DNA of 64,000 nt from Granulicatella elegans ATCC 700633. Its GTDB lineage: Bacteria > Bacillota > Bacilli > Lactobacillales > Aerococcaceae. The position numbers and the translations under genes are program-made. The notes below the pieces were generated by a model. It was not told the origin of the DNA and did no database searches. It saw only the letters and a program-made list of their open reading frames with translations. Of this stretch, positions 1 to 64,000 are shown piece after piece. The stretch spans positions 870,901 through 934,900 of the forward strand of contig NZ_KI391971.1 in the NCBI RefSeq assembly GCF_000162475.2, given 5' to 3'. How positions within the stretch are numbered: the first letter of the stretch is position 1; every line of letters starts with the position of its first letter.

Positions 1-1
1 A

Positions 2-715
2 TTCCTATGGTTACTATGTATAGGTTTTATTGTTTCAGCAGGTTTTATCAGTAACAAAGAAATAATTGCAAAACAGTCAAGCATAATATTATTTTTATTA
101 ATTATTCACATCCTTATTATCCAATCACTATCTCCATCGATTCAAATGTTTCTAATAAAATTTTTAATGAGGATGTTTCCAACTGAAAATTATGTAATCA
201 ATACAGGATTTTGGAATCTACTATCCAAACCTAGCTATTTGAAAAGTATACAAACTTCAATGACCATAGGAGTAACTCTCATTTCTGGGTTTATTCTTTA
301 CACCCAAAATATATATTCATTTATGAATACAGCAAACGGTGTAGACGAAGCAAGAGCTTCCTTTATTGCTTATCTGTCTGCTCCAATTATTCTGATTATT
401 ACTAGTTCTATTTCTCTTACGATTTTATCTTCTAATAAAGATATTGAGGACATTAAACAGTTAAAGACACTAGGAGTGTCAAGATTACAACTTTTTAAAA
501 TACGTATAGCCGAGGCAATAATACATTCGGTGTTAATTTTATTAGTATCAGTAGTTTTCAATTTAATAATTTTAATTTTAGTAAGCTTTATTGGACAAGT
601 TTTAGGCAGTAGTTTAGTAGATATATCAGGTTTCTGGCAACCGAGCCTTATAATTATTTCTTTGTTAGTTATTTTTTATAGTATTACAAAGGGATTTTAT
701 TTATTTCAAGATTGA
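2..715 (+). CDS. FtsX-like ABC transporter permease, C-terminal part (partial)
   Basis: The reading frame is open from the first bases of the window, so the gene begins upstream and only its last 237 residues are visible. The sequence is dominated by long hydrophobic stretches (about residues 1-45, 85-110, 130-155, 170-200 and 215-232 of the visible part). A charged helix, IKQLKTLGVSRLQLFKIRIAE, sits just before a membrane segment; this is the typical FtsX/MacB-permease signature in which a 'LGxSRxQL' helix precedes the last two transmembrane helices. Such permeases usually pair with an ATPase to export or sense peptides. The partner ATPase would lie outside the window, so substrate and role cannot be judged. 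Internal ATG codons near 146 are not the true start because the frame continues upstream without a stop. Confidence 0.65.
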   Translation, partial: FLWLLCIGFIVSAGFISNKEIIAKQSSIILFLLIIHILIIQSLSPSIQMFLIKFLMRMFPTENYVINTGFWNLLSKPSYLKSIQTSMTIGVTLISGFILYTQNIYSFMNTANGVDEARASFIAYLSAPIILIITSSISLTILSSNKDIEDIKQLKTLGVSRLQLFKIRIAEAIIHSVLILLVSVVFNLIILILVSFIGQVLGSSLVDISGFWQPSLIIISLLVIFYSITKGFYLFQD

Positions 716-807
716 TAAATTGGAATAGTTACTGATTCAAAAATATCACACTTATTAAGATTAAAATAAAAGCAATACTAAAACGAAAAAGACAAGGATA
801 AATGAAG

Positions 808-851
808 TGCCCCCAAAAAGTTAGTTTTTTGTGTCTAACTTTTTGGGGGCA
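808..851. mobile_element. Head-to-head IS3-like terminal repeats (IS remnant or junction)
   Basis: Two perfect 17-bp arms, TGCCCCCAAAAAGTTAG and its complement, are separated by 10 bases. The right arm continues inward as ...GTTAGACACA when read from its outer end. Ends of the form TG-CCCC-AAAAAGTTAGACA are characteristic of IS3-family insertion sequences in Firmicutes. No transposase remains, so this looks like the two ends of an element whose inside has been lost, or a junction of two ends. A simple bidirectional terminator is the alternative, but no T-run follows on either strand. Confidence 0.5.
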
Positions 852-929
852 GTACATTTTCAGTAGGTTATTCTTTTTGTTAGTAAATTCAGAACTTGTA
901 GTAAATAAATGCAAATTTTGTAAAAAAAA

Positions 930-1015
930 TAGGAAGAAAATTTTTTGTAGTGAAATTACAAGAGACTCGAAGAGGATACTGGCGACCTCACAACCAAAAA
1001 ATATTTTTCTTCCTA
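930..1015 (-). repeat. Structured intergenic element, copy N (degenerate)
   Basis: The outer arms, TAGGAAGAAAATTTTTT on the left and its near-complement on the right, pair over about 20 bp. Read on the minus strand the core is AGGTCGCCAGTATCCTC followed by CGAGTCTC, a decayed version of the GCCAGCAGCC/TCTCAT hairpin seen in the other copies. The second and third hairpins are missing. The copy lies 21 bases after the plsY stop codon, in sense to plsY, and its outer stem is followed on that strand by a run of eight T, so it can also act as the plsY terminator. Confidence 0.6.
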
Positions 1016-1036
1016 TCTTTTATTACGTTTTTTAAA

Positions 1037-1636
1037 TTATTTCTTCCATTTAAAAATATCAACTTTAGCTTCTGTGCCATTTAATATTCTTTGAATATTT
1101 GTGCGGTGTCGATAAATGATAAAGATATCTGCAAGTAATGCTATTGTTGTCAGAACCATATCTTGAAAATATAGAGATAAAAGAACACCAATTGAAATCG
1201 TAAGCATACTTGTAAAACTTACCATTTTTGAAATAGCCAAAGTCAAAATAAAGATTCCTAAACCAATTAGAAATAATACAGGCTGATACGCTAATATAAC
1301 TCCAGCAAAAGTCGCAACAGCTTTGCCACCCTTAAAATTTGCAAATAATGGATACGTATGACCAACTACAGCAAATAATGCAATAATGAGAGGGGAAACC
1401 CCGTGTAAATCCATTTGCTTTAACAGAAGAACACTAATCGAACCTTTTAAAAGATCCATTAATAAAACAATCGTTCCTGCCTTTTTACCAAGAATTCTAA
1501 AAGAATTCGTAGCTCCTAAATTTCCACTTCCATGTTGTCTAATATCAATTTGAAAAAACTTACGTCCAATCCATAATCCAGAAGGAATGGATCCTAATAA
1601 GTATGCCATCGTAGCACCTAAAAAAATGGATAGCAT
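1037..1636 (-). CDS. plsY: Acyl-phosphate:glycerol-3-phosphate acyltransferase PlsY
   Basis: PlsY moves the acyl group from acyl-phosphate to glycerol-3-phosphate, making lysophosphatidic acid, the first membrane step of phospholipid synthesis. The 199-residue protein has the usual family length and about five to six membrane segments. The three conserved cytoplasmic loops are visible: GSIPSG near residue 15, GSGNLGATN near residue 36, and a GGKA motif near residue 103. It is transcribed divergently from parE, as in many Firmicutes. The last-step enzyme of the same pathway, PlsC, is encoded separately in this window at 35136. Confidence 0.95.
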   Translation of the reverse strand: MLSIFLGATMAYLLGSIPSGLWIGRKFFQIDIRQHGSGNLGATNSFRILGKKAGTIVLLMDLLKGSISVLLLKQMDLHGVSPLIIALFAVVGHTYPLFANFKGGKAVATFAGVILAYQPVLFLIGLGIFILTLAISKMVSFTSMLTISIGVLLSLYFQDMVLTTIALLADIFIIYRHRTNIQRILNGTEAKVDIFKWKK

Positions 1637-1739
1637 AGATATGTCTTTCTCCTTTATCCGTTAAATTTAATTTATACTTATTGATTATAGCATATTTTAA
1701 AAAAATTAGTATGTTTTTAAAGGGAGTTAGGAAGAATTC

Positions 1740-1767
1740 TTGCAATATTTGAAAAATTAAGTATGAT
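1740..1767 (+). promoter_or_regulatory. Promoter of parE-parC
   Basis: TTGCAA and TATGAT are spaced 16 bases apart, 42 bases before the parE start codon. On the opposite strand a TATAAT (positions 1684-1689) can serve plsY, so this 173-base gap carries divergent promoters. Confidence 0.6.
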
Positions 1768-1809
1768 AGAGTAGATATGTTTTATAAATAGGAAGAAGGG
1801 GAGTCGTGA

Positions 1810-3858
1810 ATGAGTAAAGTCACTAACCAATATAATGATGATTCAATTCAAGTATTAGAAGGCTTAGAAGCCGTTCGAAAACGTCCAGGGATGTATATCG
1901 GTTCAACTGACCATCGTGGATTGCATCATCTTGCCTATGAAATTGTCGATAATGCAGTCGATGAAGCCTTATCTGGATATGCAAGTAAGATTGATGTCAC
2001 AATTCATAAAGATGGTTCACTATCTGTTAGAGATAATGGACGTGGAATGCCAACTGGAAAACATGCTTCAGGAATTCCAACCATTCAAGTCATTTTTACC
2101 GTTTTACATGCTGGTGGTAAATTTGGACAAGGTGGATATAAAACTTCTGGAGGACTTCATGGGGTAGGAGCCAGCGTTGTAAATGCCTTATCGGATTGGT
2201 TAGAAGTTGAAGTATTACGTGATGGCGTATTATATACTCAAACATTTAAAACAGGTGGAGAAAAAGTTAGTTCCATTAAAAAAGAAAAAACAAATCGTAA
2301 AGGTTCTGGGACAACAGTTCGGTTCTTACCAAGCAAACATATTTTTTCAACTATCGTTTGGTCTTATGAAACTTTAGCTGAACGTTTACGCGAATCTGCC
2401 TTTTTATTAAAAGGATTAACGATTACATTAACGGATGAAAGAACGGATACAAGTGATGAATTTTGTTATGAAGAAGGAATTCGTAATTTTATTCAATATT
2501 TAAATGAAGAAAAAGATACTTTATCTCCAATTGTAGATTTCAATAGTACGATTGATGGGGTAGAAACAGAGTTTGCCTTCCAATATAATGATGGTTATTC
2601 TGAAACGATTTTATCATTCGTTAATAATGTCCGTACAAAAGATGGTGGTACTCACGAAGTTGGGATGAAAACTGCCTTAACAAAAGCTTTTAATGAATAT
2701 GCTCGTAAAGTGGGGCTATTAAAAGAAAAAGACAAAAACCTAGAAGGTAGTGACGTTCGTGAAGGCTTAACAGCGATTGTTTCATTACGTGTTCCTGAAG
2801 AGATTTTACAATTCGAAGGACAAACAAAAGATAAATTAGGAACTCCTGCAGCAAGAAGTATTGTTGATAATACGATTTTTGAACATCTAGGCATTTTCTT
2901 AACAGAGAATGGGGAAATTGCTCAAGAATTAATTCGTAAAGCTCTAAAAGCAAGAGAAGCACGTGAAGCGAGTCGTAAAGCAAGAGAAGAGAGCCGTAAT
3001 GGTAAAAAAGGAAAGAAAAAAGAAACTCTTCTATCTGGTAAATTAACACCTGCTCAAGGGAAAAATCCTAAAAAGAATGAGCTTTACTTGGTAGAGGGAG
3101 ATTCTGCGGGTGGTTCAGCGAAACAAGGACGTGACCGTAAATTCCAAGCAATCTTACCATTACGAGGAAAAGTTATTAATACTGAGAAAGCTTCTTTATC
3201 TGATATTTTAAAAAATGAAGAAATTAATACAATCATTTACACAATTGGTGCTGGAGTTGGGAATGACTTTAATATTGAAGATTGTAATTACGATAAAATT
3301 GTCATTATGACCGATGCGGATACCGATGGAGCTCATATTCAAGTATTACTATTAACATTCTTCTATCGTTATATGAAGCCATTAATTGAAGCAGGAAAAG
3401 TCTATTTAGCTTTACCACCATTGTTTAAGATTTCAAAAGGAACTGGTAAGAAACAAGTTGTAGAATATGCTTGGACTGAAAAAGAATTAGAGGAAAAAAT
3501 TAAAAAAGTTGGTAAAGGCTACTTATTACAACGTTATAAAGGTCTTGGTGAAATGAATGCAGACCAATTATGGGAAACAACGATGAATCCTGATACTAGA
3601 ACATTGATTCGTGTTGTTATTGATGATAAAGCTCAAGCAGAACGTCGTGTAAGTACATTAATGGGGAATAAAGTTGAGCCACGTAGAAAATGGATTGAAA
3701 GTCATGTGGAATTTAGCTTAGAAGATGGAAAGAGTATTTTAGAAACAGAAGGGCATTTAACAGTGAATGAACAACCAAAAGTTTCTAAAACAAAAAAAGA
3801 AGAAATAAATTCTCCATCATCTGTTGAACAATTATCACTATTAATGGAGGAGGAATAA
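1810..3858 (+). CDS. parE: DNA topoisomerase IV subunit B
   Basis: ParE is the ATPase subunit of topoisomerase IV, which unlinks daughter chromosomes. The 682 residues show the full GHKL/TOPRIM order: the ATP-binding helix EIVDNAVDE near residue 44, DNGRGMP near 75, and the lid GGLHGVG at 114-120. The transducer domain carries QTKDKLG, and the TOPRIM domain carries EGDSAGG (about 428) and DADTDGAH (about 501). The sequence [12 protein letters not shown] before the lid is the ParE form rather than the GyrB form (GGSGYKVSGG). The ATG follows AGGGGAG at good spacing. It is directly followed by parC, one base after its stop codon. The last 45 residues are a charged, probably disordered tail. Confidence 0.97.
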
Positions 3859-3859
3859 T

Positions 3860-6316
3860 ATGAGCATGCAGCAAGATATCCAAGAGTTAAATCTTGAAGA
3901 TGTAATGGGCGATCGCTTTGGACGTTATTCTAAATATATTATTCAAGATCGTGCCTTACCAGATATTCGTGATGGATTAAAACCTGTACAAAGACGTATT
4001 TTATACGCGATGTTTGTAGAAGGTAATACGAGTGAAAAACAATTTAGAAAATCTGCTAAAACTGTTGGTAATGTAATTGGTAATTATCATCCTCACGGTG
4101 ATTCATCGGTTTATGAAGCGATGGTCCGTTTAAGCCAAGATTGGAAATTAAGAGATGTTTTAGTAGAAATGCATGGGAACAACGGTAGTATGGATGGAGA
4201 CCCAGCAGCAGCTATGCGTTATACGGAAGCTCGTTTATCAAAAATTTCTGAAGAATTATTACGTGATTTAGACAAAAAAACGGTTGATTTTGTATTAAAC
4301 TTTGACGATACAGAAGAAGAACCAACAGTTTTACCAGCTCGATTCCCGAATTTATTAGTCAATGGTGCTACAGGGATTTCTGCTGGTTATGCAACTGAAA
4401 TTCCAACACATAATTTAGGTGAAGTCATTGATGCAACGATTCATACTATTGATCATCCTAAAGCAACGGTTAAGGAATTAATGCAATTTGTAAAGGGTCC
4501 TGATTTTCCAACTGGAGCGATCATTCAAGGAATTGATGAATTAGAACAAGCGTATGAAACCGGTAAAGGTAAAGTAGTGGTTCGTTCTAAAACATCCATT
4601 GAAGCCATTAAAGGTGGAAAGAGTCAAATTGTTGTCACTGAAATTCCTTATGAAGTGAATAAAGCTTTATTAGTGAAGAAAATCGATGAAATTCGTTTAA
4701 ATAAGAAAATTGAAGGTATTGCCGAAGTAAGGGACGAATCAGACCGTACAGGCTTACAAATTGTCATTGAGTTGAAAAAAGAAGCAAATGCAGAAGGAAT
4801 TTTAAATTATTTACTGAAAAATACTGAGCTTCAAATTAATTATAATTTCAATATGGTTGCGATTGATGCTAGACGTCCAATGCAAGTTGGATTGAAGAAA
4901 ATACTTGATTCTTACATTGCCCATCAAAAAGAAGTCATTACAAAACGAACACAGTTTGACTTAAATAAAGCGCAAGATCGTTTGCATATTGTAGATGGTT
5001 TAATGAAAGCTTTATCGATTTTAGACGAAGTGATTGCATTAATTCGTAATAGTAATGATAAAAAAGATGCAAAAGAAAAATTAGTAGAAACTTATGATTT
5101 TACAATGACACAAGCAGAAGCAATCGTTAGCTTGCAATTATATCGTTTAACGAATACAGATATTACAATTTTACAAGAAGAAAAATTAGACTTAAATGAA
5201 CGTGTTGCGACATTAACAAGTATTTTGAAATCAGAAAAAACTTTATTACAAGTTATGAAACAAGAATTACGTGAGTTAAAGAAAAAATATGCGACACCTC
5301 GTTTAACAGAAATTCAAGCGGAAATTAAAGAAATTAAAATTGAAACAGAGATTTTAATTCCAGAAGAAGAAGTGTATGTAGTAGCTACAAAACAAGGCTA
5401 TTACAAACGAGTTAGTCCGCGTTCCTTTGCTTCGAGTGCTCCTGAAGAGAATGGATTGCGTGAAGGGGACGAAGTCTTACTTGTTCAAAAAGTATCGACT
5501 TTAGATAGTTTAGTGTTATTTACGTCTAAAGGGAATTATTTACATCTACCAGTTCATGAAATTCCTGAAGCAAAATGGAAAGATGTAGGGCATCATTTAA
5601 GTCAATCCATTTCTTTAGCGACTAACGAAATTATTTTAGCCGGTATGGTGAAAGAAAAAGATAGTAATGATGCTTATCAAGACTGGACAGTTGTATTCTT
5701 TACAAAAGAAGGACTTGTGAAACAAACTGCGATGAATGAATTTAATACGTATCGAGGCTATAAAACTCGTACAAGTAATGCGATTAAATTAAAAACTGCA
5801 ACGGATGAAGTAGTAGCTATTGAGCTAGTTCCAAATCAAGAACAAGAAATTTTTATTGTGACTCATTGTGGTTTTGGATTACGTTATGAATTAAGTGAAG
5901 TTCCTGTTGTAGGTACTGTTGCTAGTGGAGTTAAGGCAATTAATCTAAGAAAAGATGATTTTGTTGCTGGAGCAATGGTTTATAGTCCAGAATCTAAAGT
6001 CGTTTCTGCTTTCTTGGCTACTCAACGTGGATCAGTGAAACGTTTCAATGTTTTAGAAGTTTCTATGCTTACAAGGGCTAAGAGAGGTTTAATGGTCTTA
6101 AGAGAATTGAAGAATAATCCTCACCGTGTTGTTTATTTAGATGGCAATATTTCTTCAAAACAAGAATATGTTATTGTTTCGACAAATGGAGAAATGAAAG
6201 AGATTCGTCCAATGGATTTAAGTTTAGTGGATCGTACAAGTAATGGTTCAGCATTGTTAAATGATGCGGATGGAGTTACGAAGAGTGTCTTGAAAAAGTT
6301 TGTGTATGATTTTTAA
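3860..6316 (+). CDS. parC: DNA topoisomerase IV subunit A
   Basis: ParC carries the DNA-cleaving tyrosine of topoisomerase IV, here Y121 in [10 protein letters not shown]. The 818 residues include the winged-helix and tower domains and a C-terminal beta-pinwheel. The quinolone-target region reads [12 protein letters not shown]. The residue matching the well-known Ser79/80 position is serine (S82) and the next hot spot is glutamate (E86), so no classic resistance change is visible. Its SD sequence GGAGGAGGAATA lies inside the end of parE, which suggests translational coupling. A structured intergenic repeat starts two bases after the stop codon. Confidence 0.97.
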
Positions 6317-6317
6317 T

Positions 6318-6456
6318 AGACTTTCTTAGTATAGTAGTATTAGGACGCAAGCAGCCAGCTTTGCTGTCTCATTGCTAAACTTTGAGCCTGTAGTCTCAAA
6401 GTTTCCTGAGTGATAAGCCGATTGGCTTATCATGCCCATACAACTATAGAAAGTCT
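6318..6456 (+). repeat. Structured intergenic element, copy A
   Basis: This is a full copy. The outer arms AGACTTTC...TATAGTAG and CAACTATAGAAAGTCT enclose three hairpins. Hairpin 1 has GCAA/TTGC closure around GCAGCC-AGC-ttt-GCT-GTCTCAT. Hairpin 2 is CTTTGAG/CTCAAAG with loop CCTGTAGT. Hairpin 3 is GATAAGCC-gatt-GGCTTATC. An AGG before hairpin 1 can pair with CCT after hairpin 2. It begins two bases after the parC stop codon and is followed by TTTT. Confidence 0.85.
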
Positions 6457-6508
6457 TTTGGTATAAAAAACGACAGAATCTTAAATGATTCTGTCGTTTT
6501 TCTTTGTC

Positions 6509-7708
6509 TTAAAAATCAATTTCTGTTGAATATTGACTGGCTGCATTCCATAGTAAGTATTCTTTAATTCCAGCTTCTTTTAAAGCTTTAATTTCTTGGC
6601 TAATAACATCAGCTGTGTACAATTGGAAGTTTCCTTCACCTAAATAGTCAGCTGTAAAAGCTTGTATCCAAGGTCTTGAAGTAGGCGATGGATTTAAATC
6701 TTTCACATATCCATTTTCAATTTTCATATATTGAGTCACAATATCATATGGTTGCTTATCTGGATCTTTTACACCAAAAGCTCCATTTACCCAGTGACTT
6801 GGGAAAATCATTGGAGAAATAACATCTACATGATCTGCAATATTCGTGAATTTTTGTCCGATACCACCAATTTTAGAAGCAGTAATCGCGTGCGCTAAAA
6901 TATCAGCCGAAAGGTGAACCCCATATGGTTTTAATTTTTCACGAACAAATGAGACGAAATCAGTAACTGCAGCGATACGTGCTTCATCCATATCAGTATA
7001 ATCACTATAATCACCTAAATCGTAATCTAAGTATTTTTCCACTAATTCAAATCCAAGAGGGAAACGAACATAGTCTAATTGAATATCTTTAAATCCAGCT
7101 TTAGCAGCACCTACTGCAATTTCAGCAATGTATTCCCAATTTTCTTTTAAGAAAGGATTTAGGAAAGATTCACCTTCATCATTTTCCCAAACAGTTCCCG
7201 CTAGAGTACGGAAGGTTAAATCTGGATTTTGATAAGGAACTAAGTGGTCCCCAAAACTTACGATTCGAGCAATTGGATAAATTTGATGTTTTTCCAAAGT
7301 TTTCAGTAATTGTTTTGTGTCTGTAATTTCATTAACAGTATTGTTTTGGATTGTTTGATTATTAGTTTCTAATGGCATAGTTATTTTACCATAACCATCT
7401 CGGACATCCACGACAACAGCATTAATGTCTGTTTTGTCTACGTAACGAACTATTTTATCTAGTTCTTCACCTTTCGCTCTAAAAGCTTGTACATAAATTC
7501 CTTTTACACCTTCTTTAGGGTATGGAATATTAATGCCAGAATCATAACTACTAGTTGTAGGGAAGTTTACTGGAACTTTTAATAAGCTAGAGGTTCTTAA
7601 TGTTAATTTTTGTGTTACTTCTTCATCAGCACGAACAGATTGGAAGAGTAGAACAAATATTCCTAGAAGAAGGACACGCATGATTCTGTTGACTGTTTTC
7701 ATCAGCAT
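6509..7708 (-). CDS. Secreted putative glycoside hydrolase (DUF4015 family)
   Basis: An N-terminal signal peptide (basic MLMKTVNRIMR followed by a hydrophobic stretch ending in QSVRA) indicates export. The mature part resembles DUF4015, a TIM-barrel family related to glycoside hydrolases. Recognisable stretches are KGIYVQAFRA, NAVVVDVRDGYG, DIQLDYVRFP and the late WIQAFTADY; the acidic residues of DVRD and QLDYVRFP are plausible catalytic positions. Its substrate is unknown, but a cell-wall or exopolysaccharide glycan is likely for a secreted member. The start is placed at 7708, right after the stop of the upstream lipoprotein gene and behind GGAG. A start 18 bases further up would overlap that gene, and ATG at 7702 is also possible. 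The two genes form an operon. Confidence 0.75.
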   Translation of the reverse strand: MLMKTVNRIMRVLLLGIFVLLFQSVRADEEVTQKLTLRTSSLLKVPVNFPTTSSYDSGINIPYPKEGVKGIYVQAFRAKGEELDKIVRYVDKTDINAVVVDVRDGYGKITMPLETNNQTIQNNTVNEITDTKQLLKTLEKHQIYPIARIVSFGDHLVPYQNPDLTFRTLAGTVWENDEGESFLNPFLKENWEYIAEIAVGAAKAGFKDIQLDYVRFPLGFELVEKYLDYDLGDYSDYTDMDEARIAAVTDFVSFVREKLKPYGVHLSADILAHAITASKIGGIGQKFTNIADHVDVISPMIFPSHWVNGAFGVKDPDKQPYDIVTQYMKIENGYVKDLNPSPTSRPWIQAFTADYLGEGNFQLYTADVISQEIKALKEAGIKEYLLWNAASQYSTEIDF

Positions 7709-7709
7709 C

Positions 7710-8342
7710 TTACTCCTTTCTAGCATTTAAACGAGCTTTTAAAATACGGATTGGTTTATCAATTGCTGAAAGAGGGTCATTAATTTCTTCTAAAATCTTT
7801 TGACGCTCCAATGCCGCTTCGTTTAATTCTTTAATTTTATCTTTCAAATCATCTTTAGATAATTTATTTCCAGATATTTCAACAAAGAATTTTTGCTCAT
7901 TATTCAATTGTTCTTCAGATTTTTTAATATAATCTGTTATACTGTCGACAATTTTTTGCAAGTTTGAACTTACAATTTTGATTTCAACACTTGGCAAATC
8001 CTTGTCTTGTAAATTACTAAGGTGAGACGCATCATCGCGAATCACTTTTAATGTTTTAGTAATTTGTTTTTGAATATCTTTTCTTTGTTGAAGATTATCA
8101 AAAACTTTACCTTTTTTCTTAGCGTAATTTGCTAGAGTCGAATCATCAGCGATATCATCTTCCCAATCACTTTGCAAATTGGCTTCAAAAGTTTGGATGT
8201 TGTTTAAATGATCAACAACCACAGGTAAGGTATCTTGTACTTCTTGAACAGTTTTTTCAGCACTCTTCTTTGTATTAGAGCAGGCTGCAAATACTAGCAA
8301 ACTTGCACTAATCAAGAATACCTTCGTTGCAATTTTTTTCAT
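7710..8342 (-). CDS. YkyA-like cell-wall-associated lipoprotein
   Basis: The start ATG at 8342 follows GGAG at six bases; the open frame continues 66 bases further upstream but without an SD. The 210-residue product begins MKKIATKVFLISASLLVFAAC, a lipoprotein signal with cysteine at the lipobox. The mature part is almost entirely charged helix with coiled-coil character (for example the stretches around KKSEEQLNNEQ and ELNEAALERQKILEEIND). This matches the YkyA family (putative cell-wall-binding lipoproteins of Bacilli). The molecular role of this family is not established. It sits one base before the start of the secreted DUF4015 protein, suggesting joint expression at the cell surface. Confidence 0.65.
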   Translation of the reverse strand: MKKIATKVFLISASLLVFAACSNTKKSAEKTVQEVQDTLPVVVDHLNNIQTFEANLQSDWEDDIADDSTLANYAKKKGKVFDNLQQRKDIQKQITKTLKVIRDDASHLSNLQDKDLPSVEIKIVSSNLQKIVDSITDYIKKSEEQLNNEQKFFVEISGNKLSKDDLKDKIKELNEAALERQKILEEINDPLSAIDKPIRILKARLNARKE

Positions 8343-8566
8343 AACGCACTCCTTACTTTGAGGCTGCATTCTTATAGAATGCGCGCATCTTAATTTATAG
8401 ACACACAAATTACTTTGTCATTATACAGTTTTTTTGTGAAATATACAAATTATTAACCGATTTGATAGGTTTTTCATGTGAAAATGGGGAGAAAATAGGT
8501 GAATTTTGGTAAAAAATAAACTTTTTAAAGTAGATCTTTAAAGTTTTAATGGTTCTAATCTCATGT

Positions 8567-8595
8567 TTGACGAAGAATAGTAGAATAGGTACAAT
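8567..8595 (+). promoter_or_regulatory. Promoter of lspA-rluD-pyrR
   Basis: TTGACG and TACAAT are spaced exactly 17 bases apart, 30 bases before the lspA start codon. This is a near-consensus SigA promoter. The remainder of the gap back to 8343 holds nothing recognisable except the divergent start region of the lipoprotein operon. Confidence 0.75.
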
Positions 8596-8625
8596 AGAGC
8601 TATTGAGAGTAGAAAGAGGTATTTT

Positions 8626-9090
8626 ATGATTATTTATTTAGTTTTAAGTTTATTATTGATTGCAGCAGACCAAGTAATGAAAATGTGGATTGTTTCTAAT
8701 TTTGCATTACATACAGGACAAGAATTATTACCAGGTATTGTGAAGTTATTTTATATTCAAAATACTGGTGCAGCATGGGGAATTTTAGCAGGACAACAAT
8801 TTGTTTTCTATATTATTACAGCTTTTGGAGTTTCTGCTATTTTATACTTGATGTTTCAAGAAAGAGGAAAATCAAAATTTGCATTAACAACGTATAGTTT
8901 GTTATTAGCTGGAGCATTAGGAAATTTTATTGACCGTGTTCGATTAGGATTTGTTGTAGATATGTTTCAACTTGAATTTATCGATTTCCCAATTTTTAAT
9001 ATTGCAGATATTTGTTTAACTGTTGGGGTAGCGGCGTTATTCTTATATATTTTAATTGTCGAAAGAAAGAAGGAAAAAAGTGGAAAATAA
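8626..9090 (+). CDS. lspA: Lipoprotein signal peptidase (signal peptidase II)
   Basis: LspA cleaves the signal peptide of diacylglyceryl-modified prolipoproteins in the membrane, and so processes the several lipoproteins encoded in this window. The 154 residues form four membrane segments. The two catalytic aspartates are seen in GNFIDR (about residue 103-108) and NIADICLTVG (about residue 125-134), and the NTGAAWG motif is at about residue 46. It overlaps the start of rluD by 11 bases, the usual lspA-rluD arrangement in Lactobacillales. Confidence 0.95.
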   Translation: MIIYLVLSLLLIAADQVMKMWIVSNFALHTGQELLPGIVKLFYIQNTGAAWGILAGQQFVFYIITAFGVSAILYLMFQERGKSKFALTTYSLLLAGALGNFIDRVRLGFVVDMFQLEFIDFPIFNIADICLTVGVAALFLYILIVERKKEKSGK

Positions 9091-9985
9091 GATTATTGAA
9101 TTAACACTATCATTAGAAAAAAGCGAAAGACTCGATAAAATTTTAACAAAAGAATTATCTCATACACGTTCAGTCATTCAACAATGGTTAAAATCAGGAT
9201 TTGTATCTGTTAATGGGGAAGTAGTCAAAGCTAACTACAAAGCAAAAGATGGAGACCATGTTACGATTCAAATTGAAGAAGAGGAAGAATTAACGGTTCT
9301 TGCAGAAAATATTCCATTAGAAATTGTTTTTGAAGATGAACATTTATTAGTCATTAATAAACCAAGCGGAATGGTGGTTCATCCTTCAAAAGGGCATTCA
9401 ACAGGAACATTAGTGAATGCATTACTATATCATGTTGATCAATTATCAAAAGGTTCTGAATCATATCGTCCAGGAATTGTTCATCGAATTGACAAAGATA
9501 CATCTGGATTATTAGTAGTCGCAAAAACGCCACAAGCTCATGTTGGTTTATCGAATCAATTAATGGATCACTCCATGACTCGTAGTTATGTTGCAATTGT
9601 AGAGGGAAGCTTTGAACATATTACCGGTACAGTAGATGCACCATTAGCAAGAGATCCACATAATCGTCTAAAGCGTTGTGTTCAAAAAGAAGGAAAACAA
9701 GCGATTACTCATTTTACAGTCATTCAAGCGTTAAAAGAGACAAGTGTTTTACGACTAAATTTAGAAACAGGAAGAACTCATCAAATACGTGCACATATGG
9801 ATTTTATTCATCATCCGATTTTAAATGATCCGATGTACCATCCAAATGGAAAAAATGCTACAGAATTCGGTCAATATTTACATGCAGAGACTTTAGGATT
9901 TGTTCATCCTATTACACAAGAAAAACTATATTTTGAAAGTCCATTACCAAAAGAATTTGAAGAAATGATTCAAGAATTACAGTAG
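9080..9985 (+). CDS. rluD: 23S rRNA pseudouridine synthase, RluD type
   Basis: The enzyme isomerises uridines of 23S rRNA to pseudouridine. The start is chosen as GTG at 9080, inside the end of lspA, because AAGGA lies seven bases before it; an in-frame TTG at 9056 has no SD. The 301-residue protein has an N-terminal S4 RNA-binding domain (about residues 10-70), then the catalytic domain. The catalytic-aspartate motif HRIDKDTSGLLVVAKT lies at about residue 134, and a later LETGRTHQIRAH motif at about 232. It is the RluD/RluC-type member that accompanies lspA in Firmicutes; the exact uridines modified are inferred only from the family. Confidence 0.9.
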   Translation: MENKIIELTLSLEKSERLDKILTKELSHTRSVIQQWLKSGFVSVNGEVVKANYKAKDGDHVTIQIEEEEELTVLAENIPLEIVFEDEHLLVINKPSGMVVHPSKGHSTGTLVNALLYHVDQLSKGSESYRPGIVHRIDKDTSGLLVVAKTPQAHVGLSNQLMDHSMTRSYVAIVEGSFEHITGTVDAPLARDPHNRLKRCVQKEGKQAITHFTVIQALKETSVLRLNLETGRTHQIRAHMDFIHHPILNDPMYHPNGKNATEFGQYLHAETLGFVHPITQEKLYFESPLPKEFEEMIQELQ

Positions 9986-9997
9986 AGGAGTATGGAT

Positions 9998-10537
9998 ATG
10001 TCAGAAATATTCTTATTAGATGAAGCAACGATGAATCGATCAATGACGAGAATTTCTTATGAGATTATTGAACAATACAAATCAGTTGATGATTTAGTAC
10101 TTGTTGGAATTAAAACTAGAGGAGTTCATATTGCTAAACGACTTCAAAAGAAAATCGAATCCATTGAAAATCAACCAGTATTACTAGGTGAAATTGACAT
10201 TACTTTATATAGAGATGATCGCCACGAACCAGATCCAACGGTAGATCCAATTATTAATGGAACGAATATTCCTTTTTCATTAAATGGAAAAAATGTCGTT
10301 TTAGTAGATGATGTCATCTTTACTGGTAGAACGGTACGATCTGCATTAAATGCTTTAATGGAATACGGTAGACCAAAAACGATTAGTTTAGCCGTTTTAA
10401 TTGATCGTGGTCATAGAGAATTGCCCATTCGTCCGGACTATGTAGGAAAAAACATTCCAACTTCAAAAAAAGAGGAAATTTTAGTGAAATTACATGAAGT
10501 TGACGATGAGGAATGTGTTACTTTAAAAAAAGTATAA
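9998..10537 (+). CDS. pyrR: Bifunctional pyr operon regulator / uracil phosphoribosyltransferase
   Basis: PyrR binds pyr mRNA leaders in response to UMP and has weak uracil phosphoribosyltransferase activity. The 179-residue protein has the PRPP-binding motif [13 protein letters not shown] near residue 98-110 and the family stretch [13 protein letters not shown] near residue 44. The second ATG (9998) is preferred, since GGAG lies seven bases before it; the ATG at 9992 has almost no spacing. No other pyr gene follows, so its RNA targets lie elsewhere. I found no PyrR-type anti-terminator in its own upstream region, where it directly follows rluD. Confidence 0.93.
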
Positions 10538-10554
10538 GGAATGTATCAAAATAG

Positions 10555-10583
10555 TTGCATTCTAATTCATATTAGTGTAATAT
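10555..10583 (+). promoter_or_regulatory. Promoter of rpsB
   Basis: TTGCAT and TAATAT are spaced 17 bases apart and lie 125 bases before the rpsB start codon, leaving a long structured leader. Confidence 0.65.
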
Positions 10584-10623
10584 AACTAACGGTATAAAAA
10601 CCATATTTCACACCTAATTGGAT

Positions 10624-10658
10624 GATAAGGGTGGTGCTTAGGAATAAGTACCCTTGTC
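10624..10658 (+). promoter_or_regulatory. Hairpin in the rpsB leader, possible S2 autoregulatory site
   Basis: The leader of rpsB folds into GATAAGGGT...ACCCTTGTC with an inner stem CTTA-GGAA-TAAG and an asymmetric GGTG bulge. Ribosomal protein genes commonly carry such a leader as a feedback site for their own product, and rpsB leaders are known to be regulated by S2 in other bacteria. There is no T-run, so control would be at translation rather than termination. The assignment is an inference. Confidence 0.45.
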
Positions 10659-10707
10659 GATGAAAATTGGGGAGGAAAAATAAAACCAAAATTGGAGGAA
10701 AACAAAA

Positions 10708-11478
10708 ATGGCAGTTATTTCAATGAAACAATTGTTAGAAGCTGGTGTACATTTCGGTCACCAAACACGTCGCTGGAACCCTAAGATGAAGAGATACATC
10801 TTCACAGAAAGAAATGGTATCTATATCATCGACTTACAAAAAACCGTTAAATTAGTGGACGACGCATACAACTACATGCGTGAAGTTGCTCAAGACGGAG
10901 GTATTGCTTTATTCGTAGGTACTAAAAAACAAGCACAAGATGCTGTTAAAGATGAAGCAATCCGTACTGGTCAATACTATGTTAACCATCGTTGGTTAGG
11001 TGGTATGTTGACTAACTGGGATACAATCCAAACACGTATCAACCGCTTGAAAAAAATTAAAGAAATGCAAGAAGACGGTACATTCGATGTATTACCTAAA
11101 AAAGAAGTTGGTGTTCTATTAAAAGAATTAGACAAACTTGAAAAATACTTAGGTGGTATTAAAGATATGCCACGCATTCCTGATGTAATGTTTATCGTTG
11201 ACCCTCGTAAAGAACGCATTGCAGTTCAAGAAGCTCACAAATTAAACATTCCAATCGTTGCTATGGTTGACACAAACTGTGACCCTGATGAAATCGATGT
11301 TGTTATTCCATCAAATGACGATGCAATCCGTGCGGTTAAATTAATCGTAGCTAAAATGGCTGATGCATTCGTTGAAGGTAACCAAGGTGAAGACGTAGCA
11401 GTTGACGAAGAAGACTTAGATAAAGATACTTCATTAGAAGATATTGAAAAATTAGTTGAAGGCGACAACGCTGAATAA
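10708..11478 (+). CDS. rpsB: 30S ribosomal protein S2
   Basis: S2 is an essential protein of the small ribosomal subunit. The 256-residue sequence starts with [25 protein letters not shown]-type residues, and the family signatures [19 protein letters not shown] and [13 protein letters not shown] are all present. The C-terminal 30 residues are strongly acidic. It has its own promoter and leader, a very strong GGAGG SD, and a terminator between it and tsf, which would allow partial read-through to the elongation factor gene. Confidence 0.98.
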
Positions 11479-11492
11479 TCACTAACCAGTAG

Positions 11493-11539
11493 GCTGTTTG
11501 GAATCGGAAAAGAAATCTTTCATCCAAACAGCTTTTTTT
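11493..11539 (+). terminator. Terminator between rpsB and tsf
   Basis: GCTGTTTGGA pairs with TCCAAACAGC and is followed by seven T. As both genes are usually co-transcribed, it may set the ratio of S2 to EF-Ts. Confidence 0.8.
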
Positions 11540-11584
11540 AAAAAATAATTTTTGTAAATTTATAACATTTAGGAGGAAATTGAA

Positions 11585-12466
11585 ATGGCACAAATTTCAG
11601 CACAATTAGTAAAACAACTACGTGACATGACTGGCGTAGGGATGATGGATGCTAAAAAAGCATTAGTTCAAACTGAAGGAGATATCGATGCAGCTGTTGA
11701 CTATTTACGTGAAAATGGTTTAGCAAAAGCAGCAAAAAAAGCTGACCGTATCGCTGCAGAAGGTATTACAAACGTATTAGTAGATGGAAACGTTGCAGTT
11801 GTATTAGAAGTAAATGCTGAAACAGACTTCGTTGCTAAAAACGACAAATTCCAAGCATTAGTAGCAAAATTATCAGAAGTAATTTTAGCTAACAAACCAG
11901 CTAACTTAGAAGCTGCTTTAGAAATCGTTACTCCAGAAGGTAAAGTTTCTGACGTAATTGCTGAAGCAACTACAGTTATCGGAGAAAAAATTTCATTACG
12001 TCGTTTTGAAATCGTTGAAAAATCTGATGCAGATGCATTCGGTGCATACTTACACATGGGCGGACGTATCGGTGTGTTAACTGTATTAGAAGGTTCTACA
12101 GATGCAGATGCTGCTAAAGACATTGCTATGCACGTTGCAGCAATCAATCCTAAATATGTTGACCGTTCAGAAGTTTCTGCTGATGAATTAGAACATGAGA
12201 AAAAAGTTCTTACAGAACAAGCATTAAACGAAGGTAAACCAGCTAATATCGTTGAAAAAATGATTGCTGGACGTTTAAATAAATTCTTAGCTGAAATCAG
12301 CTTGAATGACCAACCATTCGTTAAAGATCCAGATACAACAGTTGCTAAATATGCTGCTTCTAAAGGTGGTAAAGTTAAATTATTCCACCGTTATGAAGTT
12401 GGTGAAGGTTTAGAAAAACGTGTTGACAACTTCGTTGAAGAAGTAATGGGACAAGTTAAAAAATAA
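11585..12466 (+). CDS. tsf: Translation elongation factor Ts
   Basis: EF-Ts is the guanine nucleotide exchange factor for EF-Tu. The 293 residues include the N-terminal UBA-like domain with the signature [17 protein letters not shown] at about residue 10, and the core motif ETDFVAKND near residue 80 that contacts EF-Tu. The GGAGG SD is optimally placed. Its base use, like that of rpsB, favours the codons of highly expressed genes. Confidence 0.98.
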
Positions 12467-12481
12467 TTGATTTCAATTAGT

Positions 12482-12523
12482 GGGGAATAAGGTAGGAAGC
12501 TGCCCTCTATTCCCCTTTTTTTT
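12482..12523 (+). terminator. Terminator of tsf
   Basis: GGGGAATA pairs with TATTCCCC and is followed by eight T. Confidence 0.85.
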
Positions 12524-12525
12524 AG

Positions 12526-13290
<765 letters not shown>

Positions 13291-13291
13291 T

Positions 13292-13852
13292 ATGACAGCA
13301 ACTGAAATTATTGCAAATGCTAAAGAACGTATGAAAAAAACTGAAGATGCGCTTCAACGCGAATTAGGCGGAATTCGTGCTGGTCGTGCGAATGCAAGTC
13401 TTTTAGATCGCCTGCAAGTTGAGTATTATGGAGTTCCAACTCCAGTAAACCAATTAGCTTCTGTAACGGTTCCTGAAGCTCGTATGCTTTTAATTACACC
13501 TTATGACAAATCAAGTTTACAAGATATTGAACGTGCAATTTTAATGTCAGATATTGGCATTACTCCAACAAATGATGGTAGTGTTGTTCGTTTAGTCATT
13601 CCACAATTAACGGAAGAACGTCGTAAAGAATTAGCAAAACAAGTAGGAAAAGAAGCAGAAGGCGCTAAAGTTAGTGTTCGTAATATTCGTCGTGATGCTA
13701 TTGAGCACTTAAAGAAAGCTGAAAAAAATAAAGAAATCACTGAAGATGATTTACGTGGATATGAAAAAGATATTCAAAAATTAACGGATGACAGTGTTAA
13801 AAACATTGATCATTTAGCACAAGTGAAAGAAAAAGAATTATTAGAAGTATAA
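13292..13852 (+). CDS. frr: Ribosome recycling factor
   Basis: RRF, with EF-G, splits post-termination ribosomes. The 186-residue length and the motifs GRANASLLD near residue 32, VPEARML near 63 and [12 protein letters not shown] near residue 108 are typical. It shares an operon with pyrH; its SD GGGGAAATA overlaps the pyrH end. Confidence 0.97.
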
Positions 13853-13858
13853 TTCATC

Positions 13859-13910
13859 AAGTGACAACAGATCTTAGTAATCTTAATAGATTTGTTGTCA
13901 CTTATTTTTT
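13859..13910 (+). terminator. Terminator of pyrH-frr
   Basis: AAGTGACAACA pairs with TGTTGTCACTT and is followed by a T-rich run. Confidence 0.85.
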
Positions 13911-13931
13911 GAATCGTTGAAAGGAGATTTT

Positions 13932-14558
13932 ATGAAATTAACGAAAAAACAACAATTTCTATTGGTTAAGTTAGCGATATTAGCAATTATCCTCATTATT
14001 TCTGGACTTGGTTTGTTCTCGAAGAATCAGAAGAAAACTTCTAATAAATCGAATACTAACCAAACACAAGTAGAAAGTAGTGTAGATTTTTCTGGATATG
14101 ACAAATCAAAAATGTATACTCTTCAAGTTGGTAAAGTAGCGGATGGAGATACATTCCACGTTCGATTAGATGGAAAAGAGTTTAAAATTCGTTTATTGCT
14201 AATTGATACGCCAGAAACAGCTAAAGAAGGAAAGACTGCTCAACCATTTGCAGATCAAGCAAAACAAAAAACAGAAGAATTATTGAAAAAGGCTAAAAAA
14301 GTTGAAGGTAAATTTGATGTTGGTGATTATACAGATAAATATGGACGTGCTTTAATGTATGTATATTTAGATGGAAAATTATTACAACAAACCTTAGTAG
14401 AAGAAAGTTTAGCTAGAGTAGGATATGCTCATCCACCGAATACAACGCTATTAAAAGATTTACAAAAAGTAGAAGAACAAACGAAGCAGAAAAAGAAAAA
14501 TATTTGGGAAAAAGATGGATATGTAACAAACCGTGGATTTGACCCAAGCGTATACTAA
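13932..14558 (+). CDS. Membrane-anchored thermonuclease-like (SNase) protein
   Basis: The 208-residue product has a basic start and one hydrophobic segment (about residues 12-32), acting either as an uncleaved anchor or a signal peptide. A Ser/Asn/Thr-rich linker follows, and then a complete staphylococcal-nuclease domain. The catalytic arrangement is intact: VADGDTFHVRLDG, then FKIRLLLIDTPE (Arg and Glu) and KYGRALMYV (second Arg). Such enzymes degrade DNA or RNA outside the cell in a calcium-dependent way; roles in nutrient recovery or escape from DNA traps are known for relatives. ATG at 13932 follows AAGGAG; an upstream TTG is rejected. Confidence 0.85.
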   Translation: MKLTKKQQFLLVKLAILAIILIISGLGLFSKNQKKTSNKSNTNQTQVESSVDFSGYDKSKMYTLQVGKVADGDTFHVRLDGKEFKIRLLLIDTPETAKEGKTAQPFADQAKQKTEELLKKAKKVEGKFDVGDYTDKYGRALMYVYLDGKLLQQTLVEESLARVGYAHPPNTTLLKDLQKVEEQTKQKKKNIWEKDGYVTNRGFDPSVY

Positions 14559-14611
14559 TCCGTCTCATTTATGATATAATTTTATCAAGATAATTGTTAG
14601 GGGATAGGGTT

Positions 14612-14776
14612 ATGAAAAAGACAAGTATTTTATTGGCAGTTTTATATGTAATTTATTTGTTTATAATTTTTAACATCTTTTACCATGATAAAAAGGTACT
14701 AGTGATATTTGCTTCTATTGGACTTGCTATCTTTGCTGCAACTATTAAAAGAATTAAAATTTCAGATCATGAATAA
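14612..14776 (+). CDS. Small two-helix membrane protein, unknown
   Basis: A 54-residue product begins MKKTSILLAVLYVIYLF and has two hydrophobic segments separated by a short charged loop (YHDKK). The ATG at 14612 has GGGGATAGGG upstream, and a terminator follows immediately after the stop, so expression as a separate unit is plausible. I do not recognise a family. Confidence 0.5.
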   Translation: MKKTSILLAVLYVIYLFIIFNIFYHDKKVLVIFASIGLAIFAATIKRIKISDHE

Positions 14777-14782
14777 CTAAGA

Positions 14783-14817
14783 AAAGCTAAGTACAAAATA
14801 TAGTGCTTAGCTTTTTT
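14783..14817 (+). terminator. Terminator after the small membrane protein gene
   Basis: AAAGCTAAG pairs with CTTAGCTTT, ending in a T-run. Confidence 0.75.
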
Positions 14818-14888
14818 ATATTTACTCTGTTTTAAAACTGTTTTTGCCTTTATATCAAGGTTTAGACGACTTATACTACAACAGTTCT

Positions 14889-14948
14889 ATCCCAATATAT
14901 TGTGTTATGAAAAATAAAATAAAAAAATTAAGCACAATATATTGTATT
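14889..14948 (+). promoter_or_regulatory. Two NrdR boxes upstream of nrdH
   Basis: Two copies of the palindrome CAATATATTG, each inside a longer match to the NrdR box (acaCwATATaTwGtgt), lie at 14893-14902 and 14935-14944. Their centres are 42 bp apart, four helical turns, so NrdR could bind both on the same DNA face. NrdR represses ribonucleotide reductase genes when dATP is high. Confidence 0.8.
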
Positions 14949-15003
14949 TCCCTCTAATATGAGGTATCATACTACCTGTATGAAACAAAAGGGAGAGATG
15001 TTT

Positions 15004-15240
15004 ATGTCAAATCGTCAAATTACACTATATTCAAAACCAAATTGTATGCAATGTAACTTTACAAAACAATTTTTTGAGGATAATCAAGTACCATTTGTGG
15101 TTAAAGATGTTTTTGAATCAGAAGAGGCTTTAGAAGAAGTGAAAGCATTAGGTTTCCAATCATTACCAGTTGTTGTAGCCGATGGAATTGAACCATTCTT
15201 TGGTTTCCGTCCAGACATTTTAGAACAATTAGTTGGGTAA
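15004..15240 (+). CDS. nrdH: Glutaredoxin-like protein NrdH
   Basis: NrdH reduces the class Ib ribonucleotide reductase NrdE. The 78-residue protein has the redox pair C14-M-Q-C17 in KPNCMQC, the cis-proline region SLPVV, and the C-terminal FxGFRPD stretch that defines NrdH among glutaredoxins. The ATG at 15004 is eight bases after GGGAGA; an upstream in-frame ATG would reach into the regulatory region. No nrdE, nrdF or nrdI lies nearby, so the gene is separated from its usual operon, yet it keeps two NrdR boxes. Confidence 0.9.
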   Translation: MSNRQITLYSKPNCMQCNFTKQFFEDNQVPFVVKDVFESEEALEEVKALGFQSLPVVVADGIEPFFGFRPDILEQLVG

Positions 15241-15266
15241 AAATTTTAACTTTATCCTTAAATTTT

Positions 15267-15317
15267 AAAAACGATTTTTCTTTCGTAGTACGACGCTACA
15301 AGTAGAAAAATCGTTTT
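15267..15317 (+). terminator. nrdH terminator, resembles an arm-only relic of the repeat family
   Basis: AAAACGATTTTTCT pairs with AGAAAAATCGTTTT, and a second stem GTAG/CTAC lies inside. A T-rich run follows. The position (27 bases after a stop) and the GTAGTA/CTAC inner sequence resemble the outer stem of the structured intergenic elements with the core lost. Confidence 0.6.
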
Positions 15318-15381
15318 ATTTTTGTTTACAAATTCATCGTTATATGGTTAAGTTAAAGGGAATAAACGATTGGAGGTTCTT

Positions 15382-18300
15382 ATGAGTTTCGAAGTCATTC
15401 TTACAAAAGAAACAAGTGCGAAAGTTTCGCAAATATCTAGAAAAATTGCAGATTGGTTAAAACAATCTAACATGAATCAAGTTATTTATCTTGTACCAGA
15501 TCATATTAAGTTTTCTGCTGAATTAGAAATGATTCAACAAGTGGGGCAATTATTGCAACAACCACAAAATTCATATGCAGTAACGAAAATGCAAGTTTAT
15601 AGTTTTAAGCGATTGGCCTGGTATTTTTTAAGAGATCATGCTGCACTTCAACGTCCTTCTTTATCCAAGGTTGGAATTTGTATGATTTTACAAAAAATAT
15701 TATCTGAATATCAAGATGAATTAGTGTTATTTAATAAGGAATCTCGTCATAAAGGATTTATTGAACGTTTATCTGCTGTTATGCAAGAATTTCGTTTAGG
15801 AGGAATCGAAATAGAGGATTTCTCTGGGTGGTTCGAACAGGATTCTTATGAAGAAATTGATCAACGTTTGAAAGAATTTGGCATCATTTATAAACATTAT
15901 TTAGATTATTTAAAACAAGATTTTGTTCAATCGGAAGATTTATTAAAAATATTAGCACAAGAAATTTCATTGAAGGATTTATCTAATACTTATGTCGTAA
16001 TTGATCAATCGTATCACTTAAATGCGATGGAATTAGAAGTAATTGATGCTTTAGTGAAATCGTGCGGAGGAGTAGAGTTCTATACTACTGCAACAACAGA
16101 TGCTTTTAAACCAAAAGAAAAACTAGAATCTAGTTTATTTGATTCCAATCGTCAATTAGTTTCTCGTTTACTAAATTGGTTAATGATTGATGAAAGTAAA
16201 CCAGTTTTAAAAGAATTAAACGAAGAGAATTGCGCTTATCATCCCGACTTTTTAGAACTCGAACAATATTGGCTAGAAACAAGTGGAGGACTTGAAACTT
16301 CTTCTAATCGTACATCAAGAAAAATTGAAGATTTACAGTGGACGACTTATGAAGATGAACGTCAAGAAATCCAAGAAACATTAGCAACGATTAAAACCTT
16401 AGTCGATAGTGGTAAATATCGTTACCAAGATATTCAAATTTTATCGAGAAATTTAGAAGAACAACAAACACTCTTACAACCTTTATTAGAAACGTATCAA
16501 ATTCCTTATTTCATGGATTTATCCGATACAATGGAGCATCATCCACTCATTCAAGTACTAGATGCGATTTTTGCTATCCAGAAGCATTTTTGGCGTTATC
16601 ATAACATAATGAACCTATTAAGAAGTGAATATTGTTTCTGGCCCTTAAATCGAGCAAATTTAGAGAATAAGCATGATGAAGAAGTTACGCTAAGAGATGC
16701 TTTGATTCACTATCGTCAAAAATTAGATGAAACTGAAACGATTATACTAGCTCAAGGCTATGAAGGAAAAGATTGGATTTCAAGAAAAACATGGAATTAT
16801 CAAGTTGAAAACATTGATGAAGATAGCTTAAGTAGCAGAGAAGTTCTAGTCCATCAACAATTAACACAAGCACAAGAACTACGAGAACAAATCGTCTCTT
16901 TATTAGAACCATTTTATAAAAAATTGGATAAAGTTGAGACAACAAAAGAAGCGATAACTCTTCTATATCAATTATTAGAAAAAATTGGTGTAACGGAAGC
17001 ATTCTTATATTGGAGAAATCATGCTGCCAATATTGGGGATATCCAGACAGCTCGTAGACAAGATCAAGTATGGAATGAATTTTTAAAATTATTAGAGGAG
17101 TATGTTTATATTTTTGGAGATGAACCGTTTGATTGGGAAATCTTCCAATTATTATTACATACTGGATTCGAACATACACACTATAATATGGCTCCTTCTA
17201 CTTTAGACCAATTAACCTGTACGGGAATCGATTCTGTTCGTTATTCTCCTAAAAAGGTTACTTTTGCGATTGGTTTATCGCAAGGCGTCCTTCCTCGAAT
17301 GGAAGAGGAGAGTGGGCTAATGACAGATGAAGAAAGAGAGTATTTATTAAGTAAATTAGATAGTGGTCGTTTCCTACATCCAACAACCATTCAAAAACAA
17401 TCAGTAGAGCCATTTTTATTTTATAAAGTGTTAACTTCAGCAACTGAAAAGTTATACTTATCAATGCATCATACAGATAAAGGCGCTAAATTAAAATCAT
17501 CTAGTTTTGTAGAACGTATTTTAAATCAATATGAGATTACTACCCAAGATGGGAATCAAAAGCAACAAGAACGATTTGAACAGGGCGAGTTTGTAACGAT
17601 TCATGAATTATTTACGACTTTATTACAAAAACTTCGTCAGTATAAATTTTCAAAAGAAGAAGATATTCCATCTATTTGGATTGCTTTACCTCATTTATTA
17701 AGACAGGATAAAGATTTCCAACAGGAGTATCATACATTAGTGGACAGTGTATTCCATTTAAATATTGCAAAGCAATTACCAAAAGAATTGGCTGCTGAAT
17801 TATACGGAAATCATTTATACTTATCAACTTCTCAAGTTGAAACCTTTTATAAGGATCCATTTAGTCATTTCTTACAATATGGGTTAAATGTACGAGAGCG
17901 TAGAGAGTTCGAATTAACGGCTGCTGGATCTGGGGAATATTTCCATGAAACATTTGACCAGTTCATTCGCAAAGTTCATGAATTGAAATTGGATATTCGT
18001 GCTATAGATGCAGCTACAACAGAAAAAGTATTAAAAGAAATTTTCGACTCTATGAATGATGATGCAAGATTCCAAATTTTAAATGCTACACCAAGAATGA
18101 ATTGGACAAAAGTACTACTACAAGATACGATTCGACAAACATTATCAGCAGCATTATTGCAATTACAACAATTACAAGTAACACCATGGAAAACAGAAGT
18201 TGTTTTTGGAGCAAAATCTGATAAGAAAATTGAAATCCCATTGAACGATACTCAATCGTTATTTATTCGTGGGAAAATTGACCGTATAGACCTTTTAGAA

Positions 18301-18951
18301 ACCGAAAAGGGTTATCATTTAGGAATTGTCGATTATAAATCCTCAGCACAAAAATTTGATATCAATCGATTACGTTATGGAATTCAATTGCAACTATTAA
18401 CGTATTTATCAGTTGCTAGAAACATTGTTTCTGACCAATTCAAGAAAACAGTGACGCCTTATGGTGGATTATATATGCATGTTTTTCAACCAAGCTTTAA
18501 CGCTAAAGATCTGAAATCAGATGCAGATTTTGAAGAAACTCGTCTGAAAAAATATAAATTATCTGGATTATTAACGAATGATTTAGGCGTTCTGCAACAA
18601 GTTCAACCTGATTTTGAAGCAGGAGACTCTATTGTATTGCCATTTGGCGTTAAGAAAGATGGAGAATACAAGGCAACTAGCCAAGTCTATGCTCCTGATG
18701 ATATTAATTTATTAATGGACTTTGCTTTCTATCAATTGAAAACTGCTGGAGAAAGAATTTTAAATGGAGAAAATCAAATTGCTCCATTTGATGAATTAAA
18801 AGAATATGCAGATTCAGTGAATGGAAAATTCAGTGCAATTTCAATGTTTGATGCAACGAATCCAGAAAATAACTATCAATTTTTAACGAAAATGCCTCTT
18901 CAAGAAAACTTAACTTGGATGAGAAATAAAATTGACGGAAAGGAGGAATAA
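15382..18951 (+). CDS. rexB: ATP-dependent nuclease subunit RexB (AddB type)
   Basis: RexB pairs with RexA to process double-strand DNA ends for homologous recombination. The 1189-residue length fits RexB/AddB. The nuclease motif GIVDYKSSAQ near residue 990 and QLQLLTYL downstream define the C-terminal RecB-type nuclease. At the N-terminus, where AddB proteins have a Walker A box, the sequence reads VILTKETSAKVSQ, so ATP binding is lost. The cysteines that hold the iron-sulfur cluster in Bacillus AddB are absent: FYKDPFSHFL has Asp where Cys is expected and no cysteine cluster ends the protein. Both losses fit the RexB branch of Lactobacillales. The start ATG follows TGGAGG; rexA starts three bases after its stop. 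Confidence 0.93.
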   Translation: MSFEVILTKETSAKVSQISRKIADWLKQSNMNQVIYLVPDHIKFSAELEMIQQVGQLLQQPQNSYAVTKMQVYSFKRLAWYFLRDHAALQRPSLSKVGICMILQKILSEYQDELVLFNKESRHKGFIERLSAVMQEFRLGGIEIEDFSGWFEQDSYEEIDQRLKEFGIIYKHYLDYLKQDFVQSEDLLKILAQEISLKDLSNTYVVIDQSYHLNAMELEVIDALVKSCGGVEFYTTATTDAFKPKEKLESSLFDSNRQLVSRLLNWLMIDESKPVLKELNEENCAYHPDFLELEQYWLETSGGLETSSNRTSRKIEDLQWTTYEDERQEIQETLATIKTLVDSGKYRYQDIQILSRNLEEQQTLLQPLLETYQIPYFMDLSDTMEHHPLIQVLDAIFAIQKHFWRYHNIMNLLRSEYCFWPLNRANLENKHDEEVTLRDALIHYRQKLDETETIILAQGYEGKDWISRKTWNYQVENIDEDSLSSREVLVHQQLTQAQELREQIVSLLEPFYKKLDKVETTKEAITLLYQLLEKIGVTEAFLYWRNHAANIGDIQTARRQDQVWNEFLKLLEEYVYIFGDEPFDWEIFQLLLHTGFEHTHYNMAPSTLDQLTCTGIDSVRYSPKKVTFAIGLSQGVLPRMEEESGLMTDEEREYLLSKLDSGRFLHPTTIQKQSVEPFLFYKVLTSATEKLYLSMHHTDKGAKLKSSSFVERILNQYEITTQDGNQKQQERFEQGEFVTIHELFTTLLQKLRQYKFSKEEDIPSIWIALPHLLRQDKDFQQEYHTLVDSVFHLNIAKQLPKELAAELYGNHLYLSTSQVETFYKDPFSHFLQYGLNVRERREFELTAAGSGEYFHETFDQFIRKVHELKLDIRAIDAATTEKVLKEIFDSMNDDARFQILNATPRMNWTKVLLQDTIRQTLSAALLQLQQLQVTPWKTEVVFGAKSDKKIEIPLNDTQSLFIRGKIDRIDLLETEKGYHLGIVDYKSSAQKFDINRLRYGIQLQLLTYLSVARNIVSDQFKKTVTPYGGLYMHVFQPSFNAKDLKSDADFEETRLKKYKLSGLLTNDLGVLQQVQPDFEAGDSIVLPFGVKKDGEYKATSQVYAPDDINLLMDFAFYQLKTAGERILNGENQIAPFDELKEYADSVNGKFSAISMFDATNPENNYQFLTKMPLQENLTWMRNKIDGKEE

Positions 18952-18954
18952 TCT

Positions 18955-21900
18955 ATGATACCAGTAAAACCAGAGGGTGTACAAGCAACTCCTGAACAAT
19001 GGCAAGCAATTTGGCAAAGAGGCGATAATTTATTAGTTTCTGCTTCTGCCGGATCAGGAAAAACTAAAGTATTAGTTGACCGAATTATGGGATATATAGA
19101 AGATGGCGTTAATATTGATTCTTTATTAATTGTGACTTTTACTGAAGCTGCTGCAAAAGAAATGAAAGAACGTCTGCGTACTAATTTAGAAAAAGCTATT
19201 ACAAAAGAAACAGATATTACTAAAAAGCATATGTATATCAAACAACTAAGTTTATTACCAAATGCTACGATTTCTACCATTCATAGTTTCTGTATGAAAG
19301 TCATTCGTCGTTATTTCTATTTAAGTCAGTTAGACCCTGTATTTTCACTATTAAATGAAGTAGAGGGGACTTTATTAAAAGAAAAAGTATGGCGAAACAT
19401 ACAAGATGAATTATTAGAAGAACATTCTTGGATGGATGGTTTAATGCGCTATTTTTCTAGTGATCGTAATGATGATGGATTTACAACATTAGTTTATCAA
19501 CTATATGATTTTTCACGTTCAAAACCAAATCCAAAACAATGGATTTCTTCTTTAGCGGATTTATATGAAACAAAGGATGAATATGGTGAAATTCCTATTA
19601 TAAAGGATCAATTTGCACCTTATATTGTCGAAGAATTAAAGTATTTAGTTTCTGCCTATGATGAATTAATTAAATTAGCTGAAGTAACTGGATTTGAAAA
19701 GTGTAAAGACGTAGTTGAAGCTGATGCCCAAAAAATTCAGGAAGTATATACAGCATTTGCAAGTGGTAATTACACAGCAGCATACACATTAGCGCAGGGA
19801 GTAAGTTTTGACCGTTTCCCAACTGTTCCTAAAAAAGATGAAACTACAGATAGAGAAGCAGTACAGGCCATTAAACGTAAAAGAGATAGCCTGAAGAAAC
19901 ATTGGGAAGATCAAGTATTAGCAACAGCATTTTTCGAGTCACCTGAAGTGCAAATGAAGCATTTAAGAAATATTTATCCAATGATGTTACATTTATCTCA
20001 AGTTGTATTGAAATTTTATGAAGCTTTCCAATTAGAAAAGAAAACTTCAAATAAAATTGATTTCTCTGACTTAGAACATGATACATTATCCATTCTTTCT
20101 ACTGAGAAAAATGGAGTCCTTATCGCTAAAAAATATTATAAAGAACTATTTACTGAAGTTTTAATCGATGAATACCAAGACGTAAACCGAGTTCAAGAGG
20201 CCATTTTAACAAGTGTTGCTAGGGAGAATAATCTCTTCATGGTAGGAGATGTGAAACAATCGATATATGCATTCCGTTTAGCAGATCCATCATTATTTAG
20301 AGATAAATATGAAGCTTATGCAGATGAAAATGGCGGAAAACGAATTATTTTAGCTGAAAACTTCCGTTCTAGAGATCAAGTATTATCCTTTACAAATTTA
20401 ATTTTTAGACAGATTATGGACCATGAATTAGGTCAAATTGATTATGATGATTCAGCTGCTTTAAAAACTGGAAACTTAAATTATTCAGATGATACAGATA
20501 AATTTAGCGAATGCTATATTATTCAAAATGCTAATCTAGAAGAAGAGGAAGAAGAATCTTCTGGATTGGAATCGGAAAGTCCGATTGATAGTTCAGCTAG
20601 TGCTGAAGTCCATTTTATTGCGGGTAAGATTAAAGAATTGATGGCAAATCAATTTGAAATAATGCATGAAGAAAGTACAAAGGAAAACCCGAAAAAACGA
20701 CCAATACAATATAAAGATATTGTTATTTTAGCGCCAACAAAGGCTAATAATGGATTAATTGAAGAAATATTTACTCAATATCAAATTCCTGTTTTAGTAC
20801 AAAAAAATCTTCAATATTTTAAACGAACAGAAATTGCCATTATGATGTCTGCACTAAAAATTATTGATAATCCTACCCAAGATATTCCATTTGTTTCAGT
20901 ATTACGTTCAGGAATCGTTGGATTAGATGAAATAGCATTAGCTCATATTCGTAAAAACAATAAATCTTGTTCGTTTTACGAAGCTTGCGTTCATTTTGTG
21001 GAGCATTTTACATTAGAAGAAGTGAATTATTATGATAGTTCTCAACAACAGCAATTGAAAGAACGTATAAAATCATTCTTAGATCAGTTAGAATCTTGGC
21101 GAGATATTGCGAACCATCAATCTATTAGTACGCTTATTTGGCAAATTTATATGGATACGAACTATTTAACATATGTTCATGGGCAATCTGTTGGACAGCA
21201 ACGTGTCTTGAATTTACATGCTTTGTATAAATATGCGAAAGATTTCGAAGATTCTAGCTTTAAAGGATTACGTAACTTTGTTCGATTTATTCAACAAATG
21301 CAACATAAAAAACAAGATCTAGAAGAACCTACACAAATTTCTGACGAAGAAGATGCAGTTCGTGTGATGACAATTCATGCAAGTAAGGGATTAGAATATC
21401 CAGTAGTATTTTTAATGAATGCTGGAAAGAAATTCAATCAGCAAGATATTCGCCAACAAGCCATTCGTAGTGATGAATTAGGTGTCGGAGTGAAATATTT
21501 ACAACTTCCTGAAAGAATTCAATGGACAACCATTCCATATGTAATGGCCTATAAAGCAGAAAAAAATAAATTACTTTCTGAAGAAATGAGAAAATTGTAC
21601 GTAGCAATGACTCGTGCACGTGAAAAACTCATTATTGTCGGTTCTTTAAAAGATTTCGACAAATTTAAAGAAGAACATTCGATGATAGAAGATATTGATG
21701 ATGAAACATTACCATATTCTCTTCGTTATCATGTCGATAATTATTTAACGTGGATTTTAATGGCTACAATGAGAAAGCAAGAGAAAGTTTCCTTCCATCA
21801 AGAAGTCATTGACTTTGAACAAATTAAACAGAATGCACTCAATTGGATTCAAGAGACTGAAACGACTTCTATTAATGAAGTAGAGTGGTTACAAAAGCAA

Positions 21901-22689
21901 GTAGAAGGAAAACCGGTTAAAAATTTATCAAATTTATTAGAAGATTTAAAACAAACGTATCCTTATTTGTTAGCATCCACTACAGCAAGTTATCAAAGTG
22001 TATCTGAAATTAAACGAATGAATGAAGAACCAGATGTAAAACAACTACCTCAGTTGGAAGAACAAACTCAAGAAACAGAAAAAAATGTACAACAATATGT
22101 TTATTTAACATCTGAATTAGCAAAACCTAGCTTTATTGAGTCTAAACAAAAAGTTTCAGCTGCAGAACGTGGAAGCGGTTTACATTTATTAATGCAAAAA
22201 TTAGACTTAACGAAGGAAATTACACCAGAATTTATTCAAGAAACAATTCAGCAATTAGTTGAGACGCAATTTTTAGAAAAAGAAGTTGCTGCAGTTATTC
22301 CAGTTGACCAAGTATATCATTTCTTCCAAAGTGAATTTGGTCAATGGATACAGGAACATCAAGCATTATTAAACCGTGAACAAGCATTTTCACACGTTGT
22401 AACAGCAAAACGTATCTTTAAACATTTACCAGATAATGAAGATTCGATGTTGATACACGGGATTATTGATGGATTTGTGGAATTAGATGATGAGATTATC
22501 TTATTTGATTATAAAACGGATCATGTGGTACCAACACAAAAAGGTATCCAAAAAGTCGTCGATAAGTATAAACAGCAATTAAATTTATATGCTGAGGCAT
22601 TAGAAACAAGTTATCAAAAGAAAGTTACTAAACGTATGTTATGTTTATTATCGATTGGTCAATCGATAGATATTTCTAATGTTGAATAA
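18955..22689 (+). CDS. rexA: ATP-dependent helicase/nuclease subunit RexA (AddA type)
   Basis: RexA is the motor and one nuclease of the RexAB recombination complex. The 1244 residues hold a UvrD-type helicase: Walker A SASAGSGKT (about 29-37), VLIDEYQDVN (motif II, about 402), VGDVKQSIYAFR (motif III), and VRVMTIHASKGLEYPVVF and MRKLYVAMTRAREK (motifs V and VI). A C-terminal RecB nuclease follows, with HGIIDGFVELDDEIILFDYKTDHV-like residues; the Asp and DYK triad is intact. The full set of motifs implies an active enzyme. It forms an operon with rexB. The gene is followed by a short terminator. Confidence 0.95.
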   Translation: MIPVKPEGVQATPEQWQAIWQRGDNLLVSASAGSGKTKVLVDRIMGYIEDGVNIDSLLIVTFTEAAAKEMKERLRTNLEKAITKETDITKKHMYIKQLSLLPNATISTIHSFCMKVIRRYFYLSQLDPVFSLLNEVEGTLLKEKVWRNIQDELLEEHSWMDGLMRYFSSDRNDDGFTTLVYQLYDFSRSKPNPKQWISSLADLYETKDEYGEIPIIKDQFAPYIVEELKYLVSAYDELIKLAEVTGFEKCKDVVEADAQKIQEVYTAFASGNYTAAYTLAQGVSFDRFPTVPKKDETTDREAVQAIKRKRDSLKKHWEDQVLATAFFESPEVQMKHLRNIYPMMLHLSQVVLKFYEAFQLEKKTSNKIDFSDLEHDTLSILSTEKNGVLIAKKYYKELFTEVLIDEYQDVNRVQEAILTSVARENNLFMVGDVKQSIYAFRLADPSLFRDKYEAYADENGGKRIILAENFRSRDQVLSFTNLIFRQIMDHELGQIDYDDSAALKTGNLNYSDDTDKFSECYIIQNANLEEEEEESSGLESESPIDSSASAEVHFIAGKIKELMANQFEIMHEESTKENPKKRPIQYKDIVILAPTKANNGLIEEIFTQYQIPVLVQKNLQYFKRTEIAIMMSALKIIDNPTQDIPFVSVLRSGIVGLDEIALAHIRKNNKSCSFYEACVHFVEHFTLEEVNYYDSSQQQQLKERIKSFLDQLESWRDIANHQSISTLIWQIYMDTNYLTYVHGQSVGQQRVLNLHALYKYAKDFEDSSFKGLRNFVRFIQQMQHKKQDLEEPTQISDEEDAVRVMTIHASKGLEYPVVFLMNAGKKFNQQDIRQQAIRSDELGVGVKYLQLPERIQWTTIPYVMAYKAEKNKLLSEEMRKLYVAMTRAREKLIIVGSLKDFDKFKEEHSMIEDIDDETLPYSLRYHVDNYLTWILMATMRKQEKVSFHQEVIDFEQIKQNALNWIQETETTSINEVEWLQKQVEGKPVKNLSNLLEDLKQTYPYLLASTTASYQSVSEIKRMNEEPDVKQLPQLEEQTQETEKNVQQYVYLTSELAKPSFIESKQKVSAAERGSGLHLLMQKLDLTKEITPEFIQETIQQLVETQFLEKEVAAVIPVDQVYHFFQSEFGQWIQEHQALLNREQAFSHVVTAKRIFKHLPDNEDSMLIHGIIDGFVELDDEIILFDYKTDHVVPTQKGIQKVVDKYKQQLNLYAEALETSYQKKVTKRMLCLLSIGQSIDISNVE

Positions 22690-22696
22690 TGGATAG

Positions 22697-22723
22697 AAGG
22701 ACGTTCGTGAGGAGCGTCCTTTT
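22697..22723 (+). terminator. Terminator of rexB-rexA
   Basis: AAGGACG and CGTCCTT form the stem, and TTTT follows. Confidence 0.75.
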
Positions 22724-22828
22724 ATGTTTGGTTTGGATTGTGGAGGAGGAATTGTTTTAGATGGTAGGATTCTTGATATGAAACTTTCTTTAATATATAT
22801 TATGTAAACCTATATATCGTTCGAAATA

Positions 22829-22960
22829 ATTGATTGACTGTAGCTAGGTCGCCAGCAGCCTCGCTTTGCGAGTCTCATGGCTAAACTTTGAGCCTTGGTC
22901 TCAAAGTTTCCCTGTAAAAGAATCCTATCTGATTCTTTTACTTTAGCTACTGTATCAATT
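22829..22960 (+). repeat. Structured intergenic element, copy B
   Basis: This is a full copy. The outer arms ATTGATTGACTGTAGCTA and TAGCTACTGTATCAAT enclose three hairpins. Hairpin 1 is GCCA-GCAGC-CTCGC-ttt-GCGAG-TCTCA-TGGC. Hairpin 2 is CTTTGAG/CTCAAAG with CCTTGGT. Hairpin 3 is AAAGAATC-ctatct-GATTCTTT. AGG (22845-22847) and CCCT flank the first two hairpins. It is in sense to rexA, 140 bases after its stop. Apart from this copy, a terminator and a promoter, the gap 22690-23153 shows nothing else. Confidence 0.9.
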
Positions 22961-23087
22961 TATTTCTTCCTTTTTACGTTAAGTAACTACAAATACTGCA
23001 TAAAATATTTTCTTACTTTTTACGTTAGAAGTCTAGAATGTTATCTATTGTGTTTTAATTATATGATATGAACTTCCATACGATAAC

Positions 23088-23116
23088 TTGCTTAATTTGG
23101 GGCTTAATCGTATAAT
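23088..23116 (+). promoter_or_regulatory. Promoter of the DUF624 gene
   Basis: TTGCTT and TATAAT are spaced 17 bases apart. This promoter rules out the long in-frame TTG start at 23088, since that codon is the -35 hexamer. Confidence 0.65.
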
Positions 23117-23153
23117 GTATTTTGTATTTTATATAGTTAAAGGATGGTTTTGG

Positions 23154-23768
23154 ATGAAATTTAATGAGGAAAGTCCTTTTTGGAGATTTGCTACGATGTT
23201 GGCGGATTTTATTTTGTTGAACTTATTAGTGATTGTAATTAGTATTCCTATTGTTACGATTGGACCTGTTTTGGCGGCTTTGTTTTATACAATGATGAAG
23301 TTTTCCGAAAATGAAGATGGTTATTTAGTGAAAACATTTTGGAACGAATTAAAACATTTATTCTTTGTACGTGTTGCTGTCTCTTTAATTTATACAGCAA
23401 TCATTGCAGCGACTGTATATGTGATTCAATTTTGGTATAGTTTTCAAAATATTTTTTGCATGATGTTAGCGATAATTTTCTTTTTATTTCTATGTATGAC
23501 GATCACAGCAATGTTAATTTCGTTAGCAAGAACACAATATTTTGGTACGATTAAGAGTTATATTCGTGATGGATATTTATTTATTTTTATTTCTTTAAAG
23601 GAAGCTGTTGCTATTCTGGCAATTCCAGTTATTTTAATCGGATTTAGTATTTTCCAAGAAACGGTCTTATATTTCATGGGAATTATTGGAATTTCGTTAA
23701 TGGGATATGCATTAGCTCCATTGTTTCATAAAATGTTTTCAAAAGTAGAAAAAAAGCATGAAGGATAA
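23154..23768 (+). CDS. DUF624 (YesL-like) membrane protein
   Basis: The 204-residue product starts MKFNEESPFWRF and has five to six membrane segments. The N-terminal FWRFATMLADFILLNLLVIVISIP motif region and the charged central GTIKSYIRDGYLFIFISLKEA stretch match the DUF624/YesL family. YesL-like genes often lie near sugar transport genes in Firmicutes, but no biochemical role is known to me. The ATG is placed after AAAGGATGG and downstream of a good promoter. The stop codon lies inside a bidirectional terminator shared with the phosphonate-type transporter operon coming from the other side. Confidence 0.75.
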   Translation: MKFNEESPFWRFATMLADFILLNLLVIVISIPIVTIGPVLAALFYTMMKFSENEDGYLVKTFWNELKHLFFVRVAVSLIYTAIIAATVYVIQFWYSFQNIFCMMLAIIFFLFLCMTITAMLISLARTQYFGTIKSYIRDGYLFIFISLKEAVAILAIPVILIGFSIFQETVLYFMGIIGISLMGYALAPLFHKMFSKVEKKHEG

Positions 23769-23784
23769 ACCCTCATGCTTTTTT
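23751..23784. terminator. Bidirectional terminator
   Basis: AAAAAGCATGA pairs with TCATGCTTTTT; it carries A/T runs on both sides and serves the DUF624 gene and the convergent phn operon. Confidence 0.85.
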
Positions 23785-23787
23785 AAT

Positions 23788-24597
23788 TTACCCACGTGCT
23801 AAATGAGTACGAATTTTCGTTGATAAGTATTCAATGACTAATACTAAGACGATTAATCCGCATAGGATAGCCCCTACTTCATGCCATTTATAAGCTGTCA
23901 TAGCAAAGATTAACGGAGCACCGATACCACCGGCACCTACCATCCCTAAAACAGTCGCATCTCTTAAGTTCATATCAAAACGATAAATTACTGTTGAAAT
24001 GAATGCCGGAATTAATTGTGGCAAAATCCCAAAACGAATTTTTTGATAGAAATTACATCCACTAGCATCTAATGATTCCAAAATCTTGTAATCCAAATCT
24101 TCAATAGCTTCGATATATAATTTAGAAATCATCCCAATCGATGCTACAGACATTGTAAGCAACCCTGTAAAGGCACCAGGACCTGTTACACGAATAAACA
24201 TTAATCCGTAAATTAAAGTTGGAACCGTACGAATAGCCATAATTGCTGTACGTCCAATAATTGCAACTGGCTTTGGTACAATATTTGTTGCTGAAATAAA
24301 TGAAAATGGAATTGCTAAAATTGCTCCTACTAATGTTCCTAGAAATGCAATTGCAATTGTTTCTAATAATAAATATGGAACACCTTTCGTTGTAAAGTTT
24401 AACAATAAGGATGTTTCAGGAGTTACAATCCCTTGTAAAATACTTTGAGAAATTTGTAATCCATTTTCTGGAATTTTACTTAATTCAATCGTTGATCCAG
24501 ACCATGCAAAAATGATAATGAATAAGAATAAAACGCCTAATTGAACAATCCATGTACGAGGAGCTTTTTCATATTGTTTTAATACTGCTTCATTCAT
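23788..24597 (-). CDS. phnE: Phosphonate-type ABC transporter permease (second PhnE)
   Basis: The 269-residue integral membrane protein has about six hydrophobic segments and the coupling-loop motif ESLDASGCNFYQKIRFGILPQL (an EAA-type loop), with the family ending VGAGGIGAPL. It is the second of two adjacent permeases, so the channel is probably a heterodimer. The gene is last in the phnD-phnC-phnE-phnE operon, 16 bases after its neighbour. No phosphonate-degrading gene (phn C-P lyase or phnX) lies nearby, so the imported compound may be phosphite, phosphonate or another anion. Confidence 0.85.
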   Translation of the reverse strand: MNEAVLKQYEKAPRTWIVQLGVLFLFIIIFAWSGSTIELSKIPENGLQISQSILQGIVTPETSLLLNFTTKGVPYLLLETIAIAFLGTLVGAILAIPFSFISATNIVPKPVAIIGRTAIMAIRTVPTLIYGLMFIRVTGPGAFTGLLTMSVASIGMISKLYIEAIEDLDYKILESLDASGCNFYQKIRFGILPQLIPAFISTVIYRFDMNLRDATVLGMVGAGGIGAPLIFAMTAYKWHEVGAILCGLIVLVLVIEYLSTKIRTHLARG

Positions 24598-24613
24598 GTG
24601 TTTAACTCCCCTT

Positions 24614-25432
24614 CTATGTTAATTTCGTACGTAAGTAGTAACTTACTGATTCAATAATGACTACAGTAAAGAATAATGTTACTAAAATCATCCCTACATT
24701 ACCATATTCACGCCAACCAAGGTTCTCATTTAAAATAATCCCGATACCACCGGCACCTACATATCCTAAAATAGATGCATAACGAACATTACCTTCAAAG
24801 CAATATAATGAACTTGCTAAGTAAGTTGGTAAAATTTGAGGAATAATTGCACTTGTAAATGCTTGACCTTTTGTTGCTCCTAAAGCTTCAGCTGCTTCAA
24901 AAGCTCCCATATCTACAGTTTCAATTTGTTCATATAATTGTTTACCACAGTAAGCAAAAGTATAAGTTGCAATCGCAAATGTACCAGCCATTGTTCCTAA
25001 TCCAAAGATATAAGTTGCAATTAAGGCTGTTACAAGAGTTGGTAATGTACGAACCACACTTAAAAATAAACGACTTAAACTAATAATCCATTTATTTTTA
25101 ACAATATTACTAGAAGCTACAATGGCAAATGGAATTACTAAAATTGATCCTAATAATGATCCTAATAATGACATTTTAATCGTGTCAATTAATGGTTGCC
25201 AAATATTACTTGAATATTCCCAGGCAGGTGGAAACATACGACCAATAATAACAAAAAATTGAACACCACGTGTTAAAATGGTATGTAGATTAAACCCAGT
25301 AATTTTAGCTGAAAAATACATTGCAATTAACAAACCAATGACAACAAAAATAGCTTTTGATTTTGGCTCAGTAACAGTTGTACCATTTTTTAATGTAAAT
25401 TCTTTTGAAGCGAAGAGTTTATTATCCTTCAT
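24614..25432 (-). CDS. phnE: Phosphonate-type ABC transporter permease (first PhnE)
   Basis: The 272-residue permease shows about six membrane segments. Its coupling loop is EAAEALGATKGQAFTSAIIPQIL, and YVGAGGIGIIL ends the conserved region; both are typical of PhnE. It overlaps the end of phnC by 11 bases, indicating coupled translation. Two paralogous permeases in one operon is the common state for Phn-type importers of lactobacilli and relatives. Confidence 0.88.
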   Translation of the reverse strand: MKDNKLFASKEFTLKNGTTVTEPKSKAIFVVIGLLIAMYFSAKITGFNLHTILTRGVQFFVIIGRMFPPAWEYSSNIWQPLIDTIKMSLLGSLLGSILVIPFAIVASSNIVKNKWIISLSRLFLSVVRTLPTLVTALIATYIFGLGTMAGTFAIATYTFAYCGKQLYEQIETVDMGAFEAAEALGATKGQAFTSAIIPQILPTYLASSLYCFEGNVRYASILGYVGAGGIGIILNENLGWREYGNVGMILVTLFFTVVIIESVSYYLRTKLT

Positions 25433-26183
25433 GTAACTCCTCCGCCTTTCCTTTATAGATTAAATCTAACACTTCTTTTGTTACTTGGCTACTTGGACCA
25501 TCATAAACAATTTCTCCATCACGAATACCAATAATGCGATCTGCATATTCTAAAGCTAATTCCACATGGTGAATATTAAGTAAAATAGAAATATTTAAAT
25601 CTTGGTTAATCTTTCTAAAGTCTTCCATTACACGCTTAGCAGTAATAGGGTCTAATGCCGCAACAGGTTCATCTGCTAAAATAATTTCAGGATTTTGTGC
25701 TAAAGTTCTAGCTAATGCAACACGTTGTTGTTGTCCACCAGATAATTGGTCAGCACGGATAAAGGCTTTATCTACAATCCCTACTTTATCTAAAGCCTCT
25801 AAGGCGTGTAATTTTTCTTCTTTTGTATAAATTCCAAATAATGAACGAAGAAATGGAATATCCGGAACAATTGAAGTTAATACGTTTTTAATAACCGTTG
25901 TTCTTGTTACTAAATTAAATGATTGGAAAATCATCCCTACTTTATTTCTACGGAATTTACGAAGAGATTTTCCTTTTAATGAAGATACATTTGTACCATC
26001 AACGGTTAAAGTTCCTTCAGTAATTTCAATCATACGATTGATAGTACGAATTAAAGTTGATTTACCAGCTCCTGATAAACCAATAATTGAAACAAATTCA
26101 CCTTGTTCAATTTCTAAATTAATATTTTTTAACCCTTTAACTCCATTTGGATAGGTTTTTGAAACATTTTCAAATTTAATCAT
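25422..26183 (-). CDS. phnC: Phosphonate-type ABC transporter ATP-binding protein
   Basis: PhnC powers the importer. The 253-residue protein has Walker A GLSGAGKST (about residue 36), Q-loop, signature LSGGQQQRVALAR (about 145) and Walker B ILADEPVAALD, with the switch histidine in LNIHHVELA. The ATG at 26183 has AGGACAG upstream and is preferred over a TTG 18 bases earlier. A hairpin with a T-run separates it from phnD, probably lowering its expression relative to the binding protein. Confidence 0.93.
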   Translation of the reverse strand: MIKFENVSKTYPNGVKGLKNINLEIEQGEFVSIIGLSGAGKSTLIRTINRMIEITEGTLTVDGTNVSSLKGKSLRKFRRNKVGMIFQSFNLVTRTTVIKNVLTSIVPDIPFLRSLFGIYTKEEKLHALEALDKVGIVDKAFIRADQLSGGQQQRVALARTLAQNPEIILADEPVAALDPITAKRVMEDFRKINQDLNISILLNIHHVELALEYADRIIGIRDGEIVYDGPSSQVTKEVLDLIYKGKAEELHEG

Positions 26184-26199
26184 ATCTGTCCTCTTTCTC

Positions 26200-26230
26200 A
26201 AAAAAAGGGTCAGGATTCGCTCCTAACCCT
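26200..26230 (-). terminator. Partial terminator between phnD and phnC
   Basis: On the minus strand AGGGTTAGGA pairs with TCCTGACCCT (one mismatch) and is followed by seven T. It lies between two genes of one operon, so it likely allows only part of transcription to continue. Confidence 0.7.
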
Positions 26231-26252
26231 CATTTGATCATCATTTCTTTCC

Positions 26253-27308
26253 TTAGTTACCTGATTTTAATTTTTTAAGAACTTTTTGAGCTTCACGTTC
26301 TTTATCGTAATCAGATGCATTAGCTTTCTTATATCCTGAATGAGAGTAAATCTTAATGACTTCTTTACCTTCATCTGTTCCAGCTAGTTTGATCATTGCG
26401 TTAGCAAAAGCTTCTTTGAATGCGTCGTCTACAATTGGAGAAGATTTACTTACTGAAATTGTATCGTTATAAATATCTGGAGTTACACCAATAACATTTG
26501 TTTCTTTCCAAATTTCATCTGAACGTCCATATTCACTTGACCATTTTTTAGCATAGTCAGAACGTAAGTCAGCATATCCAACCATAATATCAATTTGTCC
26601 TGAAGCTAAACGAGCTGCAGATGAAGCATAAGAATCAGATTGAACAACATTTTGTAAATCTGAAATATTTTTACCAAATTTATCTTGTAGCCATAATGTA
26701 GGATAAATATATCCTGAAGAAGAAGAAGTTCCTAAAACTCCCCAGTTTGCTGAATTTAAATCATCCCATGAAATGTCTTGACCACTATTCACTTTTTCAG
26801 CAATAGCTTTCCCTTTTTCTGTTGGCCCAGCAATTACTAAGCCTTTATAAGAAGTAACTTGTTCATTAGAACGTTTAGATTCTTTTCCATCATTCCAATC
26901 TTTTGGATTAGTTGAATTCTTTTCTAAACCAGAACGAGTTGCTGTTAATAATACGTCTACCTCTTTGTCAAATAATACATAAGTACCACCAGGAATGAAT
27001 CCCACATCTGCAGTACCTGATGCTAAAGCTTCCCCTACTGCATCAAAGCTTGTTCCAACATTGATTTCAACATTATTAACTGTATAACCTTCATCAGCTA
27101 ATTGTTTCTTCAATAATTCTTTTAATGGTTCAGTAGCAGTTACAATCGCTTCTGGATCACGAGAAGGTACAAATGCAACTTTTAAAGTATCAATTGTTTT
27201 AGATCCATTACCTTTAGAACCTGAATCACTAGATTGACTTGAACAAGCTGCAAGTAAAGCTGCTGCTGATACTCCAAGTACTAATTTTGACCAAAAAGAC
27301 TTCTTCAT
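26253..27308 (-). CDS. phnD: Phosphonate-type ABC transporter substrate-binding lipoprotein
   Basis: The 351-residue protein begins with a lipoprotein signal (MKKSFWSKLVLGVSAAALLAAC), so it is anchored outside the membrane. The mature part follows the PhnD family: LKVAFVPSRDPEAI, then VGFIPGGTYVLF, then GVLGTSSSSGYIYPTLW and DIMVGYADLRSDYA, the last being the second half of the binding cleft. It is the first gene of the operon and is probably made in excess, given the hairpin after it. The ligand cannot be told from the sequence. Confidence 0.9.
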   Translation of the reverse strand: MKKSFWSKLVLGVSAAALLAACSSQSSDSGSKGNGSKTIDTLKVAFVPSRDPEAIVTATEPLKELLKKQLADEGYTVNNVEINVGTSFDAVGEALASGTADVGFIPGGTYVLFDKEVDVLLTATRSGLEKNSTNPKDWNDGKESKRSNEQVTSYKGLVIAGPTEKGKAIAEKVNSGQDISWDDLNSANWGVLGTSSSSGYIYPTLWLQDKFGKNISDLQNVVQSDSYASSAARLASGQIDIMVGYADLRSDYAKKWSSEYGRSDEIWKETNVIGVTPDIYNDTISVSKSSPIVDDAFKEAFANAMIKLAGTDEGKEVIKIYSHSGYKKANASDYDKEREAQKVLKKLKSGN

Positions 27309-27373
27309 AAAATATATCCCCCTAAGATATGTTTTCTACAAGATTGAACTCTCAACCTCAAGTACAATCATAC

Positions 27374-27488
27374 AAAATACGAACGATAATTACAAGAGTT
27401 TTTACTTGAAAAATACATTTTTAGCTACATTTTCATAAAAATAATTCATTTTCAAACAGTGTAAACGTGTAAAATACGAACAATAAAT
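27374..27488. promoter_or_regulatory. Two PUR-box-like motifs upstream of phnD
   Basis: AAAATACGAACGATAAT (27374-27390) and AAAATACGAACAATAAAT (27471-27488) are near-identical, 97 bp apart. They fit the PurR box known from lactococci (AWWWCCGAACWWT) with two and one mismatches. They read on the plus strand, opposite to phnD, so regulation of phnD by PurR is only a suggestion. Confidence 0.4.
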
Positions 27489-27554
27489 GTATGAAAGCAT
27501 GAATAATAAATAACTAATAAATAATGAAACAAATTATATATCAAAAAATATAAA

Positions 27555-27591
27555 AATAACCGAACGTTTTAATTTATGACGTTCGGTTATT
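27555..27591. terminator. Bidirectional terminator upstream of phnD
   Basis: AATAACCGAACGT pairs perfectly with ACGTTCGGTTATT across an 11-base loop, with A/T-rich flanks. On the minus strand it would end transcripts of the acetyltransferase gene. Its arms also contain CCGAAC, the PUR-box core. Confidence 0.7.
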
Positions 27592-27631
27592 TTCGTGATG
27601 ATTTGAAAAGGTATTTTTCCCCTTAACTTCT

Positions 27632-27772
27632 TCAGAATACATTGAAAATACTGTAGACATTGTAGCAAGGTCGCCAGCAGCCAGCTAAAGCTGTCTCATG
27701 GCTAAACTTTGAGCCTAGGTCTCAAAGTTTCCCTGCAATTGCTACTATAGAGTATTTTCTATGTTATTCTGA
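27632..27772 (+). repeat. Structured intergenic element, copy C
   Basis: The outer arms CAGAATACATTGAAAATACT and AGTATTTTCTATGTTATTCTG pair over about 35 bp. Hairpin 1 is GCCA-GCAGCC-AGCT-aa-AGCT-GTCTCA-TGGC and hairpin 2 is CTTTGAG-CCTAGGT-CTCAAAG. Hairpin 3 is reduced to GCAATTGC. Its flanks and arms closely match copy D; the two bracket the acetyltransferase gene as direct repeats. It is antisense to the neighbouring genes, 23 bases from the acetyltransferase stop. Confidence 0.88.
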
Positions 27773-27795
27773 ATCTGTACGTCAAATAGCTTTTC

Positions 27796-28605
27796 TCATT
27801 CTTTTAATTGATAATAGTGTTCCGCAAAATCTACACATTCTTTCATATCGAATAAATAAACATTACTGTCGTTAATTGAAATATGATTAACAGTATACTG
27901 TTCCATAAAATTCTTTTGAACTTCTAAATAGTCATCGTAAATATCTAATTCAATATTTTTAAGCGATATCCATTTTTCTCCATCTTTCGTTAAAATTTTA
28001 CTTTTTTCATGAATGACTTCTCTATTCAATCGATTTTCCGCTAAATGGAGTGAAGTATTCGTTTCAAAATCAGTGCCAATCATTAATACTTTAGCACTTA
28101 TTGAATACATTCTTCCTAATGGTGATTTGTCTCCAAATGGAAAATCCAAAGAATCCTGTCCAATAATTTCACTAGCCTTCTCTCCTATCGCCGTAAAAGA
28201 ATACATAGGATGATTACTTCGAATGGAATCAGGTAAAATTCCAATAAATTGACTAAAAGCTCCCATCGCTTTACTATACGATAACTCCTTTGAATATGCA
28301 GGCATAGCATCACGAATGACATCATGCCATTCATCTGGAACTGGAGGATACTGCCAACTAGCAGGATCTGATATTTCAACCGTTTGAGACGGAACTACAA
28401 TCGTTCCTTCAATACCTATTACTTCTCTTAACGCCAAATATAAAGCTTCAGCTCCACCAACCACATACCCTAATGAAGACAAAGAAGCATGAACTAATAA
28501 AGTATCTCCACGTTTAATTCCTAACTGGGAAAATTTATGAATCAAATCGTCCTTCGTAACTGGTTTAAAATTTTTATCAATACACTTTTGCATATAAGAA
28601 TACAA
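27796..28605 (-). CDS. Aminoglycoside 3-N-acetyltransferase family protein
   Basis: The protein belongs to the AAC(3)/YokD fold, which moves an acetyl group from acetyl-CoA to an amine. Family stretches are visible: GDTLLVHASLSSLGYVVGGAEAL, the GTIVVPSQT strand, the conserved SNHPMYSFTAIG (HP motif) and the late STSLHLAE-like NTSLHLAENR. The start is uncertain: TTG at 28605 lies eight bases after GGGGAG, a GTG at 28614 overlaps the SD, and an ATG at 28593 is too far. Members range from true resistance enzymes to housekeeping ones, so resistance should not be assumed. The gene is alone and bracketed by sibling copies of the intergenic repeat, which hints at acquisition as a unit. Confidence 0.82.
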   Translation of the reverse strand: MYSYMQKCIDKNFKPVTKDDLIHKFSQLGIKRGDTLLVHASLSSLGYVVGGAEALYLALREVIGIEGTIVVPSQTVEISDPASWQYPPVPDEWHDVIRDAMPAYSKELSYSKAMGAFSQFIGILPDSIRSNHPMYSFTAIGEKASEIIGQDSLDFPFGDKSPLGRMYSISAKVLMIGTDFETNTSLHLAENRLNREVIHEKSKILTKDGEKWISLKNIELDIYDDYLEVQKNFMEQYTVNHISINDSNVYLFDMKECVDFAEHYYQLKE

Positions 28606-28674
28606 AAAAATCACTCCCCTCTTTTTCGTATCATCATTAAATTAATTATAACTGTTAGAATAGAAAAAACAATA

Positions 28675-28828
28675 GGATTCAGTATACATAGAAAATACTG
28701 TTGATATATCAGCAAGGTTGCTGGCTAAACTTTGAGCCTAGGTATCAAAGTTTCCCTGTAATAAAAATAGCTAACGCTACTTATATTGCTTTTATTACTA
28801 TAGAGTATTTTCTATGTATTCTGAATCC
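28675..28828 (+). repeat. Structured intergenic element, copy D (hairpin 1 deleted)
   Basis: The outer arms GGATTCAGTATACATAGAAA and TTTCTATGTATTCTGAATCC pair over more than 30 bp. Hairpin 1 has collapsed to AGGTTGCTGGCTAAA, losing the GCAGCC/TCTCAT part. Hairpin 2 is CTTTGAG-CCTAGGT-aTCAAAG, with one broken pair. Hairpin 3 is long and imperfect. Arms and 3' flank (CTGAATCCGTACGT) are near-identical to copy C. Confidence 0.85.
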
Positions 28829-28874
28829 GTACGTAAAATATGTATTCTAATACAATAAATGACATAAATATTTA

Positions 28875-29041
28875 AAGTGAATGACTAGATTATACCTTCC
28901 TCAGTTGCAAAAAGAATATATATAAATATATATTCCCGCAAAATTCGAGACTACAGGCTCGAATTTTAGCCATGAGACTCGCAAGCGAGGCTGCTGGCGG
29001 CGCTGCAACAACCCAGGGAGGTATAATCTATTCATTCACTT
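28875..29041 (-). repeat. Structured intergenic element, copy E
   Basis: The outer arms match at 20 of 21 positions (AAGTGAATGACTAGATTATA against its complement). On the minus strand, hairpin 1 is GCCA-GCAGC-CTCGC-tt-GCGAG-TCTCA-TGGC. Hairpin 2 is AATTCGAG/CTCGAATT, a compensated change from TTTGAG/CTCAAA. Hairpin 3 is GAATATATAT-tt-ATATATATTC. It is in sense to the ula operon and 57 bases past its last stop, just beyond a normal terminator. The gap 28606-29097 contains copies D and E, that terminator and the start region of the acetyltransferase gene. Confidence 0.9.
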
Positions 29042-29050
29042 ATACGTACT

Positions 29051-29081
29051 AAAAAACATCCCTAGACACTCTAAGGATGTT
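29051..29081 (-). terminator. Terminator of the ula operon
   Basis: On the minus strand AACATCC pairs with GGATGTT and is followed by six T. Confidence 0.75.
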
Positions 29082-29097
29082 ACATAAAATTCTTCAA

Positions 29098-29934
29098 TTA
29101 TTTTTCTGGGAAATATGAACGTAAGAATTTGTTAGCGAAATGAATATCCTCTAACCAGTTTTCTTGTCCAACATACCAGAATTCGCCAGTGAAACGACGA
29201 ACACCAATTGATAAGAAAGTATCCACCATTTTCTTGAAATCAATTTGTCCAGTTCCAAAAGGAATTTCACGATAATGTCCAGGAATTGTTTCTTTTAAGT
29301 GAGCAGCCACAATATGACCTTTCCCTAATTCAATATCTTCATAAACATTTTTCGCGCCAGGTTCTAAAGAAGCATTTTTTAAGTTTCCTGAATCTGGATA
29401 AACTTGTAAATAAGGTGAATCTACTAAGTTTACAAAACGCATTGATTTTTCCACTGTATTCATAAATGGAGTTTCCATTGTTTCGAATCCTAAAATGATT
29501 CCTTTTTGAGCTGCTAATAAAGTAGCTTTTTTCAAGTTATCAATAAAGAATTCTAATGTATCTGCATCCCCTTCTTCATAGTATACATCATAACCAGCTA
29601 ATTGAATGACACGAATTCCTAAATCGTCCGATAATTCAATGGCTTTTTCCATGATTTCCATACTACGTTCACGTACAGATGCGTCATGTGATCCAAATGG
29701 ATATTTACGGTGTCCACTTAAACACATTGAACGAATTGAAACGCCAGTTTCGTACATTGTTTTAACAAGTTCAAGACGTTCTTCTTTCGTCCACTCTAAA
29801 CGAGCTAATTTTTCATCAGTTTCATCCACACTCATTTCTAAAAAGTCGAATCCAGTTGCTTTAACCGTTTCTAACTTTTCTTTGAATGATAATGTGTTTG
29901 GCATTGATTTTTCATATAATCCTAATTCGTACAT
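29098..29934 (-). CDS. ulaE: L-ribulose/L-xylulose-5-phosphate 3-epimerase UlaE
   Basis: UlaE converts L-xylulose 5-phosphate to L-ribulose 5-phosphate in anaerobic L-ascorbate use. The 278-residue TIM-barrel protein shows FDFLEMSVDE, SIRSMCLSGHRKYPFGS (typical of the UlaE/SgaU family), GFETME and YPDSGNL, with metal-binding Glu and His residues such as VAAHLKE and TGEFW. It is the last gene of the operon and lies nine bases after the 4-epimerase gene. Confidence 0.93.
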   Translation of the reverse strand: MYELGLYEKSMPNTLSFKEKLETVKATGFDFLEMSVDETDEKLARLEWTKEERLELVKTMYETGVSIRSMCLSGHRKYPFGSHDASVRERSMEIMEKAIELSDDLGIRVIQLAGYDVYYEEGDADTLEFFIDNLKKATLLAAQKGIILGFETMETPFMNTVEKSMRFVNLVDSPYLQVYPDSGNLKNASLEPGAKNVYEDIELGKGHIVAAHLKETIPGHYREIPFGTGQIDFKKMVDTFLSIGVRRFTGEFWYVGQENWLEDIHFANKFLRSYFPEK

Positions 29935-29943
29935 GCTTAACTC

Positions 29944-30636
29944 CTACCCTTGTCCATAGTATGCATTCGCACCATGTTTACGTAAATAGTGCTTGTCTAA
30001 AATTGTTTGAGACATTGGTTGTAAGTTTGGATTTAATACTAAGTTATGCCAAGCCATATTTGCGACTTGTTCTAAAACAGTAATGTTGTGAACAGCATCA
30101 AAAGCATCTTTACCCCATGCAAATGGTCCGTGGTTAAATACTAATACACCAGGAATTGCATTAGGATCTTTATCTTTAAATGTTTCAACGATCACTTTAC
30201 CTGTTTCTAACTCATAAGCACCTTTAATTTCTGCATCAGTCATCGCACGAGTACATGGGATTGTTCCGTAGAAGTAATCCCCTTGTGTTGTACCGAATGC
30301 AGGAATTTCTTGGCCGTTTTGAGCCATTGTAGTTGCCCAAGTTGAGTGAGTATGAACTACCCCTTTAACATCTGGGAAATTACGGTAAATTTCTAAGTGA
30401 GTATCTAAGTCAGAAGAAGGTTTTAATGCTCCTTCAACTTTATTTCCATTGATATCTACAATAACGATATCTTCTGCTTTCATTACATCATAATCTACCC
30501 CTGAAGGTTTAATAGCGATAACGCCAGCTTCACGGTCGTATTCTGAAACATTACCCCAAGTGAATAATACTAAATTATGTTTTGGTAATAATAAGTTTGC
30601 TTCAAGAACACGTTGTTTTAACGCTTCATATGCCAT
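29944..30636 (-). CDS. ulaF: L-ribulose-5-phosphate 4-epimerase UlaF
   Basis: This enzyme makes D-xylulose 5-phosphate, linking ascorbate breakdown to the pentose phosphate pathway. The 230-residue class II aldolase-fold protein shows [27 protein letters not shown], the zinc-binding [10 protein letters not shown] and [17 protein letters not shown]. Its position between the PTS genes and ulaE in the operon supports UlaF rather than AraD, although the two are hard to separate by sequence alone. Confidence 0.92.
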
Positions 30637-30657
30637 GATAAAAAGACTCCTTTTTAA

Positions 30658-30942
30658 TTAAAGCTCTAAAGCTGCTGAAATTTTTTCAGTCATTTCTTTT
30701 TCTGATAATAAGTTTTGTAAACCAACGATTTTAGTGTTTGGTAAGTCTAATCCATCAAAAATTTCTAATAATGCTGAAGAAACAACTACCATGTCATAGC
30801 TTTTAGCTGATGATTTTGCTTCTGATACTGCACAGTGATGAACTTCCAACGGAATATTTAATTTACGGAATACGTTTGTTAATTTCATTTTAATAATTTG
30901 GCTTGATCCCATTCCACTTCCACATGCTGCTAATACTTTCAT
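30658..30942 (-). CDS. ulaB: PTS ascorbate-specific IIB component
   Basis: UlaB passes phosphate from UlaC to the substrate in UlaA. The 94-residue protein starts MKVLAACGSGMGSSQIIKMKL, with the phosphorylated cysteine C7 in the P-loop. The start at 30942 is set by AAGGAGAG seven bases upstream; the frame continues 13 codons further but into a hairpin. The stem-loop between ulaA and ulaB may regulate its level. Confidence 0.93.
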   Translation of the reverse strand: MKVLAACGSGMGSSQIIKMKLTNVFRKLNIPLEVHHCAVSEAKSSAKSYDMVVVSSALLEIFDGLDLPNTKIVGLQNLLSEKEMTEKISAALEL

Positions 30943-30968
30943 TGATATCTCTCCTTTAGAATTTGATA

Positions 30969-30991
30969 ACGGGTAAGTCAATCTTACCCGT
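30969..30991 (-). promoter_or_regulatory. Intercistronic hairpin between ulaA and ulaB
   Basis: ACGGGTAAG pairs with CTTACCCGT across a five-base loop. No T-run follows on the minus strand, so an mRNA processing or stability role is more likely than termination. Confidence 0.6.
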
Positions 30992-31029
30992 CATCTATTT
31001 TACTATAAAATATAATCACTTAAAATAGA

Positions 31030-32535
31030 TTAAGCTTGTTTGTTTTCTAAATATGTTTCGTAATCTTCAGCGATTAAGAAATAATGTTCTTTGTTACGGC
31101 TGTATTGTAATTGAGGGATTGCTAAAAGAATAACTAATACAATACCTAAACCAATGTATTGGAAGTGTTGCATTAAGAATCCAAATCCAACCCAAACTGT
31201 ATCCCAGTCGAAGTTACCATGCCATCCACCGAATGCTGCTAATCCGAATGCTCCAGCTGCGATTGCTCCACCTAAAACTTGGATAACACCTGATAAGAAT
31301 GACATAATTGAAGCAGCACGTAAACCACCTTTGTGGTTAGCATATACTGCAAATGTTGCGTTGTCGAAGAATACAGGAACGAAACCTGTGATAATTAATA
31401 CTGGAGATTTGAACACGATTAATCCTAAGATTGCGATTACTTGTCCTAAAACCCCGAATAAGAAACCGATTGTTACTGCGTTTGGAGAACCAAATCCGTA
31501 TACAGCAGCACAGTCAACGGCTGGCATAGAACCTGGTAATAATTTGTTAGAGATACCTTGGAACGCTTCTGATAACTCAGCAACGAATAAACGAACCCCT
31601 AATTGTAAAATTTGTACATACACTGTAAATGTTAAAGCAATTTGTAAAATATAGAAGAAGAAGTTGTCGCCTTCTTTTAATGTAGCCATTTTGAATTTAG
31701 AAGCCATCACTACGATTTCTTGACCGTTTACGCTTACTAAGTAATCTTTACCTAATACTAATAAGATAGCTCCGAAGAATACTACCATTAAGATAGAAGT
31801 TGCTACGATTGATTCTTTAAAGATTGATAAAAATCCTGGTAATTCTAAATCTTCAATTTTCTTGTCGTTTTTACCTGAGAATTTGTGTGCGAATTTATCT
31901 ACTAACCAAACCCCGAACATTTGTTGGTGACCAATTGCAAATCCGCCACCTTCAGTTAATTCTTGAGTTGCTTCTACAGTTAAGTTAGCTGCTACTGCCC
32001 AATAAACCCCTAAAACGATACCCAATAAAACAACAAATTGTAATTGTTGTACATTGTCACCTAAAGCTAATGCCATTAACCAAGTAGCTGTAGCTGATTG
32101 TTGTACCATGATGTGACCAGTGATGAAAACAGTACGTACTTTAGTTAATTTACGGAAAATTACAAGTGCTAAGTTAGTTAAGAATGCTACTAAAAGTACT
32201 TGTACTGTTAAACCAGTTGCATGACCAGCTTGTTTTAAAGCTGCTTCTGCTGCTGCTTGACCAAAATATGGGTCGATAACTGCTGCTTGTAAACCGAAAC
32301 GGTCACCTAAAGCTGCTAATACTGGACGGAAGTTTGAAACTAATCCACCAGCTGCTACGTTTAAAATCATATAACCAACAACTGCTTTAATAAAACCAGC
32401 TAATGCGTCATACCATTTACGGCCTAATAATAAGTAACCTACTAAAACGATTAAACCTACAAAGTATTGTGGTTTAGTAAAAATGTTTGAATAGAAAAAT
32501 TGCCAAAAGCCAAATAAGAATTCCATATTATTCAC
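31030..32535 (-). CDS. ulaA: PTS ascorbate-specific IIC transporter
   Basis: UlaA is the membrane channel that takes up L-ascorbate with phosphorylation to L-ascorbate 6-phosphate. The 501-residue protein has about ten to eleven membrane segments. Family stretches include the N-terminal FKxxVGxMILNVAAGGL-like region, the SATATWLMALALGDNVQQLQ stretch and the central GSMPAVDCAAVYGFGSPNAVTIGF motif. It is followed by a charged tail. Its start overlaps the end of ulaC by eight bases. Confidence 0.95.
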   Translation of the reverse strand: MNNMEFLFGFWQFFYSNIFTKPQYFVGLIVLVGYLLLGRKWYDALAGFIKAVVGYMILNVAAGGLVSNFRPVLAALGDRFGLQAAVIDPYFGQAAAEAALKQAGHATGLTVQVLLVAFLTNLALVIFRKLTKVRTVFITGHIMVQQSATATWLMALALGDNVQQLQFVVLLGIVLGVYWAVAANLTVEATQELTEGGGFAIGHQQMFGVWLVDKFAHKFSGKNDKKIEDLELPGFLSIFKESIVATSILMVVFFGAILLVLGKDYLVSVNGQEIVVMASKFKMATLKEGDNFFFYILQIALTFTVYVQILQLGVRLFVAELSEAFQGISNKLLPGSMPAVDCAAVYGFGSPNAVTIGFLFGVLGQVIAILGLIVFKSPVLIITGFVPVFFDNATFAVYANHKGGLRAASIMSFLSGVIQVLGGAIAAGAFGLAAFGGWHGNFDWDTVWVGFGFLMQHFQYIGLGIVLVILLAIPQLQYSRNKEHYFLIAEDYETYLENKQA

Positions 32536-32977
32536 CTAATCCTTGTAAAATATTTTCTAAATCTTCTTTTGAACGAGCATTAACAAAAGCATTGATAATG
32601 TTTTCATCTTCTACTAATGTTACAAGTTCTGATAAATTCTCTAAATGTTTTTCATTATCTGTTGATGCTAATACAAAGAATAAATGTGGTTTGTATTCAG
32701 CAGCTGGACCGAAGTCAACAGCTTCTTCAACATTCATGAAGGCAACCGCTGTTTCGTTAACACCTTTTCCTTCTTGTGCATGTGGAATGCAAATTTCTGG
32801 TGCGATTACAATGTATGGACCAAATTCGTGAACATTATTAATAATGTAACCTGGATAGTCAGCTGTAATAATGTTTTGGTCTAACAATGGTTGACACGCT
32901 GTGCGAATCGCATCTTCCCAAGAAGAAAAACCTTTTTGGAAACTAAAACGATTGTTTTGAATAATTTCTTTTAACAC
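32528..32977 (-). CDS. ulaC: PTS ascorbate-specific IIA component
   Basis: UlaC accepts phosphate from HPr. The 149-residue protein belongs to the mannitol/fructose-type IIA fold; the phosphorylated histidine is in EICIPHAQEG, and FGPAAEYKPHLFFVLAS is the second conserved stretch. It is followed directly, with overlap, by ulaA. The gene lies about 100 bases after ulaG, with a strong hairpin in the gap. Confidence 0.92.
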   Translation of the reverse strand: MLKEIIQNNRFSFQKGFSSWEDAIRTACQPLLDQNIITADYPGYIINNVHEFGPYIVIAPEICIPHAQEGKGVNETAVAFMNVEEAVDFGPAAEYKPHLFFVLASTDNEKHLENLSELVTLVEDENIINAFVNARSKEDLENILQGLGE

Positions 32978-33036
32978 TGATAAAACTCCTTTTTGACGAT
33001 TTAGTTAAGAAATCGTATACATCCATTTTTTAAGAT

Positions 33037-33062
33037 TTGACCGTTACCGTAGTAACGGTCAA
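33037..33062 (-). promoter_or_regulatory. Intercistronic hairpin between ulaG and ulaC
   Basis: TTGACCGTTAC pairs perfectly with GTAACGGTCAA around a four-base loop (CGTA). On the minus strand only a loose A/T-rich tract follows. It may split the operon into enzyme and transport parts by processing or partial termination. Confidence 0.65.
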
Positions 33063-33075
33063 TCAGATGTTTATA

Positions 33076-34137
33076 TTATAAGAATGATGGGAATGGTACG
33101 TCGTTTTCTACTGAGAATACGTCGTCAAATCCACGGTAGAAGTTAAATTCTAATTTATCTTTATCTGTTGGGTAAGTGTATTTACCACCTACTTGCCAAA
33201 TGAATGGTTTGAATTTATATTCTAAGCGATCTTTTTTGAATTTCCAGATTTCTGTAATTTCTTTAGGATCTGCTTGGAAGTTAGCCCAGATATCATAGTG
33301 AACTGGAATAACAACTTTAGCGTTTAATGATTCAGCCATACGTAACATATCAACTGAAGTTACTTTATCTGTGATACCACGAGGGTTTTCACCGTATGCT
33401 CCTAAGCACACATCGATTTCATGTTCGTTACCATGTTTAGCAAACATGTTTGAGTAGTGAGAGTCACCAGCATGGTATAAGTTACCACCACTTGTTTTGA
33501 ATAAGTAGTTAACTGCGATTTCGTCCATATCTTGAGGCATTTTACCTTTTAATACTTCGCCATCTTTAGCAGTTACTAAAGCTGTACGGTCAAATGCTTC
33601 TAAAGCAACGATTTCAATGTCTTTAATTTTCACTGAGTCTCCTGGATGTACAACGATTGTACGTTCAGCTGGAACTCCCCAACCTAACCAAGTGTTTACT
33701 ACTTCTTGTGGTCCAACGAATTTAGCTTCTGGACAGTTGTTAGCAACTGCTGCAGCTGTATTGATATCTAAGTGGTCTGAGTGAATGTGAGTTACTACTA
33801 AAGCATCTACATTTTTCACTTCAAATGGATCGATAACAAATGGTTGTGTACGTAAGTTTGGTTGTAAGTTTTGGCAACCGCTCATACGTTGCATTTGGTG
33901 TCCAGTTTTCATTTTTCCGTTTCCGTGGCTACGTTTACCAGTTCCACACCATAAGTCACATAGGATATTAGTATTTTTTTCTGATTTTAACCAGATACCT
34001 GTACATCCTAACCACCACATAGCGAATGTTCCTGGTTTAACTTCCTCACGTTCGATTTCTTCGTTTAACCATGTACCCCATTCTGGGAATGTTGATAGAA
34101 TCCATGATTCTTTTGTTACATCTTTAATGTTTGCCAT
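33076..34137 (-). CDS. ulaG: L-ascorbate-6-phosphate lactonase
   Basis: UlaG opens the lactone ring of L-ascorbate 6-phosphate, giving 3-keto-L-gulonate 6-phosphate. The 353-residue metallo-beta-lactamase-fold enzyme has THIHSDHLD (about residue 117-125), the later [10 protein letters not shown] (about 216) and PVHYDIW (about 275) metal-binding motifs. The N-terminal [13 protein letters not shown] and LCDLWCGTG stretches are specific for the UlaG family. It is second in the operon, after ulaD. Confidence 0.95.
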
Positions 34138-34161
34138 TATTCTTTCTTTCCTTCCTTGAGA

Positions 34162-34800
34162 TTAGCCCCAAATTCTTCTAATTTCTTCTTTAAATTCACG
34201 AGCTGATTGTGCAGGATTTTCTGTAGCGTAAATTCCACGTCCAGCAATGAATGTATAAATATCGATACCTTCGAATACTTTCAATGTATCTTTTGTTAAT
34301 CCTCCAGTTGCAGAAACTTTGAATCCCATCTCAATTAAACGTTTGATTTTGTTCAAATCACTTTCTGTCCAAGTTGCTCCAGCGAATAGAGCGTCACGAC
34401 TTTGGTGATAGATTACTTGGTCGATACCAGCTTCACGCCATTGCTCTGCTTGTTCAAATGTCCAGTCACCATATAATTCTACTTGTAAAGTGCCAATTTC
34501 TTTTTGAGCAGCTTTCATAGTAGGAATGGTAGCACAGCAAATGACAGTCATCCAGTCGGCACCAGCATCTTTACAGTTTTTAGCAACTGTTGATCCAGCA
34601 TCGGCACATTTTGTATCTGCAATGACAACTTTATCAGGGAATACATTACGTAAGCATTTAATTGCTTTGTCCCCTTCATTCAAGATTAAAATTGTACCAG
34701 CTTCGATAATGTCTACTTCACTACCAACAGCAAGTGCATCTTTTAACGCATCTTCGATACGTAAATGGTCTAATGCAACTTGTAAATTTGGAATTGCCAT
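34162..34800 (-). CDS. ulaD: 3-keto-L-gulonate-6-phosphate decarboxylase
   Basis: UlaD decarboxylates 3-keto-L-gulonate 6-phosphate to L-xylulose 5-phosphate. The 212-residue protein of the orotidine-phosphate-decarboxylase superfamily shows LQVALDHL at the start, DIIEAGT, the VIADTKCADAG motif (Asp/Lys pair, about residue 64) and SATGGLT near the phosphate site. ATG at 34800 follows AAAAGGAG at a good distance; the frame extends 14 codons upstream without need. It is the first gene of the operon. Confidence 0.95.
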   Translation of the reverse strand: MAIPNLQVALDHLRIEDALKDALAVGSEVDIIEAGTILILNEGDKAIKCLRNVFPDKVVIADTKCADAGSTVAKNCKDAGADWMTVICCATIPTMKAAQKEIGTLQVELYGDWTFEQAEQWREAGIDQVIYHQSRDALFAGATWTESDLNKIKRLIEMGFKVSATGGLTKDTLKVFEGIDIYTFIAGRGIYATENPAQSAREFKEEIRRIWG

Positions 34801-34922
34801 TTTGTCATTCTCCTTTTCTCTCTCAGGGCTTTTGCCACACAAAAATTTGAAATAATCATAACCGTTAAGACGTCTCTTAATTCATGATCATTTCATAACT
34901 ACTAGTAATTATTCATGTAAAC

Positions 34923-34951
34923 ATTATATAATAAACCGTTTTCTATCACAA
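34923..34951 (-). promoter_or_regulatory. ula promoter with cre-like site in its spacer
   Basis: On the minus strand TTGTGA and TATAAT are 17 bases apart. The spacer (34931-34945) reads TAGAAAACGGTTTAT, which fits the CcpA box WTGNAANCGNWNNCW with two mismatches. Catabolite repression of ascorbate use is therefore likely. No dedicated regulator gene is present in the operon. Confidence 0.55.
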
Positions 34952-35135
34952 CGCTTCTTGTGTAATCAATCTTTAATCGAGTTTTATGAACGTTTTCATT
35001 TTTATGATTTTTTTGTCAAAGTTCTTTATTTATAAGATTTCTTTAAGATTTTTTGTAAAATATTTATCGAAAATCTTGCAAAATATCCCTTTCTACTTCA
35101 TACTGTTTGAGTAATCAACTTTTAAGGAGTTTCAT

Positions 35136-35765
35136 ATGATTTATAAAATTACTATATTTATTGTTCGTTTATTGATTATTCTTTTAAATGGATTTACGAA
35201 AGTGACGGGATTGGAGAATCTACCAAAGGATTCTGGGTATGTAATTGTTGCTCCACATCGTTCATGGTTAGATCCGGTACTAATTGCGATTGCGGTTTAT
35301 CCTAAGTCTTTAGTGTTGATGGCGAAGCAAGAATTGTTTAAGCCGAAACCTTTTGCATGGTTCATCCGTCAGTTAGGTGCCTTTCCGGTGAATCGTGAGA
35401 AACCTGGTCCGAGTGCAATTAAGCATCCGGTGACTCAGATTAAGGAACATCAGAAAGCTTTAGTGATTTTTCCAACGGGTACTCGTTACTCTAATGAAAT
35501 GAAAGGTGGGGCTGTAACAATTGCTCGTATGGCAAAAGTTCCGATTGTACCGATTGTTTATCAGGGACCTTTTACTTTTATGAACATTTTGAAACGTCAA
35601 AAGATGTTTGTAAAAATTGGGGAACCAATCCATTTACCAGAGGGACGTTTATCTAAGGAAGAATTAGCGCAATATGATGAATTATTAATTCAAAAATTCG
35701 ATGAATTGGATAAAGAAATCAATCCTAACTTTGTGTACGTGATTCCTGAGAAGAAACGTAAATAG
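35136..35765 (+). CDS. plsC: 1-acyl-sn-glycerol-3-phosphate acyltransferase
   Basis: PlsC adds the second acyl chain to lysophosphatidic acid, making phosphatidic acid. The 209-residue protein has an N-terminal membrane segment, the HX4D motif HRSWLDP (about residue 43-49), PVNRE near 88, and FPTGTRYSNEMKGG near residue 112 where most relatives have FPEGTRS; the Thr for Glu change is uncommon but the glycine and arginine are kept. It is monocistronic, with a repeat element starting 22 bases after the stop. Confidence 0.9.
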   Translation: MIYKITIFIVRLLIILLNGFTKVTGLENLPKDSGYVIVAPHRSWLDPVLIAIAVYPKSLVLMAKQELFKPKPFAWFIRQLGAFPVNREKPGPSAIKHPVTQIKEHQKALVIFPTGTRYSNEMKGGAVTIARMAKVPIVPIVYQGPFTFMNILKRQKMFVKIGEPIHLPEGRLSKEELAQYDELLIQKFDELDKEINPNFVYVIPEKKRK

Positions 35766-35786
35766 GAATTGACTTCTAATGAATTA

Positions 35787-35931
35787 AAAGCAAGAATCTC
35801 CACTCTTACAGTGAGGACGGCAGCAGCCCCTTCGGGTCTCATGCCTAAAATTTGAGCCTTGGTCTCAAATTTTCCTTTGTAATAATCATGTCTGATTATT
35901 ACTGCCACTGTAGAGTGGAGTTCTTGCTTTT
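35787..35931 (+). repeat. Structured intergenic element, copy F
   Basis: The outer arms AAAAGCAAGAATCTCCACTC and GAGTGGAGTTCTTGCTTTT enclose a second pair CAGTG/CACTG. Hairpin 1 is GGCA-GCAGC-CCC-ttc-GGG-TCTCA-TGCC, hairpin 2 is AATTTGAG-CCTTGGT-CTCAAATT, and hairpin 3 is TAATAATCA-tgtc-TGATTATTA. It is in sense to plsC and ends in a T-run. Arms resemble copy G, its inverted sibling across the toxin-antitoxin pair. Confidence 0.92.
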
Positions 35932-36024
35932 TATAGGGCGTATATTGCGTTTCTTGATGGTTATTCGTAAATTTAATACTTAATACTATTTCATCTAATT
36001 AGGTTCTAGAATAACTCAAATAAG

Positions 36025-36053
36025 TTTACAATGTATACCATTTGTAATATAAT
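36025..36053 (+). promoter_or_regulatory. Promoter and operator of the dinJ-yafQ pair
   Basis: TTTACA and TATAAT are 17 bases apart. The imperfect palindrome TTACAA-n10-TTGTAA (36026-36047) fills the spacer, exactly where a DinJ-type antitoxin would bind to shut off its own promoter. Confidence 0.65.
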
Positions 36054-36078
36054 AAAAGAAAATTAGGAGGTAATCAAT

Positions 36079-36354
36079 ATGGCAACAAGTCCAACTCAAA
36101 TTAGAATTGATACTACAATTAAAGAAGATGCAAATGCTCTATTCTCTAGACTCGGTCTAGATATGTCTAGTGCAGTAAATATTTTTTTACGTCAATGTTT
36201 ATTAAGAGGTGGCTTACCTTTTTCAGTTGAAGTTCCAAAATATAATGAAGAAACTTTGGGAGCAATGGAAGAAGCTAAAAGAATCTCCAGAGATCCAAAT
36301 GTTCAAGGTTACTCAAGCATAAATGAACTTTTTAAAGCATTGGAAGAAGAATAA
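36079..36354 (+). CDS. dinJ: DinJ/RelB-family antitoxin
   Basis: The 91-residue protein begins with a ribbon-helix-helix DNA-binding domain (TQIRIDTTIKEDANALFSRLGLDMSSAVNIFLRQ), which both dimerises and binds the operator. The C-terminal part, EETLGAMEEAKRISRDP, is the toxin-wrapping tail typical of DinJ. It is followed two bases later by the toxin gene. The pair stands alone between two inverted copies of the intergenic repeat. Confidence 0.9.
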   Translation: MATSPTQIRIDTTIKEDANALFSRLGLDMSSAVNIFLRQCLLRGGLPFSVEVPKYNEETLGAMEEAKRISRDPNVQGYSSINELFKALEEE

Positions 36355-36356
36355 TC

Positions 36357-36629
36357 ATGTATAAATTAAAATTTACAAATAAGTTTAAAAAAAGTTATAA
36401 GTTGATGAAGAAACGTGGTTATGATATTTCATTACTAGAAGAAGTTATCTATCAACTAAGTCAAGGGATTCCACTTGAACCGAAATATCGTAATCATATG
36501 TTAATAGGCGATTATACTGGTTATTATGAATGTCATATTAAACCGGATTGGCTACTTATTTATCTTATAGAAAATGATATTTTAACTTTAACTTTAATCG
36601 ATACTGGTTCACATTCCGATTTATTTTAG
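36357..36629 (+). CDS. yafQ: YafQ-family mRNA interferase toxin
   Basis: YafQ-type toxins cut mRNA on the ribosome. The 90-residue RelE-fold protein keeps the likely catalytic set: H47 (RNHML), H60 (ECHIKPDW), D64 and H86 (GSHSDLF), matching the histidine/aspartate pattern known for E. coli YafQ. With an intact antitoxin in front, a promoter with operator and a terminator behind, the module looks functional. Confidence 0.9.
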   Translation: MYKLKFTNKFKKSYKLMKKRGYDISLLEEVIYQLSQGIPLEPKYRNHMLIGDYTGYYECHIKPDWLLIYLIENDILTLTLIDTGSHSDLF

Positions 36630-36631
36630 AC

Positions 36632-36656
36632 ACCACTCACTGTTGAGTGGTTTTTC
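36632..36656 (+). terminator. Terminator of dinJ-yafQ
   Basis: ACCACTCA pairs with TGAGTGGT and is followed by five T. Confidence 0.75.
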
Positions 36657-36698
36657 TTTATCCTACTATTTCATAAGTTAGAACAAAATCCCATTTAT

Positions 36699-36847
36699 AA
36701 AAACAAGAATTACCATTCTACAGTGGCGGTGATAATCGGTCATGATTATCACTGAGGAAAATTTGAGACCAAGGCTAAAATTTTAGGCATGAGATCCGCA
36801 GCGGCTACTGCCGTCCTCACTGTAGCAATGGTAATTCTTGCTTTTTT
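36699..36847 (-). repeat. Structured intergenic element, copy G
   Basis: The outer arms AAAAACAAGAATTACCATTC and its near-complement enclose CAGTG/CACTG, as in copy F. On the minus strand, hairpin 1 is GGCA-GTAGCC-GCTGCGG-aTCTCA-TGCC, hairpin 2 is AATTTTAG-CCTTGGT-CTCAAATT with one broken pair, and hairpin 3 is GTGATAATC-atgacc-GATTATCAC. It is in sense to the yneF-like gene, 42 bases after its stop, and is followed on that strand by five T. Confidence 0.9.
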
Positions 36848-36853
36848 TGACGT

Positions 36854-36880
36854 AAAAAAAGAGCAGACATTGTCTACTCT
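36854..36880 (-). terminator. Terminator of the YneF-like gene
   Basis: On the minus strand AGAGTAGAC pairs with GTCTGCTCT and is followed by seven T. Confidence 0.8.
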
Positions 36881-36889
36881 TCTACTCAA

Positions 36890-37123
36890 TTATTTTTTAG
36901 CATTTTTCTTTGCTTGTGCTTTCATTGAAGCAGCAATTTGACGAACTTTTTGTTCGGATGGTTTTTGACCCATTTGAGTCATCATACTACGAATCATACT
37001 TTCATCAAATGGAGGATTTTCTAGAAAGTAATTCATCATTGTTTTACGTGCGATAAAGAATCCACCGATTGCTCCTAAGATGGCAGCTACAACGACGATT
37101 AAAATCCATACACCTGTACTCAT
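36890..37123 (-). CDS. yneF: YneF-like membrane protein (UPF0154)
   Basis: The 77-residue protein has one N-terminal membrane helix (GVWILIVVVAAILGAIGGFFIA), then the conserved MMNYFLENPPFDESMIRSMMTQMGQKPSEQK region that defines UPF0154, ending in a basic tail. The family is conserved in Bacilli, and its function is not known. It is transcribed alone. Confidence 0.88.
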   Translation of the reverse strand: MSTGVWILIVVVAAILGAIGGFFIARKTMMNYFLENPPFDESMIRSMMTQMGQKPSEQKVRQIAASMKAQAKKNAKK

Positions 37124-37242
37124 GCAAGTTCTCTCCCTTCATTGATCTACATTGCTATTGTACTAAATTATAACAATAATGAAAAGGCTTTTTGAAAATT
37201 TTGTAAAATTTGTACTTTTCTTCGTTTCTTTTACTGTATATT

Positions 37243-38205
37243 TTATAAGCCTTCTTCATCTATAATAATAGACATTTCCTCTGTATCCACCGTTACTTTT
37301 GCTCCAATAGTAATCGTAAATAATGGTTGTGTATGTGCAAAGTCTAAGTCGTACATCACCGGGATTTGTTTTAAGACTGGATATTTGTCTAATATATACA
37401 ATAATAACTCTTCAGTCATACGGCATTCTTTTGGAAATCTTCCAATTAGTACTGCTTTTGGATTTGGATAAGCTTGTAGTAATGCTGCCAAATTTCTGTC
37501 AAATTCAAAATAGTCTCCATCTTCTGATTTTTCAATAAAAAAGGCATACTCTTCTGGTTTTGGAGCATAAGGAGTTCCTCTTAATAATGAAAAGGTTGAT
37601 AAGTTTCCACCGATTGCAGTTGCAGTAGCTTTACCGTGGTTGTATACTTTCCATTTTGTAGGTTGAAATGTCATTGATGCATCTGGTAAATACCATGCAT
37701 TACTGCCCCATTTTTCACTTGGTGTTAATTGATACTGAGTATTGCTTAATGCTTTCAGCCATGATGCTGTTTGGTATTCTTGTAGTTCCTTCATTTTAAA
37801 GCTTGAATAAGATGGTCCCATATACGTTAGCAATCCTGTTTTTGCATAAATCGTATTTAAAATAGCAGTCGTATCGGAATATCCGCAAATAATTTTAGGA
37901 TGTTTCGTAATTAAATCATAGTTTAAATACGGAAGAAGTTCATTTGAATTAAATCCACCAATCGTTGCCAAAATGACATCTACTGTAGGATCCAAAAATG
38001 CATCATGTAAATCTTCAACACGACTCTGAATACTTGCAGAATCAAGTAAATCGTGTTCAAAATAATGCTTTGAATAGCTAACCTTAAATCCTAACTCTTC
38101 TAACGTTTCCTTAGCTGCCCTATTTGCTTCAAATCCTCCGACTCTTTCAATAGATGAAGACGGACTTAATACTCGAATATGCATTCCTTTTTGTAGTTTT
38201 TTCAT
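37243..38205 (-). CDS. S66-family LD-carboxypeptidase / MccF-like serine peptidase
   Basis: The 320-residue protein belongs to peptidase family S66, which cleaves cell-wall tetrapeptides or amide-linked adenylates such as microcin C. The nucleophile elbow is CGYSDTTAIL (serine at about residue 109), preceded by ILATIGGFNSNELLPYLNYD. A later Glu region (GGNLSTF...FIEKSEDGDY) and the C-terminal histidine in DFAHTQP complete the triad. Length and motif order are normal. It starts nine bases after the stop of a small DUF3841-like gene, which implies one operon. Confidence 0.85.
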   Translation of the reverse strand: MKKLQKGMHIRVLSPSSSIERVGGFEANRAAKETLEELGFKVSYSKHYFEHDLLDSASIQSRVEDLHDAFLDPTVDVILATIGGFNSNELLPYLNYDLITKHPKIICGYSDTTAILNTIYAKTGLLTYMGPSYSSFKMKELQEYQTASWLKALSNTQYQLTPSEKWGSNAWYLPDASMTFQPTKWKVYNHGKATATAIGGNLSTFSLLRGTPYAPKPEEYAFFIEKSEDGDYFEFDRNLAALLQAYPNPKAVLIGRFPKECRMTEELLLYILDKYPVLKQIPVMYDLDFAHTQPLFTITIGAKVTVDTEEMSIIIDEEGL

Positions 38206-38214
38206 ATCATCACC

Positions 38215-38781
38215 TCATTCTAATTCAAACATTGGATAAATATTTGTCACATTTTCATCTCTTAAAAATGGTACAAGCCCTTGAATAATGTAACTTGGAA
38301 ATACAGAAGGGTAAAACTTCCCTTGTTCTAACGCTTGAACAATCTGTAAGAAATCTTGCTCCGTATATGGTGGAACTAACATAAATGGTGGCATAATAAA
38401 TTGGAAGTCATTTAAATCCACAAACATTGGATTATAAATTCTTGGGAAATCAACTTCAATGACTACGTAATCATCTGATAAGAATCTCTTCCATAATCCT
38501 TTGACTGCGTCTTTATGTTCTCTCATATAAGTGACAAATTCTTCATAATCTTGGAAAAATGAAACACCTTTCTCCGTTCCTCTTGCAAAGGCAAATAACA
38601 CTCCTTCTAATTCAATATCATTCAATCGATTAAAGGAATCTGTTATAAACTCATATAACTCCGTCATTTCTTCATTCCCTTGTATATATTCACTTAATTG
38701 ACGTTTCGGAATATACATCCCTGTTTCCTCAATTGCTTTTAAAATTGCTCTTTTTTGAATGGTCCAAAATTTATATGTCAT
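38215..38781 (-). CDS. DUF3841-like protein
   Basis: The 188-residue soluble protein has the WTIQ motif at the very start and no membrane or signal segments, features shared with the DUF3841 family. The middle is rich in aromatic and acidic residues (DYEEFVTYMREH, LWKRFLSDDYVVIEVDFPRIYNP). No catalytic motif is evident and its function is unknown. It precedes the S66 peptidase gene. The family assignment is tentative. Confidence 0.55.
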   Translation of the reverse strand: MTYKFWTIQKRAILKAIEETGMYIPKRQLSEYIQGNEEMTELYEFITDSFNRLNDIELEGVLFAFARGTEKGVSFFQDYEEFVTYMREHKDAVKGLWKRFLSDDYVVIEVDFPRIYNPMFVDLNDFQFIMPPFMLVPPYTEQDFLQIVQALEQGKFYPSVFPSYIIQGLVPFLRDENVTNIYPMFELE

Positions 38782-38853
38782 GTATTTCTCCTAATCTTCT
38801 GGGGTTTATTTTTTTCTGGAAACTAGCAGTTCATTGATAGTGTCAGTTTCACT

Positions 38854-39336
38854 TTACAACTGAATCACGTGCGGTTCATATCCAATCTCTTTTAAGAAGG
38901 TAAACAAATCTTCCGTATTAACAAAAATCGTCTTCTCATTTGTATTTGGATGGAAGCACATTCGTTCTTCAGATACAATTTCTTGATCGAAATATACTTG
39001 AATATCTTTGTCTCTATTATTTAATAAGCCAAATGGAGATACAGTTCCTGGTAGGAGCATCATTTTATCATTTAACGTTTCAGCTGAAGCCATTTTGATT
39101 CGATTTTCTTCTACGATTTCTTTAAAAACATCCATATCTAATCGTTTTGCATCATCTATAATGACTAAGTAAAAATTTCTCTTTTTCTTATTTGTTAAAA
39201 ACATTGTCTTTGTACGAACACCTTCAATTCCTTCAATAAAACGATCTGCTTGTTCTGTTGTTAGTACAGGTTCATGTTCTACAATTTGAAATGGAATGCC
39301 TAATTCATTTAATTGATCTACTACTTTTTGATACAT
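38854..39336 (-). CDS. YbaK/ProX-type aminoacyl-tRNA deacylase
   Basis: The 160-residue protein has the YbaK/ProRS-editing fold. Conserved stretches are FQIVEHEPVLTTEQAD, then GVRTKTMFLTNKKKRNFYLVII with the central lysine, and GTVSPFGLLNN. These freestanding proteins clear mischarged Ala-tRNA(Pro) or Cys-tRNA(Pro); the TKTMFLTNKK form is closest to the PrdX/ProXp-ala branch. It is transcribed alone, divergent from the ferrochelatase gene. Confidence 0.82.
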   Translation of the reverse strand: MYQKVVDQLNELGIPFQIVEHEPVLTTEQADRFIEGIEGVRTKTMFLTNKKKRNFYLVIIDDAKRLDMDVFKEIVEENRIKMASAETLNDKMMLLPGTVSPFGLLNNRDKDIQVYFDQEIVSEERMCFHPNTNEKTIFVNTEDLFTFLKEIGYEPHVIQL

Positions 39337-39465
39337 AGAAACCCCCCCTTATCATTTGTTTTCTTTATTATAAACTCTTCGTATACTGCTTTTCAATGTA
39401 TACTACTATGCAGATGAGCTAAATCATGTTATGATGATAAAAAATTCACATAGGAAAGTGGTTAT

Positions 39466-40563
39466 ATGACAAAAAAAGCAATTTTACTTATGACATTTGG
39501 TACACCTGAAGGATATACTTTTGAAGATATCGCAAGATTTTTTACAAATATTCGACGTGGTGTTCGGCCAACGGATCAAGAAATCCAACACTTGTATGAC
39601 AACTACCAAAAAATTGGCGGAAGTCCTCTACAAGAAATTTCGAAACAGCAAGCCGCAAAATTACAAGAACGCCTACAAGGAGAATATACGGTTTATTTTG
39701 CTAATAAATTCTCCTCTCCATTCATTCCAGAAGTCGTTAAACAAATGGAACAAGACGGAATCGAAGAATGCCTTGGCTTAGCTCTTGAACCCCATTACTC
39801 TTACTACTCCATTTATGGATATGAGAAATTCATCGAAAGTAAAACCATTCGTTTCCACATGGTAAAAGATTGGTATCATAATCCAAACTTACTACAATTT
39901 TGGGAAAATGAAATCAAAAAGATTTTAACCGAAGACGTTAAAGAAGACAGCTTTAAAGTCGTCTTCTCAGCACATAGCGTACCCGTTATTGCATTGGAAT
40001 TCGAAGATCCTTATATCGACCAAATTTATAAGAATGGACAAATCATTGCAGAAAGATTGGGCTTGGAAAAACATCAGTACACTCATACATGGCAAAGCGA
40101 AAGTGATATTGGACTACCATGGATGAAACCAGACGTTCTAGAATACTTAAGAGAACAAACGGAACACCCTGAACATTATATCTTCATTCCAATTAGCTTT
40201 ATTAGCGAACATATCGAAGTTTTATACGACAATGATATCGAATGTAAGGACTTATGCGATGAGTTTGGCGTACATTATCACAGACCACCAATGCCAGATA
40301 CTCATCCACTCTTAGTAGAAGCCTTATACGAAACTGTTCGAGCTCACGAAACAGAAAGTTTCACTCTTAAAACACATGAAGAAGAAACACTGGATGAAAT
40401 GTTACCACCAGAAACATCAAAAGACATTCTAGAACAAGAATCTGATATTCAAATGCCGGAATTTGTAAAGAAATTAATCGCTAAAAAAGGCAGAGAGAAT
40501 GTTAAAATGCCTGAGTTCGTCAAACGTATGTTAGAACAACGTGCAAAACAGAAAAAACAATAA
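39466..40563 (+). CDS. hemH: Ferrochelatase with repeated C-terminal tail
   Basis: The enzyme inserts iron into a porphyrin to make haem; the Gram-positive form acts on coproporphyrin III. The 365-residue protein shows [16 protein letters not shown] near residue 50, the catalytic histidine H170 in FSAHSVPV, and E248 in [11 protein letters not shown]. Relatives are about 310 residues long. Here about 60 extra residues follow, charged and ending in two 18-residue tandem repeats that start MPEFVKKL (330) and MPEFVKRM (348). No other haem-synthesis gene is in the window, so the porphyrin source is not clear from this region. Confidence 0.92.
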
Positions 40564-40572
40564 GACATAAAG

Positions 40573-40613
40573 AACCCTGCACCCAAAACTCTATACTTTT
40601 GGGTGCAGGGTTT
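40573..40613 (+). terminator. Terminator of hemH
   Basis: A 16-bp perfect stem starting AACCCTGCACCC is followed by TTT. Confidence 0.8.
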
Positions 40614-40631
40614 CATCATTTATATGATTAT

Positions 40632-41000
40632 CTATCCCTCGAATTCAATACCTTTTAATCGTAAATTCTCGATACATTCCTGAAGATATGCTTCATTATG
40701 TTCTTTATAAATTGGGGTGCTTATCTCTATTTCCTCAAGATTAACGTAACTTTCTGCAATCTTCCCACGATAATTCTTATCTCGCCACTCAGTTGCTACT
40801 TTGTAGCCTCTACTACTCATCTCATCCATAATCAATGTATGATAACAAAATAGATGATAAGGAGAATATAAAAATACATAATCGACTGTTTTATGTTTTT
40901 TATTCCATCCATTTCCCCTAAGTGCACAACATTCTCTATGCTGCCCTAACAATTGATTCTTAGGTAATTTTGGTATCATTTGCTCATGCCATAATCTCAT
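40632..41000 (-). CDS. Pyrimidine-dimer DNA glycosylase-like protein (PF03013/TIGR02328 type)
   Basis: The 122-residue protein starts MRLWHEQMIPKLPKNQLLGQHRECCALRG-like, which is the signature of the small family related to T4 endonuclease V. In T4 the N-terminal amine and a nearby glutamate are catalytic; here GQHRECCALRGNGW follows at the matching region. A further stretch, VFLYSPYHLFCYHTLIMDEM, is conserved. The gene overlaps the end of a DUF1722 gene by 17 bases, so the two are co-translated and probably act in the same DNA-repair context. Activity is inferred. Confidence 0.72.
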   Translation of the reverse strand: MRLWHEQMIPKLPKNQLLGQHRECCALRGNGWNKKHKTVDYVFLYSPYHLFCYHTLIMDEMSSRGYKVATEWRDKNYRGKIAESYVNLEEIEISTPIYKEHNEAYLQECIENLRLKGIEFEG

Positions 41001-41388
41001 CTTGTTCTCCTGTTATTAACGTTGATTGTTGTAAATAGTGATTGGGGTATTTCTCTAATAAAGTATGGATATAATGAATGATAGAACTTTGATCACTTAC
41101 TCCAGTTCTATACTCCTCCAGTAAACGAAACAATTCATCTTTTTCGACTTTTTCAGCTGTATGTTTAAAATAGCCCCATACATGGAGAATCGCATTATGA
41201 AAATCTTTTTTACTTTCTTTTAGCTCATTTACTTTATTGATTTTTTGAAGTAACACTTCTAACTCTACTTCTGTTTCTTTTAAATATTCTCTGATTTCCA
41301 AATAAACTTTATAAGATTTACTTAATACGTAATATTTATTTCTTGCCCATATCTGTTCACATTGCTTTCGGATAGGTTTTTGATTCAC
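40984..41388 (-). CDS. DUF1722 (YbgA-like) protein
   Basis: GTG at 41388 is seven bases after GGAG and is chosen as start; a longer frame begins inside the SD. The 134-residue protein follows DUF1722: EQIWARNKYYVLSKSYKVYLEIREYL, then ILHVWGYFKHTAEKVEKDELFRLLEEYRTG, ending with a HYLQQSTL motif. YbgA-like proteins are often fused or adjacent to photolyases or other DNA-repair genes. The overlapping glycosylase-like gene downstream fits that pattern. No catalytic role is known. Confidence 0.75.
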   Translation of the reverse strand: MNQKPIRKQCEQIWARNKYYVLSKSYKVYLEIREYLKETEVELEVLLQKINKVNELKESKKDFHNAILHVWGYFKHTAEKVEKDELFRLLEEYRTGVSDQSSIIHYIHTLLEKYPNHYLQQSTLITGEQDEIMA

Positions 41389-41516
41389 TTTACAACTCCT
41401 TTCAAACACCAAAAAATTAAATAGTAGTTATCTTCTTGCATCATTATAGCATTGAAGGTCTAATTCAGGAAATTTATGAACTTTTTTATATAATTATTTC
41501 TGATTTAACAAAAATA

Positions 41517-41554
41517 CTCGCCTGATTGTATGTATGATGCTACGATTGGGCGAG
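41517..41554 (-). terminator. Probable terminator of the GIY-YIG gene
   Basis: On the minus strand CTCGCC pairs with GGCGAG across a 26-base loop and is followed by TATTTTTGTT. The long loop makes this a moderate call. Confidence 0.5.
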
Positions 41555-41577
41555 GGTGGATATTCTTTGTAGTAATA

Positions 41578-42465
41578 CTAGGATTCTAAATTTTCTAATT
41601 CTTTAAGAGTCATTCCATTTTCATCTCTCCAGTCTACTCTTCCATTTGTTTGCATTCCTAATACAAATGCTGCTGCATAGGACGGACTGTTAAATAATAA
41701 TTTTTTAGTCAATTTTCCATTGAAGATTTCTTTATTTGCTTTACATTTAGTTCTCAGTTCTTTAATTGCTAGTGGTATAGCTTCAGAATCAATTTCTTCA
41801 ATCATACTATCTTTTAAAACAACAAAACCTTCATTAGTTCTAATACAGGATGCTTGAATTAATTTCTGAGATTTTTTACTTTTTCTTGAAAGATAGAATT
41901 TAGCTTTTATTATATCTTCTACAATAATTTTCTCTTTTGAAGTAAGGAATGGAATAAATACTTTATAGCCTAAAACTCCTAATACCATCTTTGAATATTC
42001 AATAAACTCTTCAAGTTCAGATTCTTTTTCTTCTGTAACATTACCAATATTTGGTTCATTTCCATTTCTAACTTTATATCTACCAGTTTCTAATGCGATA
42101 TTCGTAAATCTATTTTCAAGATAACTTATCTCCGTTGGTCCAAAAGAATTATTTTGAGTTGTTAAAATAACTACTTCACTAAAATATTTATTGTCTTTTA
42201 AATGTTCTAACACACGAAACAGAACACCTTCTCCATTTTTTCGAGTAGTTGCTTGTCCAATATAGACTTCATCCTCACCGTTTTCATTCTTATCTATTAG
42301 CAAATAAACGCCACTTTGCTTTAAATCTTGGCGTTCTTTGGATTTTTCTAAATAAAATCGTGGAATTTTATAAGCTAAACCAGTCCAATTAGAAAGTGTA
42401 CATTTAATTCTTCCTGTTACTTCTCCATCAATTAGAAAAAGATTAAAATTCTTCCCTAAGTTCAT
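41578..42465 (-). CDS. GIY-YIG nuclease-like protein with DUF4357 domain
   Basis: The 295-residue protein has a GIY-YIG domain in the middle: GVYLLIDKNENGEDEVYIGQ (about residues 52-71), then the arginine of VLFRVLEHL and a glutamate-containing stretch. The C-terminal 60 residues (LFNSPSYAAAFVLGMQTNGRVDWRDENGMTLKEL) match DUF4357, which often ends restriction-like GIY-YIG proteins. The role could be in defence or DNA processing. The ATG at 42465 is used since the upstream TTG codons overlap the SD. It lies near a PD-(D/E)XK gene in the same orientation. Confidence 0.75.
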   Translation of the reverse strand: MNLGKNFNLFLIDGEVTGRIKCTLSNWTGLAYKIPRFYLEKSKERQDLKQSGVYLLIDKNENGEDEVYIGQATTRKNGEGVLFRVLEHLKDNKYFSEVVILTTQNNSFGPTEISYLENRFTNIALETGRYKVRNGNEPNIGNVTEEKESELEEFIEYSKMVLGVLGYKVFIPFLTSKEKIIVEDIIKAKFYLSRKSKKSQKLIQASCIRTNEGFVVLKDSMIEEIDSEAIPLAIKELRTKCKANKEIFNGKLTKKLLFNSPSYAAAFVLGMQTNGRVDWRDENGMTLKELENLES

Positions 42466-42572
42466 CTTCAACAAGTCCTTTATCGTTTATTTTTTTCCAT
42501 ATCTATTTCCACTAACTTAATAAATATTTCTAACATCTTCGAAAACTTATCATTTTCTACAATAATTTCTTC

Positions 42573-43700
42573 CTACTCTCCAAACGTCAAACCGTTCTTA
42601 ATCTTCTCTTCCGCAATTCTCATTTGCTTTATTAACTCATCAATAATGGCATCATAGCTAAAGTCCTCTATTTTCCAATATTGATAACAATGGCAATATT
42701 TAGCTGTAATATTCCCATACTTACAATAATTGTTTCTCATTTTAGAAGTGCGACCTTGTTTTGAGATTTTTTCTGCAAAATTTCTCTTGAAGTAATCGCA
42801 ATCGTATAGTTTTTCAATCACTACTTTTTCATGATAATTGCCTTCTTGCGAAGCCCCTCCATAAATTCTGAATTGGTCTCCTTCTATCTGTACGCCAATC
42901 ATTCCAATTTCTTTTGTTGGATCTCCATCGATTCTTTGAGAGAACACGATACTGAGGGTTGGTTTCTTATGGTTGAAGCTGAGTCCGCAAACTGGTTTTA
43001 CCCAATCTTTATACGCTTCAAAAGTTAGTCGTTTATTAATTTCTTCCATAAATTCTGACCCTTTTAGTTTTACATAAATATCAGAATAACGGATTTTTTC
43101 TAAGTCTTTATCTCCAATGATATATTTGCCTTTATTTTGCTCCATTTTGCTTTGGAATAAGTCATAGAGTACTTCGATATCTTCCGCATATTGTTGGATA
43201 TAGTCTGCAAAATCCATTGTTGCATGTACTTCTTGGATATTCATGATTCGTTTAGCAATTTCATGGTAACTTAAGAATAACCATTTTCCTAATTCTTGGA
43301 TATCTAGTGATGCATATAATCCTGTCAGAATTCCTGTAATCGATAAGTCTTGTTTTCCTAATTCTTCTTCATATCTCATCAATTGTTCTTTTGTTGGAAT
43401 GGACTTAATTTTATTTTCAATAATCAGTACTTCTGTTTCATTGGCTTTATTTTTATAAGTAATCGTTAAATCCACATGTTTCTTTTCTCGTTCGACTGAG
43501 ATGAATGTACATCCGTTTTGATAAAAATCAGGGATAAATACTTCGATAAATGGATGTTTTCCTTCGACTTCTTGTTCTAGTATCCATGCCCAAAAATTAG
43601 AATGAGATAATTCCTTCCCACTTAAGGAGATGGCAAATAATGGGGAACGATTGAGTCGTTGTAATTGTTCTTCTATGATACTTGTTGTTTTCTTTTTCAT
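42573..43700 (-). CDS. PD-(D/E)XK nuclease superfamily protein
   Basis: The 375-residue protein shows the core nuclease signature VDLTITYKNKANETEVLIIENKIKS, with Asp, Glu and Lys in the D-(15)-ExK pattern (about residues 77-98), followed by TKEQLMRYEEEL, as in the PDDEXK_4-type family. The N-terminal SHSNFWAWILE also fits. The C-terminal half has no recognised domain. Such proteins are common near restriction and defence genes. The neighbouring GIY-YIG gene may belong to the same unit. Confidence 0.75.
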   Translation of the reverse strand: MKKKTTSIIEEQLQRLNRSPLFAISLSGKELSHSNFWAWILEQEVEGKHPFIEVFIPDFYQNGCTFISVEREKKHVDLTITYKNKANETEVLIIENKIKSIPTKEQLMRYEEELGKQDLSITGILTGLYASLDIQELGKWLFLSYHEIAKRIMNIQEVHATMDFADYIQQYAEDIEVLYDLFQSKMEQNKGKYIIGDKDLEKIRYSDIYVKLKGSEFMEEINKRLTFEAYKDWVKPVCGLSFNHKKPTLSIVFSQRIDGDPTKEIGMIGVQIEGDQFRIYGGASQEGNYHEKVVIEKLYDCDYFKRNFAEKISKQGRTSKMRNNYCKYGNITAKYCHCYQYWKIEDFSYDAIIDELIKQMRIAEEKIKNGLTFGE

Positions 43701-43941
43701 GTCATTATCCTTTAACTGTTGTTAGTACCTTAACGTTAACATAGTCAATGTTCAATTTCAATGAATGATGCAAAGACTAGTTGCCAGTAATATTTCTTAT
43801 TTTCACCTTTTTGAGTGATGTCAAAGTATGGTTTATAGTTATTATTCAATTAGTACTACAACTTTCCCAAATTTCTTCTGTGCATCTTCCGACTATTTAC
43901 GATACAATAAACCTGAAAATACGAATAAAGGTAGTGATAAT

Positions 43942-44130
43942 ATGAAAATAGAAGAATTTGATACTGTTCTTTTAAAAGATGGACAAACTGCAGCAATTGT
44001 AGATAAATTAAGCGAAGATACGTTTATAGCTGACATTGGAGACTCTCCTGAAGACTGGGATACGGTTACTATTACAATCGATGAAATTGAAAAAGTAGTT
44101 TATAGAAATGAAAAATCTATTGATAGGTGA
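43942..44130 (+). CDS. DUF4926-like small protein
   Basis: The 62-residue acidic protein begins MKIEEFDTVLLKDGQTAAIVDKL, a beta-rich pattern close to DUF4926. ATG at 43942 is placed after AAAGGTAG; the frame extends upstream with no SD. It overlaps the following CPCC gene by four bases (GTGA), indicating coupling. DUF4926 proteins are often found in toxin or immunity clusters, but nothing here proves that role. The 241-base gap upstream holds no other feature I can support. Confidence 0.6.
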   Translation: MKIEEFDTVLLKDGQTAAIVDKLSEDTFIADIGDSPEDWDTVTITIDEIEKVVYRNEKSIDR

Positions 44131-44348
44131 TATTGATTTTGAATAAGAGTCTAAAAGAGAATTTAATAATCATTAATGGTGACGAATATGTACATTGTCC
44201 AGTATGCGGAACTATTACTGCGGTATATGATATATGTGATACGTGCCAATGGCAGAATACTGGTGAAACAAATATTGATGGAGGTCCTAATATTATGAGT
44301 TTAGCGGAAGCTAAAGAAGCATACGCAAAAGGCTTACCGATAACATAA
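44127..44348 (+). CDS. Cysteine-rich CPCC-domain small protein
   Basis: The 73-residue protein has two CxxC pairs, HCPVCG and CDTCQW, likely a zinc ribbon, followed by GGPNIMSLAEAKEAYAKG. This order matches the Cys-rich CPCC family, seen in polymorphic-toxin immunity neighbourhoods. The GTG start overlaps the previous stop; downstream TTG codons are also possible. No function is established. Confidence 0.7.
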   Translation: MILILNKSLKENLIIINGDEYVHCPVCGTITAVYDICDTCQWQNTGETNIDGGPNIMSLAEAKEAYAKGLPIT

Positions 44349-44380
44349 ACAAGCCCCTAGTTGATTCTAGGAGCTTGTTT
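44348..44380 (+). terminator. Terminator of the DUF4926-CPCC pair
   Basis: AACAAGC-c-CCTAG pairs with CTAGG-a-GCTTGTT and is followed by TTT. Confidence 0.75.
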
Positions 44381-44471
44381 TATATACAATCCATTTTTAT
44401 TTAACAGTATTAACCTTTATTGTTACCAATAGTATTAGTATGATTTATTTTGTTTCATCTTTTCTTTCAAT

Positions 44472-44774
44472 CTAAAATACCCATAAATTAAATATTAAAA
44501 CTAAATGAAGCAGCAATCTAATAATATGATGCGACATATGTACTTTCTTAAGACTTTCCTTTCTATCCACAAAAAACATGAACGAAATCAATAACAACAA
44601 ACAGGAAATTACTACTTTAATAATGATATTCGTATAAAAGAGATGAATCCCTGCAAAGAATGTTAACAATACAACTAGTAGAATTGAAGGAATAGATATT
44701 CCTAACTCATTTTTATAAGCAAAAAATGCTAACATACATAACATTAAACTGTAGACAAAAAGTGTGATGTTCAT
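44472..44774 (-). CDS. Small four-helix membrane protein, unknown
   Basis: The 100-residue product has four hydrophobic segments with short loops (for example YKNELG and VDRKESLKK) and no recognised family. It lies 26 bases after the AbiEii toxin gene in the same orientation and has a GGAGG-type SD (AAGGAGGTAAG), so it is probably expressed, perhaps with the AbiE pair. A link to phage defence is speculation. Confidence 0.5.
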   Translation of the reverse strand: MNITLFVYSLMLCMLAFFAYKNELGISIPSILLVVLLTFFAGIHLFYTNIIIKVVISCLLLLISFMFFVDRKESLKKVHMSHHIIRLLLHLVLIFNLWVF

Positions 44775-44800
44775 AACTACTTACCTCCTTATTTTCTCAA

Positions 44801-45643
44801 TTAATATTTTTCAAGAATAGAACCAATTTCCTCATAGATAGAAATTGTATCATCGAACGAAATCTCATTAGCATATGGATTATTTTGAATATATTTATCC
44901 CACAAATTCTTAAGAGAATTGCTTTGATAAAATAATTTTACTATCTCTTTATATTGTAATACTAAAGAAAAAGAGTTTCTTTGCTGACTAGTCAGTGTTA
45001 TAGCTTCCTTGAGTACATTTCTATCAATCTTACTTTTATAGAGTTTATATAACATATACAAATCATAAAAATCTCTGGCTCTTGTGGTTGTAATATTTCT
45101 ACTTGAAATTGTTTCGAATTTTTCAGCAATAATAGTTTCAATTGTATATGTTAAAATTGAAATACTACCTTCCTCTAAAATTTTCTCATAAGAATATTGT
45201 ATTTCTTTCGGAGTAATAATATCTCCAGTTGTTATATCAATATTTAAATTTGCATTAATTTTTCCGTATCTACATGATATTGTAGCACAAAAATCTTCAT
45301 ACAAATCTTCTTTTCTAATACGTTCTAATTTTATTAAACGATATACAATATCTGCATCAATAGTTATTTCTAGTATTTCGTAAAGAATTTTTGAAATATT
45401 CTCTTCATTTATTGGAAGTCCTCTAATAGTTGTATCCATATCTAGTGTACTTCTCATTTCAACGCCTATTAATGAAGAAATTAACAAACCTCCTTTCAAA
45501 ATAATATGATTCTTGTATTTAGATTTAGAAATTTTCTCAAGTATCCCTTCAAACAGACACATTTGTAGTAAAGAATTTGCATTTACACCAGTTTTCTTAG
45601 TTATATTTCTTATTGCTCCTTTAATTTGTTCTGATGTCTTCAT
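44801..45643 (-). CDS. abiEii: AbiEii-family nucleotidyltransferase toxin
   Basis: AbiEii toxins are nucleotidyltransferases that stop growth, for phage exclusion or plasmid maintenance. The 280-residue protein shows KNHIILKGGLLISSLIG, then the catalytic RSTLDMDTTIRG (the DxD of the polymerase-beta fold), then NLNIDITTGD and ETIIAEKFETISSR...RARDFYDLYML, all standard for the family. The start overlaps the antitoxin stop by four bases (ATGA). With all motifs intact the toxin should be active. Confidence 0.92.
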   Translation of the reverse strand: MKTSEQIKGAIRNITKKTGVNANSLLQMCLFEGILEKISKSKYKNHIILKGGLLISSLIGVEMRSTLDMDTTIRGLPINEENISKILYEILEITIDADIVYRLIKLERIRKEDLYEDFCATISCRYGKINANLNIDITTGDIITPKEIQYSYEKILEEGSISILTYTIETIIAEKFETISSRNITTTRARDFYDLYMLYKLYKSKIDRNVLKEAITLTSQQRNSFSLVLQYKEIVKLFYQSNSLKNLWDKYIQNNPYANEISFDDTISIYEEIGSILEKY

Positions 45644-46239
45644 AACAACACCTCTGTATAAGATCTTAACTCATTTTCCATTCCTAGTTGCATAGCATAA
45701 GTTGATAAACGTAAAATATTTTTATCTTTACTTGAAAAGTAGGTTTTTATGCTTTCAGTAAACACTTGGGTATCCACTCTATCTTTGTCTTTTATAAGAT
45801 CCAATATCGTACGTTCTTTATCATATACTACAATTTCTCTACCAAATGGACTAAGGGAAGTGCTTTTTCCAATTTTATAAAATTCTTTATTAACATACTT
45901 GAATAGTATATTACTTTTTACTGATTTTACACGACTGACATTATCCCCTACGGCTACTGTCATAACATAACTGAATGGCAATCTTGTAGTAAATCCATGT
46001 AAATAAGCTGCGGTTTCATGAGAAAATATTCCTTTCGGAATTCGATGTGTAAAGTATAAATATTCATCAATACTTTCTCCAGGAAGTCCATACAGTCCAT
46101 TAGCAATTTTTTCCAGTTCTTCTTTAATAACCATATTTTTTAATACGTCTTTATGAATACCATACTCAATAACTTGTTTAGTAGTAATGACTCCATTGTT
46201 TTCCTTTATTTTTTCAAGTAATAATTCTTTTTTACTCAT
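45640..46239 (-). CDS. abiEi: AbiEi-family antitoxin
   Basis: The 199-residue protein has an N-terminal winged helix (LLEKIKENNGVITTKQVIEYGIHKDVLKNM) that represses its own promoter, followed by the AbiEi_4-type C-terminal domain with FSHETAAYLHGF and SPFGREIVVYDKERTILDLI. It neutralises AbiEii in a type IV toxin-antitoxin relation, without direct contact. It is transcribed first, as usual. Confidence 0.9.
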   Translation of the reverse strand: MSKKELLLEKIKENNGVITTKQVIEYGIHKDVLKNMVIKEELEKIANGLYGLPGESIDEYLYFTHRIPKGIFSHETAAYLHGFTTRLPFSYVMTVAVGDNVSRVKSVKSNILFKYVNKEFYKIGKSTSLSPFGREIVVYDKERTILDLIKDKDRVDTQVFTESIKTYFSSKDKNILRLSTYAMQLGMENELRSYTEVLL

Positions 46240-46264
46240 ACTAACACCACCTTTTCGTGCTTAA

Positions 46265-46293
46265 AATATAATGTTTTTAAGAACAAAAGTCAA
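46265..46293 (-). promoter_or_regulatory. Promoter of abiEi-abiEii
   Basis: On the minus strand TTGACT and TATATT are 17 bases apart, 26 bases before the start codon. Confidence 0.7.
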
Positions 46294-46333
46294 GAGTTAA
46301 TACTAATAATTTCCTCAAAGAACTTTATAGTGC

Positions 46334-46368
46334 AAACAAGCCCCTAGCACTTACTAGGAGCTTATTGT
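46334..46368 (-). terminator. Terminator of the lipoprotein gene
   Basis: AACAAGC-c-CCTAG pairs with CTAGG-a-GCTT. The sequence is nearly identical to the terminator at 44348, so the two sites flanking the AbiE cluster are long inverted-repeat matches. Confidence 0.6.
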
Positions 46369-46387
46369 TGTCATATTACTATTATTC

Positions 46388-47557
46388 TCATTCAAATTCA
46401 ACATAATGAATTTCTGAATTTTCGTTTCGGAATGTTTCACCTTTTGGAATATCTTTTGTATCTTTCTTGAAGGCTACCCATGCCATTCCTTTTTCTGATA
46501 GGAATATCATGCTTCCATCATAGTCAAATTCATGTTGATGTTGTAAGTTAATCAAACGATAAGGTGTTTTGTATCGTCCTGATTCAGTATCAGTTGCTGA
46601 GAAACTCATGAATCCAAGGTGATTTTGTTGGATAAATCCTCTGCTTGTATATCCATAGACCCAATCATATTTCTTTTCTGCTTGATTGACGTGGTAAATG
46701 GTTCCACTCTTTAAATCTGTGCCTAGTGAAACATATAATTCATGTTGATCCGTAAATAATTGATTCAAATGTTCTGTTGCACTTTGATGAGTCAACGTTA
46801 CTTCTTTCTCTCCACTCTTCATATCGTATTGAACAACTTCTGAATGGTTAGCACTTGCATCATAGCGAATATAATAAAGTTTTCCATTGAATTGAATCGG
46901 TGAAAAAGTATTTTGATCAACGACTTGATCTTTCATCGTTGTTGTTTCCAATTGATGAAGCATATTTAAAGATGTATCTTCTTTACTATCCTTAACAACA
47001 TTAAATACTAATTTCGAATCTTCTGTAAAGAATGCGGTAATGTGTTGAATCAATGGTATCTTTTCATTCTCTTTGACAGTTGTAACTTCACCCGTTGTAC
47101 GATTCAATAAGTAGAAGTTTGCATTTTCTTTTGAGTCTGTATATTCCTCAAAAAATACCCAATTTTTGTCGACTGCTCGAACCCATTGATGGGAAACTGT
47201 TGCATCACTCATTTGATGAACCAATGAATAGGTATTTGTTTTTAAATCAATTTCCAAAATACCAACATGATCCACACTACCATATAATTTTCCATCCTCT
47301 GATAACATTTGCGGAATAAAATCTGGATACTCCTCTGCATAATGAGCAACCATACTCTTGTCCCTAAACGTTTCAATAAATGAAACAGAATTAAACTGAT
47401 TACTTCCTTTTCCTAATTGAAAGTTAGTGTTTTTACTTTGTTCCACCGTTGTAACACTTTCTTGAACCGTCGTTTCTTGAGTATTTTTCTGTTGACCACA
47501 AGAAGCTAAACAAATACTTAACAATACAATACTAACTACTCTATATTTTCCTAACAT
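46388..47557 (-). CDS. Lipoprotein with beta-propeller-like body, unknown
   Basis: The 389-residue product starts with a lipoprotein signal (LGKYRVVSIVLLSICLASC). A Gln/Thr-rich linker and repeated short beta units follow (for example LYGSVDHVGILEIDLKTNTYSLVHQ, FYLLNRTTGEVTTVKENE, LYYIRYDASANHSEVVQYDMKSGE). This spacing of 'YxxDxxTGE'-like units suggests a beta-propeller of the DUF5050 kind. It is anchored outside the membrane; its ligand or role is unknown. The gene is monocistronic with a terminator behind it. Confidence 0.6.
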   Translation of the reverse strand: MLGKYRVVSIVLLSICLASCGQQKNTQETTVQESVTTVEQSKNTNFQLGKGSNQFNSVSFIETFRDKSMVAHYAEEYPDFIPQMLSEDGKLYGSVDHVGILEIDLKTNTYSLVHQMSDATVSHQWVRAVDKNWVFFEEYTDSKENANFYLLNRTTGEVTTVKENEKIPLIQHITAFFTEDSKLVFNVVKDSKEDTSLNMLHQLETTTMKDQVVDQNTFSPIQFNGKLYYIRYDASANHSEVVQYDMKSGEKEVTLTHQSATEHLNQLFTDQHELYVSLGTDLKSGTIYHVNQAEKKYDWVYGYTSRGFIQQNHLGFMSFSATDTESGRYKTPYRLINLQHQHEFDYDGSMIFLSEKGMAWVAFKKDTKDIPKGETFRNENSEIHYVEFE

Positions 47558-47614
47558 AAAGACTCCCCCTATTACTGTTAAATAAATGAATGTAACCCAA
47601 TTCTTCTACCCTCC

Positions 47615-47800
47615 TTAACTTTTTTGATGTCTAATGCCAAAAATAATCGAGATGATGCAAAGAATAACACCTACAACAAACATAGGGAATTCAAACTCCT
47701 TAACTTCTTCTATAAAAGGAATGATATACATACTTAATTCAATACAAATAACACCTACTACAATAGAAATACCGATTAATATTTTTTGCCCTGTTTGCAT
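47615..47800 (-). CDS. Small two-helix membrane protein, unknown
   Basis: The 61-residue product starts MQTGQKILIGISIVVGVICIEL and has two hydrophobic helices with a short charged loop (EEVKEFEF). GGAG six bases before ATG 47800 supports this start; an ATG 12 bases earlier overlaps the SD. I do not recognise a family. Confidence 0.5.
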   Translation of the reverse strand: MQTGQKILIGISIVVGVICIELSMYIIPFIEEVKEFEFPMFVVGVILCIISIIFGIRHQKS

Positions 47801-47879
47801 CATAATCTCCATTCTTCAAATTGTTATCGTTTTCACTTACAGTATACTGCTCATTAAATTAAAAATCAATGTGAAAAAA

Positions 47880-47934
47880 GACTTTTCTCCGTAGTAATTG
47901 AGAATATTGCCCAAAACTATTACGAAGAAAAGTC
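47880..47934. repeat. Arm-only relic of the structured intergenic element
   Basis: GACTTTTCTCCGTAGTA pairs with TATTACGAAGAAAAGTC around a 20-base loop. The arms resemble GACTTCCTATAGTAGTA of copies J, K and L, but the core hairpins are absent. It lies 10 bases after the SdpI-like gene stop (minus strand) and is followed on that strand by a T-run, so it also serves as terminator. Confidence 0.65.
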
Positions 47935-47943
47935 ATTTATCCT

Positions 47944-48585
47944 TTATTTGCTAATTTTATACGAATACACCATAGTAATGCCAATCGTTAACACTAAAAC
48001 AATACTTACAAGAAACAATGCTAATTTGTTCCCCGCAAATAATGAAATTAAGATAAAGATTACACCAGAAACCATGCTCACAAATCCAAAGAATCGTTGT
48101 GTTTTTCGAAAAGCTTCATCTTTATTCATAATCCATGGAACACGGAACCCAAAGTGTTTATTCGTTTCTTTGATTTTAGGACTAACATTTCCAATAAATA
48201 TCATAAATAACCCCATAACAAATGCAAGAAAACGTACCTTTTGTGTACCAACACTAACTCCTGTCAAAATTAAGACAAATTGAAAATAGGCAATAGCGTT
48301 AAACAATAATAATGTGAGTCTAAAAATATAACGGCTAATTTCCTTATTTTGACTTCCGACTAATTCTTTATCATCAATCCATTTCATCAAACCTGAAAAT
48401 AATAGAATGAGGATTGGTAATATTAGAATCGTCCAACGTGAACCAGTTGCGACAACATTTCCTTCTAAGTCAAAACGAGTGGCAATTGTCTCAGGTGCAT
48501 ACCAAACAACGCATAAAGCAAGTAATATAGGTAAAAAAGTCAAAATGACATCTAATAAATAAATTTTTCTTTGTTCAACTAACAT
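47944..48585 (-). CDS. SdpI-family membrane protein
   Basis: The 213-residue protein has six to seven membrane segments. The N-terminal DUF1648-type stretch (PETIATRFDLEGNVVATGSRW) and the C-terminal HFGFRVPWIMNKDEAFRKTQRFFG motif define the SdpI family, which in Bacillus gives immunity to the SdpC toxin and signals to SdpR. ATG at 48585 is used because GGAGG at the end of sdpR lies eight bases before it; it starts one base after the sdpR stop codon. No SdpC-like toxin gene is nearby. Confidence 0.83.
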   Translation of the reverse strand: MLVEQRKIYLLDVILTFLPILLALCVVWYAPETIATRFDLEGNVVATGSRWTILILPILILLFSGLMKWIDDKELVGSQNKEISRYIFRLTLLLFNAIAYFQFVLILTGVSVGTQKVRFLAFVMGLFMIFIGNVSPKIKETNKHFGFRVPWIMNKDEAFRKTQRFFGFVSMVSGVIFILISLFAGNKLALFLVSIVLVLTIGITMVYSYKISK

Positions 48586-48586
48586 A

Positions 48587-48853
48587 TTATTTTCCTCCAA
48601 TAATTGAATTCATCCAAACAATTGCCTCTTCTAAAACCGTTAAATTTAATTCATAATAAATAAAGTTCTTTTCCTTTGTTTCATAAATTAAATCCGCCTG
48701 TTTTAATTTTTTTAAATGATACGACAATGCTTGTGGTGTGATTTGTAAGCTCTGTGCTAAGTCTCCAGTATTCGTTCTTCCCTGTCGTAAAATTTCTAAA
48801 ATCTTACGACGGTTTTCATCCGATAATGCAGACAAAATATCATTTACAGACAT
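48587..48853 (-). CDS. SdpR-type ArsR-family repressor
   Basis: The 88-residue winged-helix protein shows ILSALSDENRRKILEILRQGRTNTGDLAQSLQITPQALSYHLKKL, typical of autorepressors of the SdpR/ArsR group. It has no metal-binding cysteines. Its place in front of an SdpI-like gene repeats the Bacillus arrangement in which SdpI holds SdpR at the membrane when toxin is present. Confidence 0.85.
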   Translation of the reverse strand: MSVNDILSALSDENRRKILEILRQGRTNTGDLAQSLQITPQALSYHLKKLKQADLIYETKEKNFIYYELNLTVLEEAIVWMNSIIGGK

Positions 48854-48974
48854 ATAATCATCTCTTTCTATTTAAAATTTTCTTTAAATAGATAATACTC
48901 CTTCTGAAATCAAAATGCAAGAGTTATTTAAAAATATTTTTAAATAGTTTTTTCAAATTTTAAGCAATAAAAGA

Positions 48975-48998
48975 ACACCGGTGTTTTAAGTCCGGTGT
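48975..48998 (-). terminator. Terminator of the Fic gene
   Basis: ACACCGG pairs with CCGGTGT; on the minus strand TTCTTTTA follows. Confidence 0.6.
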
Positions 48999-49043
48999 TT
49001 TAGATAAGTTCCGAAAAACTTTATCGCTATTAGTGTAATTAAT

Positions 49044-49865
49044 TTATCGTTCATGAATTCTAAGATCACGATTGGATAACAGATGATTCTCATCCAACAA
49101 TAAATTTTTAAGAAATAACTCTAGATACTCCGTTGTTTCATGAATTCCTTTTGGTAAATTCGTATAATTTGCACGAACAAGTGCATTTCTAAAATACCAA
49201 GAATGTTCTGCAAAACTCTCATTCGTCACAGTAAACCCAAGAGTTCTTAAATATTTAATAAAGAATACAGCAGTTGTTCTTGTATTTCCTTCTCCAAAAA
49301 TATGGATTTGCCATAATCTAGAAATAAACACCGCTAAATGATGAATGATTTCCTCTATTGTCAATCCTTTATAACTAAACTCTCTTTCTCTAGAAAAATC
49401 ATACTCAAGGGTTGCCTCTAATTCAGATGCACTTCCATACAAAATGGTATCTCCATCTAGTACCCATTCTTTTTTAGTAATATTATACTCTCTTATCTTA
49501 CCTGCATGCGGATAAATTCCTTGAAATAATTTTCGATGAATTGAAATATACTCCTGTGGCGTGAAGGAAAATGCTGTTTCAGAAAGAAGTTGTGCAATTC
49601 GAGAAGCTACTTTATCTGCTTCTTCAGTACGTTCTTTTTCAGCTAAGTGAACTTCCTTTTCTTCATAATAAGAGTCAATTCGGTCTAATGCTTCTTCAAT
49701 CGTAATGTACCCTTCGATATTCTGGGTAGCAGTTTCGATTAAATACTGAGATGGTTTTAATCCATCAACATCTTGTAAACCAATAGCTGTACGCCATGCA
49801 TAGACCTTTTTCTTTTTATCTGGCTCTGATTCTATTAAATAATCTTTAAATGGATCGATTTCCAT
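49044..49865 (-). CDS. Fic-domain protein with N-terminal inhibitory motif
   Basis: Fic enzymes transfer AMP from ATP to target proteins. The 273-residue protein has the Fic core at HIFGEGNTR (residues 188-196), where most members have HPFxxGNGR; the histidine, phenylalanine, glycine-asparagine and final arginine are kept, and Ile and Thr replace Pro and Gly. Near the N-terminus TQNIEG (residues 47-52) matches the (S/T)xxxE(G/N) inhibitory helix motif, so the enzyme is probably of the self-inhibited class. The DVDGLKPSQYLIETA stretch before it resembles VbhA-type antitoxin segments. It stands alone; the target is unknown. Confidence 0.85.
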   Translation of the reverse strand: MEIDPFKDYLIESEPDKKKKVYAWRTAIGLQDVDGLKPSQYLIETATQNIEGYITIEEALDRIDSYYEEKEVHLAEKERTEEADKVASRIAQLLSETAFSFTPQEYISIHRKLFQGIYPHAGKIREYNITKKEWVLDGDTILYGSASELEATLEYDFSREREFSYKGLTIEEIIHHLAVFISRLWQIHIFGEGNTRTTAVFFIKYLRTLGFTVTNESFAEHSWYFRNALVRANYTNLPKGIHETTEYLELFLKNLLLDENHLLSNRDLRIHER

Positions 49866-49967
49866 CCCATCAAACTCCTTCCCTAGAACATTTACAGTAT
49901 TAGTATAACATTTTTTTCAACGTTTATCATCTGTAGGAACGTTAATGAATGATGTTACAACACAAAT

Positions 49968-50023
49968 GACTTTTTACCGTAGTATTAGTAATGAGATTCG
50001 CTTTAGCGAAGCTGCTTAAGTCC
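49968..50023 (-). repeat. Structured intergenic element, copy H (remnant)
   Basis: One outer arm (GACTTTTTACCGTAGTATTAG) and hairpin 1 (minus strand AAGCAGC-TTCGC-taaa-GCGAA-TCTCAT) survive. The other arm and hairpins 2 and 3 are lost. It lies about 75 bases from the intact copy I. Confidence 0.6.
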
Positions 50024-50098
50024 TTCTTTTGAAAAAAGCAAGACTATAACATAAAATATATTATTTAAACGAAATTTCATAAATGAATGGAAATAAAA

Positions 50099-50234
50099 AA
50101 ATTTCCATTGTAGCACGAGTAAAAGAAGTCTTTCCAGTCTTCTTTTACTGGAAAAATTGAGACCTTAGGCTCAATTTTTAGGCATGAGATTCGCATTTGC
50201 GAAGCTGCTGCCGTCCATTGCTACAATAGAAAAG
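50099..50234 (-). repeat. Structured intergenic element, copy I
   Basis: The outer arms ATTTCCATTGTAGCA and its complement pair over about 16 bp. On the minus strand, hairpin 1 is GGCA-GCAGC-TTCGC-aaat-GCGAA-TCTCA-TGCC, hairpin 2 is AAATTGAG-CCTAAGGT-CTCAATTT, and hairpin 3 is a perfect 11-bp stem AGTAAAAGAAG/CTTCTTTTACT. It is in sense to lepA, 12 bases after its stop, and a run of seven T follows. Together with copy H it fills the gap 49866-50246. Confidence 0.92.
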
Positions 50235-50246
50235 TTTATTAAATTA

Positions 50247-52076
50247 CTATTTCTCTTCTTCGTTAAGGTTAAGCACTGACATGAATGCTTCTTGTGGTAC
50301 TTCCACTGATCCCACTTGTTTCATACGTTTCTTACCTTCTTTTTGTTTCTCTAACAACTTACGTTTACGAGAAACGTCCCCACCATAACATTTCGCCAAT
50401 ACGTTCTTACGTAATGCTTTAATGTTTGTACGAGATAAAATTTTGTTTCCAATTGCTGCTTGAATTGGCACTTCGAATTGTTGACGAGGAATTAATGTTC
50501 TTAATTTTTCCGTAATGGCTTTACCACGATTATAAGCAAAATCTTTATGAACGATAATACTTAAAGCATCGACTACTTCACCATTTAACATAATATCCAT
50601 CTTCACTAGTTTACTTTCACGATAGCCGATTAAATCATAATCTAATGATGCATATCCTTTTGTACTTGATTTCAATGAATCGAAGAAATCAAAAATAATT
50701 TCAGATAGAGGCATTTCGTAAATCACATTAACACGATACTCATCCAAGTAATCCATCGTTACAAAAGTACCACGTTTACGTTGGCAAATATCCATGACAC
50801 TTCCCACATATTCATTCGGTACCATAATAGATGCTTTTACATATGGTTCTTGAATCGATTGAACACTTGATTGATCTGGCATTTCAGCCGGGTTAGAAAC
50901 CACTACTTCTGTACCATCTGTTTTTTGAACATGGTAAATTACTGATGGAGCGGTTGTAATTAAGTCTAAATCAAATTCACGTTCTAAACGTTCTTGAATA
51001 ACGTCCATATGAAGTAATCCTAAGAAACCACAACGGAAACCAAATCCTAATGCTTGAGAAGTTTCAGCTTCGAATTGTAACGCAGCATCATTTAATTGTA
51101 ATTTTTCTAATGCATCACGTAAATCATTATATTTAGAAGAATCAATTGGATACAAACCACAGTAAACCATTGGATTCATTTTACGATACCCAGATAAAGG
51201 TTCGCTTGCTGGATTGTTCGCTAATGTAACAGTATCCCCAACACGAGTATCTTGGATTGTTTTAATAGAAGCAGTAATATACCCTACATCCCCAACCATT
51301 AAGTAATCACGACTAATTGGTTTTGGAGAGAAAATACCAACATCAACAACATCAAATGTTTTTCCATTACTCATTAATTGAATCTTATCACCAGGTCTTA
51401 CAATTCCGTTTTGAATACGAACATTTAAGACTACTCCACGATAAGCATCATAAACTGAGTCGAAAATCAACGCTTGTAATGGCGCTTCTAAGTCTCCAGT
51501 AGGTGCTGGAATTTTATGAACGATTTGTTCTAAAATTTCTGGAATTCCAATTCCCACTTTAGCACTGGCAAGAACAGCTTCACTTGCGTCAATCCCAATT
51601 ACATCTTCAATTTCTGTACGCACACGTTCAGGATCTGCAGCAGGTAGGTCAATTTTATTAATAACTGGAACGATTTCTAAGTCATTATCAATCGCTAAAT
51701 ACACATTCGCTAATGTTTGAGCTTCAATCCCTTGAGCAGCATCTACTACAAGAATTGCTCCTTCACAGGCTGCCAAGCTACGGCTCACCTCATACGTAAA
51801 GTCCACGTGCCCTGGAGTATCAATTAAGTGAAAAATGTACTCTGTTCCATCATTAGCATCATACGTTAATTCCACCGCATTTAACTTAATCGTAATACCA
51901 CGTTCACGTTCTAAATCCATAGAGTCTAATAATTGATCTTGCATTTCACGGTCAGCTACAGTATCTGTTGCTTGCAAAATACGGTCTGCTAAAGTTGACT
52001 TTCCATGGTCAATATGCGCAATAATCGAGAAGTTTCTGATGCGCTCTTGTCGTTTTCTCATTTCTTCTAAATTCAT
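50247..52076 (-). CDS. lepA: Elongation factor 4 (LepA)
   Basis: EF4 is a ribosome-binding GTPase that acts under stress and in initiation. The 609 residues match the family length. The GTPase motifs are AHIDHGKST (about residue 19-27), [14 protein letters not shown] and NKIDLP; the C-terminal domain specific to LepA ends with the basic [25 protein letters not shown] stretch. It lies downstream of mgtE in the same orientation, 18 bases away. Confidence 0.97.
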
Positions 52077-52094
52077 TCATAATCTCCTTCATGT

Positions 52095-53432
52095 CTAAAT
52101 TAATAACGGTAAAAAGACTTGTGCAATTCCTAGGAAAAAGAAGAATCCTAGAACGTCCGTTGCCGTTGTAACAAAAATGGTTGACGAAATGGCTGGGTCT
52201 AATTTCATAGCTTTTAAAACTAAAGGTACAAAGAACCCAAAAATTGCTCCCACCATTAAATTCATTGCCATCGCTAAAACTACAATAATCGATAAATAAA
52301 AGTTTTGATAAGGAATATATAGCGCAAGTGCCGCTACAACTCCAGTAATAAGTCCGTTCATACAGCCTAAAACAATTTCATTCCAAACATACTTTTTGTC
52401 TTTTTCCAATGATAATTGTCCTAATGCAATTTCTTGAATTGCTAGAGCTAGAGTTTGAGAAGCTGAATTTCCTCCCATTCCAGTAATTATCGGCATGGCA
52501 ACCGCAAGAACAACCACTTGTTCAATCGTTGATTGGAACATCCCTACAACTGCTGAAGCCATAAAGGCTGTAATTAAATTAATTAATAACCAAGGTGTCC
52601 GTTTCTTAATCGATTCAATAAATGGTCCACCAATTCTTTCTGTTCCTTCAACCCCGCTAATTAAAAGCATATCTTCATGATGCTCTTCTTGAAGAACGTG
52701 GACAATATCATCAATGGTAATAATCCCAATTAAAACGCCCTTCGTACTAACTACGGGAACAACTGATAAGTCATATTTTGAAGATAAACGAGCAACTTCC
52801 TCTTGGTCTTCTTCAGGAACTACAGAAATAATATTTGTATGCATTAAATCGTGTAAACTGACATCTAATTCATTTGTAAATAAGTCACGAATATCAATCC
52901 AACCAATTAATTGATTTTGGAATGTTGTGACAAATATTGTATGAATGACTTCTGTATTTGGAGAAATTTCTCTTAACTTCGTCAATGTTTCTTCAACGGT
53001 TAAATGTTCCTTCACGGAAATAAATTCTGTCGTCATAATCCCTCCGGCAGAATCTTGAGGATATTTTAACATCGTTTGAATTTCATCTTGAGAAGAACCC
53101 TTCATCATATTCAAATATTTTTTACGAATTCCAATTGGTAGATTTCCTAAAATATCCACGACATCGTCATTGGACATTTGTTGGAACAATAGTCCTACAC
53201 GTCGGAAAGGTAATTTTTCTAACATTCGAATTTGAAGTTCGGGGTCACTAACTTCTAAAATAGAAGCTAATCGTGTATTGGAAATAGTATACATGAAGTT
53301 TTTAAGCACTTCATCGGTTACTTCTTCCAATCCTAGAGCAATATCGATAGGATAATTCTGGTTGAATAATTCCCTAATTCTTTTGACATCTTTCGATTCC
53401 ACCATTTGTTCAATGACTTTGGACATATCCAT
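52095..53432 (-). CDS. mgtE: Magnesium transporter MgtE
   Basis: MgtE is a magnesium channel gated by cytosolic magnesium. The 445-residue protein has the N-terminal helical domain (about 1-130), two CBS domains (about 130-255, for example TTEFISVKEHLTVEETL and DLSVVPVVSTKGVLIGIITIDDI) and five membrane segments, with GGNSASQTLALAIQEI and a late AISSTIFVTTATDVLGFF ion-path motif. The upstream gap is too short and has no M-box-type magnesium riboswitch. Confidence 0.95.
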   Translation of the reverse strand: MDMSKVIEQMVESKDVKRIRELFNQNYPIDIALGLEEVTDEVLKNFMYTISNTRLASILEVSDPELQIRMLEKLPFRRVGLLFQQMSNDDVVDILGNLPIGIRKKYLNMMKGSSQDEIQTMLKYPQDSAGGIMTTEFISVKEHLTVEETLTKLREISPNTEVIHTIFVTTFQNQLIGWIDIRDLFTNELDVSLHDLMHTNIISVVPEEDQEEVARLSSKYDLSVVPVVSTKGVLIGIITIDDIVHVLQEEHHEDMLLISGVEGTERIGGPFIESIKKRTPWLLINLITAFMASAVVGMFQSTIEQVVVLAVAMPIITGMGGNSASQTLALAIQEIALGQLSLEKDKKYVWNEIVLGCMNGLITGVVAALALYIPYQNFYLSIIVVLAMAMNLMVGAIFGFFVPLVLKAMKLDPAISSTIFVTTATDVLGFFFFLGIAQVFLPLLI

Positions 53433-53490
53433 CGTTTATCACTCCATTCTGTAAACATACTATTAGTAGTATACCATATTTTAGCGATAT

Positions 53491-53519
53491 AAAAAAAGAG
53501 ATACCCTCAAGATATCTCT
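53491..53519 (-). terminator. Terminator of the two-component operon
   Basis: On the minus strand AGAGATA pairs with TATCTCT and is followed by seven T, 50 bases after the histidine kinase stop. Confidence 0.8.
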
Positions 53520-53567
53520 GTTGTTTGGAAGATTATTTTACTTGAAAAAGTACATGATGAATAAAAT

Positions 53568-54662
53568 TTATGTCACTATTTTTTTATTTTTTCCTGTATA
53601 AACACTAATTGTTACCTTCACTCCATCATCTTCATTTTTAATTTCTAATGTTCCATGATGTAATTCTGACACCCTTTTAACAAATGCTAGCCCTATTCCA
53701 AAATGGGCATCATTCAGATTGCGATTTTTATCTTTTCGGTAAAATAATGAATCTGCATGTTGTAATATTTCATCAGTTAAATGCGCACCATTATTCCAAA
53801 TACTAATCACTAACTGCTGATGAGCGTATTGTAAATCAACTTTGATTGCTTTTTTATCTGCTGTGCTATACTCCAGTGCATTTTGCATCATATTCATCAC
53901 TGCTCTTAATACATAATTCAAATGAAGATATACTGTAGTATTTTTATCTAGCTTTTCATCATATTGGAAAGTAACAATTGTTTTGTCTTTTAGCAAATAA
54001 TGGATTTCTTGTTCAATAGATTCGATGACATCTTGTAAGGAATAATCATTCCATTCATTTTCGTTCTCATAAAAAGTTTTCGAATACAATAGTAATCGGT
54101 TAATATATTCAATCATACGATTGCTTGCTATATTGATATCTTGAATATAGGGAAGATATTTTTCTTCAATAGCTGAATGAGATAATAGTTCAGAATTTCC
54201 TTGAATAACTGTTAATGGTGTTTTTAAATCATGGGAAGCTGCTGATACTTTAAACACTAATGCTTCCTTTTGTTGGCGTTCTTTTTCAAGCATCCCTTCG
54301 ATTTTTTGTTGCATTTGATTAATTTTTTGATTCGTTTCTATAAATTCTGTAATCATTAAGGATTCTGTTAAATCACTAGATTCTAACCACATGGATTGAT
54401 GGTAAACAATATTCATCTCTTTATGTATTTTCAATAGTAATTGTCGTATATTAAAACTAACAATCACTAATAAAGCGATACATAAATATATCCAAGAAAA
54501 AATATTCAATAATACAGGATGAGCTGTTTCTTCACCAGCAACTTTAATAGAAATCGACAATAATGGAAGTAGGTACAATACTAAAATAGCAATTACAAAC
54601 TCAACTATAATGGTAAGACATGTCTTTTGAACAAGTTGTTTAAAGCTTATTTTATTTTCCAT
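53568..54662 (-). CDS. Sensor histidine kinase
   Basis: The 364-residue protein has two membrane helices (about residues 15-38 and 50-70) with a very short external loop of about ten residues, so it may sense through the adjacent ABC permeases or within the membrane. The phosphorylated histidine is H144 in SHDLKTPLTVI, followed by an HATPase domain with MMQNALEYS (N box) and FGIGLAFVKR (G box). Its start overlaps the response-regulator stop by 16 bases. It is the last gene of an ABC/two-component operon. Confidence 0.88.
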   Translation of the reverse strand: MENKISFKQLVQKTCLTIIVEFVIAILVLYLLPLLSISIKVAGEETAHPVLLNIFSWIYLCIALLVIVSFNIRQLLLKIHKEMNIVYHQSMWLESSDLTESLMITEFIETNQKINQMQQKIEGMLEKERQQKEALVFKVSAASHDLKTPLTVIQGNSELLSHSAIEEKYLPYIQDINIASNRMIEYINRLLLYSKTFYENENEWNDYSLQDVIESIEQEIHYLLKDKTIVTFQYDEKLDKNTTVYLHLNYVLRAVMNMMQNALEYSTADKKAIKVDLQYAHQQLVISIWNNGAHLTDEILQHADSLFYRKDKNRNLNDAHFGIGLAFVKRVSELHHGTLEIKNEDDGVKVTISVYTGKNKKIVT

Positions 54663-55318
54663 TTATAGCCGCCTCCCCTCATTGTTTCAATCGGATTTAA
54701 GTGGTAAGGTTTAAATTTTGAACGTATTTGATACATATATTCAGAGATGGATCTAAATTGAGTATTAGAACTATTAGGATAGACAACAGTATAAATTTCT
54801 TCAATGGTAAATATTCTTGAAGTTTGACTAGCTAGTAACTGAATAATCATAAATTCCCGGTTCGTTAATTTGATTTCATTTTCCTCAACAAAAACTATTT
54901 TTAAATTCATATCAATTAAAATCGAACCAAATTCTAATCGTTTACCATTTTGTCTATTTCGTTCTTCACGTCTAAGATGCATATTAATTCTTGCTAAAAA
55001 CTCTTTTACTGAGAATGGTTTAGTAATATAGTCATCTGCTCCTGCTAACAATCCATTCACTAAATCTTCCTCCATATCTTTAGCTGTAATAAAAATAATT
55101 GGCGCTTTAATCTGTTCTCTAATTTCATTACAAATCGCTATGCCATCTAGTGGCATCATAATATCTAATAATATTAAATCAAAGTCGACAAAGTCACAGA
55201 TATTTACTTCCTCAATGCCATTTCTAGTAGTAACCTCATAACCATTTAACTGTAATATATTTTTGATTAATCTTAAAATAGTTTCATCATCATCAATGAC
55301 TAAAATTTTATATGACAT
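54647..55318 (-). CDS. OmpR-family response regulator
   Basis: The 223-residue protein has a receiver domain with the phospho-acceptor D52 (LILLDIMMP), acidic pocket IDDDE, and the lysine of YITKPF. The C-terminal winged helix includes LTNREFMIIQLLASQ. It is encoded between the permeases and the kinase. An 11-bp-spaced direct repeat TTCTGAA in front of the operon promoter is its probable binding site. Confidence 0.9.
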   Translation of the reverse strand: MSYKILVIDDDETILRLIKNILQLNGYEVTTRNGIEEVNICDFVDFDLILLDIMMPLDGIAICNEIREQIKAPIIFITAKDMEEDLVNGLLAGADDYITKPFSVKEFLARINMHLRREERNRQNGKRLEFGSILIDMNLKIVFVEENEIKLTNREFMIIQLLASQTSRIFTIEEIYTVVYPNSSNTQFRSISEYMYQIRSKFKPYHLNPIETMRGGGYKWKIK

Positions 55319-55341
55319 ACCCCAACACTCCTATCTTGCTT

Positions 55342-56067
55342 TCATTTTACACTTTTTAGATGCAAATGGTAATAGGCTAATCCAATAAAAACTATTGTCC
55401 ATAATGATTGAATCAAAAGTCCTTCTATAACACTTGGATAGATAGAAATTTCTTTGATTGAAAAACTATTCATAGTCACTAATACAGGAAGTACATTCAT
55501 TAGAGAAGAATATTGTAATAATAATTGCCCTAGTCCTAATAACATGGATAATACAATTGTTAAAGAAGAAACCATCGATTCCATAAGTATCGTTAAGCAG
55601 AATGTAATTATACTAATTTGAAACGTAGCAATTATAGGTGGAATAAGTTTTGACAATAGTAAACTTACAAATTCTGGACTTAATTGAAATTTAAAATAAA
55701 AAGTTACTAATCCAATCCCCACTCCAATGGCTATGCAAAAACAGCATAAAATCGATAACAAAGTTACGATTACCTTGATACAAAAAAATTTCACACGACT
55801 AGGGGTCGATAATAAACTTGTCCTTAAAGAACTTTTAAGAAACTCTCTTCCCCAAAATACCGCAGAAAAAACTGCAAAAACTGTTTGCGATAAATAGATA
55901 CTTTGCAAAAACTGTGTCACTATAAAATCTCGATTAATCATTAGAGAAGAAGGATTTAATGACAGTAACATTGCTAATAGAAATAAAATAGAAAATACTA
56001 ACGTTACCGATAATCCTTTGTAATATATTATTTTCAAAAATTCACTTTTTATCTGATTTCCTAGCAT
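55342..56067 (-). CDS. ABC-2-type permease of a lantibiotic-immunity-like exporter (second)
   Basis: The 241-residue protein has six membrane helices and the N-terminal amphipathic LGNQIKSEFLKIIYYK stretch typical for LanEG/BcrB-type permeases. It begins at the base where the preceding permease gene ends, so translation is coupled. Together with its neighbours it forms a complete exporter, likely protecting the cell against membrane-active peptides or acting as such a sensor. Confidence 0.72.
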   Translation of the reverse strand: MLGNQIKSEFLKIIYYKGLSVTLVFSILFLLAMLLSLNPSSLMINRDFIVTQFLQSIYLSQTVFAVFSAVFWGREFLKSSLRTSLLSTPSRVKFFCIKVIVTLLSILCCFCIAIGVGIGLVTFYFKFQLSPEFVSLLLSKLIPPIIATFQISIITFCLTILMESMVSSLTIVLSMLLGLGQLLLQYSSLMNVLPVLVTMNSFSIKEISIYPSVIEGLLIQSLWTIVFIGLAYYHLHLKSVK

Positions 56068-56840
56068 TAAAAATTCCCTCCTACATCCCTTTTTTCAAAT
56101 TGACAATAAGCGATTATCCCAAAAATGAACACCCAAAGGAACAATAAAGTAGCCGTCCAAAATGGATGAGATGAAAATCTAGTTTCCGATGATGCAATGA
56201 AGCTATTTCCTAAAGCAACTGGAAGAGCCTTTCCCCATTCAAAATGAGTAGAGAGAAACTCCCCAACATTATAAATTTGAGGAATTAAAAATAATAAGCT
56301 AGCAATGGCTGTTCGAAATAGAAAAGCTATAAAGTAAGATAAAATCGTGAGACTTACCCATGCTAGTGTCGCCAATAAAATAAAGTACCAAACTTTAAAA
56401 CTTAATAAAACACTTAGTCCTAAATTTCCTAATGTAAAATGAGCCACTTCAATGGTAACTATAATCGATAGAAATGAAAGGATAGCTGATAAAAGTGTTA
56501 ACGTCATTAATTTAAAAAAGTATAAACTCTTCTTATTACAATTAGTTAATAAGGTAGTTCGCAGTTGATGATTTTTGAATTCACTTCCACCATAAACAGC
56601 ACCCAAAATAATCATTGGCATCATTCCTAACATAACTGTATCAAATCCTAAATATTCAATCGGAGGAATCGCTTCTGCCAAAATAGCTGTATTCTCAGGA
56701 GTAGCCTGTAATCCTATTTCTAAAACTGCTTTTATACCAAGATAGGCAAAAAATGGTTGTACGATAAAAAGGATTAGCAAAACAATTTTGAAAAGTTTGG
56801 AATAAGTAATCTTTAATAATTCACTATAAAATAACTTCAT
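56067..56840 (-). CDS. ABC-2-type permease of a lantibiotic-immunity-like exporter (first)
   Basis: The 257-residue protein has six membrane helices, with YSELLKITYSKLFKI at the N-terminus and GGSEFKNHQLRTTLLT in the cytosolic loop, both shared by LanE/G permeases. It overlaps the ATPase gene by 17 bases. Two non-identical permeases of about 240-260 residues, one ATPase and one two-component system is the arrangement of antimicrobial-peptide resistance modules in Firmicutes. Confidence 0.75.
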   Translation of the reverse strand: MKLFYSELLKITYSKLFKIVLLILFIVQPFFAYLGIKAVLEIGLQATPENTAILAEAIPPIEYLGFDTVMLGMMPMIILGAVYGGSEFKNHQLRTTLLTNCNKKSLYFFKLMTLTLLSAILSFLSIIVTIEVAHFTLGNLGLSVLLSFKVWYFILLATLAWVSLTILSYFIAFLFRTAIASLLFLIPQIYNVGEFLSTHFEWGKALPVALGNSFIASSETRFSSHPFWTATLLFLWVFIFGIIAYCQFEKRDVGGNF

Positions 56841-57555
56841 CTTCTTTTCCTCCTTCTTGAATAAGGTTGAAAAAGACTTCTTCTAGATTTACCGTATCCT
56901 TCATAATTTTCTTTAATTCTCCGTTTGCAATAATTTTTCCTTTATGAATGAATACTACATCATCCGTAACAGCTTCTACCTCTGACAAAATATGGGAAGA
57001 TAATAAGATAGTCTTCCCTTTTTCAGATTGTTCTTTTAAGAAATTTCTTAGCCAACGAATACCGCTAGGATCTAATCCATTTGTCGGTTCATCCAATATA
57101 AGAAATTGTGGATTTCCAAGTAATGCAGTTGCAAGACTAACCCTTTGTGTCTCGCCAAGAGATAAATGTCCAATGGATTCATTCTTTTTATGGACAATAT
57201 CCGTTACTACTAATACTTCATCAATTCTACTTTTTTTAATTCCATTAGAGGCTGCTACAATTCTTAAATGTTGATATACCGTTCGATCACTTGGTGACCC
57301 TAGTCCATCAAAAGTTGCTCCTACAACAAATAAAGGATTACGGATATCTTTATAATTTATTCCTGCAATTGTTGCGCTACCCGAAGTTGCTTGATCTAAT
57401 CCTAATAATATTCTTAAGGTAGAACTTTTACCTGCTCCATTTGGACCTAAGAATGCAGTCACTCTCCCTTCCTTTGCTACAAAATTTATATCGTCTAATA
57501 TGGTAATATTTCCATATACTTTACACAAATTCTTAATTTCAATATTTTTTTCCAT
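56824..57555 (-). CDS. ABC transporter ATPase, BcrA/LanF type
   Basis: The 243-residue ATPase has Walker A FLGPNGAGKSST (about residue 34), Walker B FLILDEPTNGLDP, and the H-loop SSHILSEVE. The signature is LSLGETQRVSLA rather than LSGGQ, which is the pattern of the BcrA/LanF branch. ATG at 57555 follows AGGAG at seven bases; the open frame continues 126 bases upstream through the promoter and the repeat element J, so a longer product is rejected. It is the first gene of the operon. Confidence 0.88.
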   Translation of the reverse strand: MEKNIEIKNLCKVYGNITILDDINFVAKEGRVTAFLGPNGAGKSSTLRILLGLDQATSGSATIAGINYKDIRNPLFVVGATFDGLGSPSDRTVYQHLRIVAASNGIKKSRIDEVLVVTDIVHKKNESIGHLSLGETQRVSLATALLGNPQFLILDEPTNGLDPSGIRWLRNFLKEQSEKGKTILLSSHILSEVEAVTDDVVFIHKGKIIANGELKKIMKDTVNLEEVFFNLIQEGGKEDEVIL

Positions 57556-57584
57556 AAAATCACTCCTCATACTCTTTATAAATT

Positions 57585-57619
57585 CATTGTAGAGTACCCT
57601 CTTCAGAATAATTTCAGAA
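57585..57619 (-). promoter_or_regulatory. Promoter of the ABC/two-component operon with regulator box
   Basis: On the minus strand two TTCTGAA units are spaced 11 bp apart (57613-57619 and 57602-57608), followed after 11 bases by TACAAT. There is no good -35 hexamer. This is the layout expected for a promoter that an OmpR-family regulator activates by binding in the -35 region. Confidence 0.6.
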
Positions 57620-57653
57620 AAAGAATGAAAAATAAAATTTATACAAAAAAAAA

Positions 57654-57727
57654 GACTTCCTATAGTAGTATGCTCAGGCATGAAACCACAGCGCTGCTGC
57701 CGTCCTTTACTACTATGTTAGGAAGTC
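57654..57727 (-). repeat. Structured intergenic element, copy J (short)
   Basis: The outer arms GACTTCCTATAGTAGTA and TACTACTATGTTAGGAAGTC are intact. Only hairpin 1 remains inside (minus strand GGCA-GCAGC-gctgtgg-TTTCA-TGCC). Hairpins 2 and 3 are deleted. It lies 13 bases after the lipoprotein stop, in sense, and nine T follow on that strand. Confidence 0.88.
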
Positions 57728-57740
57728 ATTCAAAAATATC

Positions 57741-58331
57741 TTATAATTCGTTTGGATCAAAAGTATAAACTACGTTATTCAAATTTCCATATAGCTTTGT
57801 TGAATCATACTTCACAGATTCAATACGCAATCCTTCTTTGCTTTTTGTAAAACGATAGCACCCATGTTTCATCGGAAATCTCTTAGGGAAATATTTTGCT
57901 TGCCTAAATGATGTAGCAAACTTATCATCATTAACATCGTATTTACTCAAACCAATATAAGCATAAGGTTCATCCTCTACATAAATCGTAAATTCAAAAT
58001 TTTTTCTATTATCCATTTCCTCTGACTTATAAAGAGAATATGGTTCACGTATCGTTATCGTCTTACCAACTAATTGTTCTTTTTCATCTTTGGGATAGTC
58101 TACTAAAAATACTTGCTTAGCTCTTTCTAAATAAGTTATATCTATTTCTCCATCGTGTTCAAGTAATAATTCATCGCTTTCATCATTCTCAGAATCAACT
58201 TTTAGGTCTACTTCAGGAGGTAAAGAATATTTTTTCCCTATTGGATGACTGTTGAAACAACTTGATAACAGAGTAACCGAACAGACAAGTAATGCTAATA
58301 AACTATATTTTACATTTTTAAACCATTTCAT
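57741..58331 (-). CDS. Lipoprotein, unknown
   Basis: The 196-residue product starts MKWFKNVKYSLLALLVCSVTLLSSC, a lipoprotein signal. The mature part is very acidic around residues 45-65 (SENDESDELLLEHDGEID), followed by a probable beta domain. No family is recognised. ATG at 58331 has GGGGGAG upstream. It lies upstream of the ABC/two-component operon in the same orientation but has its own repeat/terminator after it. Sibling repeats J and K sit on both sides. Confidence 0.55.
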   Translation of the reverse strand: MKWFKNVKYSLLALLVCSVTLLSSCFNSHPIGKKYSLPPEVDLKVDSENDESDELLLEHDGEIDITYLERAKQVFLVDYPKDEKEQLVGKTITIREPYSLYKSEEMDNRKNFEFTIYVEDEPYAYIGLSKYDVNDDKFATSFRQAKYFPKRFPMKHGCYRFTKSKEGLRIESVKYDSTKLYGNLNNVVYTFDPNEL

Positions 58332-58474
58332 TGTTAAACTCCCCCTAATCATTATCTAGTTTCGTAATTCTTAAAATATGAAAACGCTACCCGCCTTCTA
58401 ATTACAATTATATGGATTTATTAAGGAAATACAATATATTTGTGAAAAAAATCATAAAATGAACAAAAAAAGAA

Positions 58475-58613
58475 GACTTCCTATAGTAGTATGGGTAAGA
58501 TAAGCCAAATAGGCTTATCTTACAGGAAACTTTGAGACCTTAGGCTCAAAGTTTAGGCATGAGACTCGTTCCACGAGGCTACTGCCTTCCTAATACTACT
58601 ATGACAGGAAGTC
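58475..58613 (-). repeat. Structured intergenic element, copy K
   Basis: The outer arms GACTTCCTATAGTAGTAT and ATACTACTATGACAGGAAGTC enclose three hairpins. On the minus strand, hairpin 1 is GGCA-GTAGC-CTCG-tggaa-CGAG-TCTCA-TGCC, hairpin 2 is CTTTGAG-CCTAAGGT-CTCAAAG, and hairpin 3 is GTAAGATAAGCC/GGCTTATCTTAC (12 bp, perfect). Seven T follow. It shares arms with J and L. Confidence 0.92.
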
Positions 58614-58659
58614 ATTCGAACTATATTTACGGACTCTCATATGGTACGTAAAAAAAGAT

Positions 58660-58791
58660 GACTTCCTATAGTAGTAAGCGTAACAGTAGCCAATTGGCTA
58701 CTGTTACTAGGAAAACTTGAGACCTAGGCTCAAGTTTTAGGCATGAGACCGAAGGGCTGCTGCCGTCCTTTACTACTATAATTAGGAAGTC
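58660..58791 (-). repeat. Structured intergenic element, copy L
   Basis: The outer arms GACTTCCTATAGTAGTA and TACTACTATAATTAGGAAGTC enclose three hairpins. On the minus strand, hairpin 1 is GGCA-GCAGC-CC-ttc-GG-TCTCA-TGCC, hairpin 2 is ACTTGAG-CCTAGGT-CTCAAGT, and hairpin 3 is GTAACAGTAGCC/GGCTACTGTTAC (12 bp, perfect). It is in sense to dnaJ, 18 bases after its stop, and seven T follow. Copy K follows after 46 bases as a tandem direct copy. Confidence 0.93.
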
Positions 58792-58809
58792 ATTCAAAAA
58801 TTTATTGTA

Positions 58810-59982
58810 TTATTTAAAACTGTCCTTAAAAGCATCCTTCATTTTATTGAAGAAATTGCCTTCGCCCTCAACATGAGTACCCGCTTCTTTAGCGAAAATC
58901 TGCATCGCTTCACGTTGTTTATCCGTTAAATGCTTAGGCGTTACAACACGTACTGTAACATGCTGATCACCCATTCCACTACCACGAAGTCTAGGCGCAC
59001 CTTTTCCTCTTAAACGAAGAACCGTACCAGATTGAGTTCCCGCAGGAACTTTTAATTTCACTTTGCCGTGAACAGTCGGAACATCCACTTCATCTCCTAA
59101 TGCAGCTTGAGCAAAGTTGATTGGAAGTTCATAGAAAATATCTGCTCCTTCACGTTCAAACGTATCGCTCTTACCAACACGGAAAATCACATATAAGTCA
59201 CCATAAGGGCCGCCATTTTCTCCAGCTTCCCCTTGTCCACGTAATGGCATTTGATTTCCATTTTCTACACCGGCTGGGACTTTTACTTTCACTTTATGCG
59301 TTTCTTCTACATGTTTGTGCCCATGACAAGTCTCACATTTTTCTTTGATTTCTTGTCCAGTACCACCACAGACATCACACGTTGTTTGAGACATCATTCT
59401 ACCAAATGGTGTTGCTCTTTCAACATTGATCACACCTGAACCATGACATTTAGAACATGTCACAGGATCTGTACCAGGTTTTGCACCAGTACCATGACAA
59501 GTTTCACATTCTGCATTACGATGGTAATGAATCACTTCTTCTTTACCAAAAATCGCTTCTTCAAATGTTAAGTCCATGACATATTGTAAATCTGCCCCTT
59601 GACGTGGCATATTGGCACGATTTCCACGACGACCACCGCCGCCACCAAAGAATGTATCGAAAATATCTTCGAATCCACCTGTATAACTTCCAGAGAATCC
59701 TTGACCTCCGAAACCACCAAAGCCACCAAAACCACCCCCAGAAAATCCTGAGTTTGGATCGTATGAAGCGTGACCATATTGATCATACGCAGCACGTTTT
59801 TGACTATCACTTAAAATTTCATAAGCTTCTGCTATTTCTTTAAATTTTTCTTCCGCTCCAGCTTCTTTATTAATATCTGGATGGTATTGTTTGGATAATT
59901 TACGATAAGCTCGTTTAATATCTGTATCGGAGGCATCTTTGGAGACTCCGAGTACTTCATATAAATCACGTTTTGCCACCAT
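58810..59982 (-). CDS. dnaJ: Chaperone protein DnaJ
   Basis: DnaJ delivers unfolded proteins to DnaK and stimulates its ATPase. The 390 residues show the J domain with YHPDIN, a Gly/Phe-rich linker (about 80-115), and four zinc-binding CxxCxG repeats ([32 protein letters not shown]), then the C-terminal substrate-binding domains. It is last in the hrcA-grpE-dnaK-dnaJ operon. In many Lactobacillales lepA follows closely; here the two are about 6.7 kb apart. Confidence 0.97.
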
Positions 59983-60009
59983 TATCCCTCCTTATCATAT
60001 CATTCTACA

Positions 60010-60049
60010 AAAGAGCGAGTGGAAGAAGTTCTCCCACTCTTACTTGCTC
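60010..60049 (-). promoter_or_regulatory. Hairpin between dnaK and dnaJ
   Basis: AGAGC-AGTGGA pairs imperfectly with its complement in the dnaK-dnaJ gap; on the minus strand TTTTG follows. It could attenuate transcription into dnaJ or stabilise the dnaK end. Confidence 0.5.
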
Positions 60050-60053
60050 TATA

Positions 60054-61892
<1,839 letters not shown>

Positions 61893-61928
61893 TCATACAC
61901 TCCTATAATTTTAAATTTTTTAGTTGGC

Positions 61929-62492
61929 TTATTGAGACACGATAACCATTGCTGGTCTTAACACACGGTCTTTCAACATGTAGCCTTTTTGAAATACTTG
62001 AACAACAACATCACTTTCTTGTCCTTCTTCAGCTGGAATTGCTTGAACAGCGTGATGTTTATTTGGATCGAATGGTTGATTTAATGCTTCAATTTCTTCA
62101 ATACCTTCTTCTTTTAAGGCATATAAGAAACCTTCATATACCATTTCAATCCCTTTTTTAAGATTTTTCGCTTCTTCTGATTCACTAGGTGAGGCAATCG
62201 CTCTTTCTAGATTATCAATGACATTCAATAAGTTTTGTGCTAGAGATTGACTACGATACTTCGCTGCATCTTGTCTTTCTTTTGCATTTCTCTTTTGAAT
62301 ATTCGCAATTTCTGCAGATAAGCGATATACTTGGTCATTTAGTTGAGAAACTTCTTGTTGTAATTTTTCTTCAACAGAAGGTTCAACTTCTTCGGTTTCT
62401 TCGACAGTTTCTTCAAACTCTTCAGTTTCAGGAGATTTCTCTTCTTCTACTTCTTGAGTTTGTTGAACGTCTTTTTCTTCATTTGTTTCCAA
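61929..62492 (-). CDS. grpE: Nucleotide exchange factor GrpE
   Basis: GrpE releases ADP from DnaK. The 187-residue protein has an acidic, disordered N-terminus (about residues 1-45), a long coiled coil (about 45-100) and a C-terminal beta domain with QPFDPNKHHAVQAIPAEE and VVQVFQKGYMLKDRVLRPAMVIVSQ, the family signature. The start is a TTG, eight bases after GGAG; no in-frame ATG fits. Confidence 0.95.
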   Translation of the reverse strand: METNEEKDVQQTQEVEEEKSPETEEFEETVEETEEVEPSVEEKLQQEVSQLNDQVYRLSAEIANIQKRNAKERQDAAKYRSQSLAQNLLNVIDNLERAIASPSESEEAKNLKKGIEMVYEGFLYALKEEGIEEIEALNQPFDPNKHHAVQAIPAEEGQESDVVVQVFQKGYMLKDRVLRPAMVIVSQ

Positions 62493-62506
62493 GCTTCCAT
62501 CTCCTT

Positions 62507-63547
62507 TTATAAATTTTTATAATATTGCTCCATCGTTGTTGTGAGCTCTTCTTGTAATCCTTTAACAATCGATAGGACATTCGAATACGGCATATTTTTA
62601 GGGCCTAATAAAGCAATGATTCCTCTATCATGTTTTGGAGTTTCATAGCTTGCTGTAATAATACTAAATTCTCCTAATAATGGATCATCCATCTCAGACC
62701 CTAAACGAATTTGGATATCTCGGTTAGAAGGCATCACTAATTCGTGCATCTTCGATTGGTCATCCATTAATCGATAAATTTCTTTTAAATGATGGACATT
62801 GGCATGTGAGTCGAAGTAGTTTAATAAATATCTTCTTCCTGCAACATGGAGTCTATCTTGTTCAAATTGGTTCATCATATCTTGAATCACTTTAACAATT
62901 TGAATTTGAGAATTCATATATCGATTCATTAAAGCTGGTAAATCAGACTTCAAACGTTGGAGAACTGTTTCTAGTGGCAAGCCAATCAATTCCTCATTAA
63001 TGATTCGAACAACTTTATCTAAGTCAGAATCATCAATCGCACTTGGAATCGAGTAAACTTTATTTTCAACTAAACCATTGCTCATGACTAAAATCGCCAT
63101 CACTTGGTTTAGCCCTAGTCGAACGAGTCGAAATCCGGATAATGTAGCACTCCTTACTTCGGGTCCAATGGAAATTGTTGTGTAATTCGTCAGTGTCGAC
63201 AAAATATCTGCCGAAACTTTAAAGACATCTTGAATTTCCATGGTCGATTGTTGGAAAGTTTCACGGATTTGATTTCGAATACTTAATGAAACGGGACTGT
63301 TCTGAACGGGTAAAATATTATCTAAATAATAGCGATACCCTTGATTCGATGGAACTCGTCCTGAAGAGGAGTGATTCTTTTCAAGATATCCCATCTCTTC
63401 TAGTTTCATCATTTCATTTCGAATGGTTGCAGAGCTAACTGCTAAACCCGTTTGCTGCATCAACTTTTTTGATCCAACTGGTTCTAATGTTTCCGTATAT
63501 AGTTGAATAATCGATTGTAAGATTAGCAATTGTCTATCGGTTAACAT
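62507..63547 (-). CDS. hrcA: Heat-inducible transcription repressor HrcA
   Basis: HrcA binds CIRCE and shuts off this operon until GroEL is overloaded. The 346-residue protein has an N-terminal winged helix (LTDRQLLILQSIIQLY...VGSKKLMQQTGLAVSSATIRNEM) and the C-terminal HrcA domain with GIIALLGPKNMPYSNVL. ATG at 63547 follows AGAGAGG; a GTG nine bases earlier touches the SD. It is the first gene of the operon and lies just after a CIRCE element, so it represses itself. Confidence 0.96.
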   Translation of the reverse strand: MLTDRQLLILQSIIQLYTETLEPVGSKKLMQQTGLAVSSATIRNEMMKLEEMGYLEKNHSSSGRVPSNQGYRYYLDNILPVQNSPVSLSIRNQIRETFQQSTMEIQDVFKVSADILSTLTNYTTISIGPEVRSATLSGFRLVRLGLNQVMAILVMSNGLVENKVYSIPSAIDDSDLDKVVRIINEELIGLPLETVLQRLKSDLPALMNRYMNSQIQIVKVIQDMMNQFEQDRLHVAGRRYLLNYFDSHANVHHLKEIYRLMDDQSKMHELVMPSNRDIQIRLGSEMDDPLLGEFSIITASYETPKHDRGIIALLGPKNMPYSNVLSIVKGLQEELTTTMEQYYKNL

Positions 63548-63562
63548 TTTGGTCACCTCTCT

Positions 63563-63589
63563 TTAGCACTTGACTAAGACGAGTGCTAA
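63563..63589 (-). promoter_or_regulatory. CIRCE operator of the dnaK operon
   Basis: TTAGCACTT-n9-GAGTGCTAA matches CIRCE (TTAGCACTC-n9-GAGTGCTAA) with one change in the last base of one arm. It lies between the promoter region (TTGACT-n17-TAAATT on the minus strand) and hrcA. Confidence 0.92.
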
Positions 63590-63683
63590 CCACATGTATA
63601 ATTTATCATATTGGTCAAAGTAAGTCAATAATAAAACACTCGGACTTTAGTCTGATTTTAAAAATATTTTTTATACAATAAAA

Positions 63684-63720
63684 AAGGCTATGCATCGGGA
63701 TTTCTCCTTTACATAACCTT
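63684..63720 (-). terminator. Terminator before the dnaK operon
   Basis: On the minus strand AAGGTTATG pairs with CATAGCCTT (one mismatch) and is followed by six T; it stops transcription coming from murI. Confidence 0.65.
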
Positions 63721-63738
63721 ATACAATCTAATAATATA

Positions 63739-63854
63739 TAGACTGTACTATGTAGTAGCAAGGTCGCAAGCAGCCAGCTAACGCTGTCTCATTGCTAAAA
63801 ATTAAGACTGTAGTCTTAATTTTTCCCTGTAGTTTGCTACTACATAGCAGTCTA
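63739..63854 (+). repeat. Structured intergenic element, copy M
   Basis: The outer arms TAGACTGTACTATGTAGTAG and CTACTACATAGCAGTCTA pair nearly fully. Hairpin 1 is GCAA-GCAGCC-AGC-taac-GCT-GTCTCA-TTGC. Hairpin 2 is AATTAAGAC-tgta-GTCTTAATT, a clear compensated change from the usual CTTTGAG/CTCAAAG. Hairpin 3 is absent. It lies 17 bases from the murI stop, antisense to murI. Confidence 0.9.
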
Positions 63855-63871
63855 ATATTTTTTGACCTTTA

Positions 63872-64000
63872 TTATAGTTTCTCTTTTAAGGTGCGAACCA
63901 TGTATTCTCCAACGTCAATGATTGGGAGTTTAGTCAAACTTTCTAATTCTTCTTTGATATATGGAAAATGAGTACATCCTAAAATAACTGCTTCCACATT
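63872..64000 (-). CDS. murI: Glutamate racemase, C-terminal end (partial)
   Basis: The frame is open to the window edge and gives 42 residues starting NVEAVILGCTHFPYIKEEL. The GCTHFP motif holds the second catalytic cysteine of glutamate racemase, which makes D-glutamate for peptidoglycan. The end LTKLPIIDVGEYMVRTLKEKL fits the C-terminal helix. The rest of the gene lies outside the window. Confidence 0.85.
   Translation of the reverse strand, partial: NVEAVILGCTHFPYIKEELESLTKLPIIDVGEYMVRTLKEKL

Follow-up and report, generated by a model that had tools for sequence, protein, structure and literature searches.

REP/BIME palindromes with RAYT lie in many copies behind genes, carry hairpins that conserve mismatches, and have a GTAG beside the hairpin. 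The BOX elements of Streptococcus pneumoniae (boxA, boxB, and boxC) are dispersed and intergenic, with outer inverted repeats closing several hairpins, variable modules, and an enrichment between convergent genes; the same source also names the BOX-type families RepSU1 and boxE/F of S. suis and describes SPRITE, a less tightly folded, terminator-like pneumococcal repeat behind genes that is built from a duplex of 18 bp with a U-rich tract (PMC3049150). A further point of comparison is SSRC8_2 (S. pyogenes sRNA 8), presented in PMC3675131 as a small RNA family detected by Northern blot.

In a window of 64,000 nucleotides from Granulicatella elegans (the window being the whole stretch of DNA that was analyzed), we find a dispersed, non-coding element of about 120–180 bp, in which an outer stem, P1, encloses hairpin 3, a short extra stem around hairpins 1 and 2 (P1b, GGA/TCC), hairpin 2, and hairpin 1 (ten aligned window copies; Table 1). 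Eight of these ten copies have all three hairpins, and C and M are without hairpin 3. The sequence of P1 varies from copy to copy; P1b has no two-sided changes in the ten-copy alignment, is paired in nine of ten copies at each of its two pairs, and by eye could take the alternative forms CGC/GCG in copy E and TGGA/TCCA in copy H. Neither P1 nor P1b figures in the sequence-only reading of these copies. Comparison with the corresponding sites of a sister genome (G001, of the same genus, with 88–96% DNA identity to G. elegans over long alignments) shows hairpins 2 and 3 to be optional modules of a composite element. A covariance model of the element, R1, matches the ten window copies at 86–109 bits, plus weaker remnants. 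The sequence-only reading had placed two copies, K and L, at 58475–58791, and both are confirmed, each with P1 arms and three hairpins between them; the sequence likewise bears out the hairpin 1 closing stems that it listed (GGCA/TGCC, GCCA/TGGC, and GCAA/TTGC), its alternative inner stems for the tip of hairpin 1, and its five versions of hairpin 2. A further module, ACGTACYCTCATA...TACGTNAAAA, capable of forming a small hairpin, recurs 5' of the outer stem in many copies (by eye; for example, window 58624–58650).

Table 1. Copies of the element in the window, with the parts of copies K and L (CM, covariance model).
Feature	Position	Strand	Remarks
Copy A	6329..6449	-	CM match; behind + strand ORF ending at 6316
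Copy B	22835..22955	-	CM match; behind + strand ORF ending at 22689
Copy C, without hairpin 3	27657..27750	-	CM match
Copy D, damaged	28704..28797	-	CM match, 37.7 bits
Copy E	28899..29014	+	CM match
Copy F	35806..35913	-	CM match
Copy G, close copy of F including outer stem, missing in sister genome	36718..36828	+	CM match
Remnant copy beside H	49912..50037	+	CM match, 21.6 bits
Copy H	50105..50229	+	CM match
Copy J, short form of outer stem and hairpin 1 only	57661..57717	+	CM 15.4 bits
Copy K, full element	58475..58613	+ (hairpin 3 first on this strand)	CM match 58481-58604, 108.7 bits
K outer stem P1, 5' arm	58475..58491	+	
K hairpin 3, perfect 12 bp	58495..58523	+	
K hairpin 2, with conserved A.G mismatch	58527..58554	+	
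K hairpin 1, with conserved 2x2 internal loop UG/RC	58556..58586	+	
K outer stem P1, 3' arm	58594..58613	+	
Copy L, full element	58660..58791	+	CM match 58666-58781, 100.1 bits
L outer stem P1, 5' arm	58660..58676	+	
L hairpin 3	58680..58707	+	
L hairpin 2	58712..58738	+	
L hairpin 1	58740..58764	+	
L outer stem P1, 3' arm	58771..58791	+	
Copy M, without hairpin 3	63750..63845	-	CM match

Like BOX, the element is composite and modular with an outer stem around hairpins, and two of four folded BOX loci show a closing outer stem. Unlike BOX, it has another sequence: R1 was silent at nine of ten loci found with a BOX pattern (up to two mismatches allowed), and at the tenth it gave a partial match (E 0.0015) ending about 225 nt from the pattern. 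This comparison of R1 with the ten loci found neither homology to BOX nor the boxA or boxC sequence modules. The element resembles REP/BIME in its many copies behind genes, its hairpins with conserved mismatches, and a GTAG beside the hairpin, but it is larger and composite, and the sister genome, with its 53 element matches, shows no match to the Y1 transposase family. Part of the SSRC8_2 model (RF02616; at most positions 137–243 of 281) matches the element, chiefly hairpins 2 and 1, but the scores are 30.6–45.8 bits against a gathering score of 72, and the rest of the RNA is unmatched. SPRITE is likewise a terminator-like repeat behind genes and differs, by its description in PMC3049150, in its duplex and tract and in being less tightly folded.

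Covariation usually counts as proof that an RNA is functional, and the sequence-only reading had taken double changes among the copies as a sign of RNA structure, hard to account for by chance or by simple duplication of a terminator. We measured covariation in the ten aligned copies, with C and M aligned without hairpin 3 and with the damaged or short copies (D, J, and the remnant at 49912–50037) left out. Standard pairs fill 92.5% of 402 cells (shuffled mean 77.7), two-sided changes occur at 22 of 44 pairs (shuffled 13.3), and the covariation score is 0.332 (shuffled 0.128), each of these values being reached by 0 of 500 shuffles. When the partner is slid by 1–3 columns, pairing falls to 30.5–46.3%, a control that favors a structure derived from the same sequences. 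The double changes in the hairpin stems are real: they far exceed what chance gives, and mere duplication of a terminator does not account for them. The further step, from these changes to selection of the structure as RNA, is not supported; an RNA reading is possible but is not the best one, with a G.U excess in Streptococcus and a slightly better fold of one strand for it and, against it, the equal numbers of G.U and A.C pairs in G. elegans, the exchanged hairpin tips, and the flipped Streptococcus loops that are described below. We favor, with some hesitation, a three-hairpin repeat of the BOX/REP sort, found mostly right behind genes, in which the arms are largely matched at the DNA level, the mismatches are selected, and many copies may have a role at 3' ends.

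The alternative that survives best, unlikely but to be weighed seriously, is a structured RNA (a 3' UTR motif or a small RNA) whose fold is selected on the transcript, the double changes being classical compensatory substitutions. The strong covariation in the ten window copies speaks for it, as does the weak match to SSRC8_2 (E 5e-7 to 8e-12, below gathering). In RNA stems, G.U substitutes for Watson-Crick pairs and A.C does not. Hairpins 1–3 of the G. elegans copies have 27 G.U and 27 A.C among 3314 cells, which argues that pairing is kept about equally well on either strand and counts against RNA. The Streptococcus copies have 25 G.U and 9 A.C among 2711 cells (94 distinct rows, 13 of 107 having been removed as identical, from a comparison built on 100 sources, a subset of loci), an excess that RNA selection would give. 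As RNA controls, T-boxes from seven of these genomes have 28 G.U and 0 A.C among 299 cells (23 of 30 loci, 7 being left out), and six tRNAs have 12 and 0 among 134 cells, where the tRNA finder itself favors such pairs. Three random sets of 23 elements given the T-box treatment, on the strand on which the sequence-only reading described the element (hereafter the described strand), gave G.U:A.C ratios of 16:10, 13:11, and 19:11. Wobble cells make up 0.8–0.9% in hairpins 1–3, against about 9% in the T-box and tRNA cells. In predicted folds, G.U accounts for 15.6% in T-boxes, for 2.1% and 3.0% on the two strands of the element, and for 4.7% in its outer stem. If P1 and P1b are included, the G. 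elegans counts become 59 G.U and 91 A.C, 36 of the A.C falling in the outermost, poorly aligned pair. The described strand folds slightly better, at lower energy than its complement in 87 of 119 copies (these and the flank counts use 119 of 120 copies, one being without full flank), which is a point for RNA, but the strand means differ little (-48.0 and -46.3).

Several unpaired bases are near-invariant in the copies of both G. elegans and Streptococcus, which again fits a structured RNA. The A.G mismatch of hairpin 2 is present in 114 of 119 G. elegans and 92 of 94 Streptococcus copies, the U.C of hairpin 1 in 102 of 116 and 92 of 94, and the G.R of hairpin 1 in 114 of 116 and 93 of 93. These conserved mismatches suggest that something reads the element strand-specifically. 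Also on the side of RNA, two orthologous Streptococcus sites have a smaller share of variable columns in the core than in the left flank: the first (12 genomes) varies at 13 of 93 core columns, 33 of 77 left-flank columns, 12 of 43 right-flank columns, and 13 of 80 columns of neighboring coding sequence, and for the second (9 genomes) the corresponding counts are 13 of 95, 52 of 92, 11 of 42, and 23 of 100. Judging by names read from gene ends, the first site presumably precedes yhbY and the second adjoins lpd.

Across six orthologous pairs between G. elegans and its sister, folded with their flanks, there are 10 two-sided Watson-Crick changes, fewer than the one-sided changes to G.U (11), A.C (5), and other combinations (18), which counts against arm copying; in 10 more cells both sides changed but Watson-Crick pairing is missing from one or both of the copies, partly because tips are misaligned. 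In three of the six pairs (A, B, and the copy at 949750), the whole tip of hairpin 1 has been exchanged, with both arms changed in length, and in the copy at 949750 five pairs of hairpin 3 have also changed on both sides, with the loop of that hairpin and the adjoining part of the outer stem left as they were. In Streptococcus, the same arms carry a loop and its reverse complement (TTC/GAA, GTA/TAC, AATACA/TGTATT, and TAAC/GTTA). Counting all copies, identical rows retained, hairpin 3 loops occur in both orientations in 24 of 74 (reverse control 0, complement 2, shuffled mean 4.0, maximum 19) and hairpin 1 loops in 62 of 87 (reverse 11, complement 12, shuffled mean 22.4), the best shuffle of hairpin 1 equaling the observed 62. 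Two-orientation loops were not seen in G. elegans, where the counts are 0 of 55 for hairpin 3 and 27 of 82 for hairpin 1 against 22.2 in shuffles. Swapped tips and flipped loops count against selection of the fold as RNA. Among the closest Streptococcus copies (at most 4 differences; 48 copies, mutual neighbors counted twice), the changes are G.T 13, A.C 8, other 18, and two-sided 0; being one-sided only, they give no sign there of fast arm repair.

Template switching is predicted, and in PMC8794818 reported, to give parallel two-sided changes and loop inversions in ribosomal RNA genes, and the exchanged tips and flipped Streptococcus loops could come from single template-switch events in DNA (PMC8794818). 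In the reading that we favor, the paired changes would arise largely at the DNA level, template switching during replication copying one hairpin arm onto its partner, so that stems would stay Watson-Crick perfect and loops would be able to flip. Arm copying alone would erase internal mismatches, and their persistence counts against pure arm copying; the mismatches are therefore probably selected, for movement or for use. Selection on mismatches and linkers might act through recognition of the folded single strand by a protein, or through use by the host.

A related proposal, which we regard as rather unlikely, makes the element mobile DNA: its folded single strand, with the A.G and UG/RC mismatches, would be recognized by an enzyme other than Y1, template switching would keep the arms perfect, long and short forms and changing outer stems would be products of the cycle, and streptococci would use some copies in operons. 

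Six sites with a long form in G. elegans hold, by eye, a short form of P1 and hairpin 1 in the sister genome (beside what we take to be dnaJ, and at 839725/844282, 851610, 869302, 934650, and 940817). Copy G carries the outer stem of F, so that stem and element appear to move together. For this reason, and for want of a clean case, we gave up the idea that the element simply inserts into the loop of a terminator. A Y1 transposase was likewise rejected as the mobilizer, its presence (19 of 41 genomes) not tracking the elements: it is present in G. elegans (G000), G014, and G035 and absent from G001 and G027, and one of its two matches in G. elegans is a fragment with stops.

Movement as a MITE, by a putative DDE transposase binding the outer stem as terminal inverted repeats, seems quite improbable. 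It would account for the outer inverted repeat, the many copies, the presence of copy G here and its lack in the sister, and the three larger presence/absence segments (about 1.3, 4.6, and 5.2 kb) that elements border. Such a transposase should need a constant outer stem, however, and outer stems differ strongly between copies, without the constant terminal inverted repeats of a MITE; at the one empty site available, that of copy G, the ends are ambiguous and no clear target-site duplication is seen. Elements as the only breakpoints were also rejected, the longest window stretch unaligned with G001 (about 40565–47943) holding no element. The sister genome lacks window segment 27657–28828, in which a gene of the aminoglycoside 3-N-acetyltransferase family (PF02522) is flanked by copies C and D, and at the corresponding place it also lacks the cluster at 53567–58795, which comprises histidine kinase, response regulator, and ABC transporter genes and adjoins copies J, K, and L.

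The position of the copies relative to genes (ORFs of at least 70 aa, called mechanically) is uneven. With neighbors read in the orientation of the element, 55 copies have the arrangement -/-, 39 +/-, 20 +/+, and 6 -/+ (n = 120), divergent neighbors thus flanking 6 of 120, and 16 of 120 overlap a mechanical ORF. Gene ends face the 3' (reverse-complement) side of the element in 94 of 120 cases (median 25 nt, 76 within 100 nt) and the other side in 59 (median 152 nt, 24 within 100 nt). In Streptococcus the counts are +/- 30, -/- 20, +/+ 8, and -/+ 1 (n = 59, with 12 matches near locus ends and repeated ones left out). In the window, the ORF ending before copy B is presumably rpoC. Many copies may lie in mRNA 3' ends as the reverse complement of the described strand, which is the weakest step of the explanation that we favor, and there the outer stem may contribute to termination or to protection of the mRNA. 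The 10 nt after the stem contain at least 6 T in 37 of 112 copies when the reverse-complement strand is read and in 12 of 112 when the described strand is read (112 of 119 copies; no outer stem was found in 7), but in only 15 of the 63 copies that have a gene end no more than 60 nt away on the reverse-complement side, which weakens this step. The mean number of T per 10 nt is 4.2 on the reverse-complement strand and 3.1 on the other, against a background of 3.4, and only 3.7 for the copies with a gene end that close. A count of longest runs gave an A-run of at least 5 at the left in 77 of 119 copies and a T-run at the right in 48 of 119; the stem-bound count is weaker and was used instead. Use as a terminator is plausible for some copies and unproved for most. 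That the elements are ordinary intrinsic terminators, long by chance, is very improbable: they do sit directly behind stop codons, and at the site of L and K, behind what is presumably dnaJ, the five congeners G002–G006 show a plain hairpin and a T-rich tract (G001 a short form; by eye), but the inner hairpins with conserved mismatches are common to Streptococcus, and T-rich tracts are as scarce as just given, above all nearest genes.

At least 120 distinct copies, 60 per strand, are present in the 1.74 Mb G. elegans genome; 16 of 136 matches were removed as overlaps or second-strand matches, and, with the best 150 of 2283 candidates scored, there were 127 covariance-model matches, 120 being a lower bound. 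An independent hairpin 1 pattern finds 49 places in G. elegans, 34 in G001, one (unlike) in G006, none in the five other genomes scanned, and 0 in the reversed control. Of 41 genomes (its own and 40 relatives), five matched: G. elegans, G001 (53 matches), G027 and G035 (one genus of another family), and, weakly, G014 of the same family (five matches, best E 4.4e-4). Matches were found in 65 of 395 genomes across the order, in 2 of 80 genera, and in 16 of 299 across the class, in 2 of 119 genera; these three surveys scored 88, 9, and 12 candidates per genome, respectively, under stricter filters, and their absences are not proof. The copies of G027 resemble those at named S. parasanguinis loci, and a pattern scan of named genomes found at least 80 places, all Streptococcus among the matches listed, with a pattern fitted to such copies; these matches include S. 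parasanguinis, S. australis, S. sanguinis, S. rubneri, S. xiaochunlingii, and S. thoraltensis. No phage or plasmid record matched window 58450–58810, no Rfam family reached its gathering score in the window or six Streptococcus loci, and no description of the repeat family was found in the open-licence papers searched, including the accessible text of PMC3675131, PMC3049150, and PMC2267715. The element appears to define a new family of BOX/REP-like interspersed repeats, apparently unnamed, that is also present in many Streptococcus genomes; RepSU1 and boxE/F of S. suis may be the same. With strong covariation and hardly any wobble pairs in at least 120 copies, a sister genome, and streptococci, the family makes it directly testable whether arm copying at the DNA level can imitate RNA selection.

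Three further observations concern individual sets of loci. Three matches retrieved from G014 are 87 nt long with an identical score (L034, L038, and L042, 1501–1587) and may belong to another repeat. In 12 Streptococcus genomes, a strongly conserved copy that precedes the presumed yhbY has the same orientation as the genes on either side of it (L229–L246, about 1501–1618). A BOX hairpin is also altered on both arms, as AAAAC/GTTTT and AAAGC/GCTTT (L283 and L290–L292; by eye), and BOX may behave alike in two-sided change.
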